Positions 1 through 64,000 of a stretch of DNA of 64,000 bases are shown here, piece by piece. Each line of letters begins with the position of its first letter. The stretch's first letter is position 1. Under the pieces are notes generated by a model that did no database searches, was not told the origin of the DNA, and saw only the letters and a program-made list of their open reading frames with translations. This DNA comes from Amyelois transitella (lineage: Eukaryota; Arthropoda; Insecta; Lepidoptera; Pyralidae). The stretch lies in the NCBI RefSeq assembly GCF_032362555.1, contig NC_083525.1, forward strand, positions 5,813,501 to 5,877,500. The letters run 5' to 3'. A program made the translations under genes and the position numbers.

Positions 1-1472
1 ACAACCGAACAAAGCCCAGGGGACAATGACACAGATTCTAAACACATACGTTTTAATTGTCGGCTTTCGCGCGGCAGAAATAGTATAAGAGATAGATGCG
101 CATTTGTTTACTGGAAGGTTGGTTCCGTAATAGTTTTAGAATCCCCTAATTATGTATATAGTGAGAGCTTCTCCAAACTAAAAAAAACAAATATCATAAT
201 AGAAATCTGATTAATATAAAAGTTGCAAAGTACTGGTTAATATTTTGTCGTAGCCGTAGATACCTAAGTGAATTTTGTGACTGCGAAAGCTTTACAACTG
301 CGCGGAAAACCACATGCGATGCAAGACGAATAGAAGTGCATAATGCACTTCTATTGTCTTATTCAGATTTTATGATCATCACATACGACAAGCAAGACGG
401 CATCGCAGACTCCATCTTGATAACGGAATAAGTTTCCCACCAGTAGTTACCAAAAGTGCAGCAGTCTCTTGTAATATACGGTTGGTGGGCTGGTGCCAAC
501 AACGTAAATCCCGACTGGCACTGACTCATCGATCGTATCAAAACAAAGCTCGAAAAACAGAATTCGCGAATTTCTTATAAAATGTGAGAAAATTTATTAA
601 ACATTGTTCTTTCTGTGCATTTTCCGCCTGCGTGTAATAATAATAAAAAACTCTTTATTGCACCAAGATAACATGATTTGCAGAAATATTATTATAAGAA
701 ACGACAACTCTCAAATTGAAGATGTGATATAAAATTTTTTTTTCTTTATTTTTTCACCATAACATAAATAGTTAGGACAATTCTTACGTACAAATAAAAA
801 TAAATTAAGGCAACTAAGAATTAATCCCACTAAGAATAGAACCAAATTGATTAATTCTGCGAAATAATAACGTTAGGTAAGTTACAAAGACATTATGGTA
901 ATGGTTTTCAATACTTGTGTATATAACAAAACCGAGCCCACCCACGCGATACTCGGAGCGACTATAAAATAATAGATTGGTCCCATGACGTCATCCGTTT
1001 CCAAACTTCCGAAGTTTAACTTCATGACCGCCAGATGGCGACTGTGATCAAAACTTTTTAAATTTGTAGGTTTTACCAGGATGAAAAGTACCCTATATCT
1101 ATCTACAGACTCTTAATTATATGTACTATGTATGTATAATTCATAAACATTCTTATTTTTAAGAGCTATCTCTTGCTGGTGGTCATAAACCATGATCATG
1201 ATCAACCATAATTTTTTAGTCAAAATGCATATTTACATTTTATTATACCAATCAAATAACTTCTAAAATGCACAAAAATTTAAATAATAAGCTTCTAAGC
1301 TTAGGATTGCGTTGCCAACTTGCGATTTACAGCAAGGATCAAATGGCTAGCTGTCCAATTAATCACTGGGCTTTGACATACTTAATGTACTATAACCAGT
1401 GTCTGAATGCCTTGTTAATATAACTGGCTGATAATAAAATTATTAATTAAGGTTTTAAAATGACAATCTTAC
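1..1472. other. Left edge: clathrin heavy chain intron 2
   Basis: This stretch lies downstream (minus strand) of the donor that closes coding exon 2 of clathrin heavy chain, so it is read as intron running off the left edge. I see no further clathrin exon in it on the minus strand and no convincing ORF. It is AT-rich, with a 13-bp perfect inverted repeat at 329-355. Confidence 0.6.
329..355. repeat. Perfect 13-bp inverted repeat
   Basis: AATAGAAGTGCAT, one A, ATGCACTTCTATT. Four further outer pairs (AGAC/GTCT) extend it with a single bulged base. Confidence 0.85.
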
Positions 1473-2943
1473 CTTCTACTCCAGCTTTGCCCTTAAGTGC
1501 AATCACTTTGCTCGCTGGGTTCATGATTGCAGAGTCTGCACTGATGGGTCGCCGAATAGGGTTGGTGGGGTCGGCCATGTCAATGATGACCACTTCGGCC
1601 GTGTCGCCCACCTTCTCCCGGACACAAATGAACTTGTCCGACTCCATGGTGAGAGTGTTGAAGGATATGGACGCTGAGTTGATGCCCACATTGGTAAGCT
1701 GAAAGAAATTTTGTTTATTTATATAAGCCCTTATGACATGACAGTGAAAATTGTTTATGAAATAAAGTAGGCAGGGCTTGTGGAAGTGTAAAGTTACGCT
1801 ATCTGCTTTGACCCAAAGGAATGCTGTCCCTGTAGAATGGCACTCATGCCATTTATTTCACAAAAATCTATCATTGTATTGCATTTATTATATGATGACG
1901 TGAAACGGGACAGTGCTAGTTTTTTGTGTGATAAAAACAGCATCTTGAATGCCATATGGGGACAGGAAAAAGGTATTATCATAATTGTATTTTAACAAAG
2001 TCAATGTATGTTTTATGTAAACTTCTAAACAGTGTTGCTTTGGGCATTGGCGGACTTACATTAAATAGATTAAATTAGATACAGAGAGGAGCAAATCTAT
2101 GTACCTATTTCACAAGGTATATTACTCTTTTCTAACAGTTCTAAAAGTCCATTATAGGATTGACTTTGAAACATAAAATAAAAAACCTAAATTTAAACAT
2201 AAAAGAAGAGAACAAAATAAATTATTGTACAGCTAGATATTTATTTCAAGATGTATAAAAAACTTTAAAAATTATGGTTAAATTGTTTGAAAGACAAAAG
2301 TTGAAAATAAACTAAAAAAAATAATTATATTGAACAATCCTAAAACTCCAAAATTTTATTTATGCAAATTTGATTGATATGTACTTTTATTTTTATTCAA
2401 GTTATGTCTTCCAATATGTGTAATATTGATAAAACTTTAGAGGTATTTTTTTCAAAAATGTTTACTTGTTTTGTTTAGAAAATAATGATATTTATTTTAT
2501 ATTGATCAAGTAGTAGTGGCTAGCATCCACCCATCCTATTCATACAATATCTTTTGTAAGATAATAAGTAAAGATAAGAGACTATTGTTTTCTCAAGTTA
2601 ATTCAGAGTTACTTCCAAGTCAATGACCTCATTTAACTCGAATTTGGCAAGTGGAACTCAAATCATATGATTCAACTGGGAATGTGGAACAAATCAATAC
2701 TATAACCCGCGCTCCCGTAGACAAGTAGGGGGTGGAAAGAGACATGCCGAAATTGCGCAATGTCACTGCTGCTACCGCTACAGCCTCAACAATATGGTAA
2801 ACTATCTAACAACATAATGCGGCCTAAAAGAGTAATAACCAGAAAAAATGTCTCCAGAGGAAATGCTATCGGCAATCAAATAAACCGATGGGCGTACTCA
2901 CCTGCAAATGTTCCTGGAAACGTATGGGTAAAACTTGCGCCAT
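1473..2943 (-). CDS. Chc: Clathrin heavy chain, first two coding exons (partial)
   Basis: Clathrin heavy chain forms the triskelion leg of clathrin coats in endocytosis and Golgi traffic. Two minus-strand exons are visible. Exon 1 (2902-2943) encodes [14 protein letters not shown] and ends at a GTGAGT donor; exon 2 (1473-1698) follows a TTTCAG acceptor and encodes [13 protein letters not shown]..., [15 protein letters not shown] and [20 protein letters not shown], the start of the N-terminal beta-propeller. These match the family closely in sequence and order. The splice phase is consistent (42 bp, then 226 bp ending in phase 1). The remainder of the roughly 1,680-residue protein lies beyond the left edge. 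The start codon faces UFD1 across about 670 bp. The identity is certain; the extent of the next intron is not visible. Confidence 0.96.
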
Positions 2944-3616
2944 GGTTACGGGACTCTTCGGTTTAACTACACCGAAAAGCAATAAATGCGACCCTCTAAA
3001 ATCGCAGAGTCTGAAAAGATATCACAAATCAATTCACTGCTGTCTCATCCAAAAACACTTTTGACAATCAACATGGCGTTCGAATTGGAAATAAAGTGAC
3101 AACGACCGGACACAAAAAAAGTAGTACGAACTATTGATTTTGGTAAATTTACTCACTAATTCATTAAATTCTACATGAAGAATAAATAATATGAGGTGGA
3201 TTTTAATTTCACTTCAAGAAATTTATGAATACTACACTCGCAGCTGCCACATACACAATGAATGAAATGGCAGATGTTGGAAAAGGAAAGTGATTTTTGG
3301 ATGCGTTCATTTCATATCATGCGTTTCCACACGTTCAAGGGTTCTGAAATCTGAATAGTCCTCTCATAGTCTGAATACATATTGTTGATTTTCTTGTCGA
3401 TGGACAAACTGTCAGTGTCAAACTGACAAGAAAACACTAAATTGTCATGTCATGCCCAACCAAATTTCATTGATCAATTATTTTTTTGTGTGTTAATATT
3501 TTGTTTGTTTCATCAATTGCATTGAGTGATTATTAAAATAATAACTTCGATTTATTGTATCTACGTAAATTGCCATCATCCTTCTGCAACAGTGTCACTA
3601 AAGAATATCAGTTAAA
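2944..3616. promoter_or_regulatory. Head-to-head intergenic region, Chc / Ufd1
   Basis: The two start codons are 673 bp apart and diverge, so both promoters and 5' UTRs must lie here. No TATA box stands out at a convincing distance from either gene. A short ATGGCG motif at about 3071 resembles the YY1/Pho core. Promoter function is inferred from position only. Confidence 0.5.
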
Positions 3617-6600
3617 ATGGTATAAATTGTTCAATATTCATAGTGCTTCAGCCGTATAATATTTTTTTATCGCCTAATATACACATTTTTAGTTTCAGTT
3701 TGGGTTTAATATGTTTCACGAAATATCGCGGCCGTTCAACATGACCTACAGATGCTTTTCTGTATGTATGTTACCAGGCAATGAAAGGCAAGATGTTGAA
3801 AGAGGTGGTAAAAGTAAGTACCTATGATATGATATAGCAATAGAAAAAAGGTTAAAATAAATATAACTTCTCATTTTGCTATGTGTCTTATAATAAAGTA
3901 TACCTTAAAAGATCACTTTATTGTGTATAAAAACCTCAAAAACTTATGTTCTTCATGATAAAGAAGCAGCAAGTTCTATTAGCATACACAAACTCACACT
4001 TTACTGGTTTTCATGTTAAACATATTAACGTTATTTATGAAAAATACAAACTATGTCTGTTTTTAGTAATCATGCCACCATCAGCCTTGGAACAACTGAC
4101 GCGGCTAAATATTGAGTACCCAATGATTTTCAAGTTGACAAATAAGAAAACAAAGAAAATAACACACTGTGGAGTATTAGAGTTTGTTGCTGATGAAGGA
4201 AAAGTTTATCTTCCATACTGGGTTTGTATTGCATTTTTAATTCTCTGGCATTTGTTACCACTTGTGAACTGGGTGTTTAAGATTGGTAAGGTGTCTGGTT
4301 AAAATGTGTGATGTGCAGAAAGGCACAGGTTCAAATCTTACCTTGGCCATGTACCAAGGACTATTTTGAAAGTTACATACATTAGTTTGAATACAAACTG
4401 ACACTCTTACTGTGAGGGAAAACATCATCATTGAGTGCCTGAATGTGTTACAGTGGATACAATATGGCTTAGGTTTACCTGCAAAGGTTGCAGAGGTCAG
4501 ATGGGAATTGTTTTGTGTAAATACCTGACTCATCCGATGTAGGATTCATGGTCTAAGGCATAAGCAAAATGAAACTAACATTAAACATTTATTTTAAGAT
4601 GATGGCCAATTTAGTACTTGAAGAAGGAGCACTGCTGCAAATTGAGAGTGTCTCTCTGCCAGTAGCCACATTTTCAAAGTTCCAGCCTCTCTCAGAAGAC
4701 TTTTTAGATATAACTAATCCTAAAGCAGGTATGTTACTTAAAATTTTACCACAATTTTATTTTTACCTTCTCAAAGTTCCAAATTTTTTTATGAGGAATA
4801 CCAATTTTTATTGATTTGATCTTAATCAACATCTTAATCTTTCAAAAACTCTTCCTCTGAAACTGCAAATTCAACGATACCTGTGCACTACCTCTTAAAT
4901 ATCGAAAACTTTTTTTATTCAAGCCGTCAAGGCAAAAGTGAATAGGTAGATTGAAAAATGCACTAGATTGGATATGGTCAGTATAGAGAAGAAAACATAG
5001 TGTGTGCCATTCTTTCCACGCAAATTGTAAGTGTCAATCAAAGGAAAGGAAAATAAAATTTGGATTCTTCTTTAATGCAAAGCTTTTGAAGCAAGCTGCC
5101 ACTGAATCTCAATCTCATCATTGAGTCATCTAGCTAAACATTCAGCTAAGCAAGCAGTCAAGTCTTTGACCATTGATTTTGCTACCACTTAAACAGGAAA
5201 TGTGTATACAAAAAATTTAGCTTAACCTTTTTTTACCAAACTTGAAAGTAGAAGTAGTAGAACTTATCTTTCTTATGGATAAGATCAGCTTACTAATTTT
5301 GCAATTCTCTATTTGTTACAGTGTTGGAGAATTGTTTAAGGAATTTCTCGTGTCTGACTACGGGTGATGTGATAGCAATAAAATATAATTCTAAGGTCTA
5401 TGAGCTGTGTGTACTGGAAACCAAACCGGGCAATGCAGTTATCATTATTGAATGTGATATGAATGTAAGTTTTGCATTCAAAGATTTTATTGCTTTGGTC
5501 TAACATATTTATAGAAAGTATGCATAACATAAATTATTTCATGTTGTGTTTTTTATTTGCATGCCATTGATATTTTTTTTTATTTTTTTTATAATAATTT
5601 TGCCTATAATTATTTATAATTTTTCAGGGGAAGTTAACAAAAAACTTGTTAACTTCCCCTGAGGTTTAAGATTAAATATTTGGTGTGGAAACTGACGGGG
5701 GCATTAGAATGGCATAGAAATTCTCAATAAAAGCGACCTGGCGGTGAGCGCAACCTATGAAAGGGGAATTGGATAGATACCAGTTGCTTGAAAACACAGG
5801 TGTCCTCAATCAAAGTAATGTTAAAATTGTCATTTTAATGTATATATTCTTACAGGTAGAATTCGCTCCTCCAGTGGGATATAAAGAGGAGGCGTATGTA
5901 TCGAAACGCGGTGATGGCAGCTCCGGAGCTGACGGCATGGACGAGGACCCCGCAGCCATGATGCCGGAGCCTAGCGGGTTTGTTGCCTTTGGTGGTACGG
6001 GCAACAGATTGGACGGGAAGAAAAAGAAGTTGACCAGTGAGAGTGATTCGGAGCCACAGTCTTCACAGGCTAGACAGGTAATTGCTTTTTGACATTTCTA
6101 CTTCTTTGTGTATCGCTATCAACTGCAGATGACGGCTTTGTTTTATGTAAAAATATTGCCTCCTTTTTTTACCATTGCTCTAAGATATCTGAATGAAACT
6201 GCATCACAGTAACTTCTTTACATTTCAATACATACTAAAATGATAAATGCGAAAGTGAGTTTGTTTGTCTGTTACCTCTTCACAGTTAAACCACATAATC
6301 GATTTGTATGAAGTTGTGCATACATATAATGTTGAGTACGGAAAGGACATAGGGTAACTTTAGTATCGTTAAAAACTATAGTTACTGTTGGATTCGTGAA
6401 AAACCTTTGTAGGTGGCGCTGGTTTACAATATTATGTGTAATGACGCAACCTGCACCTGAGTCAGAGATGACTAATCAAAACTTTGTTCCCAGACATACG
6501 TCCGCGGTATACCAGACTATGATTATGAAATCGGCACGATAAGGTTCATCAGGAATTCGAGACCACCTACTGCCAAGGAAGAGGCTCCAGCGGAACCTTT

Positions 6601-6655
6601 CCAGGCTTTCAAGGGCGAAGGTTTCACGCTAAGAACAACTAAATCCAAGAACTGA
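3617..6655 (+). CDS. Ufd1: Ubiquitin fusion degradation protein 1
   Basis: UFD1 pairs with NPL4 as the ubiquitin adaptor of the p97/VCP segregase in ER-associated degradation. Seven coding exons: 3617-3619, 3699-3813, 4067-4221, 4599-4728, 5322-5464, 5856-6077 and 6494-6655; they total 930 bp, 309 residues (human about 307). All have GT-AG borders and consistent phases. Conserved segments include [63 protein letters not shown] and IIECDMN of the N-terminal UT3 domain, then the [10 protein letters not shown] and [13 protein letters not shown] segments near the C terminus. The first exon contributes only the start Met: the intron (79 bp) begins directly after ATG, and the joined start M-FGFNMF matches the family's MFxFNMF. 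A later ATG at 3711 is a possible alternative start. A tRNA-type SINE sits in intron 3 and a perfect hairpin in intron 5. Confidence 0.96.
4281..4566 (+). repeat. tRNA-headed SINE copy in Ufd1 intron 3
   Basis: Matches the 20498 copy: GATTGGTAAGGTGTC, ACAGGTTCAAATCTTACC, GTGAGGGAAAACATC and ATTCATGGTCTAAGGCATA. More diverged than that copy. Confidence 0.7.
5624..5662. repeat. Perfect 17-bp inverted repeat in Ufd1 intron 5
   Basis: TCAGGGGAAGTTAACAA, loop AAAAC, and the exact complement. It contains the only AG-GGG that might be mistaken for an acceptor here. Confidence 0.92.
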
Positions 6656-8820
6656 CTAGCGCCATCTGTAGATTTTGTACGTGAATAGTGTTTTATATTA
6701 AATTTCAAATTATTAGATCTTTTTATGTAGATGCTACAGAGCCCTGGTGGCATAAGCATTTTTTTTTTTAAACCCATTGCAGGCTTTCCTCTGCCTGCGC
6801 CAATTTTCCATTAATAGAAATTTGCGGGGCTATTCATGAATGTCTTATCTTCTCTTTCTTGATCTCTTCAGCTGATGAAGAGCCCTAGAGGCCATCAATG
6901 GATTGTTATAATTTCTTGAGCATTTCAGATCATGTATTTCAATAACTTAAAAGCAGCATGCTTCCAATTTAATGACAGCAATATACATAATAAACCACAA
7001 AAAAAAGGTTAAGATCTAAAGTCTATTTTGTGATTTCACAAAATATACTAAATTCTATCTATTGTAATAAATAATTTTTAATTAAAGATTATTTTGTAAG
7101 AACGTTGTTTTGTTTCACTCAAACAAAGAATACCCACCCTTGTAGGTACGTCAGCTTTTAGTCTTTTGTAACCAAATAAGTTATTATCTCTCTCCCATCA
7201 TGGCGTGTGAGTTCCCAGTTGCACCCTTTGCCATTTAGCTTCGGGGCATGGGCTCTGCTGATATAAACTTTTTCTCAATTAACAGAATTATATATACATT
7301 TGAATCACTATGGAATAAAAATAAAACCAAAGGGCAGTTGATGTTACTAATTGGACAGAAACTATGCCAAGGACAAGTGGGATAGTAATATTTAATCATC
7401 ACTTAAATTCTTTTTAAAGTATACTTACCTTGACTGTTTTGTAATCAACAAGAAAAAGAAATGGATGCTATAATTAAAGTGAAGGTTTAATAGGATAAAA
7501 ACATTTAGGTTTAGTTTAGTTAGATTAATTATGTTACATGCGCTCTATTACCTGTATATTTATAAATAAAAACAATTGGTTATTACGAAATATAATGTTT
7601 TAATTAAAGACCTTACTATACAATTCTAAGTCATTAAAATTAAAATGTTAATAACTAAGAACAATATTCTCCTAATCAATGGAATAAGATGTCTGATTCA
7701 ACAGTCTTAAATTAAGTATAAAAGGTTTTTCACAATGAAAAATAAATTATATTCCACTATATGTATCATTTTTACAAAATAAAAGCTAGTATCTCTATTC
7801 ATTTTCTAAAACTTACAAAAGAAAATACTGAATGATTTTGCGATCATGTTATATTTGTATGTTATCTTCAAAATGAGCCTGTTTGATGTTTTTATAAAAC
7901 TCAAATTCACAAAGTATTTGGAACAGTTATTTATTCATTCATTAAAAAGTGTTTGGTGTACACTTGTACTGACACAACTAATACTTAAAAAGAGACTAGC
8001 AATACACTATAATTATCTTGGTTACAGATATAGTACATAGCTAGTCTGTTTTTACACACACACAGTACAGCATGCACACACATATGCATATAGGTATCAG
8101 ACCTATATGCATACTAAAAAAACAATTATTATTGTTTTATTATGCACCAGGACTATTAGTTTGTTTGTTTTTTGTGATAAAAAAGTATTAACTAGACTGA
8201 TTAAGAAAATTCCTTATCATAAATTACTAAGCTGTAATTATCAATTTCCATGTTGATTACCTTCTAAACCAAAGCTATCTTTAACTTTTTGATGAACAAA
8301 ATGTTTGCAGACACATTGCTACTTTGACTTCCACAGCTTGTATTTACAATACTACTCTAAACAATCCTGTCTTATACCAAAGTAGATTTATTTTAACAAT
8401 GCCATTTTGTGGCTTTCCGTACCCTAGCAGTTCAACTGACTATTTTGGATATCCCTTGTTAACTTAAAACTGATCATTACTTTTGAGTGTGAGGTGATTA
8501 AAATATGAAATTTCCAATTTTGATGTGTTATTACAGATATAGACATAATTTTAGCTTCAGATAGCTGTTGTTCAAATTAATAAGCCAATATACAACAAAA
8601 TTTTTAACAAAATAGAGAGAATGTATAAAATAATTTGATATAGTGAATATATTGTATATCTGTAATGAATGAATGTATTAAAAATTTATATCAGTCATAT
8701 AATCATGGTATTGTGTTTCACAACTGTTAGATGTTTAACTAAGTAAATTTCTTTTCTACTTGATTAGAATATTTTCAAACAGATATGAAACCAATTCATG
8801 ATTCACATAAGTAATTAAAC
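6656..8820. other. Ufd1 3' UTR, intergenic DNA and Arpc4 3' UTR (convergent)
   Basis: The two genes converge here. An AATAAA at 6989 can end the Ufd1 transcript, about 335 bp after its stop. On the minus strand, candidate signals for Arpc4 read as TTTATT on the plus strand, e.g. near 8387. Otherwise AT-rich DNA with a short CA repeat near 8055 and a 13-bp inverted repeat at 8083-8113. No gene is seen. Confidence 0.6.
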
Positions 8821-9327
8821 TTAAAATCTCTTCAAAAACTCTTCAGAGCAAATTCTAGCACGAGCATTTACTGCCAATTTCATTTCACTTATCTCCTTAT
8901 CAATTTCCTCCATGAAGTATATTACAAAGTCGACAAGTTTGTGCTTGTACATCTGCTCTGTGTGGAAATTTGTAATCAAGAAACTGATGTGGTACCCGTC
9001 CACAGGTTTCCTTCGTAATACAATGAAATTTTCAGCTCTCATCATCATAAATCGCATGAACTTTTTACATAATATCTTCTCGATTTCATCGGCTTGTTTG
9101 ATCATTATGCTCACTCGTATAGAGTTAATGGATGATTCAATTAACACTTTCTCGTTAGCATTCCTCGAAATCACGACTGGATTCAGCAAAAGTTCTTTGC
9201 TTGTTCTAACCTCGACCTCCGGTTTGTTGTATCTTTCTACGACTTGGGATGAAAAATGTTCTAAACACATAGCTGCAGTTAGCGTGTGACGAACAGCAGT
9301 TAAATATGGTTTTAAAGTCGCAGACAT
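8821..9327 (-). CDS. Arpc4: Actin-related protein 2/3 complex subunit 4 (p20)
   Basis: ARPC4 is a core scaffold subunit of the seven-member Arp2/3 complex that nucleates branched actin. The frame encodes 168 residues, the family length, with no intron. It carries near-invariant segments such as [54 protein letters not shown] and [17 protein letters not shown] chose the Met at 9327 ([13 protein letters not shown]) because orthologues start M-x-ATL; an in-frame ATG six codons upstream (MVTNRK) is possible but unsupported. A single-exon structure could be ancestral in moths or reflect an old retrocopy; no poly-A relic is evident and every position looks functional. It faces Rab35 head to head. 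Confidence 0.97.
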
Positions 9328-9782
9328 TTTTCGATTTGTAACCAACTGTGAATTGTTTCACCACGCCTATAGAATTATCTCTTCCTTCTTCATCGACAAT
9401 TTATTTGTCAAGGAATTTGTTGATTTCGGTTTGGTTTGTAACATTGACGTCTATCGTTTGACATTGACATCACATTTATTATCATTTTCATCCTCAAAAA
9501 TCTTTGCCAAGACATTTTGTAGCGCGTACGTGTGTAAACAGTTCAATTCAGTTAATCATAGCCTCATGGCATAATTTTCTTTGCGGATACGATAAGTAAA
9601 AAAAAGAAAGACAAATAAAAAAAATCATAATAATGGCGGACGTGTTTTAGAGTGACGCAAGCTTATTATTTTACGGCATGCTTTTGATTAATTTTTCGGT
9701 AGATACAATTGTTCTAAACCAATTTAAAACATCTATAGTGAACACATGACCAATTAGAATTTTTAATTTGTAATCACATACA
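9328..9782. promoter_or_regulatory. Head-to-head intergenic region, Arpc4 / Rab35
   Basis: 455 bp separate the divergent start codons. On the Rab35 side, at 9633, is an ATGGCGGAC block (AATAATGGCGGAC) resembling a YY1/Pho site; it could also open a five-codon upstream ORF (MADVF-stop). The regulatory role is inferred from position and motif only. Confidence 0.45.
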
Positions 9783-12358
9783 ATGGCGCGTGAGTTTGAT
9801 CATCTATTCAAACTGCTGATTATCGGTGACAGTGGTGAGTGGGCGAGGCCTATGAAGTTATTACTTCCTAACGACTTTTTGGGCGTTATGCTAATGGGAA
9901 TGCTATGTTTCAGGTGTAGGTAAGAGCTGTCTTCTCCTGCGATTCGCCGACAACACCTTTTCCGGTAGTTACATTACGACTATAGGTGTAGACTTCAAAA
10001 TAAGGACTCTAGAGATAAATGGTGTGAGAGTGAAGTTGCAGATTTGGGATACGGCTGGGCAGGAGAGGTTCAGAACGATAACGAGCACTTATTACAGAGG
10101 CACCCACGGTGTCATCGTGGTGTACGATGTCACAAATGGGGAGTCATTTGCTAATGTGAAACGGTGGCTGCACGAGATTGAACAGAACTGTGATGTTGTT
10201 AACAAGGTTCTAGGTAAGATAATTCTCATTGGAAGTTAATATAAACATTGAATATCCATTTGGAATTTTTAAAACAGATTTTATATGTAATGTTAAAAGT
10301 CCATTACAATATCCAGTGGTGTTGAGGGACTGTGTGTTGTGACTTAACAGTGATTGTGAGTAAGGTATTTTATTTTTCTAAATAGATCTGAAAGGGTGCA
10401 CTGCTTATGGTTAGCGTTTTGTTCATAAAATAAAATATAGAATAAAACAGTGGGGATAAATAGCAGTCTCAAAAATATTTCTAATAAAACTGATTCCTTT
10501 GTTTAAAATTTTCCAGTTGGAAATAAAAATGATTGCCCATCGAGGAAAGTAGTGGTCACAGAAGATGCACAAAGGTTTGCCAACCAGATGAACATCCCAC
10601 TGTTTGAAACAAGTGCAAAAGAAAATATTAACGTCGAAGAGATGTTCCTCACAATCACAAAAATGGTAATGATACTTTTATTAATTTCTGAATTTGTAGT
10701 ATGTATTTATTTTGTAACTAACTTTTGAAAATGGCTATGTTCTAGAAGAACTTTCCAGAAAAATATGGCCTTACTAAGGTTTTATTTCTCTCTTTGCCAA
10801 ATATAATCAAATCATTTCTTAAGTTTTTCAGTTACACCTGTTTCTCTTTAAAGATAAAGTACTTAATGTAAAGCTTATTTAGTACACATAAATAATATGG
10901 GTTTAATAGGACAGGTGTGCCCATGAGTGAAAAGGGTACAACACTATTCTTTTTCATTGGGGGTTTAAAAACAAAGGTTGTTGTCTTTATTTTGGTAGAA
11001 ATTTATAAATGCATAATAATAATATGTAATGAAATAAGAGAAGACTTTAATGAGTATAATAGAGTGTTTATCTTATGACATTTAGTTTGCCATTTTCTTA
11101 TCATAATTGAAACAATTTATTTTTGCCTCATGGTATCCTGTTGATGTTGCAAAAAAAATATTTCAACTTGAACAGTGATTGATAACATTGCAAATGAGAA
11201 TTGGTGGATCAATCAGTTTTTAATTTTTTTTTTCATATCAGTTTCTGCAATCAAATGTGGATGCGATCAGTATAGTTAAGATGCCTAAATAAAAAGTATA
11301 ATACACAGGGTTGCACTTGCACAGGTTCAAATCCTGCCACCTTATTACTGTTGACTATTTTAAGTCTTGAGTTATGTTAGTTTGATTGCTCTAACGGTGA
11401 GGTGATGACAATTCAACTGTATGTTATACCTTGATCAAATGTGGGACAGGTGCCCTAGAAAAGGTAGAAATCCTAACCACTAGGTCAGGCCAGATTTACT
11501 TTGTGTAAAAACCTGAGTTACCCAATCCAGACTTATGTGTTTATTGGTGTAACTAGGGTGTCTACAAAGGTGGTGGTGCCAACGGGACTAATGCCAATGA
11601 GGAAGATTTGCAATAAAAGTTATTTACTTTTTTCATAATTTATTGGTGTCAGTGTTCATTGAGGTCAATTAGAAGGGTATTTACGTAATATTTTCTGCAA
11701 TAGCGATCTTTCTGCACTAAAAGAAACAACATTGGTCAATATAAACTTGGCTTTTAATTATTTTATCAAGTTGTTTCATTCACTGAATACAAAATATTCT
11801 TCTTGTCTTTATGTATGTGACCCCAATACTAAGTTTTGTTTTTTTTTTTACATATTACACTTATACGAAATATTCATGTCCGAAAAAAATTATGGACATA
11901 TCCATCACTGCTTCCCTTTATATAAGTATAATCACGTCTTTATCCTTTACGGGGTAGACAGAGCCATCAGTTTCGTTAAGACTGAAAAGTCCAAATAGTT
12001 TATAAATATAGACAAATAATTAATATAGACAGATAAATAACGGCCTCTGTGGCGCAGCAATGGTTATCTATATAAGTATTATAAAATGTAGTATCGTTGA
12101 GTTAGTATCTCGTAACACAAGCTTCGAACTTACTTCGAGGCTAACTCAATCTGTGTAATTTGTCCCGTATATATTAAAATAAGATAATTATTTTAACATC
12201 ATTAAAAGATAAAACAGTGGATCCAAGTTAATACATTAAAAATGTTTTAATTTCAGGTACTAAGATCAAAACTGGAGATGAAGGAAAGACAAAATGTGAC
12301 ATCAAACGACACGGTCAACCTTAAAAAGGCTCACAAAACCAAGAAAAAATGTTGCTAG
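9783..12358 (+). CDS. Rab35: Ras-related GTPase Rab35
   Basis: Rab35 is a small GTPase of endosome recycling, cytokinesis and actin control. Four exons: 9783-9834, 9914-10213, 10517-10665 and 12257-12358; they total 603 bp, 200 residues (human 201). Start [19 protein letters not shown]1 P-loop GDSGVGKS-like (the C of GKSC replaces the usual S/T-S), switch I around [15 protein letters not shown]3 WDTAGQERF, switch [15 protein letters not shown]4 VGNKND, G5 ETSAKEN, and a C-terminal KKKCC prenylation motif. All splice phases agree. The last intron (10666-12256) holds degenerate SINE pieces and an internally deleted tRNA SINE. An AATAAA at 12859 is a likely polyadenylation signal. Rab35 rather than Rab1 or Rab8 is indicated by the MAREFDHL start and by [13 protein letters not shown]. 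Confidence 0.96.
11305..11535 (+). repeat. Degenerate tRNA-headed SINE fragment
   Basis: Contains the B-box-like 'ACAGGTTCAAATCCTGCC' followed by the same body as the fuller copy at 20498. It lies in the last Rab35 intron and is diverged. Confidence 0.55.
11929..11992 (+). repeat. Short fragment of the 'GGGGTAGACAGAGCC' repeat family
   Basis: Only the first ~60 bp of this family are present (ACGTCTTTATCC, GGGGTAGACAGAGCC). Fuller copies lie at 18202, 18719 and 22234. Confidence 0.6.
12040..12175 (+). repeat. Internally deleted copy of a tRNA-type SINE
   Basis: Starts with CGGCCTCTGTGGCGCAGCAA, then jumps to the body seen at 48852 (TATCTATATAAGTATT..., GAGTTAGTATCTCGTAACAC, ending TTTGTCCCGTATATAT). 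About 90 bp that include the B box in the fuller copy are missing, so this copy should not drive its own Pol III transcription. Confidence 0.7.
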
Positions 12359-15131
12359 TGGTCACACGTTGCGGCACAGTGCCTCGGACGTTACACCAAG
12401 CTCAAATATCGAGAGATATGTTGCACAACCCTATCAGGGCACTACAGCACCGCGGAACAATAAAATGTTAGTTTCTCAAAGGTGCAAATCACAATATAAC
12501 GGTCCCTAACAGTGTATTTTAGTATGAAGTGCTAGTTCCATTTTTATACAAATGTTGATCTCCGTTCAGTATGTAGTTTTGTGCCTGTCAATGGTAATCA
12601 CACAACTAGATTAGCTGATATTCTTATTGGTTTGTGCTGGGTTGAACAATCTCGTACTAAGGAGCATGTACATTTTATGGAATTATTGAACCCAAAAATT
12701 ACATTAGGATATTACGGATGCATAGTTAATGTGTATGATTGTATTCTCATCAAAATTTATGTGATGAAGTGCTGTGTAGGATGGGATGGGAAGTGTAGGA
12801 TATAAATGTATAATTTTTATGTTATCCTGTATTATTAGCCACTGGAGAAATGTAAGTGAATAAAGCAATATTGGAGCGGTTTTTATTAAGGAAATTACGT
12901 GAAATATGTGTTTATTTATTATTATGAACAGACTTACTATTGCAACCAGACACAATACGTTTGAAATATTTTTACAGTTAGCTGCTCGCGTACTACAAAC
13001 AATTTTTCCAAATTTTTATGAGTATGTTTAGAATAACCGACTGCATTTGTAATATCGCCTTTAAAATCATCCATAAAAGTGATACGAATTGCTATTCTTT
13101 ATCTTTCTTTTTAAATTCTGCCAAAAGCCACATGGCATTGGCATAGCATTTACTATTATGTTTTTTAGACTTCACTGTATGATCGCAATTCCTGGCCTAA
13201 TACCATTGTCCATGATGCCGTATGTATAGAAATTTTCCAGGGGGGCCTGGACTTACAGACTGTCTTGTGTCACCACTATCTCACCACCACCCATTGGCTC
13301 AACCAACCTTCCGGTTATAAGAGTTCTCGCGTTTGATTCCCTACAAAATCGTACATTATAGTGTTCCAAAATCTTGGAATTAATATTCTACCCTGTTTTA
13401 CTAAAATATAATTTCTTGGGGTGAGTACTAGGATATAGGTACCTCCCTTTACTACGCCCATGCCAATATCAGATTTTGTCAGTTATCATTGATTGGGTCT
13501 CACGCCACGCTAGCTAGATGACAGGGTGAGATCTGATTGGTGATTATTTAAGTCTAGATTAGCTGGTCCAAGATAGCTTCGGATAACATTTGAAACTTAG
13601 AGACGGAGTTACTATTATCATGTACTTCAGGATGTTGGCATTAACAAGTAGAAGAGTGGATCATGGAAATAATGGTTTTTTTAAGCTTTTCCCAATAAAA
13701 TATCTGGACACTAAAAATGCAAGACTAAAAGCCACAAACCAGTGTGCAAATTGTATATCTAGTGAGATGAATATAAGTATTTATAAATTTTTAATTTAAT
13801 CATTTAAAATTTCGCTAGTATTGTGTACCTATGTTATGTATGTATCCAAAATGTTAATTTATTTATTTTAACCTTTTGTAGCTTATTTACAACAAAATTT
13901 ACTTTAGAAATAATAAAGTCTGTCAGTAATTATTAGTCTCATATTATGTTGTATTGGATTTGATAAAACAAAAAAATTGTTGCGTACAATATTTTTATTC
14001 AACAGCCTTTTTTCGAACATGAATAGTTTGAAATTAGTAACTAATAGTCACTCTTTTTTATTAATTTGATAAATTATTAAATTTAGCTTATGATTTCGTG
14101 CTTAGATGAAATCATACATGTATACATATCTTTACAGTGTTTTCGTAGAGATTTAGCTCCACTTGCCTCTATTTATAGGAATGTAACGGTAAAAGAGCAA
14201 GATAATACATCACATTAAAATGTTTCAAACAATTAACCAACGGCTTTTTTAACAAGCTTTTAATAGCAATACAAAATAATCATCAAAATCGGTTTACTAA
14301 CGACGAAGTTCTCTGCGAACACACATTTAAAAGCATATGAATGCGAAATCTCCTTTTCTACAGCAGGTTAAAACTAATTTGGAATTCGAAATAATTTGTA
14401 ATGTGAATAAAATGTTTTCAATGATACTTGATATCATTGAATAAATGTTTGAAGTCTCGTAAAAATATCTTTGTGCATCTTCGTTCTATTTTATAGATAC
14501 GTGAATAAGAATACTTGAAACCAGGTATTTACTAGGCCAATAGAAGATTGTCGTCCTTTCATCCTTAAATAGATGGCAAGCTTATCCACTTTGTTCTATA
14601 TCAAGTTTAATGGCTATCATTCCGTACACAATGCCTGTACGTTTATTATGTTTAAAATGCATGATTTTTCTCAGTACTCGTATTATTTTAAGAAATATTG
14701 TTCATACCAGCATTTTATTTGTTTTTAAAATGTAAATAGATGATATATTTTGCCCATAATAATATTGAGTTTCTTTGATAAATCATTTGCACAGCTTCCT
14801 CGAGTTCTTCATACCACACACATAGTGCTACGAATCACGTAAAAAGTCTCGCGTGATCTTCGGTGTGATCAGTTACCATCAGGTTTACTGTAGTATGCTT
14901 ATATGTATCTTTTTTTTTGTTTTTTTTTTAAGAAAAAATAATAATAGAGAGTTCAACCGGGAAAACCCTATGATGAGAGTAGAGTGAATATTTACATAAA
15001 GAAATAAGCTCAAGAAATAATTTAGATCAACAGTGAGAGTAAGTCCTAAAGAGAAAAATAAAATATTTCAATCAAACTTTGCATATATTTTGTGGTATTT
15101 TATACCTATTTATAAAAATCATTAAAAAAAA
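12359..15131. other. Rab35 3' UTR and intergenic DNA
   Basis: The Rab35 3' UTR probably ends soon after the AATAAA at 12859. From there to the hexosaminidase stop I see AT-rich DNA without a supported gene or a recognisable mobile element. The hexosaminidase 3' UTR must occupy the right part. Confidence 0.5.
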
Positions 15132-18100
15132 TCAAAGATTATTGAAAGTAACGCATTTCCCTGGCCCATTTGGTGGTTGTGCAGCCACACCTCGCCTGTT
15201 CATGCGACAAGCGTGTTCTTCTAGTCTGTGGACTGCGTCGTTCAACGCGTCTTGTTGTTGACTGTCGGTCAATGTGATAGGGCTCCAAAGACGCTCGGCC
15301 ACAGCGCTTGCCCGAGGCCATACTCTGAAAGGTGAGATAGTTAACAATATTCAAGTCAAAGCTATTTTTATTTGTTTGTTCGTCCAACGTGATCTTAGGT
15401 GTAAAGCGCGGTCTGTTTTCCCGCGCAAATTATAAAAAGTAAATGTCGAACTGGAGATTCTAATAAGTGACGAATTAGTGACCTGTCACTATGTCCGAGT
15501 TAATCAATCAGCTATTGGCCATCGGGTCTTGTGTCTATTGGCCCTGTCTATCCCGTAATGTATAAAAAATGTGTGTGAAAAATAAAGCGAAGCCATTTAC
15601 CTTAGGAAAAAATGCCTTCTTACGATTTCCCAAATGTCATTAATTTCAAAAAAGGCGTGTAAAGATCTAATAGAATTAATTGTTATCTCTAATGGTCTTA
15701 CAAACCTGCTGATAACATTAGAATCATCAACCATTTCGCCCCACATGCAAGCCTCTCCGCCTATAACATTCTGTTTGAGCCCCTCGTCAACAGATGACGC
15801 CAACATGGTCCTTGGATCATGTTGGTAGTAGTCCTTCCACCCGTCCGTGATGTGGTCGAGGTACCATGACGATGAGAACAGTACTTTGTGTCCTGCTTTG
15901 AGAACCTGAAACATATAGTGACGTCTTTATCCCTTGCGGGGTAGACAGACATTCTCGAAAAGATTCAAAGGCCACGTGCTGCTGTATGGTTTCATCTTGG
16001 AATTGAGATGCAAGTAGTCACATCCCTTTCCAACAGGGGATTACATCTTTTAACTGGCCACGACCCTTGTATACTAGACTTTGCTTCATTCTCATTTATT
16101 TATAGATCTTATTTCATGCAAGGTCGTAAAGTTTAATATACTTATCTCTTTACCTGACCTCTCACCAAAATGTCCCGTCACGACTAAGCACATAACCATT
16201 TCTATTATTGAGTGAATTGCTACTAGGTACCTATATGAATTTTATCTGTTATACCTTCGATCAACTAAAAACAACGTTGTTTATAGTACGTCAATGTGTT
16301 ATACGCATACCTTTGCCATTTCCTGTTCGGGATAGTTTTTCCAAACTTGCACTAACACGTCCTTATTTAAGGGCACACCTTCATCAAAGACTTCCTGCAA
16401 CAATAATAACATTCTTCTAACTATTAGTTAGGTGAAGTGCTTCATAGTCCTACTCTACCTACTAGAAATACCATCGCAAAAACAGAATCCCTCCTTTTCT
16501 TTGTTAATAATAATATACATACTTGCCAAACGATGGCTGTCGAGTCAACTTTTAATAATGGTATGACTTTCTCCATGAAGAGTCCGTGAAGCTGATTCTT
16601 GTCGATGTTATGGTCTTCCATGTACTTAATGAGGTCTGGGTTTGAGGACCTGGCGAAAGATAATAAAAGCACGTTAGGTAATTTTTACTTTATGTACTTA
16701 CCTAGTAGGCAGACAGAGAGAGGCTTGCAACAACATAGATTTGACTTAGCTTAGGCGGGATTCAAGCCGCTTCATGTAAGTAATAATTCAATCCTAATCC
16801 CATCATAGGCAGCAGGCTCATCTCCAACAGAGGTCGTAATTGGAATTAAGGGGCTTACATCAGCTAAGTGAAATTTAGAAACGCAAGCACACATTGACAT
16901 ATCGACTTCAAAACCATCTATGAACAATATAGTGGGATACCTAATGACAAAAAAAAAACAAAATTATTCTAAATTTATTCACCAGCAATTCAAATCCACT
17001 TCGTCGCCACCGACGTGGAAGTACTTATCCGGGAACCATTCTTGTATTTCAGCGATCAAGTTTCGAAGTAACGTGTAGGTGTCATTGTTCGTCGGATCCA
17101 TAGGCCCCAAACCAACAACTTTGTCGTCACGATAACATTTAGTCAAAATGCTAGGGTAAGATTCACCCCAAGAACGAGTGTGACCTGTAGGTAGATTGAA
17201 ATTGGGAACAGTTCAAATTATAGATTACCTAAGTAGGTATATGAGTGGGTAACAACAGAGGCTAAAACGATGTGAAAATAAAATGCGTCAGGCAGCTTCA
17301 ACAATTTACGAATTTTTGGAAATAAAATTTGTCATTATTTATTACTAGCTGTTATCCGCAACTGCGATTGCATTATGTTATTAAATTACTTAATTCATCA
17401 AAATAAATTTCAGTACACATACAGTTGACAGCAAATACCTATTTAAAAATCCGTAATAATATTACTTATGTATATAGAGAAAAAAGATTCGTATATAGGA
17501 CCGATATATCATCAGGTAGAACAACTTTTGCTAAGACGTCATTTCCGTACATATTACAGAATAACTGGTCCCTTTGGCGTCCACACCACATAATCCATCT
17601 GGATTATGTGGCGTGAAAAATAATGGATGATCTCATCCATTTATTTTTCCGACGTCTTTTCCATATTTCGGATAGTTTACCTTGTCTGTATGGTTCTGCA
17701 TCAGGTGTTCCAGATCTTCGAATTTTATACGCTAACAGAAAATGCTCATCAGGCTGAACAACTTTTGTTAAGAAGTTTTTTCGATATTTCCTATAGATAC
17801 CCTATATTTTGGCCAGACAAGAGCTATAGAACAAAGAAGTTTTATTCGAATCCATTCAGTACTTCCGGTAATTAACTTGTACAAACAAACATACAGACAT
17901 TTTTTTCAGATTCATGCTCGTTTACTACTTAATTAGGTTTCTTCATCGTAAAAGATATTTTTTTTGAAAATATACTCAATGTACAGACAATTTCTTTTTA
18001 CTGTTTTATTATAATGTGTTGATTAGCAGGTATGAAAGGTAAAGGTACACTGCGATTACCAGGTACGTCGAACTCCGGAACAACCCTTATTCCTCTCTCA

Positions 18101-21100
18101 GTGGCGTACTCGATCACTGTCTGAATATCGGCCTTCGAGTACACCATTAATGGATGAAATGCTCCTCGTGCACTGAAAACAACATACATACATACATATA
18201 ATTACGTCTATATCCCTTGCGGGGTAGACAGAGCCAACAGTCTTGAAAAGACTGATTGGCCACGTTCAGCTGTTTGGCTTTATGATGGAATTGAGATTCA
18301 AATAGTGACAGGTTGTTAGCCCATCGCCTAAAGAATCCCAAGTTTATAAGCCTATCCCTTAGTCGCCTTTTACGACATCCATGGGAAGGAGATGGAGTGG
18401 TCCAATTCTTTTTTTATTGGTGCTGGGAACCACACGGCACAACTGAAAACAACATTAGTCTAAACATGTAAATACAATATGACAGAACATGCATGACCGC
18501 CGTGTTCTTCATTGACTTCATTTCTTCTTTCTTCCATAACATATGCATAAGAAAGAAGTATTTTTTTTTCTGGAATCTACCTATAACGTCATGGGGGAAA
18601 ATAACAGTATCAGCGTAAGTCGAATAATCGGATTATTGGATCGTGCTTGTAACCACGATCCAATAATCCTGTAACGCCTGTAGGCGGACCCCTAATATAA
18701 CAATCATTCATTTATATAATCACGTCTTGCGGGGTAGACAGAGCCAACAGCCTTGAAAGACTGATAGGCTACGTTCAGCTGTCAGGCTTGATGATAGATT
18801 TGAGATTCAAATAGTGACAGGTTGCTAGCCTATCGCCTAAAAGAAGAATCACAAGTTTATTATCCTTTCCGTAATTCGCCTTTTACGACATCCATAGGAA
18901 AGAGATGGAGTGGTCCTATTCTTTTTTATATTGGTGCCGGGAACCACACGGCAATATAACAAACAAGGCGAAACCGTTAACCAACATAATTGTTTATGTG
19001 AAATTCGTTATATTTATTTATCTAATCTAAGTACAACTCATAAGTTATGGCAAAGGTCACACACGTACTGATAAATAAATACTCGGAATAGTGAGTGAGT
19101 GTTTATCCAGTAATATGGCCCCAGACATACATTTTAATAAAAGAACAAGTATAGAAATTACCTTTTTATATAGATCGTCTACTCATCATCCTTTTAGACT
19201 AGGAATTCGGACGCCCATGTTGCCTCTTCTATGGAGATGTGGGGTTCTATTCACGAATCTTGACAAGCCGATATAAATCTCTCTTTATATATTCTTCACT
19301 CAGATTCAGAAGATATGACATTTTCCTTACCAACGTTCGTGAATAAGAAGTGCAAGTCGGGGTCTTACTTTGTCACTTGTTTTTTATAAGTGCGTACAAA
19401 GCGACTCTCATCTGACCTCCGAAAACCCAGCTCGGATTAGATACATACAGTTTGACTATACAGGGTGAGTTTTAATTCAACTGCATAAATTTAACTGTTA
19501 AATGTACTCATCTAAAGGATATTTAAAAACGTTAAAAGAAAAATATCGGTTCATATTTCAGAAAGTACGAAAAAAAAAGTATTAAAATCCACGATCCTAA
19601 ATACGTCATATCACCCCGGCCGGCGGAAAAGCTACGCGTAAGATTCAGAGGTCAACGACACAATTCATTCAGCTGAGCAATCTCGACAACTCTGTACTTT
19701 ACATATAATCTATATAGGTATAGTCTATGTTTAAAAGGATGCAGTTGTTTTAAATGTTATCCTGTATGTATGTGCAGTATTCATGATTTTTACCCTGGCT
19801 GTTAGAGCATTTCGCCAATCAATTTAGTTATTCTATATATGTTTATACCTACGTTATTCAGAAAAGGGTCATTGGAACTTCATGACCGCGGTATATCATT
19901 CGAATATGTGCAACTTTAAATAAGTATTGGATACAAAGAGCTGAGAAAAATCATGAGCTTCTAAAACAACATAAATTTTTACCTTATTTCAGGGTATCTC
20001 TCGCTCTGATACGGGAAACTCTCATCATCAACTATGTGCCAATGAAAAACATTCATTTTGTTCATGGACATAGCGTTCAAAGTCTTCTTAATGTTGTTCA
20101 GTGATATAAAGTGCCTAGATGTGTCTAATAATAACCCACGATGATGGTACCGCGGGTAATCTAATATCACGGTCCTATTTATCCGGACTTCCTGTAAAAA
20201 AAAGAAGATATAAATAAGTAGAGAGATTTTAGAAGCAAATAAAGTAGGTAGCCTCTAATTAACCCCTGTCTTGTTTATTATCTAGTCTATCTAAGCGCGC
20301 AATTTCATCAACATCGGTTTAGTCATTTTGGCTACTTAACTCACACACTGGTAAGATTATTTTGACGGCATCTCAACAATAATTTATAGTAAATAATTTC
20401 GAATCTATTTGAAATAGACCGACGGTATGTAACTTAATTGAATCATTTCATACGAGTAGGATTGGTTTTGGAGCCACTGGATTTAGGATTGATTTTAGAG
20501 CGTCGGTGGTCGAATCGGTAAGGTGTCCGGTTAAAATGCGTGATGCGCAGAAAAGCACAGGTTCAAATCCCACCTCTGCCATGTACACGTGACTATTTTC
20601 AAAGTTATGTCCATTTGTTTGAATGCAAACCGATGCTCTTACGGTGAGGGAAAACATCGTGAGAAAACCTGCAAATTGACGCAATTAGATGTATAACCAT
20701 GGATCCAATACGTTTTACCTGCAAGGGTTGCGGAGATCTGATGGGAATCGTTTCATGTAAAAATCTGATTCTTCCAGTGAAGGATCCATGGTCAAAGGCA
20801 TACCCCGGGCTCCTCTCCAGAGAGGTGAGGATGCAACTGGGGCTGAAGCCAGGAGGAAGAAGGTTTTGGAACTACTGGAACCTATCTTTAAACCATTCAT
20901 TATTTATTTGTTTTGCCTATCATATTCTTGTCTTGTCCATATGAATACCGATTTTTATGGCGACAAAAATCGGGTGTATTCACGTTGACAGGGCATAGGT
21001 AAGTATATCTTATATCTCTTTATACATATCTTTGACGTAAATCAAAGATATAGAGTGATGATATACGCTGTGAGGTAACTATTACACTATATACTTAAGT

Positions 21101-23139
21101 GGGAGAATATAAATGTCTATTGCGTAAGTATTGTTCTCAAAGATAAATAAATAATGTCAACAGCTCTAATAGATAAACATAGTTATTTATATTTTGATTT
21201 GTTTATTAGACTTACAGTGGAATCATCGGTTAAGTAGAATAAATGTGAAAACGTTTCCAAGCCTCTTAGGATGCCCCATATTGAATTAGATGTGAGAGAT
21301 GATGTTTGGTTCACAGTGAGGTCGTCTGAAACAGGATTGTTTTAGTTGTGAGAGTTCCAATTGCCTATTCTCTCTAGATAGAATAGGCATGGGGCGGGCA
21401 ACCAAGCATTTACAGTGAGCGTGACATAAAAAAGGATATACTTTTGTATCGTAAATGTACATTGCAAGTACCTAGTATAAATATACTTTTCTATCCAAGT
21501 AAAAAAATTCAATTCTATTCTTCCATATCTAATTATGGTCTTAGAATGAAAGAGTATTTTTTTTTTCGCTTTTTGCTACGAAAATATTTATAGGTAGGTA
21601 GGTACTTATGTTTTAAGAAAATTCACTCGATTTCATCGTCCCAATATGCTGTGACAAAAATCAACCTGTATATTTAGGTGCCTAAGTAAGTACTTACTTA
21701 TTTTATGCTTAGTTATAAACTTTAGAACAAAAAGGTATAGCCTATGTTTGCTCTCGGGGAATGAACATAGATTTTTTCGCATTAGTAAGTAGGTATGAAA
21801 GTATGGACTTACAGCTCTCATCCATTCCCAGATACGGATAATCTTCACAGGGTGATGTCAAATAGATGTCTAGCCCTTGTATAGTTCCTCTGGTGTCTAC
21901 GGTGGAATGGTGTACTTTGGACGATTTTGTGTTTTCTCGCGATTTGATTTCTTTCGTCCATCGTGCGATGTTGAAATAGGTTCGTAATGTAAACGAATAT
22001 CTTTCAATTGCTTTCTTCAATATGTCGCAGGTATTTGTAACTGCCTGTAAAATATTACGCATTTAAAAAAAACTATGCCAAATACTTAGTTTCTTTAGGT
22101 ACCTACATACCTAACAACATAAATATTGTATTAAGGAATCCGTAGATAACTTAGTAGATATGTAAATAGTTCAATAAGAGTAGGTGTAAATATTTATTAT
22201 AAGTATTTTTTTCTAACAATCATACAAACATATAGTCACGTCTTCATCTCTTGCGGGGTAGAGACAGGCAATAGTGTTGAAAAGACAGATAGCCACGTTC
22301 AACTTTTTGGCTTGATCATATGACTTAAGATTCAAATAGTGACTAGCTAGCCCATCGCCTAAAAGAAGAATCTCATGTTTATAAGCCTATCCCTTAGTTG
22401 TCTTTTACGACATTCATGGAAAAGAAAAGGAGTGGGCCTATTTTTTTTTTGGTGCCAGGAGCCGGGTGTTTCTAACAATCATTAGATATAATTTTTTTTA
22501 CAGTTTATGGAAATTAGAAATTGATAAAATTAAATAAATAAGTTTTTATTTTTTACCTACCAAGCAGTCTTTAGAGTAAAGGGTTCTAAAAAAGATATTG
22601 ACCGTGTAAAAGTAAGAGTGTTCTTTTTAAAAAAAGGACATGTAATTAAATACTGATCGACTGCAAGACCTATTTCTTAGAAGTCGGATAAAAAAAGAGT
22701 AGCTTAGTTATTGAGAACTAACATTCACCCTAATTTTTTTTAAGGCTTTATCATTATTGTTCTTATGTAGAATTTATTTATAAAGCGAGAAATTTTAAAA
22801 AAAAATTGGATGTTAGACTATTAAACTATTATTGTTTATTAAACATATTTAAACTTAGAATAAGAAAATACAATTTTTTTTTCAAAATACCCGCTCTCTT
22901 CAAAAATTGTAAGTAGGTAGGTGGGTACTTACTCTAATATGAAACTGCGACGGCTTAAATAAATAATAAGTATTTTTCTTCCTCTCAAATTGCGGTTTCG
23001 GCCATACCTCTCCTTTGGTCGGAGGGTATCGAGACCCAGGGTTAACCACATTTAGATTTAATTCAGGGCGATTCGATGATATAACAGCACTAAAGCTAAT
23101 GGCGCAGAAGACACTAATAAAAAAGACACGAGAAATCAT
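15132..23139 (-). CDS. Hex: Beta-hexosaminidase, HEXA/HEXB type (GH20)
   Basis: A GH20 beta-N-acetylhexosaminidase that removes terminal GlcNAc/GalNAc residues, probably lysosomal or secreted. Ten coding exons, 5' to 3': 22933-23139, 21813-22044, 21216-21325, 19983-20191, 18060-18172, 16983-17184, 16523-16649, 16311-16394, 15706-15905 and 15132-15324. They total 1,677 bp, 558 residues (human HEXB 556). Residues 1 to about 22 ([20 protein letters not shown]) form a signal peptide. Then come the N-terminal domain and the (beta/alpha)8 barrel: [47 protein letters not shown], the catalytic Asp-Glu in [31 protein letters not shown] and [11 protein letters not shown]. Every splice phase closes and no stop interrupts the frame. 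It is closer to vertebrate HEXA/HEXB than I would expect of chitin-degrading NAGs, but paralogue assignment needs a tree. Introns carry several SINE-like repeats. Confidence 0.95.
15915..16060 (+). repeat. Fragment of the 'GGGGTAGACAGAGCC' repeat family
   Basis: In a hexosaminidase intron. Shows TCTTTATCCCTTGCGGGGTA..., then a diverged body with GGCCACGTGCTGCTG and AATTGAGATGCAAGTAGTCA matching the fuller copy at 18202. Confidence 0.55.
17586..17611. repeat. Perfect 11-bp inverted repeat
   Basis: CCACATAATCC, loop ATCT, GGATTATGTGG, in the hexosaminidase intron between the exons at 16983 and 18060. Confidence 0.85.
18202..18440 (+). repeat. SINE-like repeat, 'GGGGTAGACAGAGCC' family, near full length
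   Basis: About 240 bp. Block order: TTGCGGGGTAGACAGAGCC, GGCCACGTTCAGCTG, GAGATTCAAATAGTGACAGG, CCCATCGCCTAAA, CGCCTTTTACGACATCCATG, GAGATGGAGTGGTCC, and the end GGGAACCACACGGCAC. The same order recurs at 18719, 22234 and 54819 and, inverted, at 45993 and 60118. No Pol III boxes or coding potential are seen, so the class is uncertain. Confidence 0.8.
18630..18669. repeat. Perfect 16-bp inverted repeat
   Basis: GGATTATTGGATCGTG and its exact complement around the loop CTTGTAAC, between two copies of the same SINE-like repeat. Confidence 0.9.
18719..18953 (+). repeat. Second direct copy of the 'GGGGTAGACAGAGCC' repeat
   Basis: Lies about 280 bp after the copy at 18202 in the same hexosaminidase intron and the same orientation. 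It keeps the block order and the GGGAACCACACGGCA end, with a short deletion near its start. Confidence 0.8.
20498..20872 (+). repeat. tRNA-headed SINE, near full length
   Basis: The head 'GTCGGTGGTCGAATCGG' and 'ACAGGTTCAAATCCCACC' resemble Pol III A and B boxes. A ~300-bp body follows (ACGGTGAGGGAAAACATCG, GGATCCAATACG, CCCCGGGCTCCTCTCCAGAG). Related copies: 4281, 11305, 51610 (plus) and 26697, 36600, 62838 (minus). It is not a working tRNA because the head does not fold to a complete cloverleaf and continues into the SINE body. Confidence 0.75.
22234..22465 (+). repeat. SINE-like repeat, 'GGGGTAGACAGAGCC' family
   Basis: In the first hexosaminidase intron. Same block order as 18202 (TTGCGGGGTAGAGACAGG, CCCATCGCCTAAAAGAAGAAT, TTTTACGACATTCATGG, GGTGCCAGGAGCC), moderately diverged. 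Confidence 0.75.
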
Positions 23140-24535
23140 TTTTTAATGATTTGTAGGTATATTATTTTTATTAAAACTTAACGCACAGCTACTTAGTAAG
23201 AAGTTGGCAAGCGCGAATGATTTTATTTAATTCTCACAGTAGTCATTCACTCACGCCCAACTACTCTACAGTGCACTTGTTATCGAATTGTAGTGTACTC
23301 AAGTGATCCCTATACCTACTGTGCTGTCCAGTTTATTGGACAATGCTCTAAAGCAGGGTTTCTCAAACTTATAGTTCCACGGTTTCATTTTTTTCACGAT
23401 TATAGCAAACCCCTTGAAATACGAACAACCAGTATTTTATCGGATAGCATAGGAATTAAATTATAAAATGAAATTAGTAATACGAATAGGCGTTTACAAA
23501 TAAGTAACTTATAAATCAATCACTTGGAAAACCTTAAACTTTTAGCAACGCAACCTCATTATCTGATTCCCAATTCGATTAATTCTCTACCTCGTACCTC
23601 AGGCATAAATGCTATGTGTTTTTATGTACGTAAAAATATAAGATAAAACTGCATAATAAGAACAAAAATAAGGTAAGTGGGTACATATTTCGTCGGACTA
23701 GGTACTTTTGTAGCTTGGCTGCCTTTATTAGATATTACGTAAAGTTTATATCGTACTTCTAGTCGTATGTCTATAAACTTTGAGAAACCATGTCCTAAGA
23801 TAATTTGTAGTTTTGTATTTGCAGGTCGGTATGGCACGGGCACGAAGCAATTAGGTATGTCGCCGCTCCGGCAATGTAGGTTTTATATTTGCTATGTGTA
23901 TTCAAAATGCCTCTCAATCTTAATCCCTACTAATATCCCAACTTTTCCTACTAATACTACTAATGCGATAGTATATCTGTCTGTCTGTCCAATTTTGATG
24001 AAATTTAAAACAGATAAAGTTTATTTTATTATTGCGTGAAAAACCCACGAGAACGAAGTCGCGGCAGCCTTAGAGAGATACTTAGCTATTTAATTATTAA
24101 TGACCTCGGTTATATAGCAGGCTAATGATAAGAATACAAACTTTAAGATGAATACAATATTGCTGAGTTCCAACAGTAAAAGAATTTATATAATCGGTTC
24201 CAATACATACATATTTCCAAAATTTTACTTTACAAACAAACAATAAAAGTTACAAACTTTATCTCTTTTTATAGATTACTACCTATATAAGAAATAAACA
24301 CTGGTAGAACAATGACCTACCTAAATGGATATGAATGATCTTTTAGCCTTAAGCCAGTGTCTTCCAGTGCCACAGAAATAAAAAAAAGAAAATTTCTATC
24401 TGTCAATGTTTGAGAATATGTCAGACTAATTGACAGTGACAGATCAAAGAAGAACAGAGCAGCGCAGAACTGTAAAAAAAGCGATTGTTCGTTTCGAGGT
24501 TTTTGGAGAAGGATTAATTTCCTAAAACTTCCAAA
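23140..24535. other. Head-to-head intergenic region, Hex / Uqcr10
   Basis: 1.4 kb between divergent start codons; it must contain both promoters. A degenerate repeat with ACTAATACTACTAATGCG, a TCTGTCTGTCTGTCC block and ACGAAGTCGCGGCAGC lies at about 23925-24070, a family also seen at 58671. No further gene is supported. Confidence 0.5.
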
Positions 24536-26514
24536 ATGTCGTTTTTCGCTTCGCTAAATCGCAATGTCTTCAAACGCACATCGACATTTGCTTTAGTTGT
24601 GGCTTCTGGATCGTTCTTTTTTGAAAGAACATTCGATTTAGTCTCTGTATCCATTTTCGAAAGCATCAACAAGGGTGTAAGTATTTTATTATGTAATGCA
24701 TTTTGTTCTACCTAATGTATTATTTTACTTTAAGTTTTCCCTTAAAACTTCGCAAGATTAACTAGCACCCGCGTATTGCATAAAAAAATATTCACATTTG
24801 TTTTCTGCCCATAAATTATAACACTCCTGCTCTTTTAGATTTTGTTAGATTTTTAATGTAAATTGCATAATAACTTACAATCTTGCAAACATAAGTACAT
24901 AAAAAGCTCGCCTCTTTCCCGAAGGGTTAGGCAGGTATTACATCCAACTGCCACAATCCATGCATACATACGAGGGGTGATCCAAAAGTAATGATAATCA
25001 GTTATTTCTAGTGCACAAAGAAATAAAAAAAATATGTCAGCCACTTGCTCAGTTATCCACTAGTTCAGGTAAAAAAAATCATATAAATAGGTCACGATTC
25101 CCGGGAGCTACATTCATTTGAATACGAACAGTCAAGGAGTGAACATCAAAATGGACAAAAACGAAATCAGAGCCGTGATTAAATACCTCTGCTTGAAAAA
25201 AATGTCTACCAAAGACATACACAGCGACCTGGTGGAAACATTAGGGGACTCTGCTCCTCCATATTCTACAGTTGCACGCTGGGTTAAGGAGTTTAAGCTG
25301 GGAAGAACATCGACGGAAGACGAACACCGCGAAGGACGCCCATCGACCTCTCTCACTGAAGAAAATGTGAAAAAAGTTGAAGAAGTTATATTGGCAGATC
25401 GAAGAGTGACTATTAGGCATGTAGCTGAGGTCACAGGGATCTCATATGGCAGCATTCAAAGAATCCTTACGAACGAATTGCATATGAGAAAGGTCTCCGC
25501 GCGTTGGGTACCGAAAATGTTAAACGACGAGCAAAAGAAGAAACGAATCGACATGTCAAGAGCAAATCTCGAAAAGTTCCAGGCAGACAAGGAAAATTTT
25601 TTGTCACGTTTTGTGACCATGGACGAGACCTGGATCCATCACTTTGATCCTGAAACAAAACAGCAATCGATGACATGGAAACGAGCCGATGAACCGACGC
25701 CGAAGAAATTCAAAATGTCAAGCTCAGCGTGGAAGGTTATGGCGTCTGTTTTTTGGGATGCTGAAGGAATAATCATGGTGGACTACTTGGAGAAGGGGGC
25801 CACTATTACAGGCTCTTACTATGCAGAACAAATAAGAAGATTGCGGGAGGCTATTAAGGAGAAAAGGCGAGGCAAACTGCGGGCTGGAGTGCTGTTCCAT
25901 CAAGACAACGCACCGGCTCACAAAGCTGCAGTTGCCATGGCTGCCATTCAAGAAGCGGGCTTTGAGCTGGTGGAACACCCACCTTATTCACCAGATCTAG
26001 CCCCCAGTGACTTCTATCTCTTTCCTCGACTCAAGGAACACCTCCGGGGCAAGAAATTTGACGATGATAGCAATGTGATGGCCGCGGTTGACGAGTTTTT
26101 TGAGAGTCAGGATAAAGAATTTTTTTCTAAAGGTATTTTAGGTTTAGAAAAAAGATGGACTAAATGTATAGACTTGCTAGGAGACTATGTTGAGAAATAA
26201 ATTTATTTATATAATATATTCATTGTATTTATTATTGATTATCATTACTTTTGGATCACCCCTCGTACTTCTTTCATTTCATCCACACTTTGCAAAATGG
26301 TCTTTCACTTCACTTCACTATTTAATATTATGGCTCCATCTTTCAACAAATGATGAACATGGTCTTTGAATTCCTTGTAACAGATACAGATGTCAATGTA
26401 TGTAAGGCGACACTTACATGATATTTTGAGTGCTACAATAGGCATAAACTGCTTTTTAATCGTAATTTTTTGTTACAGAAACTATGGAATGATATCAAGG
26501 ACAAATATGAATAA
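24536..26514 (+). CDS. Uqcr10: Cytochrome bc1 complex subunit 9 (UQCR10)
   Basis: A small single-pass subunit of mitochondrial complex III in the inner membrane. Two exons: 24536-24676 (47 codons) and 26479-26514 (11 codons and stop), giving 58 residues. Sequence: MSFFASLNRNVFKRTST, a hydrophobic span FALVVASGSFFFERTFD, then SIFESINKG joined to KLWNDIKDKYE. It matches the family pattern FRRTSTFAL...FFERAFD...INEGKLWKHIKHKYE. The splice is in phase 0 with GTAAGT and TTACAG. Its 1.8-kb intron contains a complete mariner. The Drosophila orthologue is known as ox. Confidence 0.94.
24905..24968 (-). repeat. Old RTE-like LINE tail, split by the mariner
   Basis: CGCCTCTTTCCCGAAGGG... and CCACAATCCATGCATAC are a decayed copy, in reverse, of the LINE 3' end seen at 36302 and 47404. 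The matching continuation (CTTCTTTCATTTCATCCACA) resumes at 26268, on the other side of the mariner, so the mariner landed inside this fragment. Confidence 0.7.
24971..26265 (+). mobile_element. Mariner transposon, complete, in the Uqcr10 intron
   Basis: 1,295 bp with identical 30-bp terminal inverted repeats (24971-25000 and 26236-26265, beginning CGAGGGGTGATCCAAAAGTA) flanked on both sides by TA, the Tc1/mariner target duplication. It carries an uninterrupted transposase. Identical ends and an open frame suggest recent insertion. It interrupts an older LINE fragment and lies in the sense orientation of Uqcr10. The subfamily is not assigned. Confidence 0.96.
25151..26200 (+). CDS. Mariner transposase, intact D,D34D
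   Basis: 349 residues from MDKNEIRAVIKY; an in-frame ATG at 25118 would add 11 residues, but the chosen start fits mariner N termini better. An N-terminal helix-turn-helix pair occupies about 1-110 (YSTVARWVKEFKLGR, then TIRHVAEVTGISYGSIQRIL). The catalytic triad is D in VTMDETWIHH, D in FHQDNAPAH, and the last D of YSPDLAPSDFYLFPRLKEHL, 35 positions after the second, i.e. D,D34D. No frameshift or stop. Likely capable of activity, but this cannot be shown from sequence. Confidence 0.96.
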   Translation: MDKNEIRAVIKYLCLKKMSTKDIHSDLVETLGDSAPPYSTVARWVKEFKLGRTSTEDEHREGRPSTSLTEENVKKVEEVILADRRVTIRHVAEVTGISYGSIQRILTNELHMRKVSARWVPKMLNDEQKKKRIDMSRANLEKFQADKENFLSRFVTMDETWIHHFDPETKQQSMTWKRADEPTPKKFKMSSSAWKVMASVFWDAEGIIMVDYLEKGATITGSYYAEQIRRLREAIKEKRRGKLRAGVLFHQDNAPAHKAAVAMAAIQEAGFELVEHPPYSPDLAPSDFYLFPRLKEHLRGKKFDDDSNVMAAVDEFFESQDKEFFSKGILGLEKRWTKCIDLLGDYVEK

Positions 26515-28024
26515 ACAGCAAACAAAATTTGTAGATTGATTAAATTATCTTTATTGAATATGTAATTAAAAACTTGTTTTATTTTATTACTCCACTTAAA
26601 TATTGTAATTTATTATTTTATGATTCAAATATAATTAGATAATTTATTTTATACAAGATCATCATAATCATATAATTATTATATTAATACACATTCCCTT
26701 CCTCCTGGCATTTAGTTCGGGTTGCATCCTCACCACCACTCTGGAGAGGAGCCCAGGGAATGCCTTTGACAATGGACTCTGAATTGGGTGAGTCAAGTTT
26801 TTACATGAAACGACTCCCATCTGAGCTCTACAACCTTTGCAGGGAAACTAATCTGTATTGGATCAATCATGGTTACACATCCAGTTTCCTGAATGTGTAG
26901 GTTTTTTTATGATATTTTCCCTCACCATCAAAGCATCTGTTAGTATTGAAACTAATGTACATAGCTTTTGAAAATAGTCATTGTACATCGTACATGCCTG
27001 AGGTGGGAGTCGAATCTGTGCCTTTCTGCACATCAAGCCTTTTAATAGGGCACCTTACCGATTCTACCACCAACGCTCGTAAAGCGTCAAACACAAATTT
27101 TATTACACATTAACAATTAACAATTTAATATTATTTTTTAACAATGACTAGATTTTAAAGACTAAGTAAGACCACTTGAGTCTTCCATAAAGCATTTCTT
27201 GTCCATGGTATTATACCATTTGTATGGTTAAGTATAAGATAAATCTTCAACAAAGTTATGGAATGGAACGACCTTCCTGAGAATGTAATAAATATATGAA
27301 TTTAGTTTTTTGCCAATATTAATAGTTTTTGGTTAGGTTTAGGTTTAAAATATTATCATAACCACCAATTATAATATTAGACACCTAATAATTAGTAATT
27401 TTAATGTAAAATTCTTCTTTAAATCCTAATCCATAAAATTACACTCCTACTTACATATAAGGTTATACAAAGAACTTGATTTTATAAATATGTGTCCTTA
27501 TTAATAATCAATTACTTTTATATTTATATAAAATATAAAGGGTGTATAATACTCTTGTTAATATGTTAACATACATATATTAAATATATAAAATGTTCAA
27601 GGGACGTTTTGTTTCATCTTCATCAGTAATTAAAAGAATTATAATATTACCAACACAAATTATTATCAAAAAGATTTTATAACTGATCGATCCTGCAATT
27701 ATTGAGATTACAAAAAATTACAAGCAGATAAATAAATAAAAAATATGCTTATGAGACATACACACATGTTATTCCTTTCCATCACTCCTTGAGATACGCC
27801 AAAGCCACATTAACGTGTAGCAAGCTACACATCCGTAGCACACATTCAACACAGCACACTACTCAGCCGTATCACATCACACATTCGCCACTACACTTCC
27901 GTACTGAAGTATTCGTAGCTACAAATACGTAGCATTAAACAGACACATTGATGCATTTGACGCGCACACGTCGACGCCTAGCACCATCCTCAGAAGATTT
28001 ACTTCTCCGGTGTTTGACCAAACC
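26515..28024. other. Uqcr10 3' UTR, SINE, LZTR1 3' UTR (convergent)
   Basis: The genes converge here. The left part is AT-rich, a SINE occupies 26697-27085, and the right part should be LZTR1 3' UTR. Repeated CACATTCAACACAGCAC-like and CGTAGC motifs appear around 27810-27960 without a clear function. No gene is seen. Confidence 0.5.
26697..27085 (-). repeat. tRNA-headed SINE, reverse orientation
   Basis: Reverse copy of the 20498 family: CTCTGGAGAGGAGCCCAGGG, TTCCCTCACCATC..., GGGAGTCGAATCTGTGCC (B-box region) and TACCGATTCTACCACCAACG (A-box region). Confidence 0.75.
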
Positions 28025-31000
28025 CTATGACTTCCCTGACCTGTGTCTGGTATAGTCAGGGTCGTCAGTCAGCGTGTCTGCGGACGCAGACGAGGGCAGG
28101 GAGCGGGGCTGCTGCGGGAGGGGGATGTCAAAGTGGGGCTCCTCCGCTAGAGCCCATATGATGTCAACGAGTAATGGCTGGGCCAAGTTCTTGATGGCGT
28201 CTTGTCTTGCAACCTGAGAAAAAGTTATCACAATTTGTTAATTATGTAAAACGCACGAATCCGAAGACAGGACGGAATGGCATTACTAGGATAGAAAATC
28301 ATTAGAGTACTCTATAGTTACCAGCAGAATCGAATAGTACTTCATCCCTTACAATAAAAGCACTGTCCACTCAATAATTCAAGTACTTACATGTTAGTGT
28401 CAGGTGTAAGAAAAAGTATCGCAAAATCTTTACAGTTTGCTAATTACCACTTACATGCCTTGTTTGCTTGGCAGACCACAGCAATCGACACACGCTTCTT
28501 TTCAGAAATACTGATTGGAATTTTAAACAGATCATATAGATCAGATAAATCCCTGGATATCACCCAATACTGACCTGTCCGAAGTGGTGCACGATCATCT
28601 TGAGAGCGTACTCCTTGATGTCGGAGGCTCGCATCCTGTCGGCAGCCTGCAGTATGGCCAGCACGTTCTCCGGGGACACATTGCTTTGCAAGTTGTGCTG
28701 GCAGAACACTTGCAGACGGTTGTTGGTGAATCCTGGACAATTAGAATTTTATAAAATAGAACAAATACAGGGGCTTTAGCTTCAATACTCAAACAAACTT
28801 ATTATATACTTCAAAAAATTTGTTATGTACAATAAAGTATTTACAAACAAAGAAACAATAGTTACCACACAGGGGAAAAAACTTCTCATGTAACTTAGGT
28901 AAGTTTAGTTACCACATTGGCTGAAGGGAAAAGACCATCAATTTTAGTCACTTCAGACTTTCTGCTTACCGTAATAAATAGGCGCCTGGAAGAGATACAG
29001 GGAATCCTCAGTGGGCATATTTGTATCGCCGTAGTAGATGTAGCGGAGCAGCGAGTCGAAAGCCTCTTCGGAAGGCACCGTGTCACAGATTTGAATCTGT
29101 ATCAAACATTAAATATCTACTCATAAAAAAGTATAGAGCGGGTCACGAGGCACATTAACTCACAATCTTTTGTCCTACAGCTTCCAGTAATTACATAGCA
29201 TCTAAGAGAGATAACAGAAGAAACACTTACATTGACAATATTATCATGTGGGGAAAATGAGCGGAACATGGCCTCAAAGTATGCGGCCCTAGCGGCCAAT
29301 ATCGAGCGGTGCGCGGGTCGAAGGGCGCCCCCCACTCTTAGCTTCACATCAGACAATTCAGCGCCGCCCCCGGTCATAAACACGCACATATCTTGCTCTA
29401 GAGTTGTGCCTGAAAGACGAAATGTATATTTGTGACATAATTATTTCATATTTCTTTAAGTATAGTACTTATTCATAAAACTTGCCACATTATTTTCTTT
29501 TTTTTTGCGTTCATCCAATATCTTCTGTTTGACCCAAGAATGTACTGGTTTTAAAAAAAATCTTATAGTAGGTATTAATACCGTCAATTGTGCCACGCAG
29601 TATGCATTTTGGATAATAAAGAATGAAAAATTAAAGGTCCAAATTGTGACCCCTATAGGACGCCCAATGGTAATATATAACAGTAATGATGAAAAGGTTT
29701 CGTTTTGTGACGAGTTGACTCCTATAAGTGAGGTAAAATTTTAGCCAGCACAATGACCCAAATTTATGCAATTTTGAGCGGGAAAGAGGATGGTTTCTAC
29801 TATAGAAAACCTTTGAAAGATCTGTGTAAATAAAACACTTTGTAAAATACCACTAAACTATTAGAAGTATTTCTATGGTAGATATATTAACGAATCACCT
29901 AAAGTTGAATCGACACGGATATAATAAGAATGTGTTTTATATCGTATTAATAATTTTACCTTTAATTAATTGTACCTTGTATTTCTTCGTCGCACTCATG
30001 ATGCGCGTTGGGCAGTTTCGCGGGCGGCAGCTGCCTCCGCCGTATCACTTCCACCATCAGACTCTGCTCCATAGCCTCGAACTCTGTCGACATCACTATC
30101 GGAGTGAAGTTGTAGTCTTTTACTACGAATCTGTAAGAATAATTATCATTATAACCTTGTTTTAAGGCTTCTTAAAGAAAGATTTATGTGGTTAGTTGAA
30201 CATTTTTCATATATATATTTAATTAGTGTTTTGTTTCAGCACTTCCAAGCCATTTAAAATTACTTTTATGTATTTTTTAAATGCTTAATTTGTTATAAAC
30301 AGCTAATATTATACGAACATTTTTTGTGTTAAGATCAAACAACGATATCACACTATATACCCCAGCTCGAATATCCTGTTCGAGCCGGGCGTAACATTTA
30401 CATAACAAAGAGAATCTTTTGATGATGCTGATGGATATCAAACACAAAACAAACCTAAAACTCTTATTGCTTATTGAAGCAAGTGAGAGACAGACACCAC
30501 ACTTCTATGAGACCAGACATTACACTTCTATTAATAAAAGTATGCCAAGTATAATGAAGATGATTACACACACAACCTGAGACTATAATTATTGACAACG
30601 ATAAAGACGATCTATCAGAGCAGAAAGAGCTTCTTGAACCAGACGACCTAGACAATTTTACTACTCAGAGGATCGTGACGGAGAATGCTAAGAACAAATA
30701 GAACGACGCACGTGTACCTGAGACAGAACTCCTTGACGCAGGCGAGCCCGGCGTGGTGCGCGGCGTGCAGCGCGGGCAGCACGTTGCCGGCGCACAGGTT
30801 GGCGCGCAGGTAGCGCGCGCACAGCCCCAGCAGCCGCGGGATGCTCAGGCGCAGCGACAGCCGCAGCACCTCCATCACCAGCAGGATCGTCGCGGGGGAG
30901 GCCGGGTCCTCGTCTGTTCAAGGAAACCATGGATTATGTGGTAACGAATTTTGCAAGATGCCTCGTCTGATCATAACATTACGCCCTTCTAACATTTCAT

Positions 31001-34000
31001 TGAATTTGCCAAGAAATAGTGTTCGATATACTTAACGAGGATTAAAACCAAAATTCGAGTCGGCTTACCCCGAGTAGGATACTACAAGAACTTCGCAACA
31101 TGTAACGTTTTGAAATTTATAAACTCTCTGTTCAGAAATTCTGAACAGAGTGAATAATACGCGGGGTAAGTAACCAATACCGCCCGAAAATTTGACGTGG
31201 TTCTTAAAATCGGATCCTATTTCATTAAACAGATATGACAAATTTCGTCTGACGAATCAATATTTTATTCATTGTTAATCTTACTATACTTGTCACTCAG
31301 CATCTAACTCAGCAACTGATTAATTGTGATTGTTGATACTACAAATATTACCTTTTTCAGTCGGATCAATCCTATCCGTATAGATGTAGTTCAGCACCAT
31401 CTGAAATGCTTCTGGTGTAGCCTCGGGGAGTCTTATCGTGAGTTGGGGCTTGGCCTTGTACGAGTATACCTCTGAAGGTTTTTCTTCTCCTGAAGCTATT
31501 TTCTTGGCTAGTTCTTCGCGCGCTTCTCTGTGTAAGTAATAATAGTTACGAGTTAGAAATAAGAGTCGGTTGGGTGTAGGGTAGTTCCTATGAGTAATTT
31601 ATTAAACAAGTAAAAATCACAGCTGATATCTGCGGTTTTAGATATGGATAAACTTTGGTATTTTATTAGTGACTTTACTTTCACTTATTATTAGAACAAC
31701 CCTACATAGACCTCATGGCACTACAACATCAATGGAGTGCAATCGACACCTAAAACTCTTATACTCGTTCGTATAATAAGAAAGATTAGGTGGGTAAAGA
31801 ATCCTTTATTTGGAAAACATAGGCAAAGAAATTAATACAGGTATTGAACGCTCACTCGGTGATCACGGATCATTGTCACACGATTCGGAACGTCCGAAAT
31901 AAAATAAAGGTACATTACGTACCCATAAAACCTGTATGATTTAAAAATAGTATTAAGCAACGAAATCAATTAAATCAATGGTGGGGTAGCTACAGATTAC
32001 TTACTGTATCTTGTACAGCAAGTACTGAGAGCGAGCCGCGAGCATGGCCTGATGGGCGAGCACTGGCGTCTTCTCGGCACCGAGCAGTAACGTGACGTCA
32101 CAGAACTGCTGGGACTTCAGTACGCGGCCGAAGTCGTCGTGAAGAGTGCAACGGGGGTAGTTCGATAACTGGAAGCAATGTTGGATTATGAAAGTGTTAC
32201 CTTAAAATATGAGCATATTTAAAAAAAAGGAACTTTGTTTATGTAAGAAGGATTGTTATATTTTCGACTAGCTTTCCCCCGCGACTCCGTCCGCGCGGAT
32301 GTCGGTCTTCGCGTAGATGGTTTATTTCACCATTTTATTTTCAGTCCGGTCAATTTAGACCAAAAAATAGGAATGAAGCTACATTAATTCCCATCAAGCT
32401 GAAAATGAGTATAATTGTGTAAAACACAATCAAAAGCATTATTTCAAAATTCCCCATGATTCCGGTTTAAGGAAAAAAATTACCCAAGGTCAAAGGTAAG
32501 AAAATGGGATTTTCACGATTTTCTTCAAAACGGTAAGTTTTATAGGAAAATTACCTTCGACATAGATTGTAGATCATAAAGATATCTATAAAAAGGAATC
32601 AATATTTTTTCTCAATAAAGCTACCGTTTCTGAGATATTACGATGCAAAAAGTTGCAAGCGTCATAATATGCATAAGCACGTCTCGTATATACTCTATGT
32701 AGCAGTAATATAAGTAAAAATATTGTTCTGTCAGTAATTTTAACTTGAATTCAAAATATAAAATATACATAAGTATAATGAAACCCAGTCCCTTCATTTA
32801 TACTGTAGTGAAACCTTGAGACAACATCTGTCTCTCTGTTTAATTGTGTACGTGGCTAGGGTCGTATAGCTGCTTTATCTCAGAATGCTCAACACATGAA
32901 ATACCGTTAGTCTTTAATAATAGTTGTCCTTGCGGGGATACCGTTGTCGGCTATGGACACCACGGCCTCTCATGCCCTAGGAGTGCCGGCCGTTTAGGGC
33001 GCCATGCCGCCCTAAATGATATAATCCTCCGTGCTCTTGCCACCATCCATGTTCCAGCCGTTCTAGAACCAAACGGTTTGACTTGGGATGATGCCAAGAG
33101 ACCGGATGGTATGACTTTGGTGCCCTGGAGATTGGGGCGGCCTTTGGTGTGGGATGCTATTTGTGTCGACACACTTGCGCCGTCTCATCTTCAGGTTACT
33201 AAATCTAAGGCCGTTCTGCTTCAAATGAGGCAAAAAACCTCAAAAGGCGCAAATATGTAGTTATCGGGATCAAAGTTTACATCAGATGGCAAGTGTGATA
33301 GTGATATTGAAAGGAGAGTGAACGCGGGGAACATGGTGAATTGAGCTTTGCATGCCTTTATGAGCAGTCAGAAACTATCCAAAAAGGCTCGACTGGCTGT
33401 GCACAGGGGCGTGTTGGTCCCGACATTAATGTATGGGAGTGAAAGTTGGGTATGGCAAAAGAAGCACGAAAGCAGAATAAATGCAGTGGAAATGAGAGCG
33501 TAAAGGAGTATGTTGGGTGTGAAATTGAGTGACCGGATAAGGAACAGTGTGATAAGGGAATGTTGTGATGTGAAAGAAGATGTAGTTACAGGAATAGAAA
33601 AGGGTATGTTGAGCTGGTTCGGTCATGTGGAGAGGATGAATGAAAGCAGGTTGACTAAGCAGATATACATGGAGAGTGTGGAGGGAAAGGTCGGGGTGGG
33701 AAGACCTAGACGAACATATCTTGATCAAATTAAGGACGTCCTGGTAAAGGGTCAGGTCAAAAGTACCCGAAACCGCCGAGCTTGCATGAAGAGAGTTATG
33801 AATGTAGATGAAGCAAAGGAAGTATGCAGGGATCGTGGCAAGTGGAAAGAGGTAGTCTCTGCCTACCCCTCCGGGAAAGAGGCGTGATTTTATGTATGTA
33901 TGTATGTATTTAGTTATCGGTAATATCTATACTTTTGAACCTTTTGGGGTAGAAACTCTGGGACCGAGGGGCCTATCTGCCCATCAGCTTTTCCGACAAT

Positions 34001-37000
34001 TGTCGAAAAAGCTGATTGAGGTATCTCTTGACCGGAGGGCTGGAAATTATCTGGCTCAGAGAATCAGCTTTGCCATTCAAATTGGCAATGCTGCCAGCCT
34101 TCTGGGCACATTCCCGCATGTTGATGCTATGCAAGGACTGTACAATTTATAAATTAAATTTTAGTTTGTAGTCATCTTTTTTCTTTCTTTTTATAAGTAG
34201 TTTTAGTTTTAATTTGATTATTGCATTGAATTTGATAATTGTAATCTCTATTATTGTCCTAAGATGATTTTCTTCACTTAGGGTTATTCTATTTTTTTTT
34301 AAATAATAAATGCGAAAGTTAGTCTTGAGTACCACTGCGTAGTGAAAACACGTGTTTATTCTAACCTATTTCAGACTTTTTCAAGTTTTTCTTTTTCAAA
34401 TAAAAAGGTTAAAAAAAAACGCGCTAATAGTACACTACCTCAGAGGTGGCAAGGAAACGGATGCATATTATGACGCTTGCAACTTTTTGCATCGTTATAT
34501 CACAGAAACGGTAGCTTTGTTGAAAAAAAATATTGATACCTTTTTTATAGATAACTTTATGATCTACAATTTATGTCTGAGGTAATTTTCCGATTTGAAA
34601 ACTTACCGTTTTAAAGAAAATTGCGATACACCCATTTTTTACCTTTGACCGTGAGTAAATTTTTTTCCTTAAACCGGAATCATGGGGAATTTTGAAATAA
34701 TGCTTTTAATTGTGTTTTAAATAATTATACTCATTTTCAGCTTGATGGGAATTAATGTAGCTATGTAGTATTTTTTCATAGTAATTAGTAGCGGCCCGCT
34801 TGTGCAGCAAACGGTTCAAGCCAAAGCCGACTTTAGGCGCTACAGGTTACGGCGCTAAATCCACTGCGGGTAACGCAACGTGTGTTCGCGGTTCTACAGA
34901 ACAACGTCTATGGATAAACTGAAAAATTAAGTTTTTTTTTTCTTCGTATTTTTTCGGGATAAAAAGTATCCTATTTTACGCCCAGGATAATAAGGTATAA
35001 TTATACCAAGTTTCATCAAAATCGAACCGTTAGTTTTCACGTGATGCCTGAACATACAGACAGACAGACAAAAATTTTTTTAATCACATTTTTGTGTTTG
35101 GTATCGATCCAGTAACACCCCCTGCTATTTATTTTTTCAATATTTTCAATGTACAGAATTGACCTTTCTACAGATTTATTATATGTATAGATTACTTAAG
35201 TGAAATTGCAATGTTGAAAACTATAATTTTGTGAACCACAGACAGGCATTTGATTTTGAATGCCTGAATATTTTACATAAATAATAACAGCTGAGTTACT
35301 AAACTATACTTATTACTAACATTTATTTATACATGTAGCATTATATTTTAGATTATTCAACAAAGCACTTTGAAGTTTGAAAATTTATAGCATCATATTT
35401 AAGGGACTCCACAAGGTAGCGACTTCGGTCAATTTAAATTTTCCTTGATTTTTGTAACATTCGAGCTTAAGAACCGACTTCGTACTATTTTAATATTGGA
35501 AAAGGCGAATGATATGTAGTTAGTACTTACCTGGAATCTGAACAGTTCTCCACTGCGCACATTGTTGTCGACGGTTCCGCCGAATATGTACAGAGCGTCA
35601 CCAACTACTGCGCCCGCGTGGAATAAACGACCCGAGGGAATTTGAGAATCCGACGCTGGTTGGACCACAGACCTAAAATTACAAGTCTTTATTGAACTAG
35701 CTTTTGTAGTTGTAGAAGCTATGTATAAATTAATTGTGCCAAACAAAATCTGTACCTAACGTTGGAAGATTATAAACCGTCCGCCAGGTTCTGGGATAAG
35801 AACGCAGGGTTTTTTTTTGGAAAACTAGGGGGGAAAGCGTTAATCATAAAATTGGCCATACATTTAACTTGCACGGTGGGAGCAGCTAAAAAATATTATT
35901 CTACCAATTTGAAAATTACAGATCTGAATAAGAGAGAATAGATATTTTTAGGCAACCGACAAACAAAAAATAAACCTATAACATATTTAAAAATAATAAT
36001 AACACTAAACAGGTACTAACCACATCTGGGTATCAAGATCGTAGCAATGCAGGTCGGCCGGCAGCGTGTTATCAGCGGCTCCCCCGAAGACGTACAGGTG
36101 CCGCGCGTGCGACACCATCACGTGGCCGTACCGCCGCGCCGGCGCCGGCCCGGCGCAGCGCAGCAGGTGCTCCGTGCACACGCGGCTCCAACTGCATCAC
36201 ACATAGTGTGTCATCATACTCTTGGCCTCCAGTAAGAATTTTACAACATATAGGTACAATATTAGAGTATACGTACACAGAAAAAAACCGCTTACCTATG
36301 TACATACATACATAAAATCACGCCTCTTTTCCGGAGGGGTAGGCAGAGACTACCTCTTTCCACTTGCCACGATCTCTGCATACTTCCTTCGCTTCATCCA
36401 CATTCATAACTCTCTTCATGCAAGCTCGGCGGTTTCGGGTACTTTTGATCTGACCCTTTACCAGGACGTCCTTAATTACTTACCTATGTCCTCCCAGGAA
36501 TTTTGGTAAATCTTCTCATAATGCACTCTAGACTGGAAATTCAAAAAGTGACGGGTTGCTAGCCCATCGCCTTAAAGAAAAATCCACTCAAGTCAAGCAC
36601 ATGATTGAGTCAATAAGGTTTTTATACGAAGTCATTTGACCTCGGCAATCATTGCGAGGGAACCAAACCCTTATTGGATCATGGCTGGCTAAATGTGCAC
36701 GTTTCTTCACGATGTTTTCTCTCACTGTAAGAGCATCAATTAGCACAAATTGGATTAAGTAATTCATAAATCATACAAATAGTTTTGGAATTAAATGGGT
36801 GAGACATACAGACATATAATCTAATAATACAAGGGTCCTGTTCTATCACTTGGTTACGGAACTATTACTTTATAACTTACGTATGTGTTTCAAAATCGAA
36901 CTGAAACAGTGCATTGGTGATCTTCGCCCCACTCTGCCCGCTGAACACGAACATCTTTCCTCGGGCGACGGCTACGGGGAAATTGCAGCAGGTCGGGGGG

Positions 37001-38897
37001 CATTGACCCTTCTGGGATACCCGCTCCCATTGGTGGTTCTCGCCCTTCAAATAAAAAGGCTTATAAATGGAAGGAATAGATTTCTTTTCAAAATAGGATC
37101 ACATTGAATTGGTCACTCGATCACACTAAATGGATCAGATTAAGAATATCAATAATACTCTGGAATCCTACAAAATCGATTGGTTGATTTATAGTCAGGC
37201 AATTTCATCAAATGTGAGTATTTTCTTTTTAAAATCAAGTTGCCAGACAAATCATGATCTGAAAAGGCAAATCACAAGCACCTCAATTTGACGATCCAAT
37301 CCACCCAAGAAACATTACTATTACTGACTTTTTGAATGATAGAATTCTCTATCATTCAAAAAGTCAGTAAACTATAGCATTTATAAAGCATTCGCTTTAT
37401 AAATGCTATAGTTTCACATATGTTTCTTTTTATGTGCAGCTGATGGCAAATACTACTTCACATGAAAATAAACAGTTTACCACTAAGTTAATAGTCCACA
37501 TATCATTCAGCCGCGCGTTGCCGTCATAGCCAGCGAAGATCCACAGCTTGTCATCGTACACAGCAGCCCCGTGCGCTGACCGGGGCACTGGTTCTCTGGA
37601 AGAAATAATTACACTTTAGCATCAGGCTTTCAGTAATATCTATACATATAAAACTCTTCCTTTACCGAGTGACCTACAGACAACATACACCCAAACAGCT
37701 GTGTCTAGAGATTTGAAATTTAGCATGTATTTTTTTAAGGTCTAGAGGTGCACTAAGAGAGGATTTCCTAAAATTCCCGTGAGATCGGAAGATAACATGA
37801 ATTATCATTATATGCAGGGAGAGCCATGAGTTTCATGAAAAAAATTAAGAGCTAGGTACTTACTGGCCAGTAAACTTCCACTGTACCCACTGTGCACTGG
37901 GAAACTTGTATTCAAACAAGTCATTCTTATTGGTCAGGTTAGAATTTGCCAGGATGTCGCCCGTGTAACCACCAAACACGAACATTGAAGATCTGTGTAC
38001 CTGAAATTTTATTTGCATAATTATTGTATCGTTTGTTTTTATTTAAAGCACAGAATTTAAGTTCAATTAATACAGTATACAGTAAATAGGTATACTGGTA
38101 TTGTGGTGAGTGGAAAGACTAGTCTCTGCTTACTATTTATTTACTTATAGTTATAGCTTCCATTGTAAATACCTTACCACTTTATTATAAAAAGAATTGT
38201 TTTAATAAATATTTTGCTTACCACAGCAGAATGGTGATATCTGGGTGCTGGTGGCCCTCCCATGCACCCCATCTTAGTCCAAGATTTTTCTCTAATATCA
38301 AACCGGATGAGATCATTCAACATTGACTTGCCATTGTCCCCTCCAAATACATATAATGCATCTTTGTATGCCACGGCCGTGTGTTTACTTCGTCTGAGAA
38401 GAAAAATATTTTTAATAAACAGATTTGTTATTTGTGGTGATGATAAAATAAATAACAGAATCTGATAAAAACATTAATGTATCAATGAATATTTATTATA
38501 ATTAACAGCTTATATAATTATTAACAGCTTATGCACTTACTAAGGTAGGTAAATCATTTATAGGAAAATCTTAATCAAAAATTTGGTATACGTTTTCTAT
38601 GTGAAAAATTAACAATGTAACTTAATTTCTACACATGAATTCTTAATACAAAAATATTGATATTGCAATCAGTTAACAGCACATTAACACACAGATCCTT
38701 TAAAAAATTTATAAAATGATAAAGTGGTTACCTGGCTCCAACAAATTCATAGCACTCAGACATTCTTTTCCACTTGTGAACAGTTTCAAAAGGTCCAAAC
38801 TCCATTCTGAGATTAATATCCAGCTCGTTGGGGTTGCGAAGCTGCTCAGTTATCATTTTCGCTATGTTCTGCATTTGAGAAGAGCTCCGGTTCGTCT
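28025..38897 (-). CDS. Lztr1: Leucine-zipper-like transcriptional regulator 1 (Kelch-BTB-BACK)
   Basis: LZTR1 is a substrate adaptor of CUL3 ubiquitin ligase that targets Ras-family GTPases. Fifteen exons, 5' to 3': 38732-38897, 38222-38393, 37864-38000, 37481-37595, 36881-37044, 36021-36191, 35531-35672, 32005-32168, 31352-31527, 30718-30913, 29976-30130, 29231-29409, 28970-29096, 28575-28732 and 28025-28213. All phases close. From the first Met in the first exon (38874) the product has 795 residues (human 840). Kelch repeats: [72 protein letters not shown] and [19 protein letters not shown]1 starts near residue 350 (FCDVTLLLG), and BTB2 near 590 ([40 protein letters not shown]), each followed by BACK-like helices. 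The first visible exon opens at an acceptor, so an upstream 5' exon exists that I could not place; the true start may lie there. The intron 32169-35530 is full of nested elements. Confidence 0.95.
31126..31150. repeat. Perfect 12-bp inverted repeat
   Basis: CTCTGTTCAGAA, one A, then TTCTGAACAGAG, in an LZTR1 intron. Confidence 0.85.
32365..32682 (+). repeat. Left arm of a ~310-bp inverted repeat pair
   Basis: From about GAATGAAGCTACATTAATTC to GCGTCATAATATGCAT. It matches the reverse complement of 34460-34775 along its length, with scattered mismatches and small indels. Shared blocks include GAAAATGAGTATAATT, TTTCAAAATTCCCCATG, CGATGCAAAAAGTTGCAAGC and AAAGCTACCGTTTCTG. Confidence 0.85.
32844..34152 (+). 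pseudogene. Retroelement ORF remnant with nuclease-like motif, split by a LINE
   Basis: The left piece (32844-33260) encodes [20 protein letters not shown], a Cys/His knuckle, then [12 protein letters not shown](8)[14 protein letters not shown] read this as a PD-(D/E)XK-like endonuclease core of the kind found after reverse transcriptase in some retroelements. The right piece (33921-34152) encodes [14 protein letters not shown]...[20 protein letters not shown], its usual C-terminal continuation. The two are separated by an RTE-like insertion at 33268-33910. A frame change is also present near 33200-33230, so the ORF was damaged independently of the insertion. No reverse transcriptase domain is seen upstream. 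The family name is uncertain. Confidence 0.65.
33268..33910 (+). mobile_element. RTE-like LINE, 5'-truncated, with 10-bp target duplication
   Basis: 643 bp flanked by perfect direct repeats TAGTTATCGG (33258-33267 and 33911-33920). It encodes the C-terminal part of an RTE-type polymerase ([76 protein letters not shown]) with two in-frame stops, and ends in (TATG)n. It is inserted in the older element ORF. Confidence 0.88.
34460..34775 (-). repeat. Right arm of a ~310-bp inverted repeat pair
   Basis: Inverted partner of 32365-32682. The pair brackets the retroelement ORF and its LINE insertion, leaving about 1.8 kb between the arms. Confidence 0.85.
34975..35085 (-). repeat. Part of a common moth repeat (CAGACAGACAGAC family)
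   Basis: Contains AAGTTTCATCAAAATCGAACCG, TTTTCACGTGATGCCTG and CAGACAGACAGAC, in reverse orientation to the copy at 58671. Its complementary end (ACTAGCTTTCCCCCGCGACT) lies at about 32268, so one copy may have been split by the inverted-repeat-flanked block. Confidence 0.55.
36302..36478 (-). mobile_element. RTE-like LINE tail with 11-bp target duplication
   Basis: 177 bp in reverse, from (CATA)n through GGGGTAGGCAGAGACTACC and GCATACTTCCTTCGCTTCAT to CCAGGACGTCCTTAATTA. Flanked by perfect CTTACCTATGT repeats (36291-36301 and 36479-36489). In an LZTR1 intron. Confidence 0.9.
36600..36775 (-). repeat. tRNA-headed SINE, partial, reverse
   Basis: Body segments of the 20498 family (TTATTGGATCATGGCTGG, ACGATGTTTTCTCTCACTGT, AAGAGCATCAATTAG) without the head; in an LZTR1 intron. 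Confidence 0.55.
37321..37414. repeat. Two overlapping perfect hairpins (22 and 21 bp)
   Basis: Hairpin one: arms 37321-37342 and 37349-37370, loop AATTCT. Hairpin two: arms 37369-37389 and 37394-37414, loop ATTC. Both are exact, and they share two bases at the junction. In an LZTR1 intron. Confidence 0.95.
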
Positions 38898-39570
38898 CTA
38901 AAATAATCGTTTAAAGACCATACAAAAATTCAAGAAAGACAAGAACGATATACATTTTTATATAGGATACTAGACAAATAGGTCGAGCTTTAACCGCATC
39001 CTGATTCTACTTTGGCAAGCCGAAATAATTATATATAGGTAAACAGGTAAACAGTTCTTAAAATAAACGAAATATAAGAAAAATAGGCCGTTGATATAGT
39101 GCAATGACTTTTGTTCTAAAAAATAAAAAAACTGGTAAAGTGAAGCCTAACTTACTAAAGTTATAAATTATTAGCAATCAATTAGCTTCAACATGCGGAT
39201 AATCGAAATAAATGTTTATTTTGTTAGAAATATATATTCACTTTCATAAAAATAAACAACAATCAAATCAAAATCAAATCTAATTCTATATTTTGACAAT
39301 TGACAGTCTTGACACTTGAATGGGAGTGAAAAAACAAAGAGAGAAAAAGAGCAAAAGTATTAATGTACTTGTACAGCTAAAATGGCACAAAGTTTTGTGT
39401 TGCGTCTGAATTTCTGAATAGCAGTGAATAAAAAAAGAGACCATAGAGTTTTGAACGATGTAATGATGGATCTCTAAAATTCATTCGTTCAATTACGGTT
39501 TGGAGTTTGGATTGTTTTTATTTATCGGAGTTTTTCTAATATTTCTTTCGAATTCGAAAAAGTGCTAAGA
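38898..39570. promoter_or_regulatory. Head-to-head region, Lztr1 / Ranbp1
   Basis: About 670 bp between the first visible LZTR1 exon and the RANBP1 start. It must contain the RANBP1 promoter and the unresolved LZTR1 5' exon, whose donor must leave phase 1 if it is coding. A TTGACAATTGACAGTCTTGACA cluster lies near 39293. Function is inferred from position. Confidence 0.45.
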
Positions 39571-41127
39571 ATGTCTTCACCGGTAAGTTCCCTTTATTTT
39601 ACTATGCTACAGAGCCATTATTTTCATTTGAAGTAAACTATACTAGTATGACTAAATGCGATGATGTTTATGCTGATTTCCGTTATTGTGTCCCGCAGAC
39701 TGAGGAGAGCGTCCGCCGTAACAGCGAAAGCGAGGTTGGGGATGTAGAATCTCCAGAGCACGACCCTCACTATGAGCCAATCGTCTCACTGCCGCTTGTG
39801 GACATTGTGACAAATGAAGAAGACGAGGAGGAACTGGTTAAAATCCGAGCCCGGCTCTACAGATACGATACTGGAGATCACGAGTGGAAGGTAAGGTTGT
39901 CGGTGGATTATAGCATATTCTTGCTGTTTAAATTTCTTGTTTATTTATGCTTAGCTTTACATTTGTTTATTCTAATAAGAATCTAACCTAAAATATTTTT
40001 TACGGGATAACCCTTTCTTTTCTGAACATTCTTTGATATTTTTATAAGCTTTTTAACTGATGTCTGGTTGCTAACTTAAGTGGAGATTGAACATAAGAAA
40101 TACCAAGTTAAAATGTTATTTACTTATCAATTATTCACTGTCGTGGTTTAATATATTATTCTGCCATTGGTTTATTTTAGACTCCAGTTGAGCAGTTGTC
40201 TAATTTCTTTGATGGTTTTCTTGTATGTATAAATTAATTTTAATTTTCAGGAACGTGGTACTGGTGACATAAAACTACTTCGCCACCGAATAAACAATAC
40301 TGTGCGTGTAGTAATGAGGCGTGACAAAACTCTGAAAGTGTGCGCTAACCACTTTATCACACCCGACATCCGGATGAACGTCCACTGCGGCTCCGACAAG
40401 GCCTTCAATTGGTCTGTCTTTGCAGACTATGCAGATGAGACATGCAAACAGGAGTTGCTTGCTATTAAATTTGGCAATCCTCAGAGTAAGAACAATATTT
40501 GATTCTGAATATTTTTATGAATTCTTTATTATTAAAAGCTACTTTATAATATTAACTAGTAAATTACCTGGATAAAAGTCATCTTCATGAGGATCAATGT
40601 ATGCCTTTAAAGTAGCTGCTAATTAAATTAAATATCTTTAACACAGGGATCAGGGGAGATCCCCTGAATAGATAGATATTCATAAACATTGATAAGGTAT
40701 GTGATAAGCATTATCTTCTCCTTCTTACTTTTAGAAGAACCATAGAGTTATGATTTTTCTCTTACTTTAAAATGATATCTTTTAATGTTCATGAAACCTG
40801 CAGCCCATGTAGCATGGCATGCATGAGTTCACAGTTGTAAACACCTTTTTCAACTTTTAAACTTTATTATTTACAGATGCTGAATTATGGAAAACAAAGT
40901 TTGCAGAAGCTCAAGAGATTGTGAGAACAAAATGTAGTCTTTACACACAAGATCAATCATCAGATGATGAGAGCAGCATCACCAGGAGCGAAGACACGGA
41001 TACCCCAGAACCAAAGGTCTCTGACAAGTCTCCAGACAGAGCAGATTGTGATAGGCCCGAGGAAACTGATGATGGAGTTGTCCTGAAATTGAAAGAACTT
41101 AAAGTGGAGAGTGAAAAATCTGAGTGA
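39571..41127 (+). CDS. Ranbp1: Ran-binding protein 1
   Basis: RANBP1 binds Ran-GTP and, with RanGAP, promotes GTP hydrolysis after nuclear export. Four coding exons: 39571-39582 (MSSP), 39699-39890, 40251-40485 and 40877-41127; 690 bp, 229 residues. An acidic N terminus (ESEVGDVESPEHDPHYEPIV) precedes the Ran-binding domain: EEDEEELVKIRARLYRYD, EWKERGTGDIKLLRHR, RVVMRRDKTLKVCANHFI, FNWSVFADYADETCKQELLA and LWKTKFAEAQEIV. The tail is acidic and Ser-rich (DQSSDDESSITRSEDTDTPE). The phases agree and the order matches human RANBP1. It diverges from LZTR1. Confidence 0.96.
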
Positions 41128-43911
41128 ATATAATGCAAATTTGATTCAACAAGGTCTTGATGACTTTGAGTGTGCTTGATTTGGGGACATTGATTTCTTT
41201 CTTATGGAACATATTTGCAATTAAAGGTTCTTTTATCTATTAGTCTTTGGTTAGCATAATGTGAACATTCTTTCCTGATTTTCTAAATAATTTCATTAAC
41301 CAAAATCATCATAATCCTATTTGGCATACTCTGTAGTGACAGAATAGCATGGAAATCTCTTCTGTTTTCTCCACCCTTCATCTTACTTACTTGTACCAAC
41401 CATGAAATATGGTCCATTAAAGATCAATTACTCTTGTCAATGTTAATTGTATATAAAGATTGTCATAAGAGACCATCTGTAATATGTAGGTAGGGTATAA
41501 CTAATGCACACTAGCTATAAGTTAAATGTCTTTGTTATGCAGACCTTGGCAGAAACAGTAACTCCTTTATTTGATGAAATAATATTATTTAGCGGGTAGA
41601 AATATTTTTTCTACCAAACAGCATTATTTTATTCACTTTAAAAAATGTGCAAAATTGGTTTAATTTTGAAATGTTGTATATATATATGCAATGATAATTT
41701 CTTGATGCATTCCATGTTTGTTAAAATGGACTCATGTCATTGGTTGATACTGTGCCACTGTTTCTATGGACTAAGTTTTAAAATGGGTATTCGCCAGCTA
41801 TTGTTGGTCCCATTTGGTTGGTCCTACATTCAGGACTGTGCCAATGTTTGTTGGCCAGGTATTAATGCAACTTACTGCTATAAATTAGAATATATATTTT
41901 TATGTTTTCCTACATATTATAGTTGGTGATACTTATCTGGGTCGGCCTTAATATTAACAATTTGTGAAGCTGTGAATAGCATTGCCATCTGTTTGATAGG
42001 GTCAGACATAGTTTGAGACCACTTGAGAAAGCCTGACCGAATATGTCGTGTCAGCAGTTTTTATTATTCATCTCTAAGGGATAAGCCCGCCTTTGTACTG
42101 TACTACTGTTTTATATTTGTAATGATCATTTAGTGAACAATAAAGCATTTACTTACTTTATCAAATTCTTTCAAAAAGTCTTATGTAACAAACAACTATA
42201 AAGTCTTAGTTCAAGAGTGATTCCGGCGATAAGCGCCATTGATCAGCGTTTCTGGTCGACTTAGGTCTCATGATACTTTTTTAACTTTGCCTCTTTGATT
42301 TTTACATTGACTCTGTGGACACGCCCTAACGTTTTCGAGATGGCAATGCTAGCTGTGAATGAAGCTAATCATTCGTGATTTGGATTTGATACTCCTATTT
42401 TTAATAATTCCTCGAATAAGTGTTGCATTTCTTAGTAATACATATCATTTATTTGTGACGTTAAAAAGTTGACGGTTCACAATCTCTTATTGCCAAATAT
42501 TTTTTTCATAAAGGAATTGTGATTGTAAGGTATATGAATAGTAAAATAGATGTTTTAAACATATAATTGGATATGTTGGCATGAATTATTCCGTAAGGTT
42601 CTGTCCACGCTGTGATATTGCATCGTTTGAATGTTTCGAGTTCATCTGCGTATTTTTTTTTACCAGCACTTAAAATTGATTTGATACAAGATATATACCG
42701 CGCGTTCAAGTATCGCAGTGAAGACAACCTTAGATGTTAGTATAGTTCAGGACACGACCATTGTTAACGATGGTATATAACAAATGTGTTATCTGAGCAT
42801 GATCATAGAGATGTGTTTTCAATGTGTACTACAGCCAGCCACACGACCACCATAAACTATCAAAGCGTCTTATTTATCGTCAATATCGTGGCTTTTCTTC
42901 CAGTTGCGTCTCTCCGTCAATTGCAATGGTCAATCTATGATACAGGATAAAAGAAGTCCGGCACATAGGCAATTAGTAGTAAAATACAGGAATGCTTGGT
43001 CATTACCATTAAAAGGGGTCAATTTAAATGGGCATGTTGTCTCTACCTCTTATAACCACACAGATAGAAGGAAAACTTATAATACCATTGGTCGTGTGGT
43101 GACTGTATATTTTAAGAATTGGAAGAATTACTTTACTGTAGCAGCTTACATTCCGGAGTGTAAAAGAAATTTGAGGTCCAACTATAAAAAAAATGTGGCA
43201 AACATTGTGTAATATTTTACAGTTTATTTTTTTTTAGTCATAAAATAAATGTATTTCATAAAATAGTAGTTTCTTTTCTCCCATAAAATCTTGCATCAAT
43301 ATTAAGACAAGTTTAATATTTTTAAATATTTATTCATATTTTCCATGAAAATAAAATCTGTAGTGTCATAACCATACATTGTATTGGAAAGGTCCAATAC
43401 AACCATCAAAAATTATTTTTGTGCTTAAAATCTTTCATTTTGTGCAACAAAAAAAAAAATCAATTTTCAAATTACATTTCAAAGCAATATTTTATCAACC
43501 ATCTCTTTGTTTAGCATGTTATTGTTTTTGACAATGGAATGTTACTGTTGTACTTAATTGGTATGTGAATACCTTAGGTTTATGTTTACGTTTGATGAAG
43601 TCTACTTTTTATTCCCATAAAACATTGCCAAAAGCTTCAGTACCATTCATATTTGACAGCCATATAAAGAAACGAATTGTAGATTTTCATCATCATATCT
43701 CAACTTTTTTATAATTTGTATAAGTACCTATAATAAATGAACTCTATCATTTTGGACAGGAAAATTTGCCTAGCTGTAATAAAATATGCTAAAAATGTAT
43801 TGCACAATTTATGTACATTATGCTATAGATTTTTCAAACATAATATTTTGTGCCACACTTCAAACCACACTAATAAAACCTAAAAATTGCACTTAAATGT
43901 CCCTAAAATAA
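41128..43911. other. Ranbp1 and ERp29 3' UTRs and intergenic DNA (convergent)
   Basis: An AATAAA at 42139 is the best candidate end for Ranbp1, which would give a ~1-kb 3' UTR. On the minus strand TTTATT at 43329 may end the ERp29 transcript. A 102-codon plus-strand frame at 42904-43212 has no recognisable domain and no homology I can name. No gene is called. Confidence 0.5.
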
Positions 43912-44998
43912 TCACAGTTCATCTTTGGCTGCACTAATGTGTGCCAACTGGAATGCTTGCAAGATATTGGTTCTAATTCCTAGCTCTTTCTTCTTCTCCT
44001 CAGATACTTTCCCACTGAGTATCTTCTTTACTCTTTCGCTTTCACTTTTAATGAAGTCATCCCCTTTTTCTAGAATCTTGCTCATTATAGTCTTATAGAC
44101 TTTTCCGGAGGCAGCTTCCTGTAAAAATATTCCATTTTAATATCCCAGAGTAATAGCAAGAGACTACATTTCCACATGCCATGATACATAGCATACTTCT
44201 CACATTCATTTAACTTTTTATACAAGTCTGGCAGTTCTTTAGGGAACTCTTGACCTGAGCCTACACCAGTACTCCCCAGCTTATCAAGATATGTTTAAAT
44301 AATAAAACCTTATTCATTTCTTTTTTTTTGTGTTTGATTAACATTTACTTGACACACTAATGTCTGGAAGCCATTATACACATATATAGATAGTGTTAAT
44401 AACTTGAACAAACATGTTCGGCTAAGTAACTGTCACATGCACTTACTTTGTCTGATAATTTTTTGACATCTTCCTCCAGTTCTTTTAGTATTTTCTTTCT
44501 ATTTTCATTATCACTGGCCTTTATAAATTTGACAGCAAGTTTGTCCAAGCTCTTTACACACCCTGGAAGGCTTAAATATAGGCCAGTGTTTTTACGAATA
44601 AACTTTCGAATTTCGTCACTAGTAAAACCGTTGGAATCGTCAAAGGTTAGCGGCTCATCCTTGCCTTTTAGAAATAGTTTCACGACGGGGAAGTTGTCTT
44701 TCGACGCCCCATATTTGAGCGCTAATTTCTCATTTTCTTTTTCCCCATAATCTTTTACACCAACTTCAGCTATCAAAAGTTCGTCCACATCTTTCGCGTC
44801 CTTTGCAAGAGCCACGAAAGCGTCGTGTTTGTCGCCATATGGAAATGCGACGTCGAATTTCACAAGAGAAGCATCGAATTTACTTGTTATTTTTTCAAAC
44901 GAAAGCTCATCCAATTCCACTGATCCAGAACTTGAAGTGGAAGCGCTATAACTGGAAGGAGCTGTTATGAAGAGACACAGGAGCAAAAGCCGGTGCAT
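43912..44998 (-). CDS. wbl: ERp29 / Windbeutel ER chaperone
   Basis: An ER-lumen PDI-related chaperone; Drosophila Windbeutel escorts Pipe to the Golgi. Two exons: 44447-44998 and 43912-44118, joined in phase 0; 252 residues (human 261). Signal peptide about 1-18 (MHRLLLLCLFITAPSSYS). The thioredoxin-fold b domain has ASLVKFDVAFPYGDKHDAF, LLIAEVGVKDYGEKENEKLA and GLYLSLPGCVKSLDKLAVKF. The all-helical D domain in exon 2 has VYKTIMSKILEKGDDFI and KKELGIRTNILQAF. The C terminus is KDEL, a canonical retention signal. No CxxC motif is visible in the thioredoxin fold, as in mammalian ERp29 and unlike what I recall of the Drosophila protein. Confidence 0.95.
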
Positions 44999-46824
44999 GG
45001 TCGGCTGTCGGTTTAAAGGAACAAAATAAATAAACGGGTAAATGTGCTAAGATATACAATGTTTTTCAAGTAGCTTAACTATTTATTACACTTTCACCGG
45101 TAAAGTTACCAATATAAATTACAAATAAATATAAACAAAATTCCGTTCGTTTGCCTAAAGTCAAGTCAATCACTGCTTCACTGAACTGAACTGACGTTAC
45201 TAGAACTAGTTACTACTGTCCTGCTGGTTGCTACTGTCACTGTCATTGTCGTCTCTATTCCGTTTTCCCCCTAAGAATTAATACTTTGACACTCATTATT
45301 ATTTTATTTAATAAAGTTTGTGTAAATAAAAAAAAGGATACGTTTTTAATTCGTATTTTAAATAACAAATCACTAACATATTATGAAGTACAACATTGTA
45401 ATATTAAATAGTGTGATATAAAGGTTGATTTGAAAATTTTCTTCTGTAAGCTGAAACGTGTTATTCTTGATACACCATTGGACCACAATGGTGTACCGTG
45501 GATTATTTTGATTGGCTTCTACACAATAGGAGATGCCTGATTGGTCGTAGATGTGAGGAAATTCCTGAAGGAAATTCGTAACTTTCGTAGGTGTGATTCG
45601 TAGCAAATGTAGAACATCGTAGACGTATCTACGAACAAATATGTAGTATATTTGTAGCAGAATATTGTTTTTCTTGGTCGGGGGCTAATAAAATTTTATT
45701 AGTTAACTTTAAAGTCTTTGCTACCTTTGCCTTGGAAAACGTTGGATACATGTATGTAAACGATATGGGGGTTGCTAAAAAGCTTTTGATTATACCTATT
45801 TAATTTTTGGAATAGTCGTGTCTAAAGTAGAAAATCGTCTGCCCTTTTACAAAGTAAATTAAATCCAGGGAAATTCTAATGCAAAAGTATAGGTACTATG
45901 ATATGGGAGAAAGAAAAGGAGTTCTTTTTTAAGAAATAACGTGTAGACAGAACCACATTGTAACACGCCACGTTGAGGTGATGGCTTGATATTGTGTCGT
46001 GTGGTTCTTGGCTATTTAGAATAGCACCACTCCAAACCTTTCCTATGGGTGACGTAAAAGACGACTAAGGGAATTGGAACACATTCATCTAGTGCAAGCT
46101 TCCATGTTGGTGTGGAAGCGAAGAAAAAACATAGTGTGTGTCAGCTGCATCTCTTCCCATCTTCCCATGCAGATTGTAAAGTCAATCACGGGATTGGCTA
46201 ATAAACTTGGTATTCTTCATTTAGGCGTTGGGCTAGTAACCTGTCATTATTTGAATTCCAATTCCTTCATCAAGCTATACAGCTGAACGAACGTGGCCTT
46301 TAGGGCTTTTGGCTGTTGGCTCTTTTAACCACACGGCGAAATCTAATTAATGACTAGGCCATGTTGATACTACCGGTACTTGCTTTGGTTGTAAGGGAGA
46401 ACGACGTAATTATATGTATGTAGGGGAAAAAGATTTAAGTGACAAAAGTTAGTGAAAGTTAAACAAATAATAACAATAAAATGTTTTAACTCTTCCATGA
46501 TTTACATGCTTAACCCGTGCTGTTTCGAGCGTGCTATATAGTGCACACTGCATAGTAGAGTATTAAAATCTTCCCTATCTCTTTCCCATCCCATTCAACC
46601 CTAATGGTTAAACTCACAGTTGGAAAGAGAGGGAAGATAAGACATATTAAGCCTTATCAACGATCGTGAATTATCCTATTGGCCGGGTGATATGAATTCT
46701 ATTTCATATTTTTTATTGTTGCTGATATTTTATCAGAATGAAAAATTACTGTAACGCAATATCTAATAATAAAATATACTCATAAAAATATCATTTTATT
46801 TAGAGTTTTGAAAGGATTGAGGCT
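44999..46824. other. ERp29 promoter side and upstream DNA of the micro-exon gene
   Basis: ERp29 and the micro-exon gene diverge across 1.8 kb. The section holds an inverted copy of the 'GGGGTAGACAGAGCC' repeat (45993-46325) and otherwise unrecognised AT-rich DNA. Confidence 0.45.
45993..46325 (-). repeat. SINE-like repeat, 'GGGGTAGACAGAGCC' family, reverse
   Basis: Reverse block order: GTGTCGTGTGGTTCTTGG, CCACTCCAAACCTTTCC, ACGTAAAAGACGACTAAGGG, GGCGTTGGGCTAGTAACCTG, AGCTGAACGAACGTGGCC and GGCTGTTGGCTC. It includes an extra ~100 bp in the middle. Confidence 0.65.
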
Positions 46825-49800
46825 ATGTTACTGATTTTTAAAATATGTTGCATACAATTTTTCTTTTTTTCTCTTGTTCATACGAAAAATTCCACTGTTC
46901 AAAGCGTTCACAAGAAACGTGTTTTGAGAGATGATTATGGTTCGTATTTTTGAAAGTTCCTACTTGAAAATCTAAATAATACAATATATGTATATAATCA
47001 AGACTTTCTCCCCTAAGAAGAGAAACAAAGTATTAACTTAGGCTAGAGTTTTGAAACGTCTGTAAGGTCATATTCATTGATATTCAAATAGTTACAGGTT
47101 GCTAGCAATCGTCTTAACGTAAAATCAATTTTATTAACATATCCCTTTTTTATAATATATGTATAAGAGAAGCAGCTGGCACACATTATGTTTTTTAAGT
47201 TAGACTTAGGACTTGTTTTTTCATAGGCCAAGTAGAACCAAGAAAATAATCAGTCAACCATGAGAAATAAATAATTAATATAATCGAAAACTACAAAAAA
47301 AATTATTTATAGGCATATCTACATAAATTAAAAATATGAAAAAACATACATAAATATTACTTTCCTGAGTAAAAAATGTTGAAAGGATGTAATCCCGTCT
47401 TAACATACATACATACATTAAATCACGCCCCTTTCCCGGAGGGGTAGGCAGAGACTACATCTTTCCAGTTGCCACGATCTCTGCATACTTCCTTCGTTTC
47501 AACCACATCATCATCTTCATCCCGTCTTAACCACTGCTTACTTATAAGTATTAAAAGGAAATTTTGATCAAATTTATGTTTCTATTCCAGACGATAATTT
47601 TCCAGTTTGTAAGTATCTACACTACACACATCACGTTTTTATCCTCTACGGAAAAGGCAAAACCAAGAGTCGCGTGAGAGTCGAAGTAAAGCATATGTAG
47701 GAATTGAGATTCAGGGATAGCGACCGGTTGCACCATGTGATATGTCTAAAGACTTTCTTATTGTTGACTTTTTGCGTGAAAAAAAGACACAGACGTATAT
47801 TCTACGTATACATACAATTGGCCCAGTAGAGTTTAGAGCGAATCACTTTATTTTTTTTCTTTTAAAAAGTCTTGTCATTGAACCAAGCCGTCGGCAAGAA
47901 AATGCGATGGCGTATAAAATTTCCTTTATACCGGTTTTTTTGTTCATGTGTGATTATAGTGATCATTCGGAGCTCATCGCCATTAAATTGAAAGCTAAGG
48001 ATAATATGGAGATGTTGTCACCACAGCTTTAAAAAAAAGTTGTTCGATTGCGTTAAAAGTCACACGTTACCAATTTATTCAGTAAAATGTTTGTAACGCA
48101 ATAAAATTTTACACCTTTTGCAGTGAAGGATATCGGTAAGACAGGCTTAAATTTTCAATTAATCAAATGTTATGAATGTGTATTTTTTATTTAATCGTTT
48201 AATTCAACTTTTCAAAGATTTCTTTTATGATTAATGTGATTTATTTCTTTATAAATCTCATACACACCCGATAAATAAATAAATATGTAAGTCAGGTACA
48301 AAGTAGTAAAGGTATTACTCGGTGCCAACGTTTTATGCAATTCGCACCGTATCTATTTTAAAAAGGAATAGGTATTATTTATTGTAGTATTTGTGCAGTA
48401 ATTTGTAGAGTCGCCATTCGAGTGCAGTACGCAAGTATGTACCTACCTACTCTTCTAAACTAAGGTACAGTTATAAAATGTTGTTTGCTAAATAAACTCG
48501 TAATAACACTGGAATATAATTACAGAGGCGCAAATCAGTAAGTATTAATAAAATTATGTACTCCCCATCTGATAATCATTCAGATTTCTGTACTTCACTG
48601 ATAATCAAAGATTATTAGGTTTAGATTTGAAATAAGAAATATTTTTTTATTTGTGTAAAAATACTTTTAGTACCAGTACTTAAATAGATATATTAAGCTT
48701 TATTGCAAATGTAAAAAAAAATACCTAGTATTAATCTGTAAAAATAATAGTTAGGTACATATTTTATCTACCCTATATATATTTCAATAAATTTTTTTTC
48801 TTCAATTTCCAGTTCAAGAAATAGGTATGTATGTTCTTTTAAGTTCTTAATGACGGCCTTCGCGGCGCAGCGGCAGTACGCTTGTCTGTGAGACCGGAGG
48901 TCCCGGGTTCGAATCCCGGCCAGGGCATGATGAGAAAAGAACTTTTTCTGATTGGCCTGGGTCTTGGATGTTTATCTATATAAGTATTTATTATAAAATA
49001 TAGTGCCGTTGAGTTAGTATCTCGTAACACAAGTTTCGAACTTACTTCGAGGCTAACTCGATCAGTGTAATTTGTCCCGTATATATTTATATTTATATTA
49101 TCGAATGTAGGTATAATGAGTATTAAAATAAATTATTTATTTACAGAGCAAGAAGATCCTAATGGTAAAGTTTTTTAAATTATTAACTTTGGGGGTCCAG
49201 TTTTGATAATTTTAATGATGAGAGCCAATTAGCTTAAACACGTTCGGATGGGGTGTCCCGTGGCTGACCCTTAATAAACTGGTATGAAGATATAGATGTA
49301 TGACCATGCCATCTCCGCCGCGTTCAAGTATGGGTAGATCGAAGAAATTATACGCGTAGCTAAACGGTGTGAAGGATGACAGCGAACCAGCTTTTTAACA
49401 CTGGGGATGCCTAACAGTGGGCTTGACTGGCCTGAATAAGGTGTAGAGGATGCAACCAGGAATACATGAACTAATTAGGTAGGAGAAATAAAAGTGTAAA
49501 TGGGGAGAGTAAAAAAGACTGTGAAATTAATCAATAGAGAATGAGTTTTTATTAATAAGTAAAATATTTTAAACTCTTTACAGTTCTGTCATCGGGTCAT
49601 GAAATGGGTGCGTTGGTTTTATTACAATTTCTATTAATCATGTATTATTTTAAACACACACATCGACATGACTAAACAATTATAACAACGCAGATATAAA
49701 AGGGTGCCTTAGGACTCCGAGCGAACCAAGACAGATTCCAATTTAAAAATTGGCGCGAGCGTGCGTCTCCGTAGACCATGACAGATTCGGAGTTCGGATA

Positions 49801-52800
49801 CAATTTTTAAACCATAAAAACGCTCTTGGTATTTAAATATGTTGTAAATGGTTGAATAAAAATTTGTCCTTTAGCAAAACATTTACATTATGTAGTCTGA
49901 ACAAATAATACATAGAGGTCGCTAACATTTTATTAAGTCGATGAAACAAAAGAACTAGGCAAGGCGATTGAAAAAGACGTCTCTCTGTCTACAGGGAAAC
50001 GGGTGTGATTTCATTTATTTATGTAATTTATTTAAAGAAATATATTTATGTACGTCTAAATAGACGTAAATAAATATTAGCACGAAATGTTTTTGTGGTT
50101 GCCTGGAATAGAGTGAATAATGCGATAAGGCCGCCTTTTACTTATGTAAAAGTTTAGGATAAATTTATTATTTCAACTTTATGTGCAATAAATAATATTC
50201 TATTTATCTATCTATCTTTTTTTTTCATTGCTTAAAAACGGAGATTTGACTGTAATTTATTTCAGATATGGGTGATTTTGCTTTAATACTGAAATGCGTG
50301 GGAAAATGCTTGAAAAATACTGATAAAGGGGATGCTCTGATACAAGAAGGTCAGTATTATTTTAATTACTTATTATTATTCGCTTTACTAGCGTTATGAA
50401 ATTCAGTTGTCGCGTTCTTGTGGGAATTTCGGACAATGCTCATAATTGCTTCTATAGATTCCCTTAGAAACGAACGGGCATTTAGCGTCACTCAGGACTA
50501 TTAAAACCTGAGCATATATTGTTTGATTCACCTCCAATATATCATGTAGTTGGAGTCTTTGCTTAACTTCTCGCCGTTTGTTTCACCTATGTTTATTAAA
50601 TAACGATTATTGTTATTTGCAGGTTCAAAGTGTGGTAGGTGCAATAAGTAACTTACTTTTATTTTTTGAATAATTATATAAAAAGAAAAACAATATTTCA
50701 TTTGTTATTTTTTTTCACAGAAAAGAAGTTAACAATTAAAAGTGAGTTTTATCGTTTTTATTTTTGCCGAAATGTTTTAAGCATATAAACACATTTTCCA
50801 TAACACATCCACGTGCAACGTTAACTGGAATAGACGTTGGAAAAGATGGAAAACATTGATGGAAACATGAAAAAAATTACATTCCAGTTGATGATCAAGT
50901 AGTAAATGCAAATATGTAGGTAATGTCACTTTACGTCACTATACATTGCCTGTAATATTTAAAGGGTTCCCTCGATTTCTTTATGTTCTTTTATATGTTC
51001 TTTGGTATGGAATCACCCAAAAATTTTAAAAATGCTACTTAACAATAAAAACCCTCAAAATGAGATTATCATTCTGATAGAGATTATCGTTGGCCGAGTA
51101 ATCCCATTACAAATATTACATTATTAGTTTGTTACATTTACATTACATTCGAATTGAAAGAAACGAATTAATTTAAACTACATATACTTAGGTATGAACT
51201 CAAAATATATATTATATTTTTTCAAAGTTAAAAAAAATATTGTTTTTTTTTCAGAGTTATCATGGTGGAGAACCATTTTAGAAACTGTTAAAAATGCAAT
51301 TTTCCCAGGTATGACACAATATTAACAAAACTTTCTGGTCTTATGTTATAAAGAGAAAAGATTTGTATTTTATTTGCTACGATTGTACTGAAAAACTTTT
51401 CTGTCCCTTCATCTCTTTTCTCTGTTAATTTTTTTAATTCTTGGTGTGTTTTATCGGTTACTTTTTGCTTCATTTGATCAAAATTTTTATTCTTGCTCTT
51501 CAAGTCGTCTACATGTCATTCATGTTCATGTGTGATTTCTACTACTGGACCGATTTTGTCGAAAATCAGCATAGACATTCAATAACATATGGAATATTAG
51601 TTTGAATATTAACCGATGTTCTTACGGTAAGGGAAAATATCGTGAGGAAACCTGCACATTCAGGCAACTGGATGTGTAACTATGATCAATCCAGTACCGG
51701 GGTAGGTTTCTCTTCAAAGGTTGCGAAGGTCAGACGGGAGGCGCTTCGTGTAAAAACCCGACTCACTTCATCCAGGATCCATGGTCCATACCCCGGGCTC
51801 CTCTCCAGAGTGGTGAGGATGCAATCGGGACTATAGACAGAAAGAAGATTAAATAGGATATGCTACATTTTATTGAAATTTACATAAGAGTAAAGCCCTG
51901 CGCAAAAGCGCAGTGTAGGTAATCAAAATAATTGTATAATACTATACTTTCTTACGATTACATGCTTTGTCTACTCAACAGACTTCTTAAAATGACAGCC
52001 TAATAGGAGTCTCCAAAAAGGCTTTCATGGCATTAATTCAAAGAACTGTTTCCCATGAGTATTATTATTAGAGGGAAAGGTCGGAATGGGAAGATCTAGA
52101 CGAACGTATCTTGATCAAATTAAGGACGTACTGGTAAAGGGTCAGGTCAAAAGTACCCGAAACCGCCGAGCTTGCATGAAGAGAGTTATGAATGTGGATG
52201 AAGGGAAGGAAGTATGCAGAGATCATGGCAAGTGGAAAGAGGTAGTCTCTGCCTACCCCTCCGGCGTGATTTTATGTATGTATGTATGTATTATTATTAG
52301 TTCTACACTTTAGAATATGACCACTCTATATCTTTCCCACAGACCTGCACATGCACACCTACACCTGCCACTATTTCCCATTTGAACCATAAAGCTTATT
52401 GTGGCCTTTCAGAATTGTTCAAGTAGTAAGATGTCTATCCCGCAATGGATATAGACATGATTATATTATACGTATGTTACCTATTATCTCCTTTTACCTA
52501 TTCGGAAATTTAAAATGGCTAAAATAATTATGGATAATCGAATATAAAAATCTTAAAAGGAATACATATTACGAACCCAGTATTTTTCTGACTTGACAAT
52601 ATTTGTACTTCTTGGCACCAGCAACAAAATGACTCATTAGAAATAAGCATTATACAATTTTTATGAAACAGGAAATAATATATATTTTGGCAGGTTCAAA
52701 AACAACAGCAGAAATAACAGTAATGACTTCGACGACAACATTTACAGAAATTCCATATGAAGCAATAGAAACTGAAGAAATAACTGGTAAACAATTTTTT

Positions 52801-55800
52801 AGAAATCAGGACTGGGCGGTTTGTATAAGACAGGGTTTTCAAAATTACCGTTAATTTAAATAGAGTCTTAGTTTAAATAAATATATGAATTTATTGTGAA
52901 AAGAAAAACCGAAAAAAAACCTTCTTCATCAACAACTTGTAAGGTGAACTTAAAAAGGATATTTTTCAAATTTATTTGTTGGCAAATAGTATCAGATTTT
53001 TATAATCAAATTTTACATTTTGTTATAGATGTGCCCATAACAGAACCACCCATAACAGAACCACCCACTACAGAACCGCCCACAACAGAACAACCAGAAG
53101 AAACAACATGTGGTAAGCCAGAGCTAAAATAAATATTTTACTTCGTTTAATGAAATAATGTGGTTAGATAACAATTTGTTGACCCCAATTTTGTTGCAGA
53201 TAATAAATCTTCCAAATGCCCACGGCAAACAAGAACTGGTAAGGGTGAATAATGTGTATATTTTGACCCTATTTGGATTATGGTTTAAACAGTTTGGAAA
53301 CCTGGAATTACCTACATAATCTTTTTATACGATCTGCTAAAACTTGGGATTCTCATCCGCGCCTCGTTTCCTCGATATCTGCAACTTGGAAATTTTTCAA
53401 GGCAAATATGAATTTTATTTGAGATTAGGTTTTATTTGAGATTGCGTGTACTACCTTAGACCTTATTTTTCTGACCATTATGCAGAATAAGGCCAAACGT
53501 ATTCAAATTTCTATTGAAATAAAATTGTATGTGATTTTTTTAACCAATTCTCGTCAATTTTTTTTGTTGCAGTTAGATCAACACGGCGGCCAATAACAAG
53601 GCCAGCAAGGCCAACAAGGCCAACAAGGCCAACAAGGCCAACAAGGCCAACAAGGCCGACAAGACCGCCAAGAATGAATCCAAGGAAGCCAAAAAAACCA
53701 ATGCCTCAAAGACCAACATTAAGACCTAAACCAGGTGAGGATGAACTTGCAAACTACAAAATGACCTCGGCTTTAAATTTGGGAAAGCGGAATTAAGTTT
53801 AATTTTAACACACAGAAAAATTTTAACACAAGGTAATGACCTTATTTTTCGATTAATGCCGTTTGTCAACGCCATCTTCGGACTTAGGTTTGTCACTTAT
53901 ATCCGATTAATATCTCTCTCGCAGGAAAAGAGTGACAATTCATTTGCGGAAAATTTATTATTCTTTATTAGTTCAAAAGAATAGCGTCTGTGCGTTTTTA
54001 GTGTTATGTCAAATGAGTGTATACCAAAGGGCTTCAAATGATATTCATATAGAGAATAATAATTATGTACTTAAAAAATTCTGTATTAAAAGAGGTTAAC
54101 CAAACTTTAAAGAGGAAACTGACTGACTGTAAAAATCTTTTGTAAAAAAGATAAATCAACCGAAATAACGTATTTTATTACAGGTGGACCAACTAGCCCA
54201 GCAATAACAACTGGTAACTTTTCATAAGACTCCCTTTTAGATTCAATTAAGTTTTCACACAGTCGTTTAAAAAAATTTAACAAGTTGTTTTCAACTTTTA
54301 ATTAGCCCGCACGTAGATTTATGAATGTGAATATAGGAGAGTCAGAATGATGTAGTATCTGTTTACACCTTCGAGAAAATTGGCTTCATGCATATATTAT
54401 GTACAATTCAATATTTTAAGGTATTAAAGGTACCTACTTAGTGGATAGATTTGTAATATTTTATTGTAGTAAGAAGATATGTCAGAATTTGAACTTCCTA
54501 AAATAAAATTATATTTTGTTACAGATGAATTTACATCAAAATCTACCAGAGTTTCTTATCCACCACCAAAAGGCATTGGTACTACGTTACGTAGTTTTAC
54601 TGTTACAGTTTTATATGTTACACACGCTAATATACACACACACACACACTTTTCACGTATTATCCCTTACAGAAGACCAGTCGGTCATCTTATGGTGGCG
54701 TATGGATTGAATAATATACATATGTATATGCAACAACACCAATAGCCCTCCATGACCTTGCTGGGAAAATTCTTCCTTCTGTCTATTCCAACTTTCTCTA
54801 TTCTACATACATATATAGACATGTCTATATCCTTTGCGGGGTAGACAGAGCTAATAGTCTTAAATTTAAGGCCACGTTCAGCTGTGTGGCTTTATGATAC
54901 AATTGAGATTCAATTAGTGATAGGTTTCCAGCCAATCGCCCACAAGAGTAATACCAAGCCCATCCATTACTCGCCTTTCACGATATCCATGGAAAAGATA
55001 TGGAGTAGTTCTATTCTAAAGTGTCGGAAAACACACGACACAGTATCACTTTCTAGGCCAACGCAATCCAGTTTTTAGGTTTTTGTACTGTAGGGGGTTG
55101 TCCATTAATCATGTGATCTTTTTTTACCCTTTTTTTAACCCCCCCTCCCCCATTGGTGATACGTAGTGAGGTTTAAGACCACCCCCCCCCTCCCCCTTCT
55201 CAACATCACGTGTATTTTAGTACCTACAAAAATCTTAAAATTTTCTGAATATTATCTTAATTTAAATACAGGTACAAACTATAATCTTATTTTATTCTGA
55301 AATTAAGGACCATAATAAAAATGTCTACACCAGGTTGCAAGTTTTTTTTTTATTGCCATAACAATAATAGAAATGAAGAGTGTAATCATTGGAAAAACAT
55401 GTTATGAGTATGTTTAATGTATATTGTCCTCGGACCATGGATTAGCAAGACATTCTTCAACACTAACAACTGGATAAGCATCTTGCAGGTCAGTTGTTGG
55501 TACTGTGCTTTGTTGAAAATCAACATCGGTTTCATCAAGCCACTCGGTGTCATCATTTTCGCGCACAACGCACAGAATTTCTTTCGATCTGCCGATTGAT
55601 CGTCGCGTGAGGATGCGTGAAGGACGAACATTGTGCATCTCTACGCTATTACTGCTGCTCGGATTAGGTTGCTTGTGACATGAATTTACATGTTCCTTAA
55701 CTTTCTTCTTTGTACAGAAGTACAATCCACACCACTGGCACGTCCTTTCCAAAAGTTGCCGACGATCCTTTTGCAGACTAGGGCAATACAGGTCATACGG

Positions 55801-58800
55801 CAATTTGTTAAAGCCATCATGCGTTGGGGTGATTCCAAGAGACCGACGCAGAAGAAATGTAGCAAACGTCTTGCCATCATGCTCTTGAGGCTTCGGAATA
55901 TATAGACCACTAGACGACTGCAAAATTGGGTAAGGAGGAATAACGAAGCGTTCAGGAAGAATAGATCGAAGAGAACTCCGCAAATCTCCACAGCAAGCGC
56001 GGTCATCACACTTTACCACCTGGTAATGATATTAAGATATCTTAATCATATTAGATAAGAAAAGTAAATGATAAAATAATAATAAATGAGATTTTACTAA
56101 TGTACCTGAAGCAAATACTGGCTCTCTCGCACATGCTCGCTGTACCACTGCAGAGAAGGCAAGTCTGGAACAAAGCTTTCAGCAGTGTCATCGGGCTTAA
56201 GGTACTCTGCTACGACGTCATGGCCGTCGATAACCATATTATTCCATACTTCTGCGAGAACTTCTCCAGCCTTCTGAAAGTTCATTTTTTCGAGATCATG
56301 ATCCTTTGTTCTCCCTTGTTCATCCAAATGAGTTCCATAAGAATCATGCGGAAGTATGAGTCCAGATAATTCCCGGCTTAAAGGCGCCATTCTTCTCTCA
56401 ACACGGTTGAATGCGCTTCTGCCGGGTGCATTCGTAAAAATGAATATTGCATCTAAATCATGCTTGACAAAGTGGTGTATGGCATGGGAAATAACCTTTG
56501 GATATCTCGGGTTTTCATCGGGTCCTCCATCAGATGAAATCAGAACAACTGGTTTCAGGCGTCCTTCTTCATCCCGCATAATTTCCTTGAAATTGTTGAG
56601 TGTAGCAAGCTTATTGAAGTCCACAGCATGAGTGGAAGCTGTCGAAGAGGAATGTTTGCCACTTCTAATCGCCACGTATGTTGGCCCTGAATAAGTAATT
56701 GCTTCAGCACGGCCCATGTCATTTCCTTTTATGATGCACCCAGCATATACACTAGGGATCAATTTGTGCCTTGTAGCAATCACCCAATCATGATCAGGCA
56801 ATGAGACACGATATTCGACATGCATCAGGAGAGGAGCTTGTTTATTTGCCGCTGTCAAACCTATAGGTACCCGGGCTTTATCGTCTTGAGACAAAAAAAA
56901 CACTTGTTTTGGCCCGAGAATAGATGCCAGCGTTTCCAAGGATCTTATTGTGGCGACACAAAAATGTTGATCGACATGAGCCTTGTGGTGATCTGCCTCA
57001 GGGCGACTCAATTTGACAGGCACAGTGACTACATGCCTTTTACCCTCCAAGGTGGTATAATTTCTAGGGAGCAATCGAAGATACGTGCCACTCTTCGAAA
57101 TTTGAAATCCGTGCTCCTTTAGCTTTTCATGGAGGTCAGTAAGTGTTCGGCAACTGCGAACAATTTCTGAGCGACGCCGTTCCTCCGCAGAAGCACCAAA
57201 CATAGCCAAATCGACTATAGTTTTTAGCAATTGCGGTTGTTGCTCTTCTAGGCGTGGGCGACCTGGGGCAGAACGCGCCTTAAGAAGATCAGCTACAATC
57301 GGACTCTGATTGCAAGCAAGTTTAATCTTTGATTTTATTGATAATCTATGTGACTGGGAGTGACGCATATGTTGTTCCTTCTTCCGTAGTTCTTTTGTGC
57401 ATTTATCAATTTCTCGGCGCAGTTTCGTCACATCACGTGTCTCATTTTCGCCCAGAAAATCCCTACGACGAACAGCTAAGTCCAATTCCATTTGAAGAAG
57501 AGAAATCTGATTCTTCAACTTATCCTGTGCAGGAGTAGCACGTACAGGCTGCAGTATAGAGCTGCTTGTACTTGGTGTATCGGGTGAATTCTCGTTGCTA
57601 CAATCCAAATCTTCACCTTTACGTTTCCGAGCACCTGGAATGACCGACATTTAAACAACAAGAAAACATTGAAATTCTTAATTAGAATTATAATAATACT
57701 AGCTTTTCGCCCGCGACTTCGTTCGCGTAGACTTCAGGTTATATCACGCTTGGAAAAATTTCGCGCATTAAAATTTTGACGTCGAAAGCGTACCAGACAG
57801 ACAGACTTTCGCATTTATAAGATTAGTAGGAATAAATAATTGGCTGCTTAAATAATTACTGATATTGCGAATTTGGTATGTTTATTACCTGTTGAGGTGC
57901 TTTTAGTAGTGACATTACCTTCGTCAGTAATTTCGGTACCGATCGGTAAGACGCATATCGCAGGCGTAGGAAGTTTTACAGGTAGATTTGGCTCATTGGA
58001 TGTCATTGGCAAAACAGAATTATTTTCGCTGGCATTCTGAAAATTAATAATTTAATTAATATCGTGAAAGTAAAGATAATATCGTGCAAACAAATTAACC
58101 ATGTCCAGTAATGTTATTTTTTCTTTTATTAAAATAAGAGTTCGAAACGGCACACAAACCATGCACAATCCTCGCATTTTCACTAGAATAATGTGTATAT
58201 AATTATATGTAGGTATGATCCATAAATAGTTGTAAGTTTTCACAAAGCGACAAGATATTAGTATATAAACAGGCGCAAAATGTGTAACAATAGTAACATA
58301 ACCTTCACCTTATAACCACCACCGCGACTTACGGTTTATTTTGTTTTTTTACGTTAGATAAACCCATGCCTCATAGACATGGTTCTCAGCTCAATACACC
58401 TACTTCTTTAGAGTTCAGCGATCGGTGATATGTAGGCATATGGACCACGTGATGTTTATTCAGCATTTTTTATGGAATGACATTCCTGTGCGCCAATGAC
58501 TAGCTAAAACTATTAAAAATCTAGAAATTTTTTGAATAACTTTTTTATAATGTAAAAATAAAAAAAAATCTTTTGGATTTAAGTAATACTTAAAGTACGC
58601 TATACATATTTTATCTATATTTTTTCCTTAAATTACCTATCAAAAATGTTGGAAGACTTAACAATAACATTTATATTACAAATCCATACTAATATTATGA
58701 ATGTGAAAGTCTGTCTGTCTGTCCGTTCTTCACGGCTAAACCGCTGGACCGATTTTTATGAAATTTGGTATGGAAATAGTTTGATACCCGGGGTCAAACA

Positions 58801-61800
58801 TAGGCTACTTTTTTTTTCAAAAATGAAAGTTACTATGAAAAAAGTCGCGGGTGAAGCCGCGGGGCAACAGCTAGTAAACTATAGATGAAGTCGTATTTAT
58901 TAGGACAACGCCCTTAAACAGACAAATACTAGTTTAATAGCTTACCTTTTTAGAATTAGAGCAATAATAGAGAATATTGGAAGACTTCTTTGCTTGGTGC
59001 TTTCGGCGGTAATCTGCTAGAAGATCATTCGCCCACTTCACAAATTCTTGTTTTGTAGAATATTTTTGTTTTGCATTAGCCCACATCTCATTAAATTCTT
59101 TCTGAGCAATACTAGGTTTTTTTCCTTTCTTATACTCGGCGAAAAGGTCTTTATACAGATCACCTACTTTAAACATTGTTTTAATGAAAAACGGTAACGG
59201 TTTACGCATGTATTCGGCGCCAAAACAAGAGAATAACTGGCGGCCGGCGGCGGCGCGGCGCATGCGCGTGAGGCCTCCGTTCTTTGCCTGGCAACGGCGA
59301 GTCAAGACCGCGCCGTGCCGCTTAATATTTGTTTAAAAATCGCGCGTTTGACGAAAAAATAAATACACGAGATATTTTACTACTACCCCCCACCCCCCTT
59401 GTGATATTTTCGTGATTTTTATCAAACCCCTCCCCCCCCTTTGAAGCCTCACGTGATTAATGGACAACCCCTAGGTACTTAATATCATCAACTCATCCAG
59501 CAGTTGGATGTCCTACGCTTAGTTGAATCTCTATCAGAATTACCTTTTCGCTGAAAGACAAACACTTTTATTTATTAAAATTATATATTAAAATTACCTT
59601 AAAAAGACATGAAAGCAAGATTCCTAGATATCCACAAGACAATTCAGCTACATGACATAAAATCAGATAGCCTTCTCAGCAGAAAGTCAACTAAGCTTCG
59701 TTTACTATTCCTTGGATACCATTTCGGTGGCAAAAAAGATAGCAGGCACAAATCTTGTCTCTAATAATTAACTATTATCAGTACGTCTACTTACCTACAA
59801 ACTTTGAAAAACCATACATATATCGTTTCCCCTTTCTAGTTCTGCCTATATTTTGATTCCGACGCAGATTTAAAAATATTACTTGAGATTTCGGGTACCT
59901 AGTTAATATCTATCTTAATTGCCGTACTCGTACGTGCCGTACGTAAACGACTCTATGTCGTGATAAAAAGTAGAATTATTAATATTTCAGATTCCACCGA
60001 AGCACCATCATATACAGAAAGCTCAACAAATGGTAAGAAAATCAATCAATAATTTACGTAAAGCTCTGTGGGACGTACAGACAATTCGAAGAATTCATTA
60101 ATATTGTCATTATTATTGTGCCGTGTGGTTCCCGGCAGAAAAGAAAATGATCACTCCATTTCATTTCAATGGATGTCGAAAAAGCGACTAAAGGATAGGC
60201 TAAGAAATTTGGAATTCTTGTAGGCCATACATAGGCTAGCAACCTGTCACTATTTGAATCTCAATTCCATTATAAAGCCATCAACTGAACGTGGCCTTTT
60301 GTTATTATTCATTATTAAATTGTTATTTTTTCAGATGATTTTGAAACACCACCCAATACTGAACAGTCACCAATTGGTAAGAAAATGTGTTATACATCCG
60401 CAGATTCACCCGCGAGAATTGAGCGCCACCTAAAAAATATAGGGTTCTTTTTAAAAATCCCGCGGGAACTTTAGTTTTTACCGGGATACAAGAAATATTT
60501 CCTTCTTCGTAATCCACATTATATGGTGTGTTTGTTTAGTGGTTTTACTGTGAAGAGGTTACAAACAAACAAACACACTATCGCGGTAATAATACTCGTA
60601 TTAGTATAGATGTACCTACTCGAGTAAAATACCGTAATTTATTGTACGGTGTGGGCCGTACAATAAATTACGGTATATATACACGAAATTAATTGATTTT
60701 CTACCATTTTGGTTAGAAGATACTGAGAACATTTTTAAACTTTCTAAGTTCTTTTGGCATCAAAATTTAAACAAAAAGTAGGAAGCAATGAAAATAATTG
60801 CGAAGTATGCCTATTTTGGCACTGAAAGCGCAAGTAAAGTATAAAAAAAATCTCAACGTCTATGAACGTATAATTATTCTCGACATAGGTATTTGTTGTC
60901 CGTAATTAAGGAAATCAATTCCTTTATTATTTCAGATGATTATGCTGAAACAACATTAAATACTGAACAGCCAACAATAGGTAAGTTATAGCTAGGTTTT
61001 ATACCAGAAAGCGCTGAAATAACCGACATAACAAACATGTTATCTGAAGTTTAAACTAATATTTTCTATGTAAGACCTATGTATAAATTCCCGACATAAA
61101 TATTTGTTATCTGTTAATAAGGAAATCAAATCGTAATTATTTCAGATGATTATGTTGAAACACCATCATATCCTGAACAGCCACCGATTGGTAAGAAAAT
61201 GTACTCCGTCCGCTAAAAAATATACGAATTTTATTCTAAGGCTCATACCTAAGCAGGCACTGATACGACGGGTTACTTTGATTTGCATAAAATTTGGTTG
61301 ATACCCAGGAAATTTTATACTTATCAATTTCGATTATATATTGCTGTAGATGTACAGTTGCATACAAAACGAAAGACAACACTGTAAGTACAGTGTTGTC
61401 TTATATATATTTTGTTTACCTTTAATTTCAGTACTTTATGGGATGGACCATAGTTTCCAATTATTTGCAAATGGTCCTTTTAAATTCGTTTCAGATAATA
61501 CGCGTGATATACCTCCAGACATAAATACGCAGCCACCATCAATCGGTAATGACTATTATCTTACTTTTTAATTTACTAATATTATTAAGTAAATACAAAA
61601 GATTGTGAGTATGAAAAAAAAATTCTATTCAGAAAACAAAATGTTATTATTTGGATGATTCTTTGCTGAGAATTCAAGCTATACTTTATTAAATAGCAAG
61701 TTATATCATATTAACATACCATTACGTCTTTATCCCTTAGTGGGTAAACAGAGCCAACAGTTGAGTATAATGGGTTTAATAATGAAATGAGATTCAAAGG

Positions 61801-63402
61801 ATTAGTCCATCGTCTTCTTAGACGATGGACTAATCCTTTGAATCTCATTACTCTTTACTCTTGTAAAGACCAAAGAAAAAGATACAATCTGCGAAAAAAC
61901 AGAGTTTTTTTTTCGCCATACCAGCATGAAAGCTAGACTATAGATATTATAATATGAGATAGTTGTAGACTTTTCCGGCGAAAGAGAAATTTAAGTACAT
62001 ATTAAACATAAAGATATCAGCTAAGTTGAGCTACTCAAGAACGTCGACAAGGCATATTATGTCTTGTTTTCTTAGTTTAAATGGAGGGATAATTAGTCAA
62101 TCATTAATTTGTCTTATTTTTATCGAATGGATGACAAGGATGTTTATCGGAAAAAATGTTTTATTGCAGGGACCACGAAAAAGAGAGGTTTGACAAAAGG
62201 TAACAATTTAAAGCTTATAATTTTTTTATTCCGACTGCACTTGTGAATCGACCAAACTTCGTCTTGTAAGATATGGAAGTATTAGCATTTTTATAAGTGA
62301 CACCGATATACTTGCGCTGAATTCGTACTCCGTACGACCTAGGTCGTACCGACTCGGACAGACTTTGATCAAATAAAACCAGTTCAGCATGCGGCCGACT
62401 GTTGGCGGCCAGCGACTGATTGTTAATGTTGCCAGTCGTAAGATTTAAAGGCCTTCACACACCTGGCTAAACAAGTATTTCATCGCAAACTTAAACTTAT
62501 TAGACTGTGCAAATTTTAACAAAATCTAGATAAACCTAAAGATTTTGACGCCCAACTAATTAAAAAAATTTATTGACACATTTTTATCTTTATTAAAATC
62601 AGATCTGTGATCGAGTGTCCCTTTTAGTGTGTGCCTATGATCACGCACTATGCATGACTTGGAAAGCTTTATTTGTGCAAAATACCGACTCACTTAATCA
62701 TTGCCTTTGCCATTTCAGATGATAAAATTGGTAAGTTGAATGGCAGAACTACACTTTTTATCTCCCCTACTCAAATTTTGGTCTATCATACCATTAGAAA
62801 TCGGATAGTCTTACATTAATCCGAATTTTTCGGAGTATTTTCATATTTCAGGAGTTGTAAACGGCTGTGGTCCAGGGCACATCCTCACCTCACTGGAAAT
62901 GGGTTGATGAGTCAAGTTTTTAACACTAAGTGACTCTCCTTTGACTTCTACGCCATTTGCAGGGGAAGCTAACTCATATAGCATCATGGTATAAGCTGAA
63001 AAATGTGCATTTTCGCCTTTAACGACATTCAAGGGAAAGAAAGAGTAGTGGTTCTTTTCTAAATAGGAGGGAATTACACTCACGGAACTTAAATTGCTAA
63101 ATTTTTGTCTTTTTAGTATACCTATTTTTCTATATTATCTGTTTGTTAATTTCTTAAGGTTGACTTGTTGAGAATGCTATCGTATGCTATATATATCTTC
63201 TATTGTCACTTTTTTCCCAATAATTTTATATGAATAATTTGATCTTGTGTTTAAGGGTGCAGCTTATATGACGCGGGAAGAATAATAGAAAATGTCGGAA
63301 TATTAATTCAAAAAGCAGTAAAAGGTTTCAGGAATTCAAAGCTCACCAAACTTAGTTCTGTTGATGTAAATGTAAAAGTAATACAGAAATTGGTAGTTGA
63401 AG
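46825..63402 (+). CDS. Putative secreted protein from a micro-exon gene (24 exons, partial)
   Basis: Unrecognised. Exons: 46825-46939, 47591-47608, 48124-48135, 48526-48537, 48813-48824, 49147-49164, 50266-50349, 50623-50634, 50721-50741, 51255-51308, 52694-52786, 53029-53112, 53200-53238, 53573-53734, 54184-54213, 54525-54578, 59991-60032, 60335-60376, 60936-60980, 61146-61190, 61495-61545, 62170-62199, 62719-62730 and 63256-63402, continuing past the window. All introns are GT-AG and all in phase 1; the joined frame is open for 411 residues. Exon 1 gives a signal peptide (MLLIFKICCIQFFFFSLVHT) and a KKR site; its donor (GTTCGT) is weak. Exons 2-6 are 12-18 bp and acidic. Exon 7 has KCVGKC. 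Exons 11-12 are Thr/Pro/Glu-rich, exon 14 is a basic TRP repeat, exons 17-21 repeat D-[DSN]...-[TS]-[EQ]-Q-P. Exon 24 starts GCSLYDAGRIIENVG. Micro-exons 2-6 are the least certain; missed exons are possible. An extracellular role is inferred. Confidence 0.75.
47404..47518 (-). mobile_element. RTE-like LINE tail with 12-bp target duplication
   Basis: 115 bp in reverse: (CATA)n, TTTCCCGGAGGGGTAGGCAG, GCATACTTCCTTCG. Flanked by perfect ATCCCGTCTTAA repeats (47392-47403 and 47519-47530). In intron 1 of the micro-exon gene. Confidence 0.9.
48852..49087 (+). repeat. tRNA-type SINE, full head and body
   Basis: The head has an A-box-like GGCGCAGCGGCAGTACGC and a B-box GGTTCGAATCCCGGCC. The body has GGCCTGGGTCTTGG, TATCTATATAAGTATT and GAGTTAGTATCTCGTAACAC, and ends TTTGTCCCGTATATAT. 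The same family as the deleted copy at 12040. It sits between exons 5 and 6 of the micro-exon gene. Confidence 0.85.
51610..51845 (+). repeat. tRNA-headed SINE, 5'-truncated
   Basis: Begins within the body (CGATGTTCTTACGGTAAGGG, AAACCTGCACATTCAGGCAA) and runs to CCCCGGGCTCCTCTCCAGAG and GGATGCAATCGGGACT. In intron 10 of the micro-exon gene. Confidence 0.7.
52072..52288 (+). mobile_element. RTE-like LINE tail with 12-bp target duplication
   Basis: 217 bp starting AGGGAAAGGTCGGAATGGGA and encoding [20 protein letters not shown] and [13 protein letters not shown], ending (TATG)n. Perfect TATTATTATTAG repeats at 52060-52071 and 52289-52300. In intron 10 of the micro-exon gene. Confidence 0.9.
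53596..53667 (+). repeat. Coding 9-bp tandem repeat, eight units (Thr-Arg-Pro)
   Basis: ACAAGGCCA repeated eight times with a few changes, in frame within exon 14 (53573-53734) of the micro-exon gene. It encodes TRP-ARP-(TRP)6. The units are nearly identical at the DNA level, so slippage or recent expansion is likely. Confidence 0.9.
54819..55042 (+). repeat. SINE-like repeat, 'GGGGTAGACAGAGCC' family
   Basis: TTTGCGGGGTAGACAGAGCT, GGCCACGTTCAGCTG, ATTGAGATTCAATTAGTGA, CGCCTTTCACGATATCCATGG, GGAAAACACACGACAC. Just left of the Zator-like element, in intron 16 of the micro-exon gene. Confidence 0.75.
55414..59176 (-). CDS. DDE transposase of the Zator-like element, four exons, intact
   Basis: Exons, 5' to 3': 58946-59176, 57889-58036, 56106-57634 and 55414-56019; 2,514 bp, 837 residues, all phases closed and no stop. 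The start is set at MFKVGDLYKDLF; upstream in-frame ATGs reach 59305. A coiled-coil region follows GARKRKGEDLD (LKNQISLLQMELDLAVRRRD). The RNase-H-like core shows acidic candidates in FFLSQDDKARVPIGL, ISSDGGPDENPRYPK and NRVERRMAPLSREL, a DDE-like arrangement, plus SGPTYVAIRSGKHSSST and ILPHDSYGTHLDEQG. The last exon has a C2H2 finger, CQWCGLYFCTKKKVKEHVNS-CH. The exon 3 acceptor is the CATTCCAG at 57635-57642, inside what would otherwise look like an ATG-started ORF (MSVIPG). Introns contain copies of a short common repeat (57703, 58671). Confidence 0.85.
57703..57845 (-). repeat. Common moth repeat (CAGACAGACAGAC family), short copy
   Basis: ACTAGCTTTTCGCCCGCGAC, GTACCAGACAGACAGACTTT, CGCATTTATAAGATTAGTAG. 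In a transposase intron. The same ends occur, inverted, at 58671. Confidence 0.65.
58671..58876 (+). repeat. Common moth repeat (TCTGTCTGTCTGT family), full-looking copy
   Basis: CATACTAATATTATGAATGTG, GTCTGTCTGTCTGTCCGTTC, CGGCTAAACCGCTGGACCG, ATGAAATTTGGTATGG, then GTCGCGGGTGAAGCCGCGGG and the end CAACAGCTAGT. Partial relatives at 6235, 23925, 34975 (reverse), 57703 (reverse) and 63752. The transposition class is unknown to me; no TIR or coding potential. Confidence 0.7.
60118..60300 (-). repeat. SINE-like repeat, 'GGGGTAGACAGAGCC' family, reverse
   Basis: GTGCCGTGTGGTTCCCGGCA, AATGGATGTCGAAAAAGCGA, GGCTAGCAACCTGTCACTAT, CAACTGAACGTGGCC. Between exons 17 and 18 of the micro-exon gene. Confidence 0.7.
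60629..60676. repeat. Perfect 21-bp inverted repeat
   Basis: Arms 60629-60649 and 60656-60676 (starting ATACCGTAATTTATTGTACG), loop TGTGGG, between exons 18 and 19 of the micro-exon gene. Confidence 0.95.
60881..61195 (+). repeat. Tandem duplication of an exon with its flanking intron
   Basis: 60881-60985 and 61092-61195 align through about 55 bp of intron (CGACATA-GTATTTGTT, TAAGGAAATCAA), the 45-bp exon (ATGATTATG-TGAAACA) and the donor. This is a direct trace of exon gain in the micro-exon gene. Confidence 0.85.
61373..61402. repeat. Perfect 13-bp inverted repeat
   Basis: AAGACAACACTGT, loop AAGT, ACAGTGTTGTCTT, in intron 20 of the micro-exon gene. Confidence 0.9.
61722..61815 (+). repeat. 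Decayed 'GGGGTAGACAGAGCC' repeat fragment
   Basis: ACGTCTTTATCCCTTAGTGG, GTAAACAGAGCCAACAG, then GAGATTCAAAGG and GTCCATCGTC. It supplies the left arm of the 30-bp hairpin. Confidence 0.65.
61786..61849. repeat. Perfect 30-bp inverted repeat, 4-nt loop
   Basis: Arms 61786-61815 and 61820-61849 (starting AATGAGATTCAAAGGATTAG), loop TCTT. Part of the left arm (GAGATTCAAAGGATTAGTCC) derives from a decayed 'GGGGTAGACAGAGCC' repeat, and the right arm is its exact mirror. Confidence 0.97.
62838..62998 (-). repeat. tRNA-headed SINE, partial, reverse
   Basis: CCAGGGCACATCCTCACCTC, GATGAGTCAAGTTTTTAACA, GACTTCTACGCCATTTGCAG. Between exons 23 and 24 of the micro-exon gene. Confidence 0.6.
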
Positions 63403-63751
63403 GTAACTATTTGTGATAAATGGAAAAATCTTTAGTACATTGTTAATCCAAATCAGCTCGCCAGAACACAAACATACATTCTATGCGAATGGGCGTATGT
63501 CTAAGGGCGCGTGCAGCGTGCCGGTGACTTCGTCCAACCGAGGTCTGACCGACTCGGACAGGCTGGATCAAACGTGTGTAGTTAAACGGCGCAGTGCAGC
63601 GTGCCACAGACCGACGACTAGTTTTTTAATATGAAACAGGACAGCGATAGTTTTCCGCGCGAAACGGTGTCCCACGTGCCATGTTACGTAAGCTGGACAA
63701 CCATTTCAAACTGCTATGTATGGCAAAGACAACTGACTTTTAGTAATTCAT

Positions 63752-64000
63752 ATCTATACTAATATTATAAAGCTGAAGAGTTTGTTTGTTCGTTTGTTTG
63801 AACGCGCTAATCTCAGGAACTACTGGTTAGAATTGAAAAAATCTTTTTGTGTTGAATAAACCATTTATCGAGGAAGGCTTAAGGCTATATAACATCACGC
63901 TGCAACTATAAGGAGCGAATAAATAATGGAAAATGTGAAAAAAAAAACCGGGAAAATTATTAATTTCAATGATGCCCAAAACAACTATTTCACGCGGACG
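63752..64000 (+). repeat. Common moth repeat (ACTAATATTATAAAG family), cut by window end
   Basis: TATCTATACTAATATTATAA, GTTTGTTTGTTCGTTTG, GCGCTAATCTCAGGAACTAC, continuing to the window edge. The 5' part matches the 58671 family. Confidence 0.6.

Follow-up and report, generated by a model that had tools for sequence, protein, structure and literature searches.

A phase-1 micro-exon array in the moth Amyelois transitella that probably encodes the stalk of a degenerate astacin homologue

The exon array and its product

The window analysed here is a stretch of 64,000 nucleotides from the pyralid moth Amyelois transitella (contig NC_083525.1, positions 5,813,501 to 5,877,500), and features are numbered from its first letter. 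On its reverse strand a windbeutel/ERp29 protein is encoded at 44396-45046; its first 184 residues differ from the A. transitella protein at 2 positions and match Plodia at 85%. On the forward strand a hand-refined model spanning 46825-63402 comprises 25 exons and 24 GT-AG introns, all in phase 1, with each intron interrupting a codon between its first and second bases. The joined frame is free of stops over 419 residues and has a signal-peptide-like N-terminus. Exons 2-25 measure 12-162 nt (median 40.5), every length being divisible by 3, with 11 of these 24 no longer than 30 nt and 17 no longer than 51 nt. An all-phase-1 micro-exon architecture had been proposed in the first-pass annotation with 23 introns, 22 internal exons and 411 residues, and it is borne out by the refined model.

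Exon 1 (46825-46939) begins with an ATG and the hydrophobic stretch MLLIFKICCIQFFFFSLV, which gives good support to the earlier description of a signal-peptide-like first exon, and ends in KKRVLRDDY before a weak phase-1 donor. After this start the product runs through short acidic micro-exons, helix-like pieces bearing cysteines, and then TEPP, RPT and DDYxET repeat exons. The exons concerned are exon 2 (47591-47608, 18 nt, DDNFPV), three exons of 12 nt each, namely exon 3 (48124-48135, LKDI), exon 4 (48526-48537, EAQI) and exon 5 (48813-48824, IQEI), exon 6 (49147-49164, 18 nt, EQEDPN) and exon 7 (49584-49607, 24 nt, VLSSGHEM), followed by exon 8 (50266-50349, 84 nt), a helix-like amphipathic segment with two cysteines, exon 9 (50623-50634, 12 nt, GSKC), exon 10 (50721-50741, 21 nt, EKKLTIK) and exon 11 (51255-51308, 54 nt, KLSWWRTILETVKNAIFP). 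Exon 12 (52694-52786, 93 nt) is rich in threonine, exon 13 (53029-53112, 84 nt) carries mucin-like TEPP repeats, exon 14 (53200-53238, 39 nt) encodes DNKSSKCPRQTRT, exon 15 (53573-53734, 162 nt) carries RPT repeats, and exons 16 (54184-54213, 30 nt) and 17 (54525-54578, 54 nt) read GGPTSPAITT and DEFTSKSTRVSYPPPKGI, respectively.

Intron 17 contains a reverse-strand transposon (55093-59471) with inverted termini GGGGTTGTCCATTAATCA, a TA at each flank and a 517-residue open frame on the reverse strand that lies outside the gene product. Beyond it follow exon 18 (59991-60032, 42 nt, DSTEAPSYTESSTN), the repeat exons 19 (60335-60376, 42 nt, DDFETPPNTEQSPI), 20 (60936-60980, 45 nt, DDYAETTLNTEQPTI) and 21 (61146-61190, 45 nt, DDYVETPSYPEQPPI), exon 22 (61495-61545, 51 nt, DNTRDIPPDINTQPPSI), exon 23 (62170-62199, 30 nt, GTTKKRGLTK), exon 24 (62719-62730, 12 nt, DDKI) and exon 25 (63256-63402, 147 nt), for which two helices are predicted.

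Of the 24 non-first exons an automatic chaining recovered 18, and the other six (exons 2, 4, 12, 17, 22 and 25) were placed by eye; three further exons of the automatic chain fall inside the transposon and were removed from the model. Weak donors were found at exons 1 (score -0.3) and 17 (-3.2) and weak acceptors at exons 4 (-1.2) and 25 (-2.3), and individual exon borders may therefore be wrong even though the array itself is real. The donor of exon 25 scores well (4.1); if it were not used, the frame would stop at a TGA 12 nt further on (63414-63416).

Threonine (12.9%) and proline (12.5%) are prominent in the stalk, and the cysteines of the 419 residues stand at positions 8, 9, 81, 85, 102, 186, 193 and 372. 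Helical moments were compared with those of shuffled sequences for five segments of our own choosing: exon 8 and the first part of exon 25 exceeded 99% of the shuffles and exon 11 about 96%, and the second part of exon 25 (P 0.18) and exons 2-6 (P 0.10) did not differ significantly from their shuffles. A single-sequence structure model of exon 25 gave two helices at a pLDDT of 70, too weak for a fold search. A suspected similarity between exons 8 and 25 was rejected (z 1.0).

Exons 19, 20 and 21 are duplicates, and the peptides of exons 20 and 21 align at z 8.4, so that the repeat character ascribed to this protein holds at the scale of single exons. The match extends into the intron: taken together with some 65 nt of the intron before it, exon 21 is 82% identical to exon 20 and the corresponding flank (61081-61195 against 60868-60985), which indicates that exon-intron units were copied. 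It had also been claimed that exons could be skipped or copied without a frameshift, and this agrees with the refined model, in which the non-first exons are in phase 1 at both ends, 22 of the 25 exons end in G, and of the 300 forward pairings of exons only 4, all involving exon 2, would introduce a stop where they join. Since the phase is shared and junction stops are few, copying or skipping an exon costs little.

Chance expectation and homologue searches

In the region 46901-63500 an acceptor scoring 3 or more and a donor scoring 2.5 or more were counted as a pair when they lay 9-170 nt apart; the splice-site weights were insect consensus values, untrained on the present genome. Pair lengths modulo 3 were distributed as 18/2/2, compared with a mean of 2.06/1.67/2.08 and a symmetric maximum of 7 in 200 Markov simulations, and with 15/23/20 in seven pooled region and strand control sets. 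Alternative thresholds or an intron-only donor score gave the same trend in a blunter form (25/5/6 to 10/2/5), and leaving out the intronic transposon gave 15/1/1 (binomial P 4.5e-6). Read in phase 1, 14 of these 15 symmetric pairs are open; in phase 0 the number is 6, and in phase 2 it is 4.

Chaining of exons gave the same picture, with best scores at the locus of 68.6 in phase 1, 24.9 in phase 0 and 15.8 in phase 2, the first of these still counting the three exons inside the transposon. Seven control sets in the window reached at most 17.0, 100 simulations had a mean of 3.2 and a maximum of 18.7, and among 180 scores from 294 kb of contiguous chromosome, with the locus windows excluded, the maximum was 19.0. 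By phase-1 chain score the locus stands alone within this 294-kb stretch, and a chance origin of the array is rejected on the pair counts, the chain scores, the simulations and the local controls.

No convincing homologue of the array protein was found among database proteins of 230-733 residues, those of A. transitella included. The first protein search scored the 7994 candidates with the most shared words, and its only match, Clytia P0001 (3.6e-3), covered 8% of the query and appears to reflect low complexity; when the query was rearranged to leave out the repeats, none of 171 candidates in the same size range matched at E<=10. The N-terminal part matched no Pfam family and three pieces of it matched none in NCBIfam, and the two PDB matches had E values of 0.47 and 0.57. 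The piece covering exons 8-11 found nothing in phage records, and exon 25 found no relative among viral contigs and only itself in its own genome. The view that this is an independent gene without a homologue is probably wrong in that form, given the probable continuation described below.

The astacin-like domain downstream of the window

In 230 kb of sequence retrieved downstream of the window edge, an astacin-like domain begins on the forward strand about 4.4 kb past exon 25. Its exons, numbered on the window scale, lie at 67804-67887 (phase 1-1), 68431-68618 (phase 1 to 0), 69332-69470 (phase 0 to 1), within about 70266-70556 and from 71194 onwards. The donor at 68618 is weak (-2.2), and either of the stronger ones, at 68676 and 68697, would be out of phase with the next exon. 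In a profile search 201 joined residues matched the astacin family (PF01400) at 4.4e-21, and astacins in the PDB matched 137 residues, from 6.4e-7.

Astacins (M12A) carry the zinc-binding and catalytic motif HExxHxxGxxH, a Met-turn of the form SxMHY and the propeptide switch FxGD. In the forward-strand domain the first of these reads HSLLHALGFKDE, in which the catalytic glutamate and the third zinc histidine are missing, and the Met-turn reads SIMQF, departing from SxMHY. Because the glutamate and the third histidine are missing, the domain is regarded as an astacin homologue and not as a predicted active astacin; from this motif and the Met-turn its product is predicted to be a pseudoenzyme. 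FxGD was absent from a three-frame scan of the forward strand and from the 419 joined residues; DMGDFAL in exon 8, considered as an FxGD-like candidate, was rejected as it does not match the motif.

A second astacin gene, apparently in tandem, faces the first from the reverse strand, running from 80822 to about 72325 on the window scale. Its predicted signal-peptide exon (80822-80741) ends in phase 1 and is followed by a predicted linker consisting of a single 246-nt exon (phase 1-1), a first domain exon of 135 nt (phase 1-1) and an exon running from phase 1 to 0; a rival donor of the linker exon, at 79841, would break the phase. The gene appears to run into a second astacin domain, the first domain keeping HEVMHILGFSHEH and the second reading HLFVHILGLDH, and no convincing FxGD motif was found in it. 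Of 192 residues of the forward-strand domain, 59 are identical in the neighbour, and the boundary phases of the forward-strand gene are the same as the predicted ones of the neighbour, with micro-exons in the place of the single linker exon. An astacin profile search of the genome gave at least 17 exon matches. HExxH is kept at 7 of the 9 distinct astacin catalytic sites read in the genome, both exceptions lying in the present cluster, and FEGDM and YQGDI are present at two other astacin loci.

Between exon 25 and the first astacin exon five candidate phase-1 micro-exons of 12-18 nt (64974-64988, 65345-65356, 66213-66230, 67425-67436 and 67610-67627 on the window scale, forward strand) form a chain with a score of 10.6, and when the array chain is allowed to run on to 67900 it scores 79.3 instead of 68.6. 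The linking score exceeds the maximum of 8.0 in 300 simulations and was reached by none of 708 overlapping 4.4-kb sets of window, strand and phase outside the locus, the best of which scored 10.4, in phase 0. Three of the five exons also chain in phase 0 (7.7). The plain count of symmetric pairs in 63410-80000 showed no excess (4/5/2); with a slightly laxer donor score the interval 63403-67803 gave 4/1/2. Over 63200-80000 the chain scored 13.1 in phase 1 and 11.8 in phase 0, within the range of 16.6-kb controls. In the interval from exon 25 to the first astacin exon, no candidate first exon was found that combined a phase-1 end, a strongly hydrophobic start and a donor scoring -1 or better; an ATG at 64191 opens a hydrophobic frame that could be the start of a separate astacin gene, though the sole donor listed for it is weak (-1.0) and in phase 0. 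From the chain scores, the phases and the absence of another start we consider it likely that the array and the astacin domain belong to one transcript, and as the gene thus probably continues past the window edge, the earlier interpretation of the locus needs revising.

Competing readings and relation to known micro-exon genes

The reading that we favour, with reasonable though incomplete confidence, is that the array represents the N-terminal linker of an astacin pseudoenzyme that is secreted, a linker that is mucin-like and has expanded, in part by exon duplication, and that may be variably spliced. The 25 exons in the window would then form the 5' portion of a single gene with a secreted product, in which a signal peptide is followed by about 29 small symmetric exons, joined in phase 1, that would encode a stalk of roughly 400 residues. 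This stalk would be of low complexity (Thr/Pro, RPT and acidic DDYxET) with a few helix-like pieces bearing cysteines, would, judging from its sequence, probably be O-glycosylated, and would lead into the degenerate astacin domain, occupying the place that the propeptide takes in other astacins. The exons of the array may be variably skipped or included, and isoform diversity is predicted from the fact that their symmetry makes such changes nearly harmless to the frame. The product may work in a secretion without catalysis, as a binding protein, a decoy or a matrix component; most likely, we infer, it acts there as a glycosylated matrix or binding protein.

That the gene instead ends at exon 25, at the TGA at 63414-63416, as a self-contained secreted mucin-like gene of 25 exons and 423 residues with a separate astacin-like gene downstream, we hold to be rather unlikely: the stop close behind the donor, the lack of an excess among downstream symmetric pairs and the dissimilar linker of the neighbouring astacin (Smith-Waterman score 24, shuffled mean 24.2) speak for such a separation, but the phase-1 chain leading to the astacin domain exceeds both the simulations and the local sets, the interval offers no good signal-peptide exon for an astacin, and exon 25 has a good donor. 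A division into two genes at the 5.4-kb intron that bears the transposon, with exons 1-17 in one and exons 18-25 onward in the other, appears very unlikely, as phase 1 and composition persist across this intron, about 4.4 kb of its length is a single transposon and only two poor first-exon candidates precede exon 18; what argues for it is the weak donor of exon 17, for which no better in-phase donor was found.

Two further readings rest on analogy with known secreted proteins. The array might belong to a mucin of the moth silk or labial gland, coating silk or gland surfaces like those of Yponomeuta, and the threonine and proline content of the stalk would suit this. According to the accessible part of PMC9684489, one silk mucin gene of Yponomeuta has 32 exons and another 24 or 25, and entire exons are said to be duplicated in mucin 1, so that many-exon, exon-duplicating secreted genes do occur in moths, and repetitive hydrophilic products are likewise common to Muc1, Muc2 and the present gene. 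We nevertheless consider this reading unlikely, since in the same part of that paper serine or glutamine is the major residue of these mucins, their lengths are 985-3262 residues, coding sequence per exon amounts to about 306 and 118 nt as against about 50 nt here, and an astacin domain, which the present gene likely has and which misfits a silk mucin, goes unmentioned. CxCxC, one possible spelling of the three-cysteine motif reported for mucin-1-like proteins, is absent from the 419 residues. This mucin comparison was the only one to emerge from the open-access library searched for sericins and silk.

A salivary effector-type micro-exon gene, convergent with the bicycle genes of aphids or the micro-exon genes of schistosomes and varying a secreted surface through its isoforms, seems to us improbable. 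The accessible part of PMC9168663 describes bicycle genes as having a secretion signal and many tiny internal exons, almost all of which begin at codon position 2, and the non-first exons in the window (24 of 24) are likewise small and start at that position, the intron phase thus being the same. With the published gene-structure classifier, for which the accessible text gives a cutoff of 0.72, the moth gene scored 0.994 if exon 25 is the last exon and 0.57-0.98 if a further last exon of 400-30 nt is added, but only about 0.001-0.013 once the astacin exons are included in an approximate full model (approximate exon lengths and phase counts). The Cys-Tyr-Cys motif is absent from the moth's 419 residues, and exon 25 is single-copy in its own genome, whereas 476 bicycle genes are reported, in the accessible text, from one aphid.

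To our knowledge, the origins of micro-exon genes are hard to trace, there being no recognisable ancestor. If the array is indeed the linker of an astacin pseudoenzyme, it could have grown inside an ancestral phase-1 linker, given how cheaply its exons can be copied or skipped. The adjoining paralogue, with one phase-1 linker exon where the forward-strand gene has about 29 small exons, may keep the ancestral layout, in which case a comparison of pyralid genomes could test how a micro-exon array arises step by step through the gain and duplication of exons. We offer only tentatively, as a possibility that we would not favour at present, the wider proposal of a third independent lineage of variation by micro-exon genes, in which an inactive moth astacin serves as a display scaffold with about 29 skippable and duplicable small phase-1 exons, the array being an expanded ancestral phase-1 linker beside an astacin paralogue that keeps HExxH.

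The micro-exon genes described in PMC4350168 belong to parasitic flatworms and those in PMC9168663 to sap-feeding bugs; no lepidopteran example was found in the open-access library searched. The locus works like a micro-exon gene and is best filed as an astacin homologue: on the one-gene reading it shares with astacins the PF01400 domain, the order of signal peptide, phase-1 linker and domain, and intron phases as predicted for the neighbour. In schistosomes, according to the accessible part of PMC4350168, most of the N-terminal coding region of such genes lies in very small symmetric exons behind a signal peptide, and they are said there to be restricted to platyhelminths. The symmetric non-first exons of the moth gene, mostly of 51 nt or less, resemble this organisation; in contrast to the schistosome genes, the present one comes from a pyralid moth and has a probable attached astacin domain.

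Conserved genes and a mariner-type element

Through Pfam matches, exons of conserved genes were identified in window positions 1-45046, comprising those of clathrin heavy chain (clathrin propeller), UFD1, ARPC4, a Ras/Rab-type GTPase, a GH20 hydrolase and windbeutel/ERp29, together with BTB and kelch exons and a RanBP1 domain exon. A frame for a mariner-type transposase (Transposase_1, HTH_48) lies at 25091-26197 (+) and runs through 369 residues free of internal stops.

A transposon and a probable repeat within introns of the micro-exon gene

Intron 17 of the phase-1 micro-exon gene houses a transposon of about 4.4 kb (55093-59471), flanked by TA on both sides, whose inverted termini (GGGGTTGTCCATTAATCA...) are almost identical to each other and whose 517-residue open frame on the - strand matched no Pfam family above cutoff. 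Within intron 5, Rfam returned a tRNA-His-like match at 48856-48927 (+), scoring 29.8 bits and barely exceeding the cutoff of 29; this match probably represents the head portion of a repeat derived from a tRNA.

The neighbouring astacin gene

The neighbouring gene, facing the candidate astacin exons from the opposite (-) strand at 72325-80822 (window numbering continued past 64,000 into the downstream chromosome), seems to encode a tandem pair of astacin domains: an intact HEVMHILGFSHEH motif is retained in the first, and the second reads HLFVHILGLDH, with the catalytic Glu substituted, and contains an acidic low-complexity insert.
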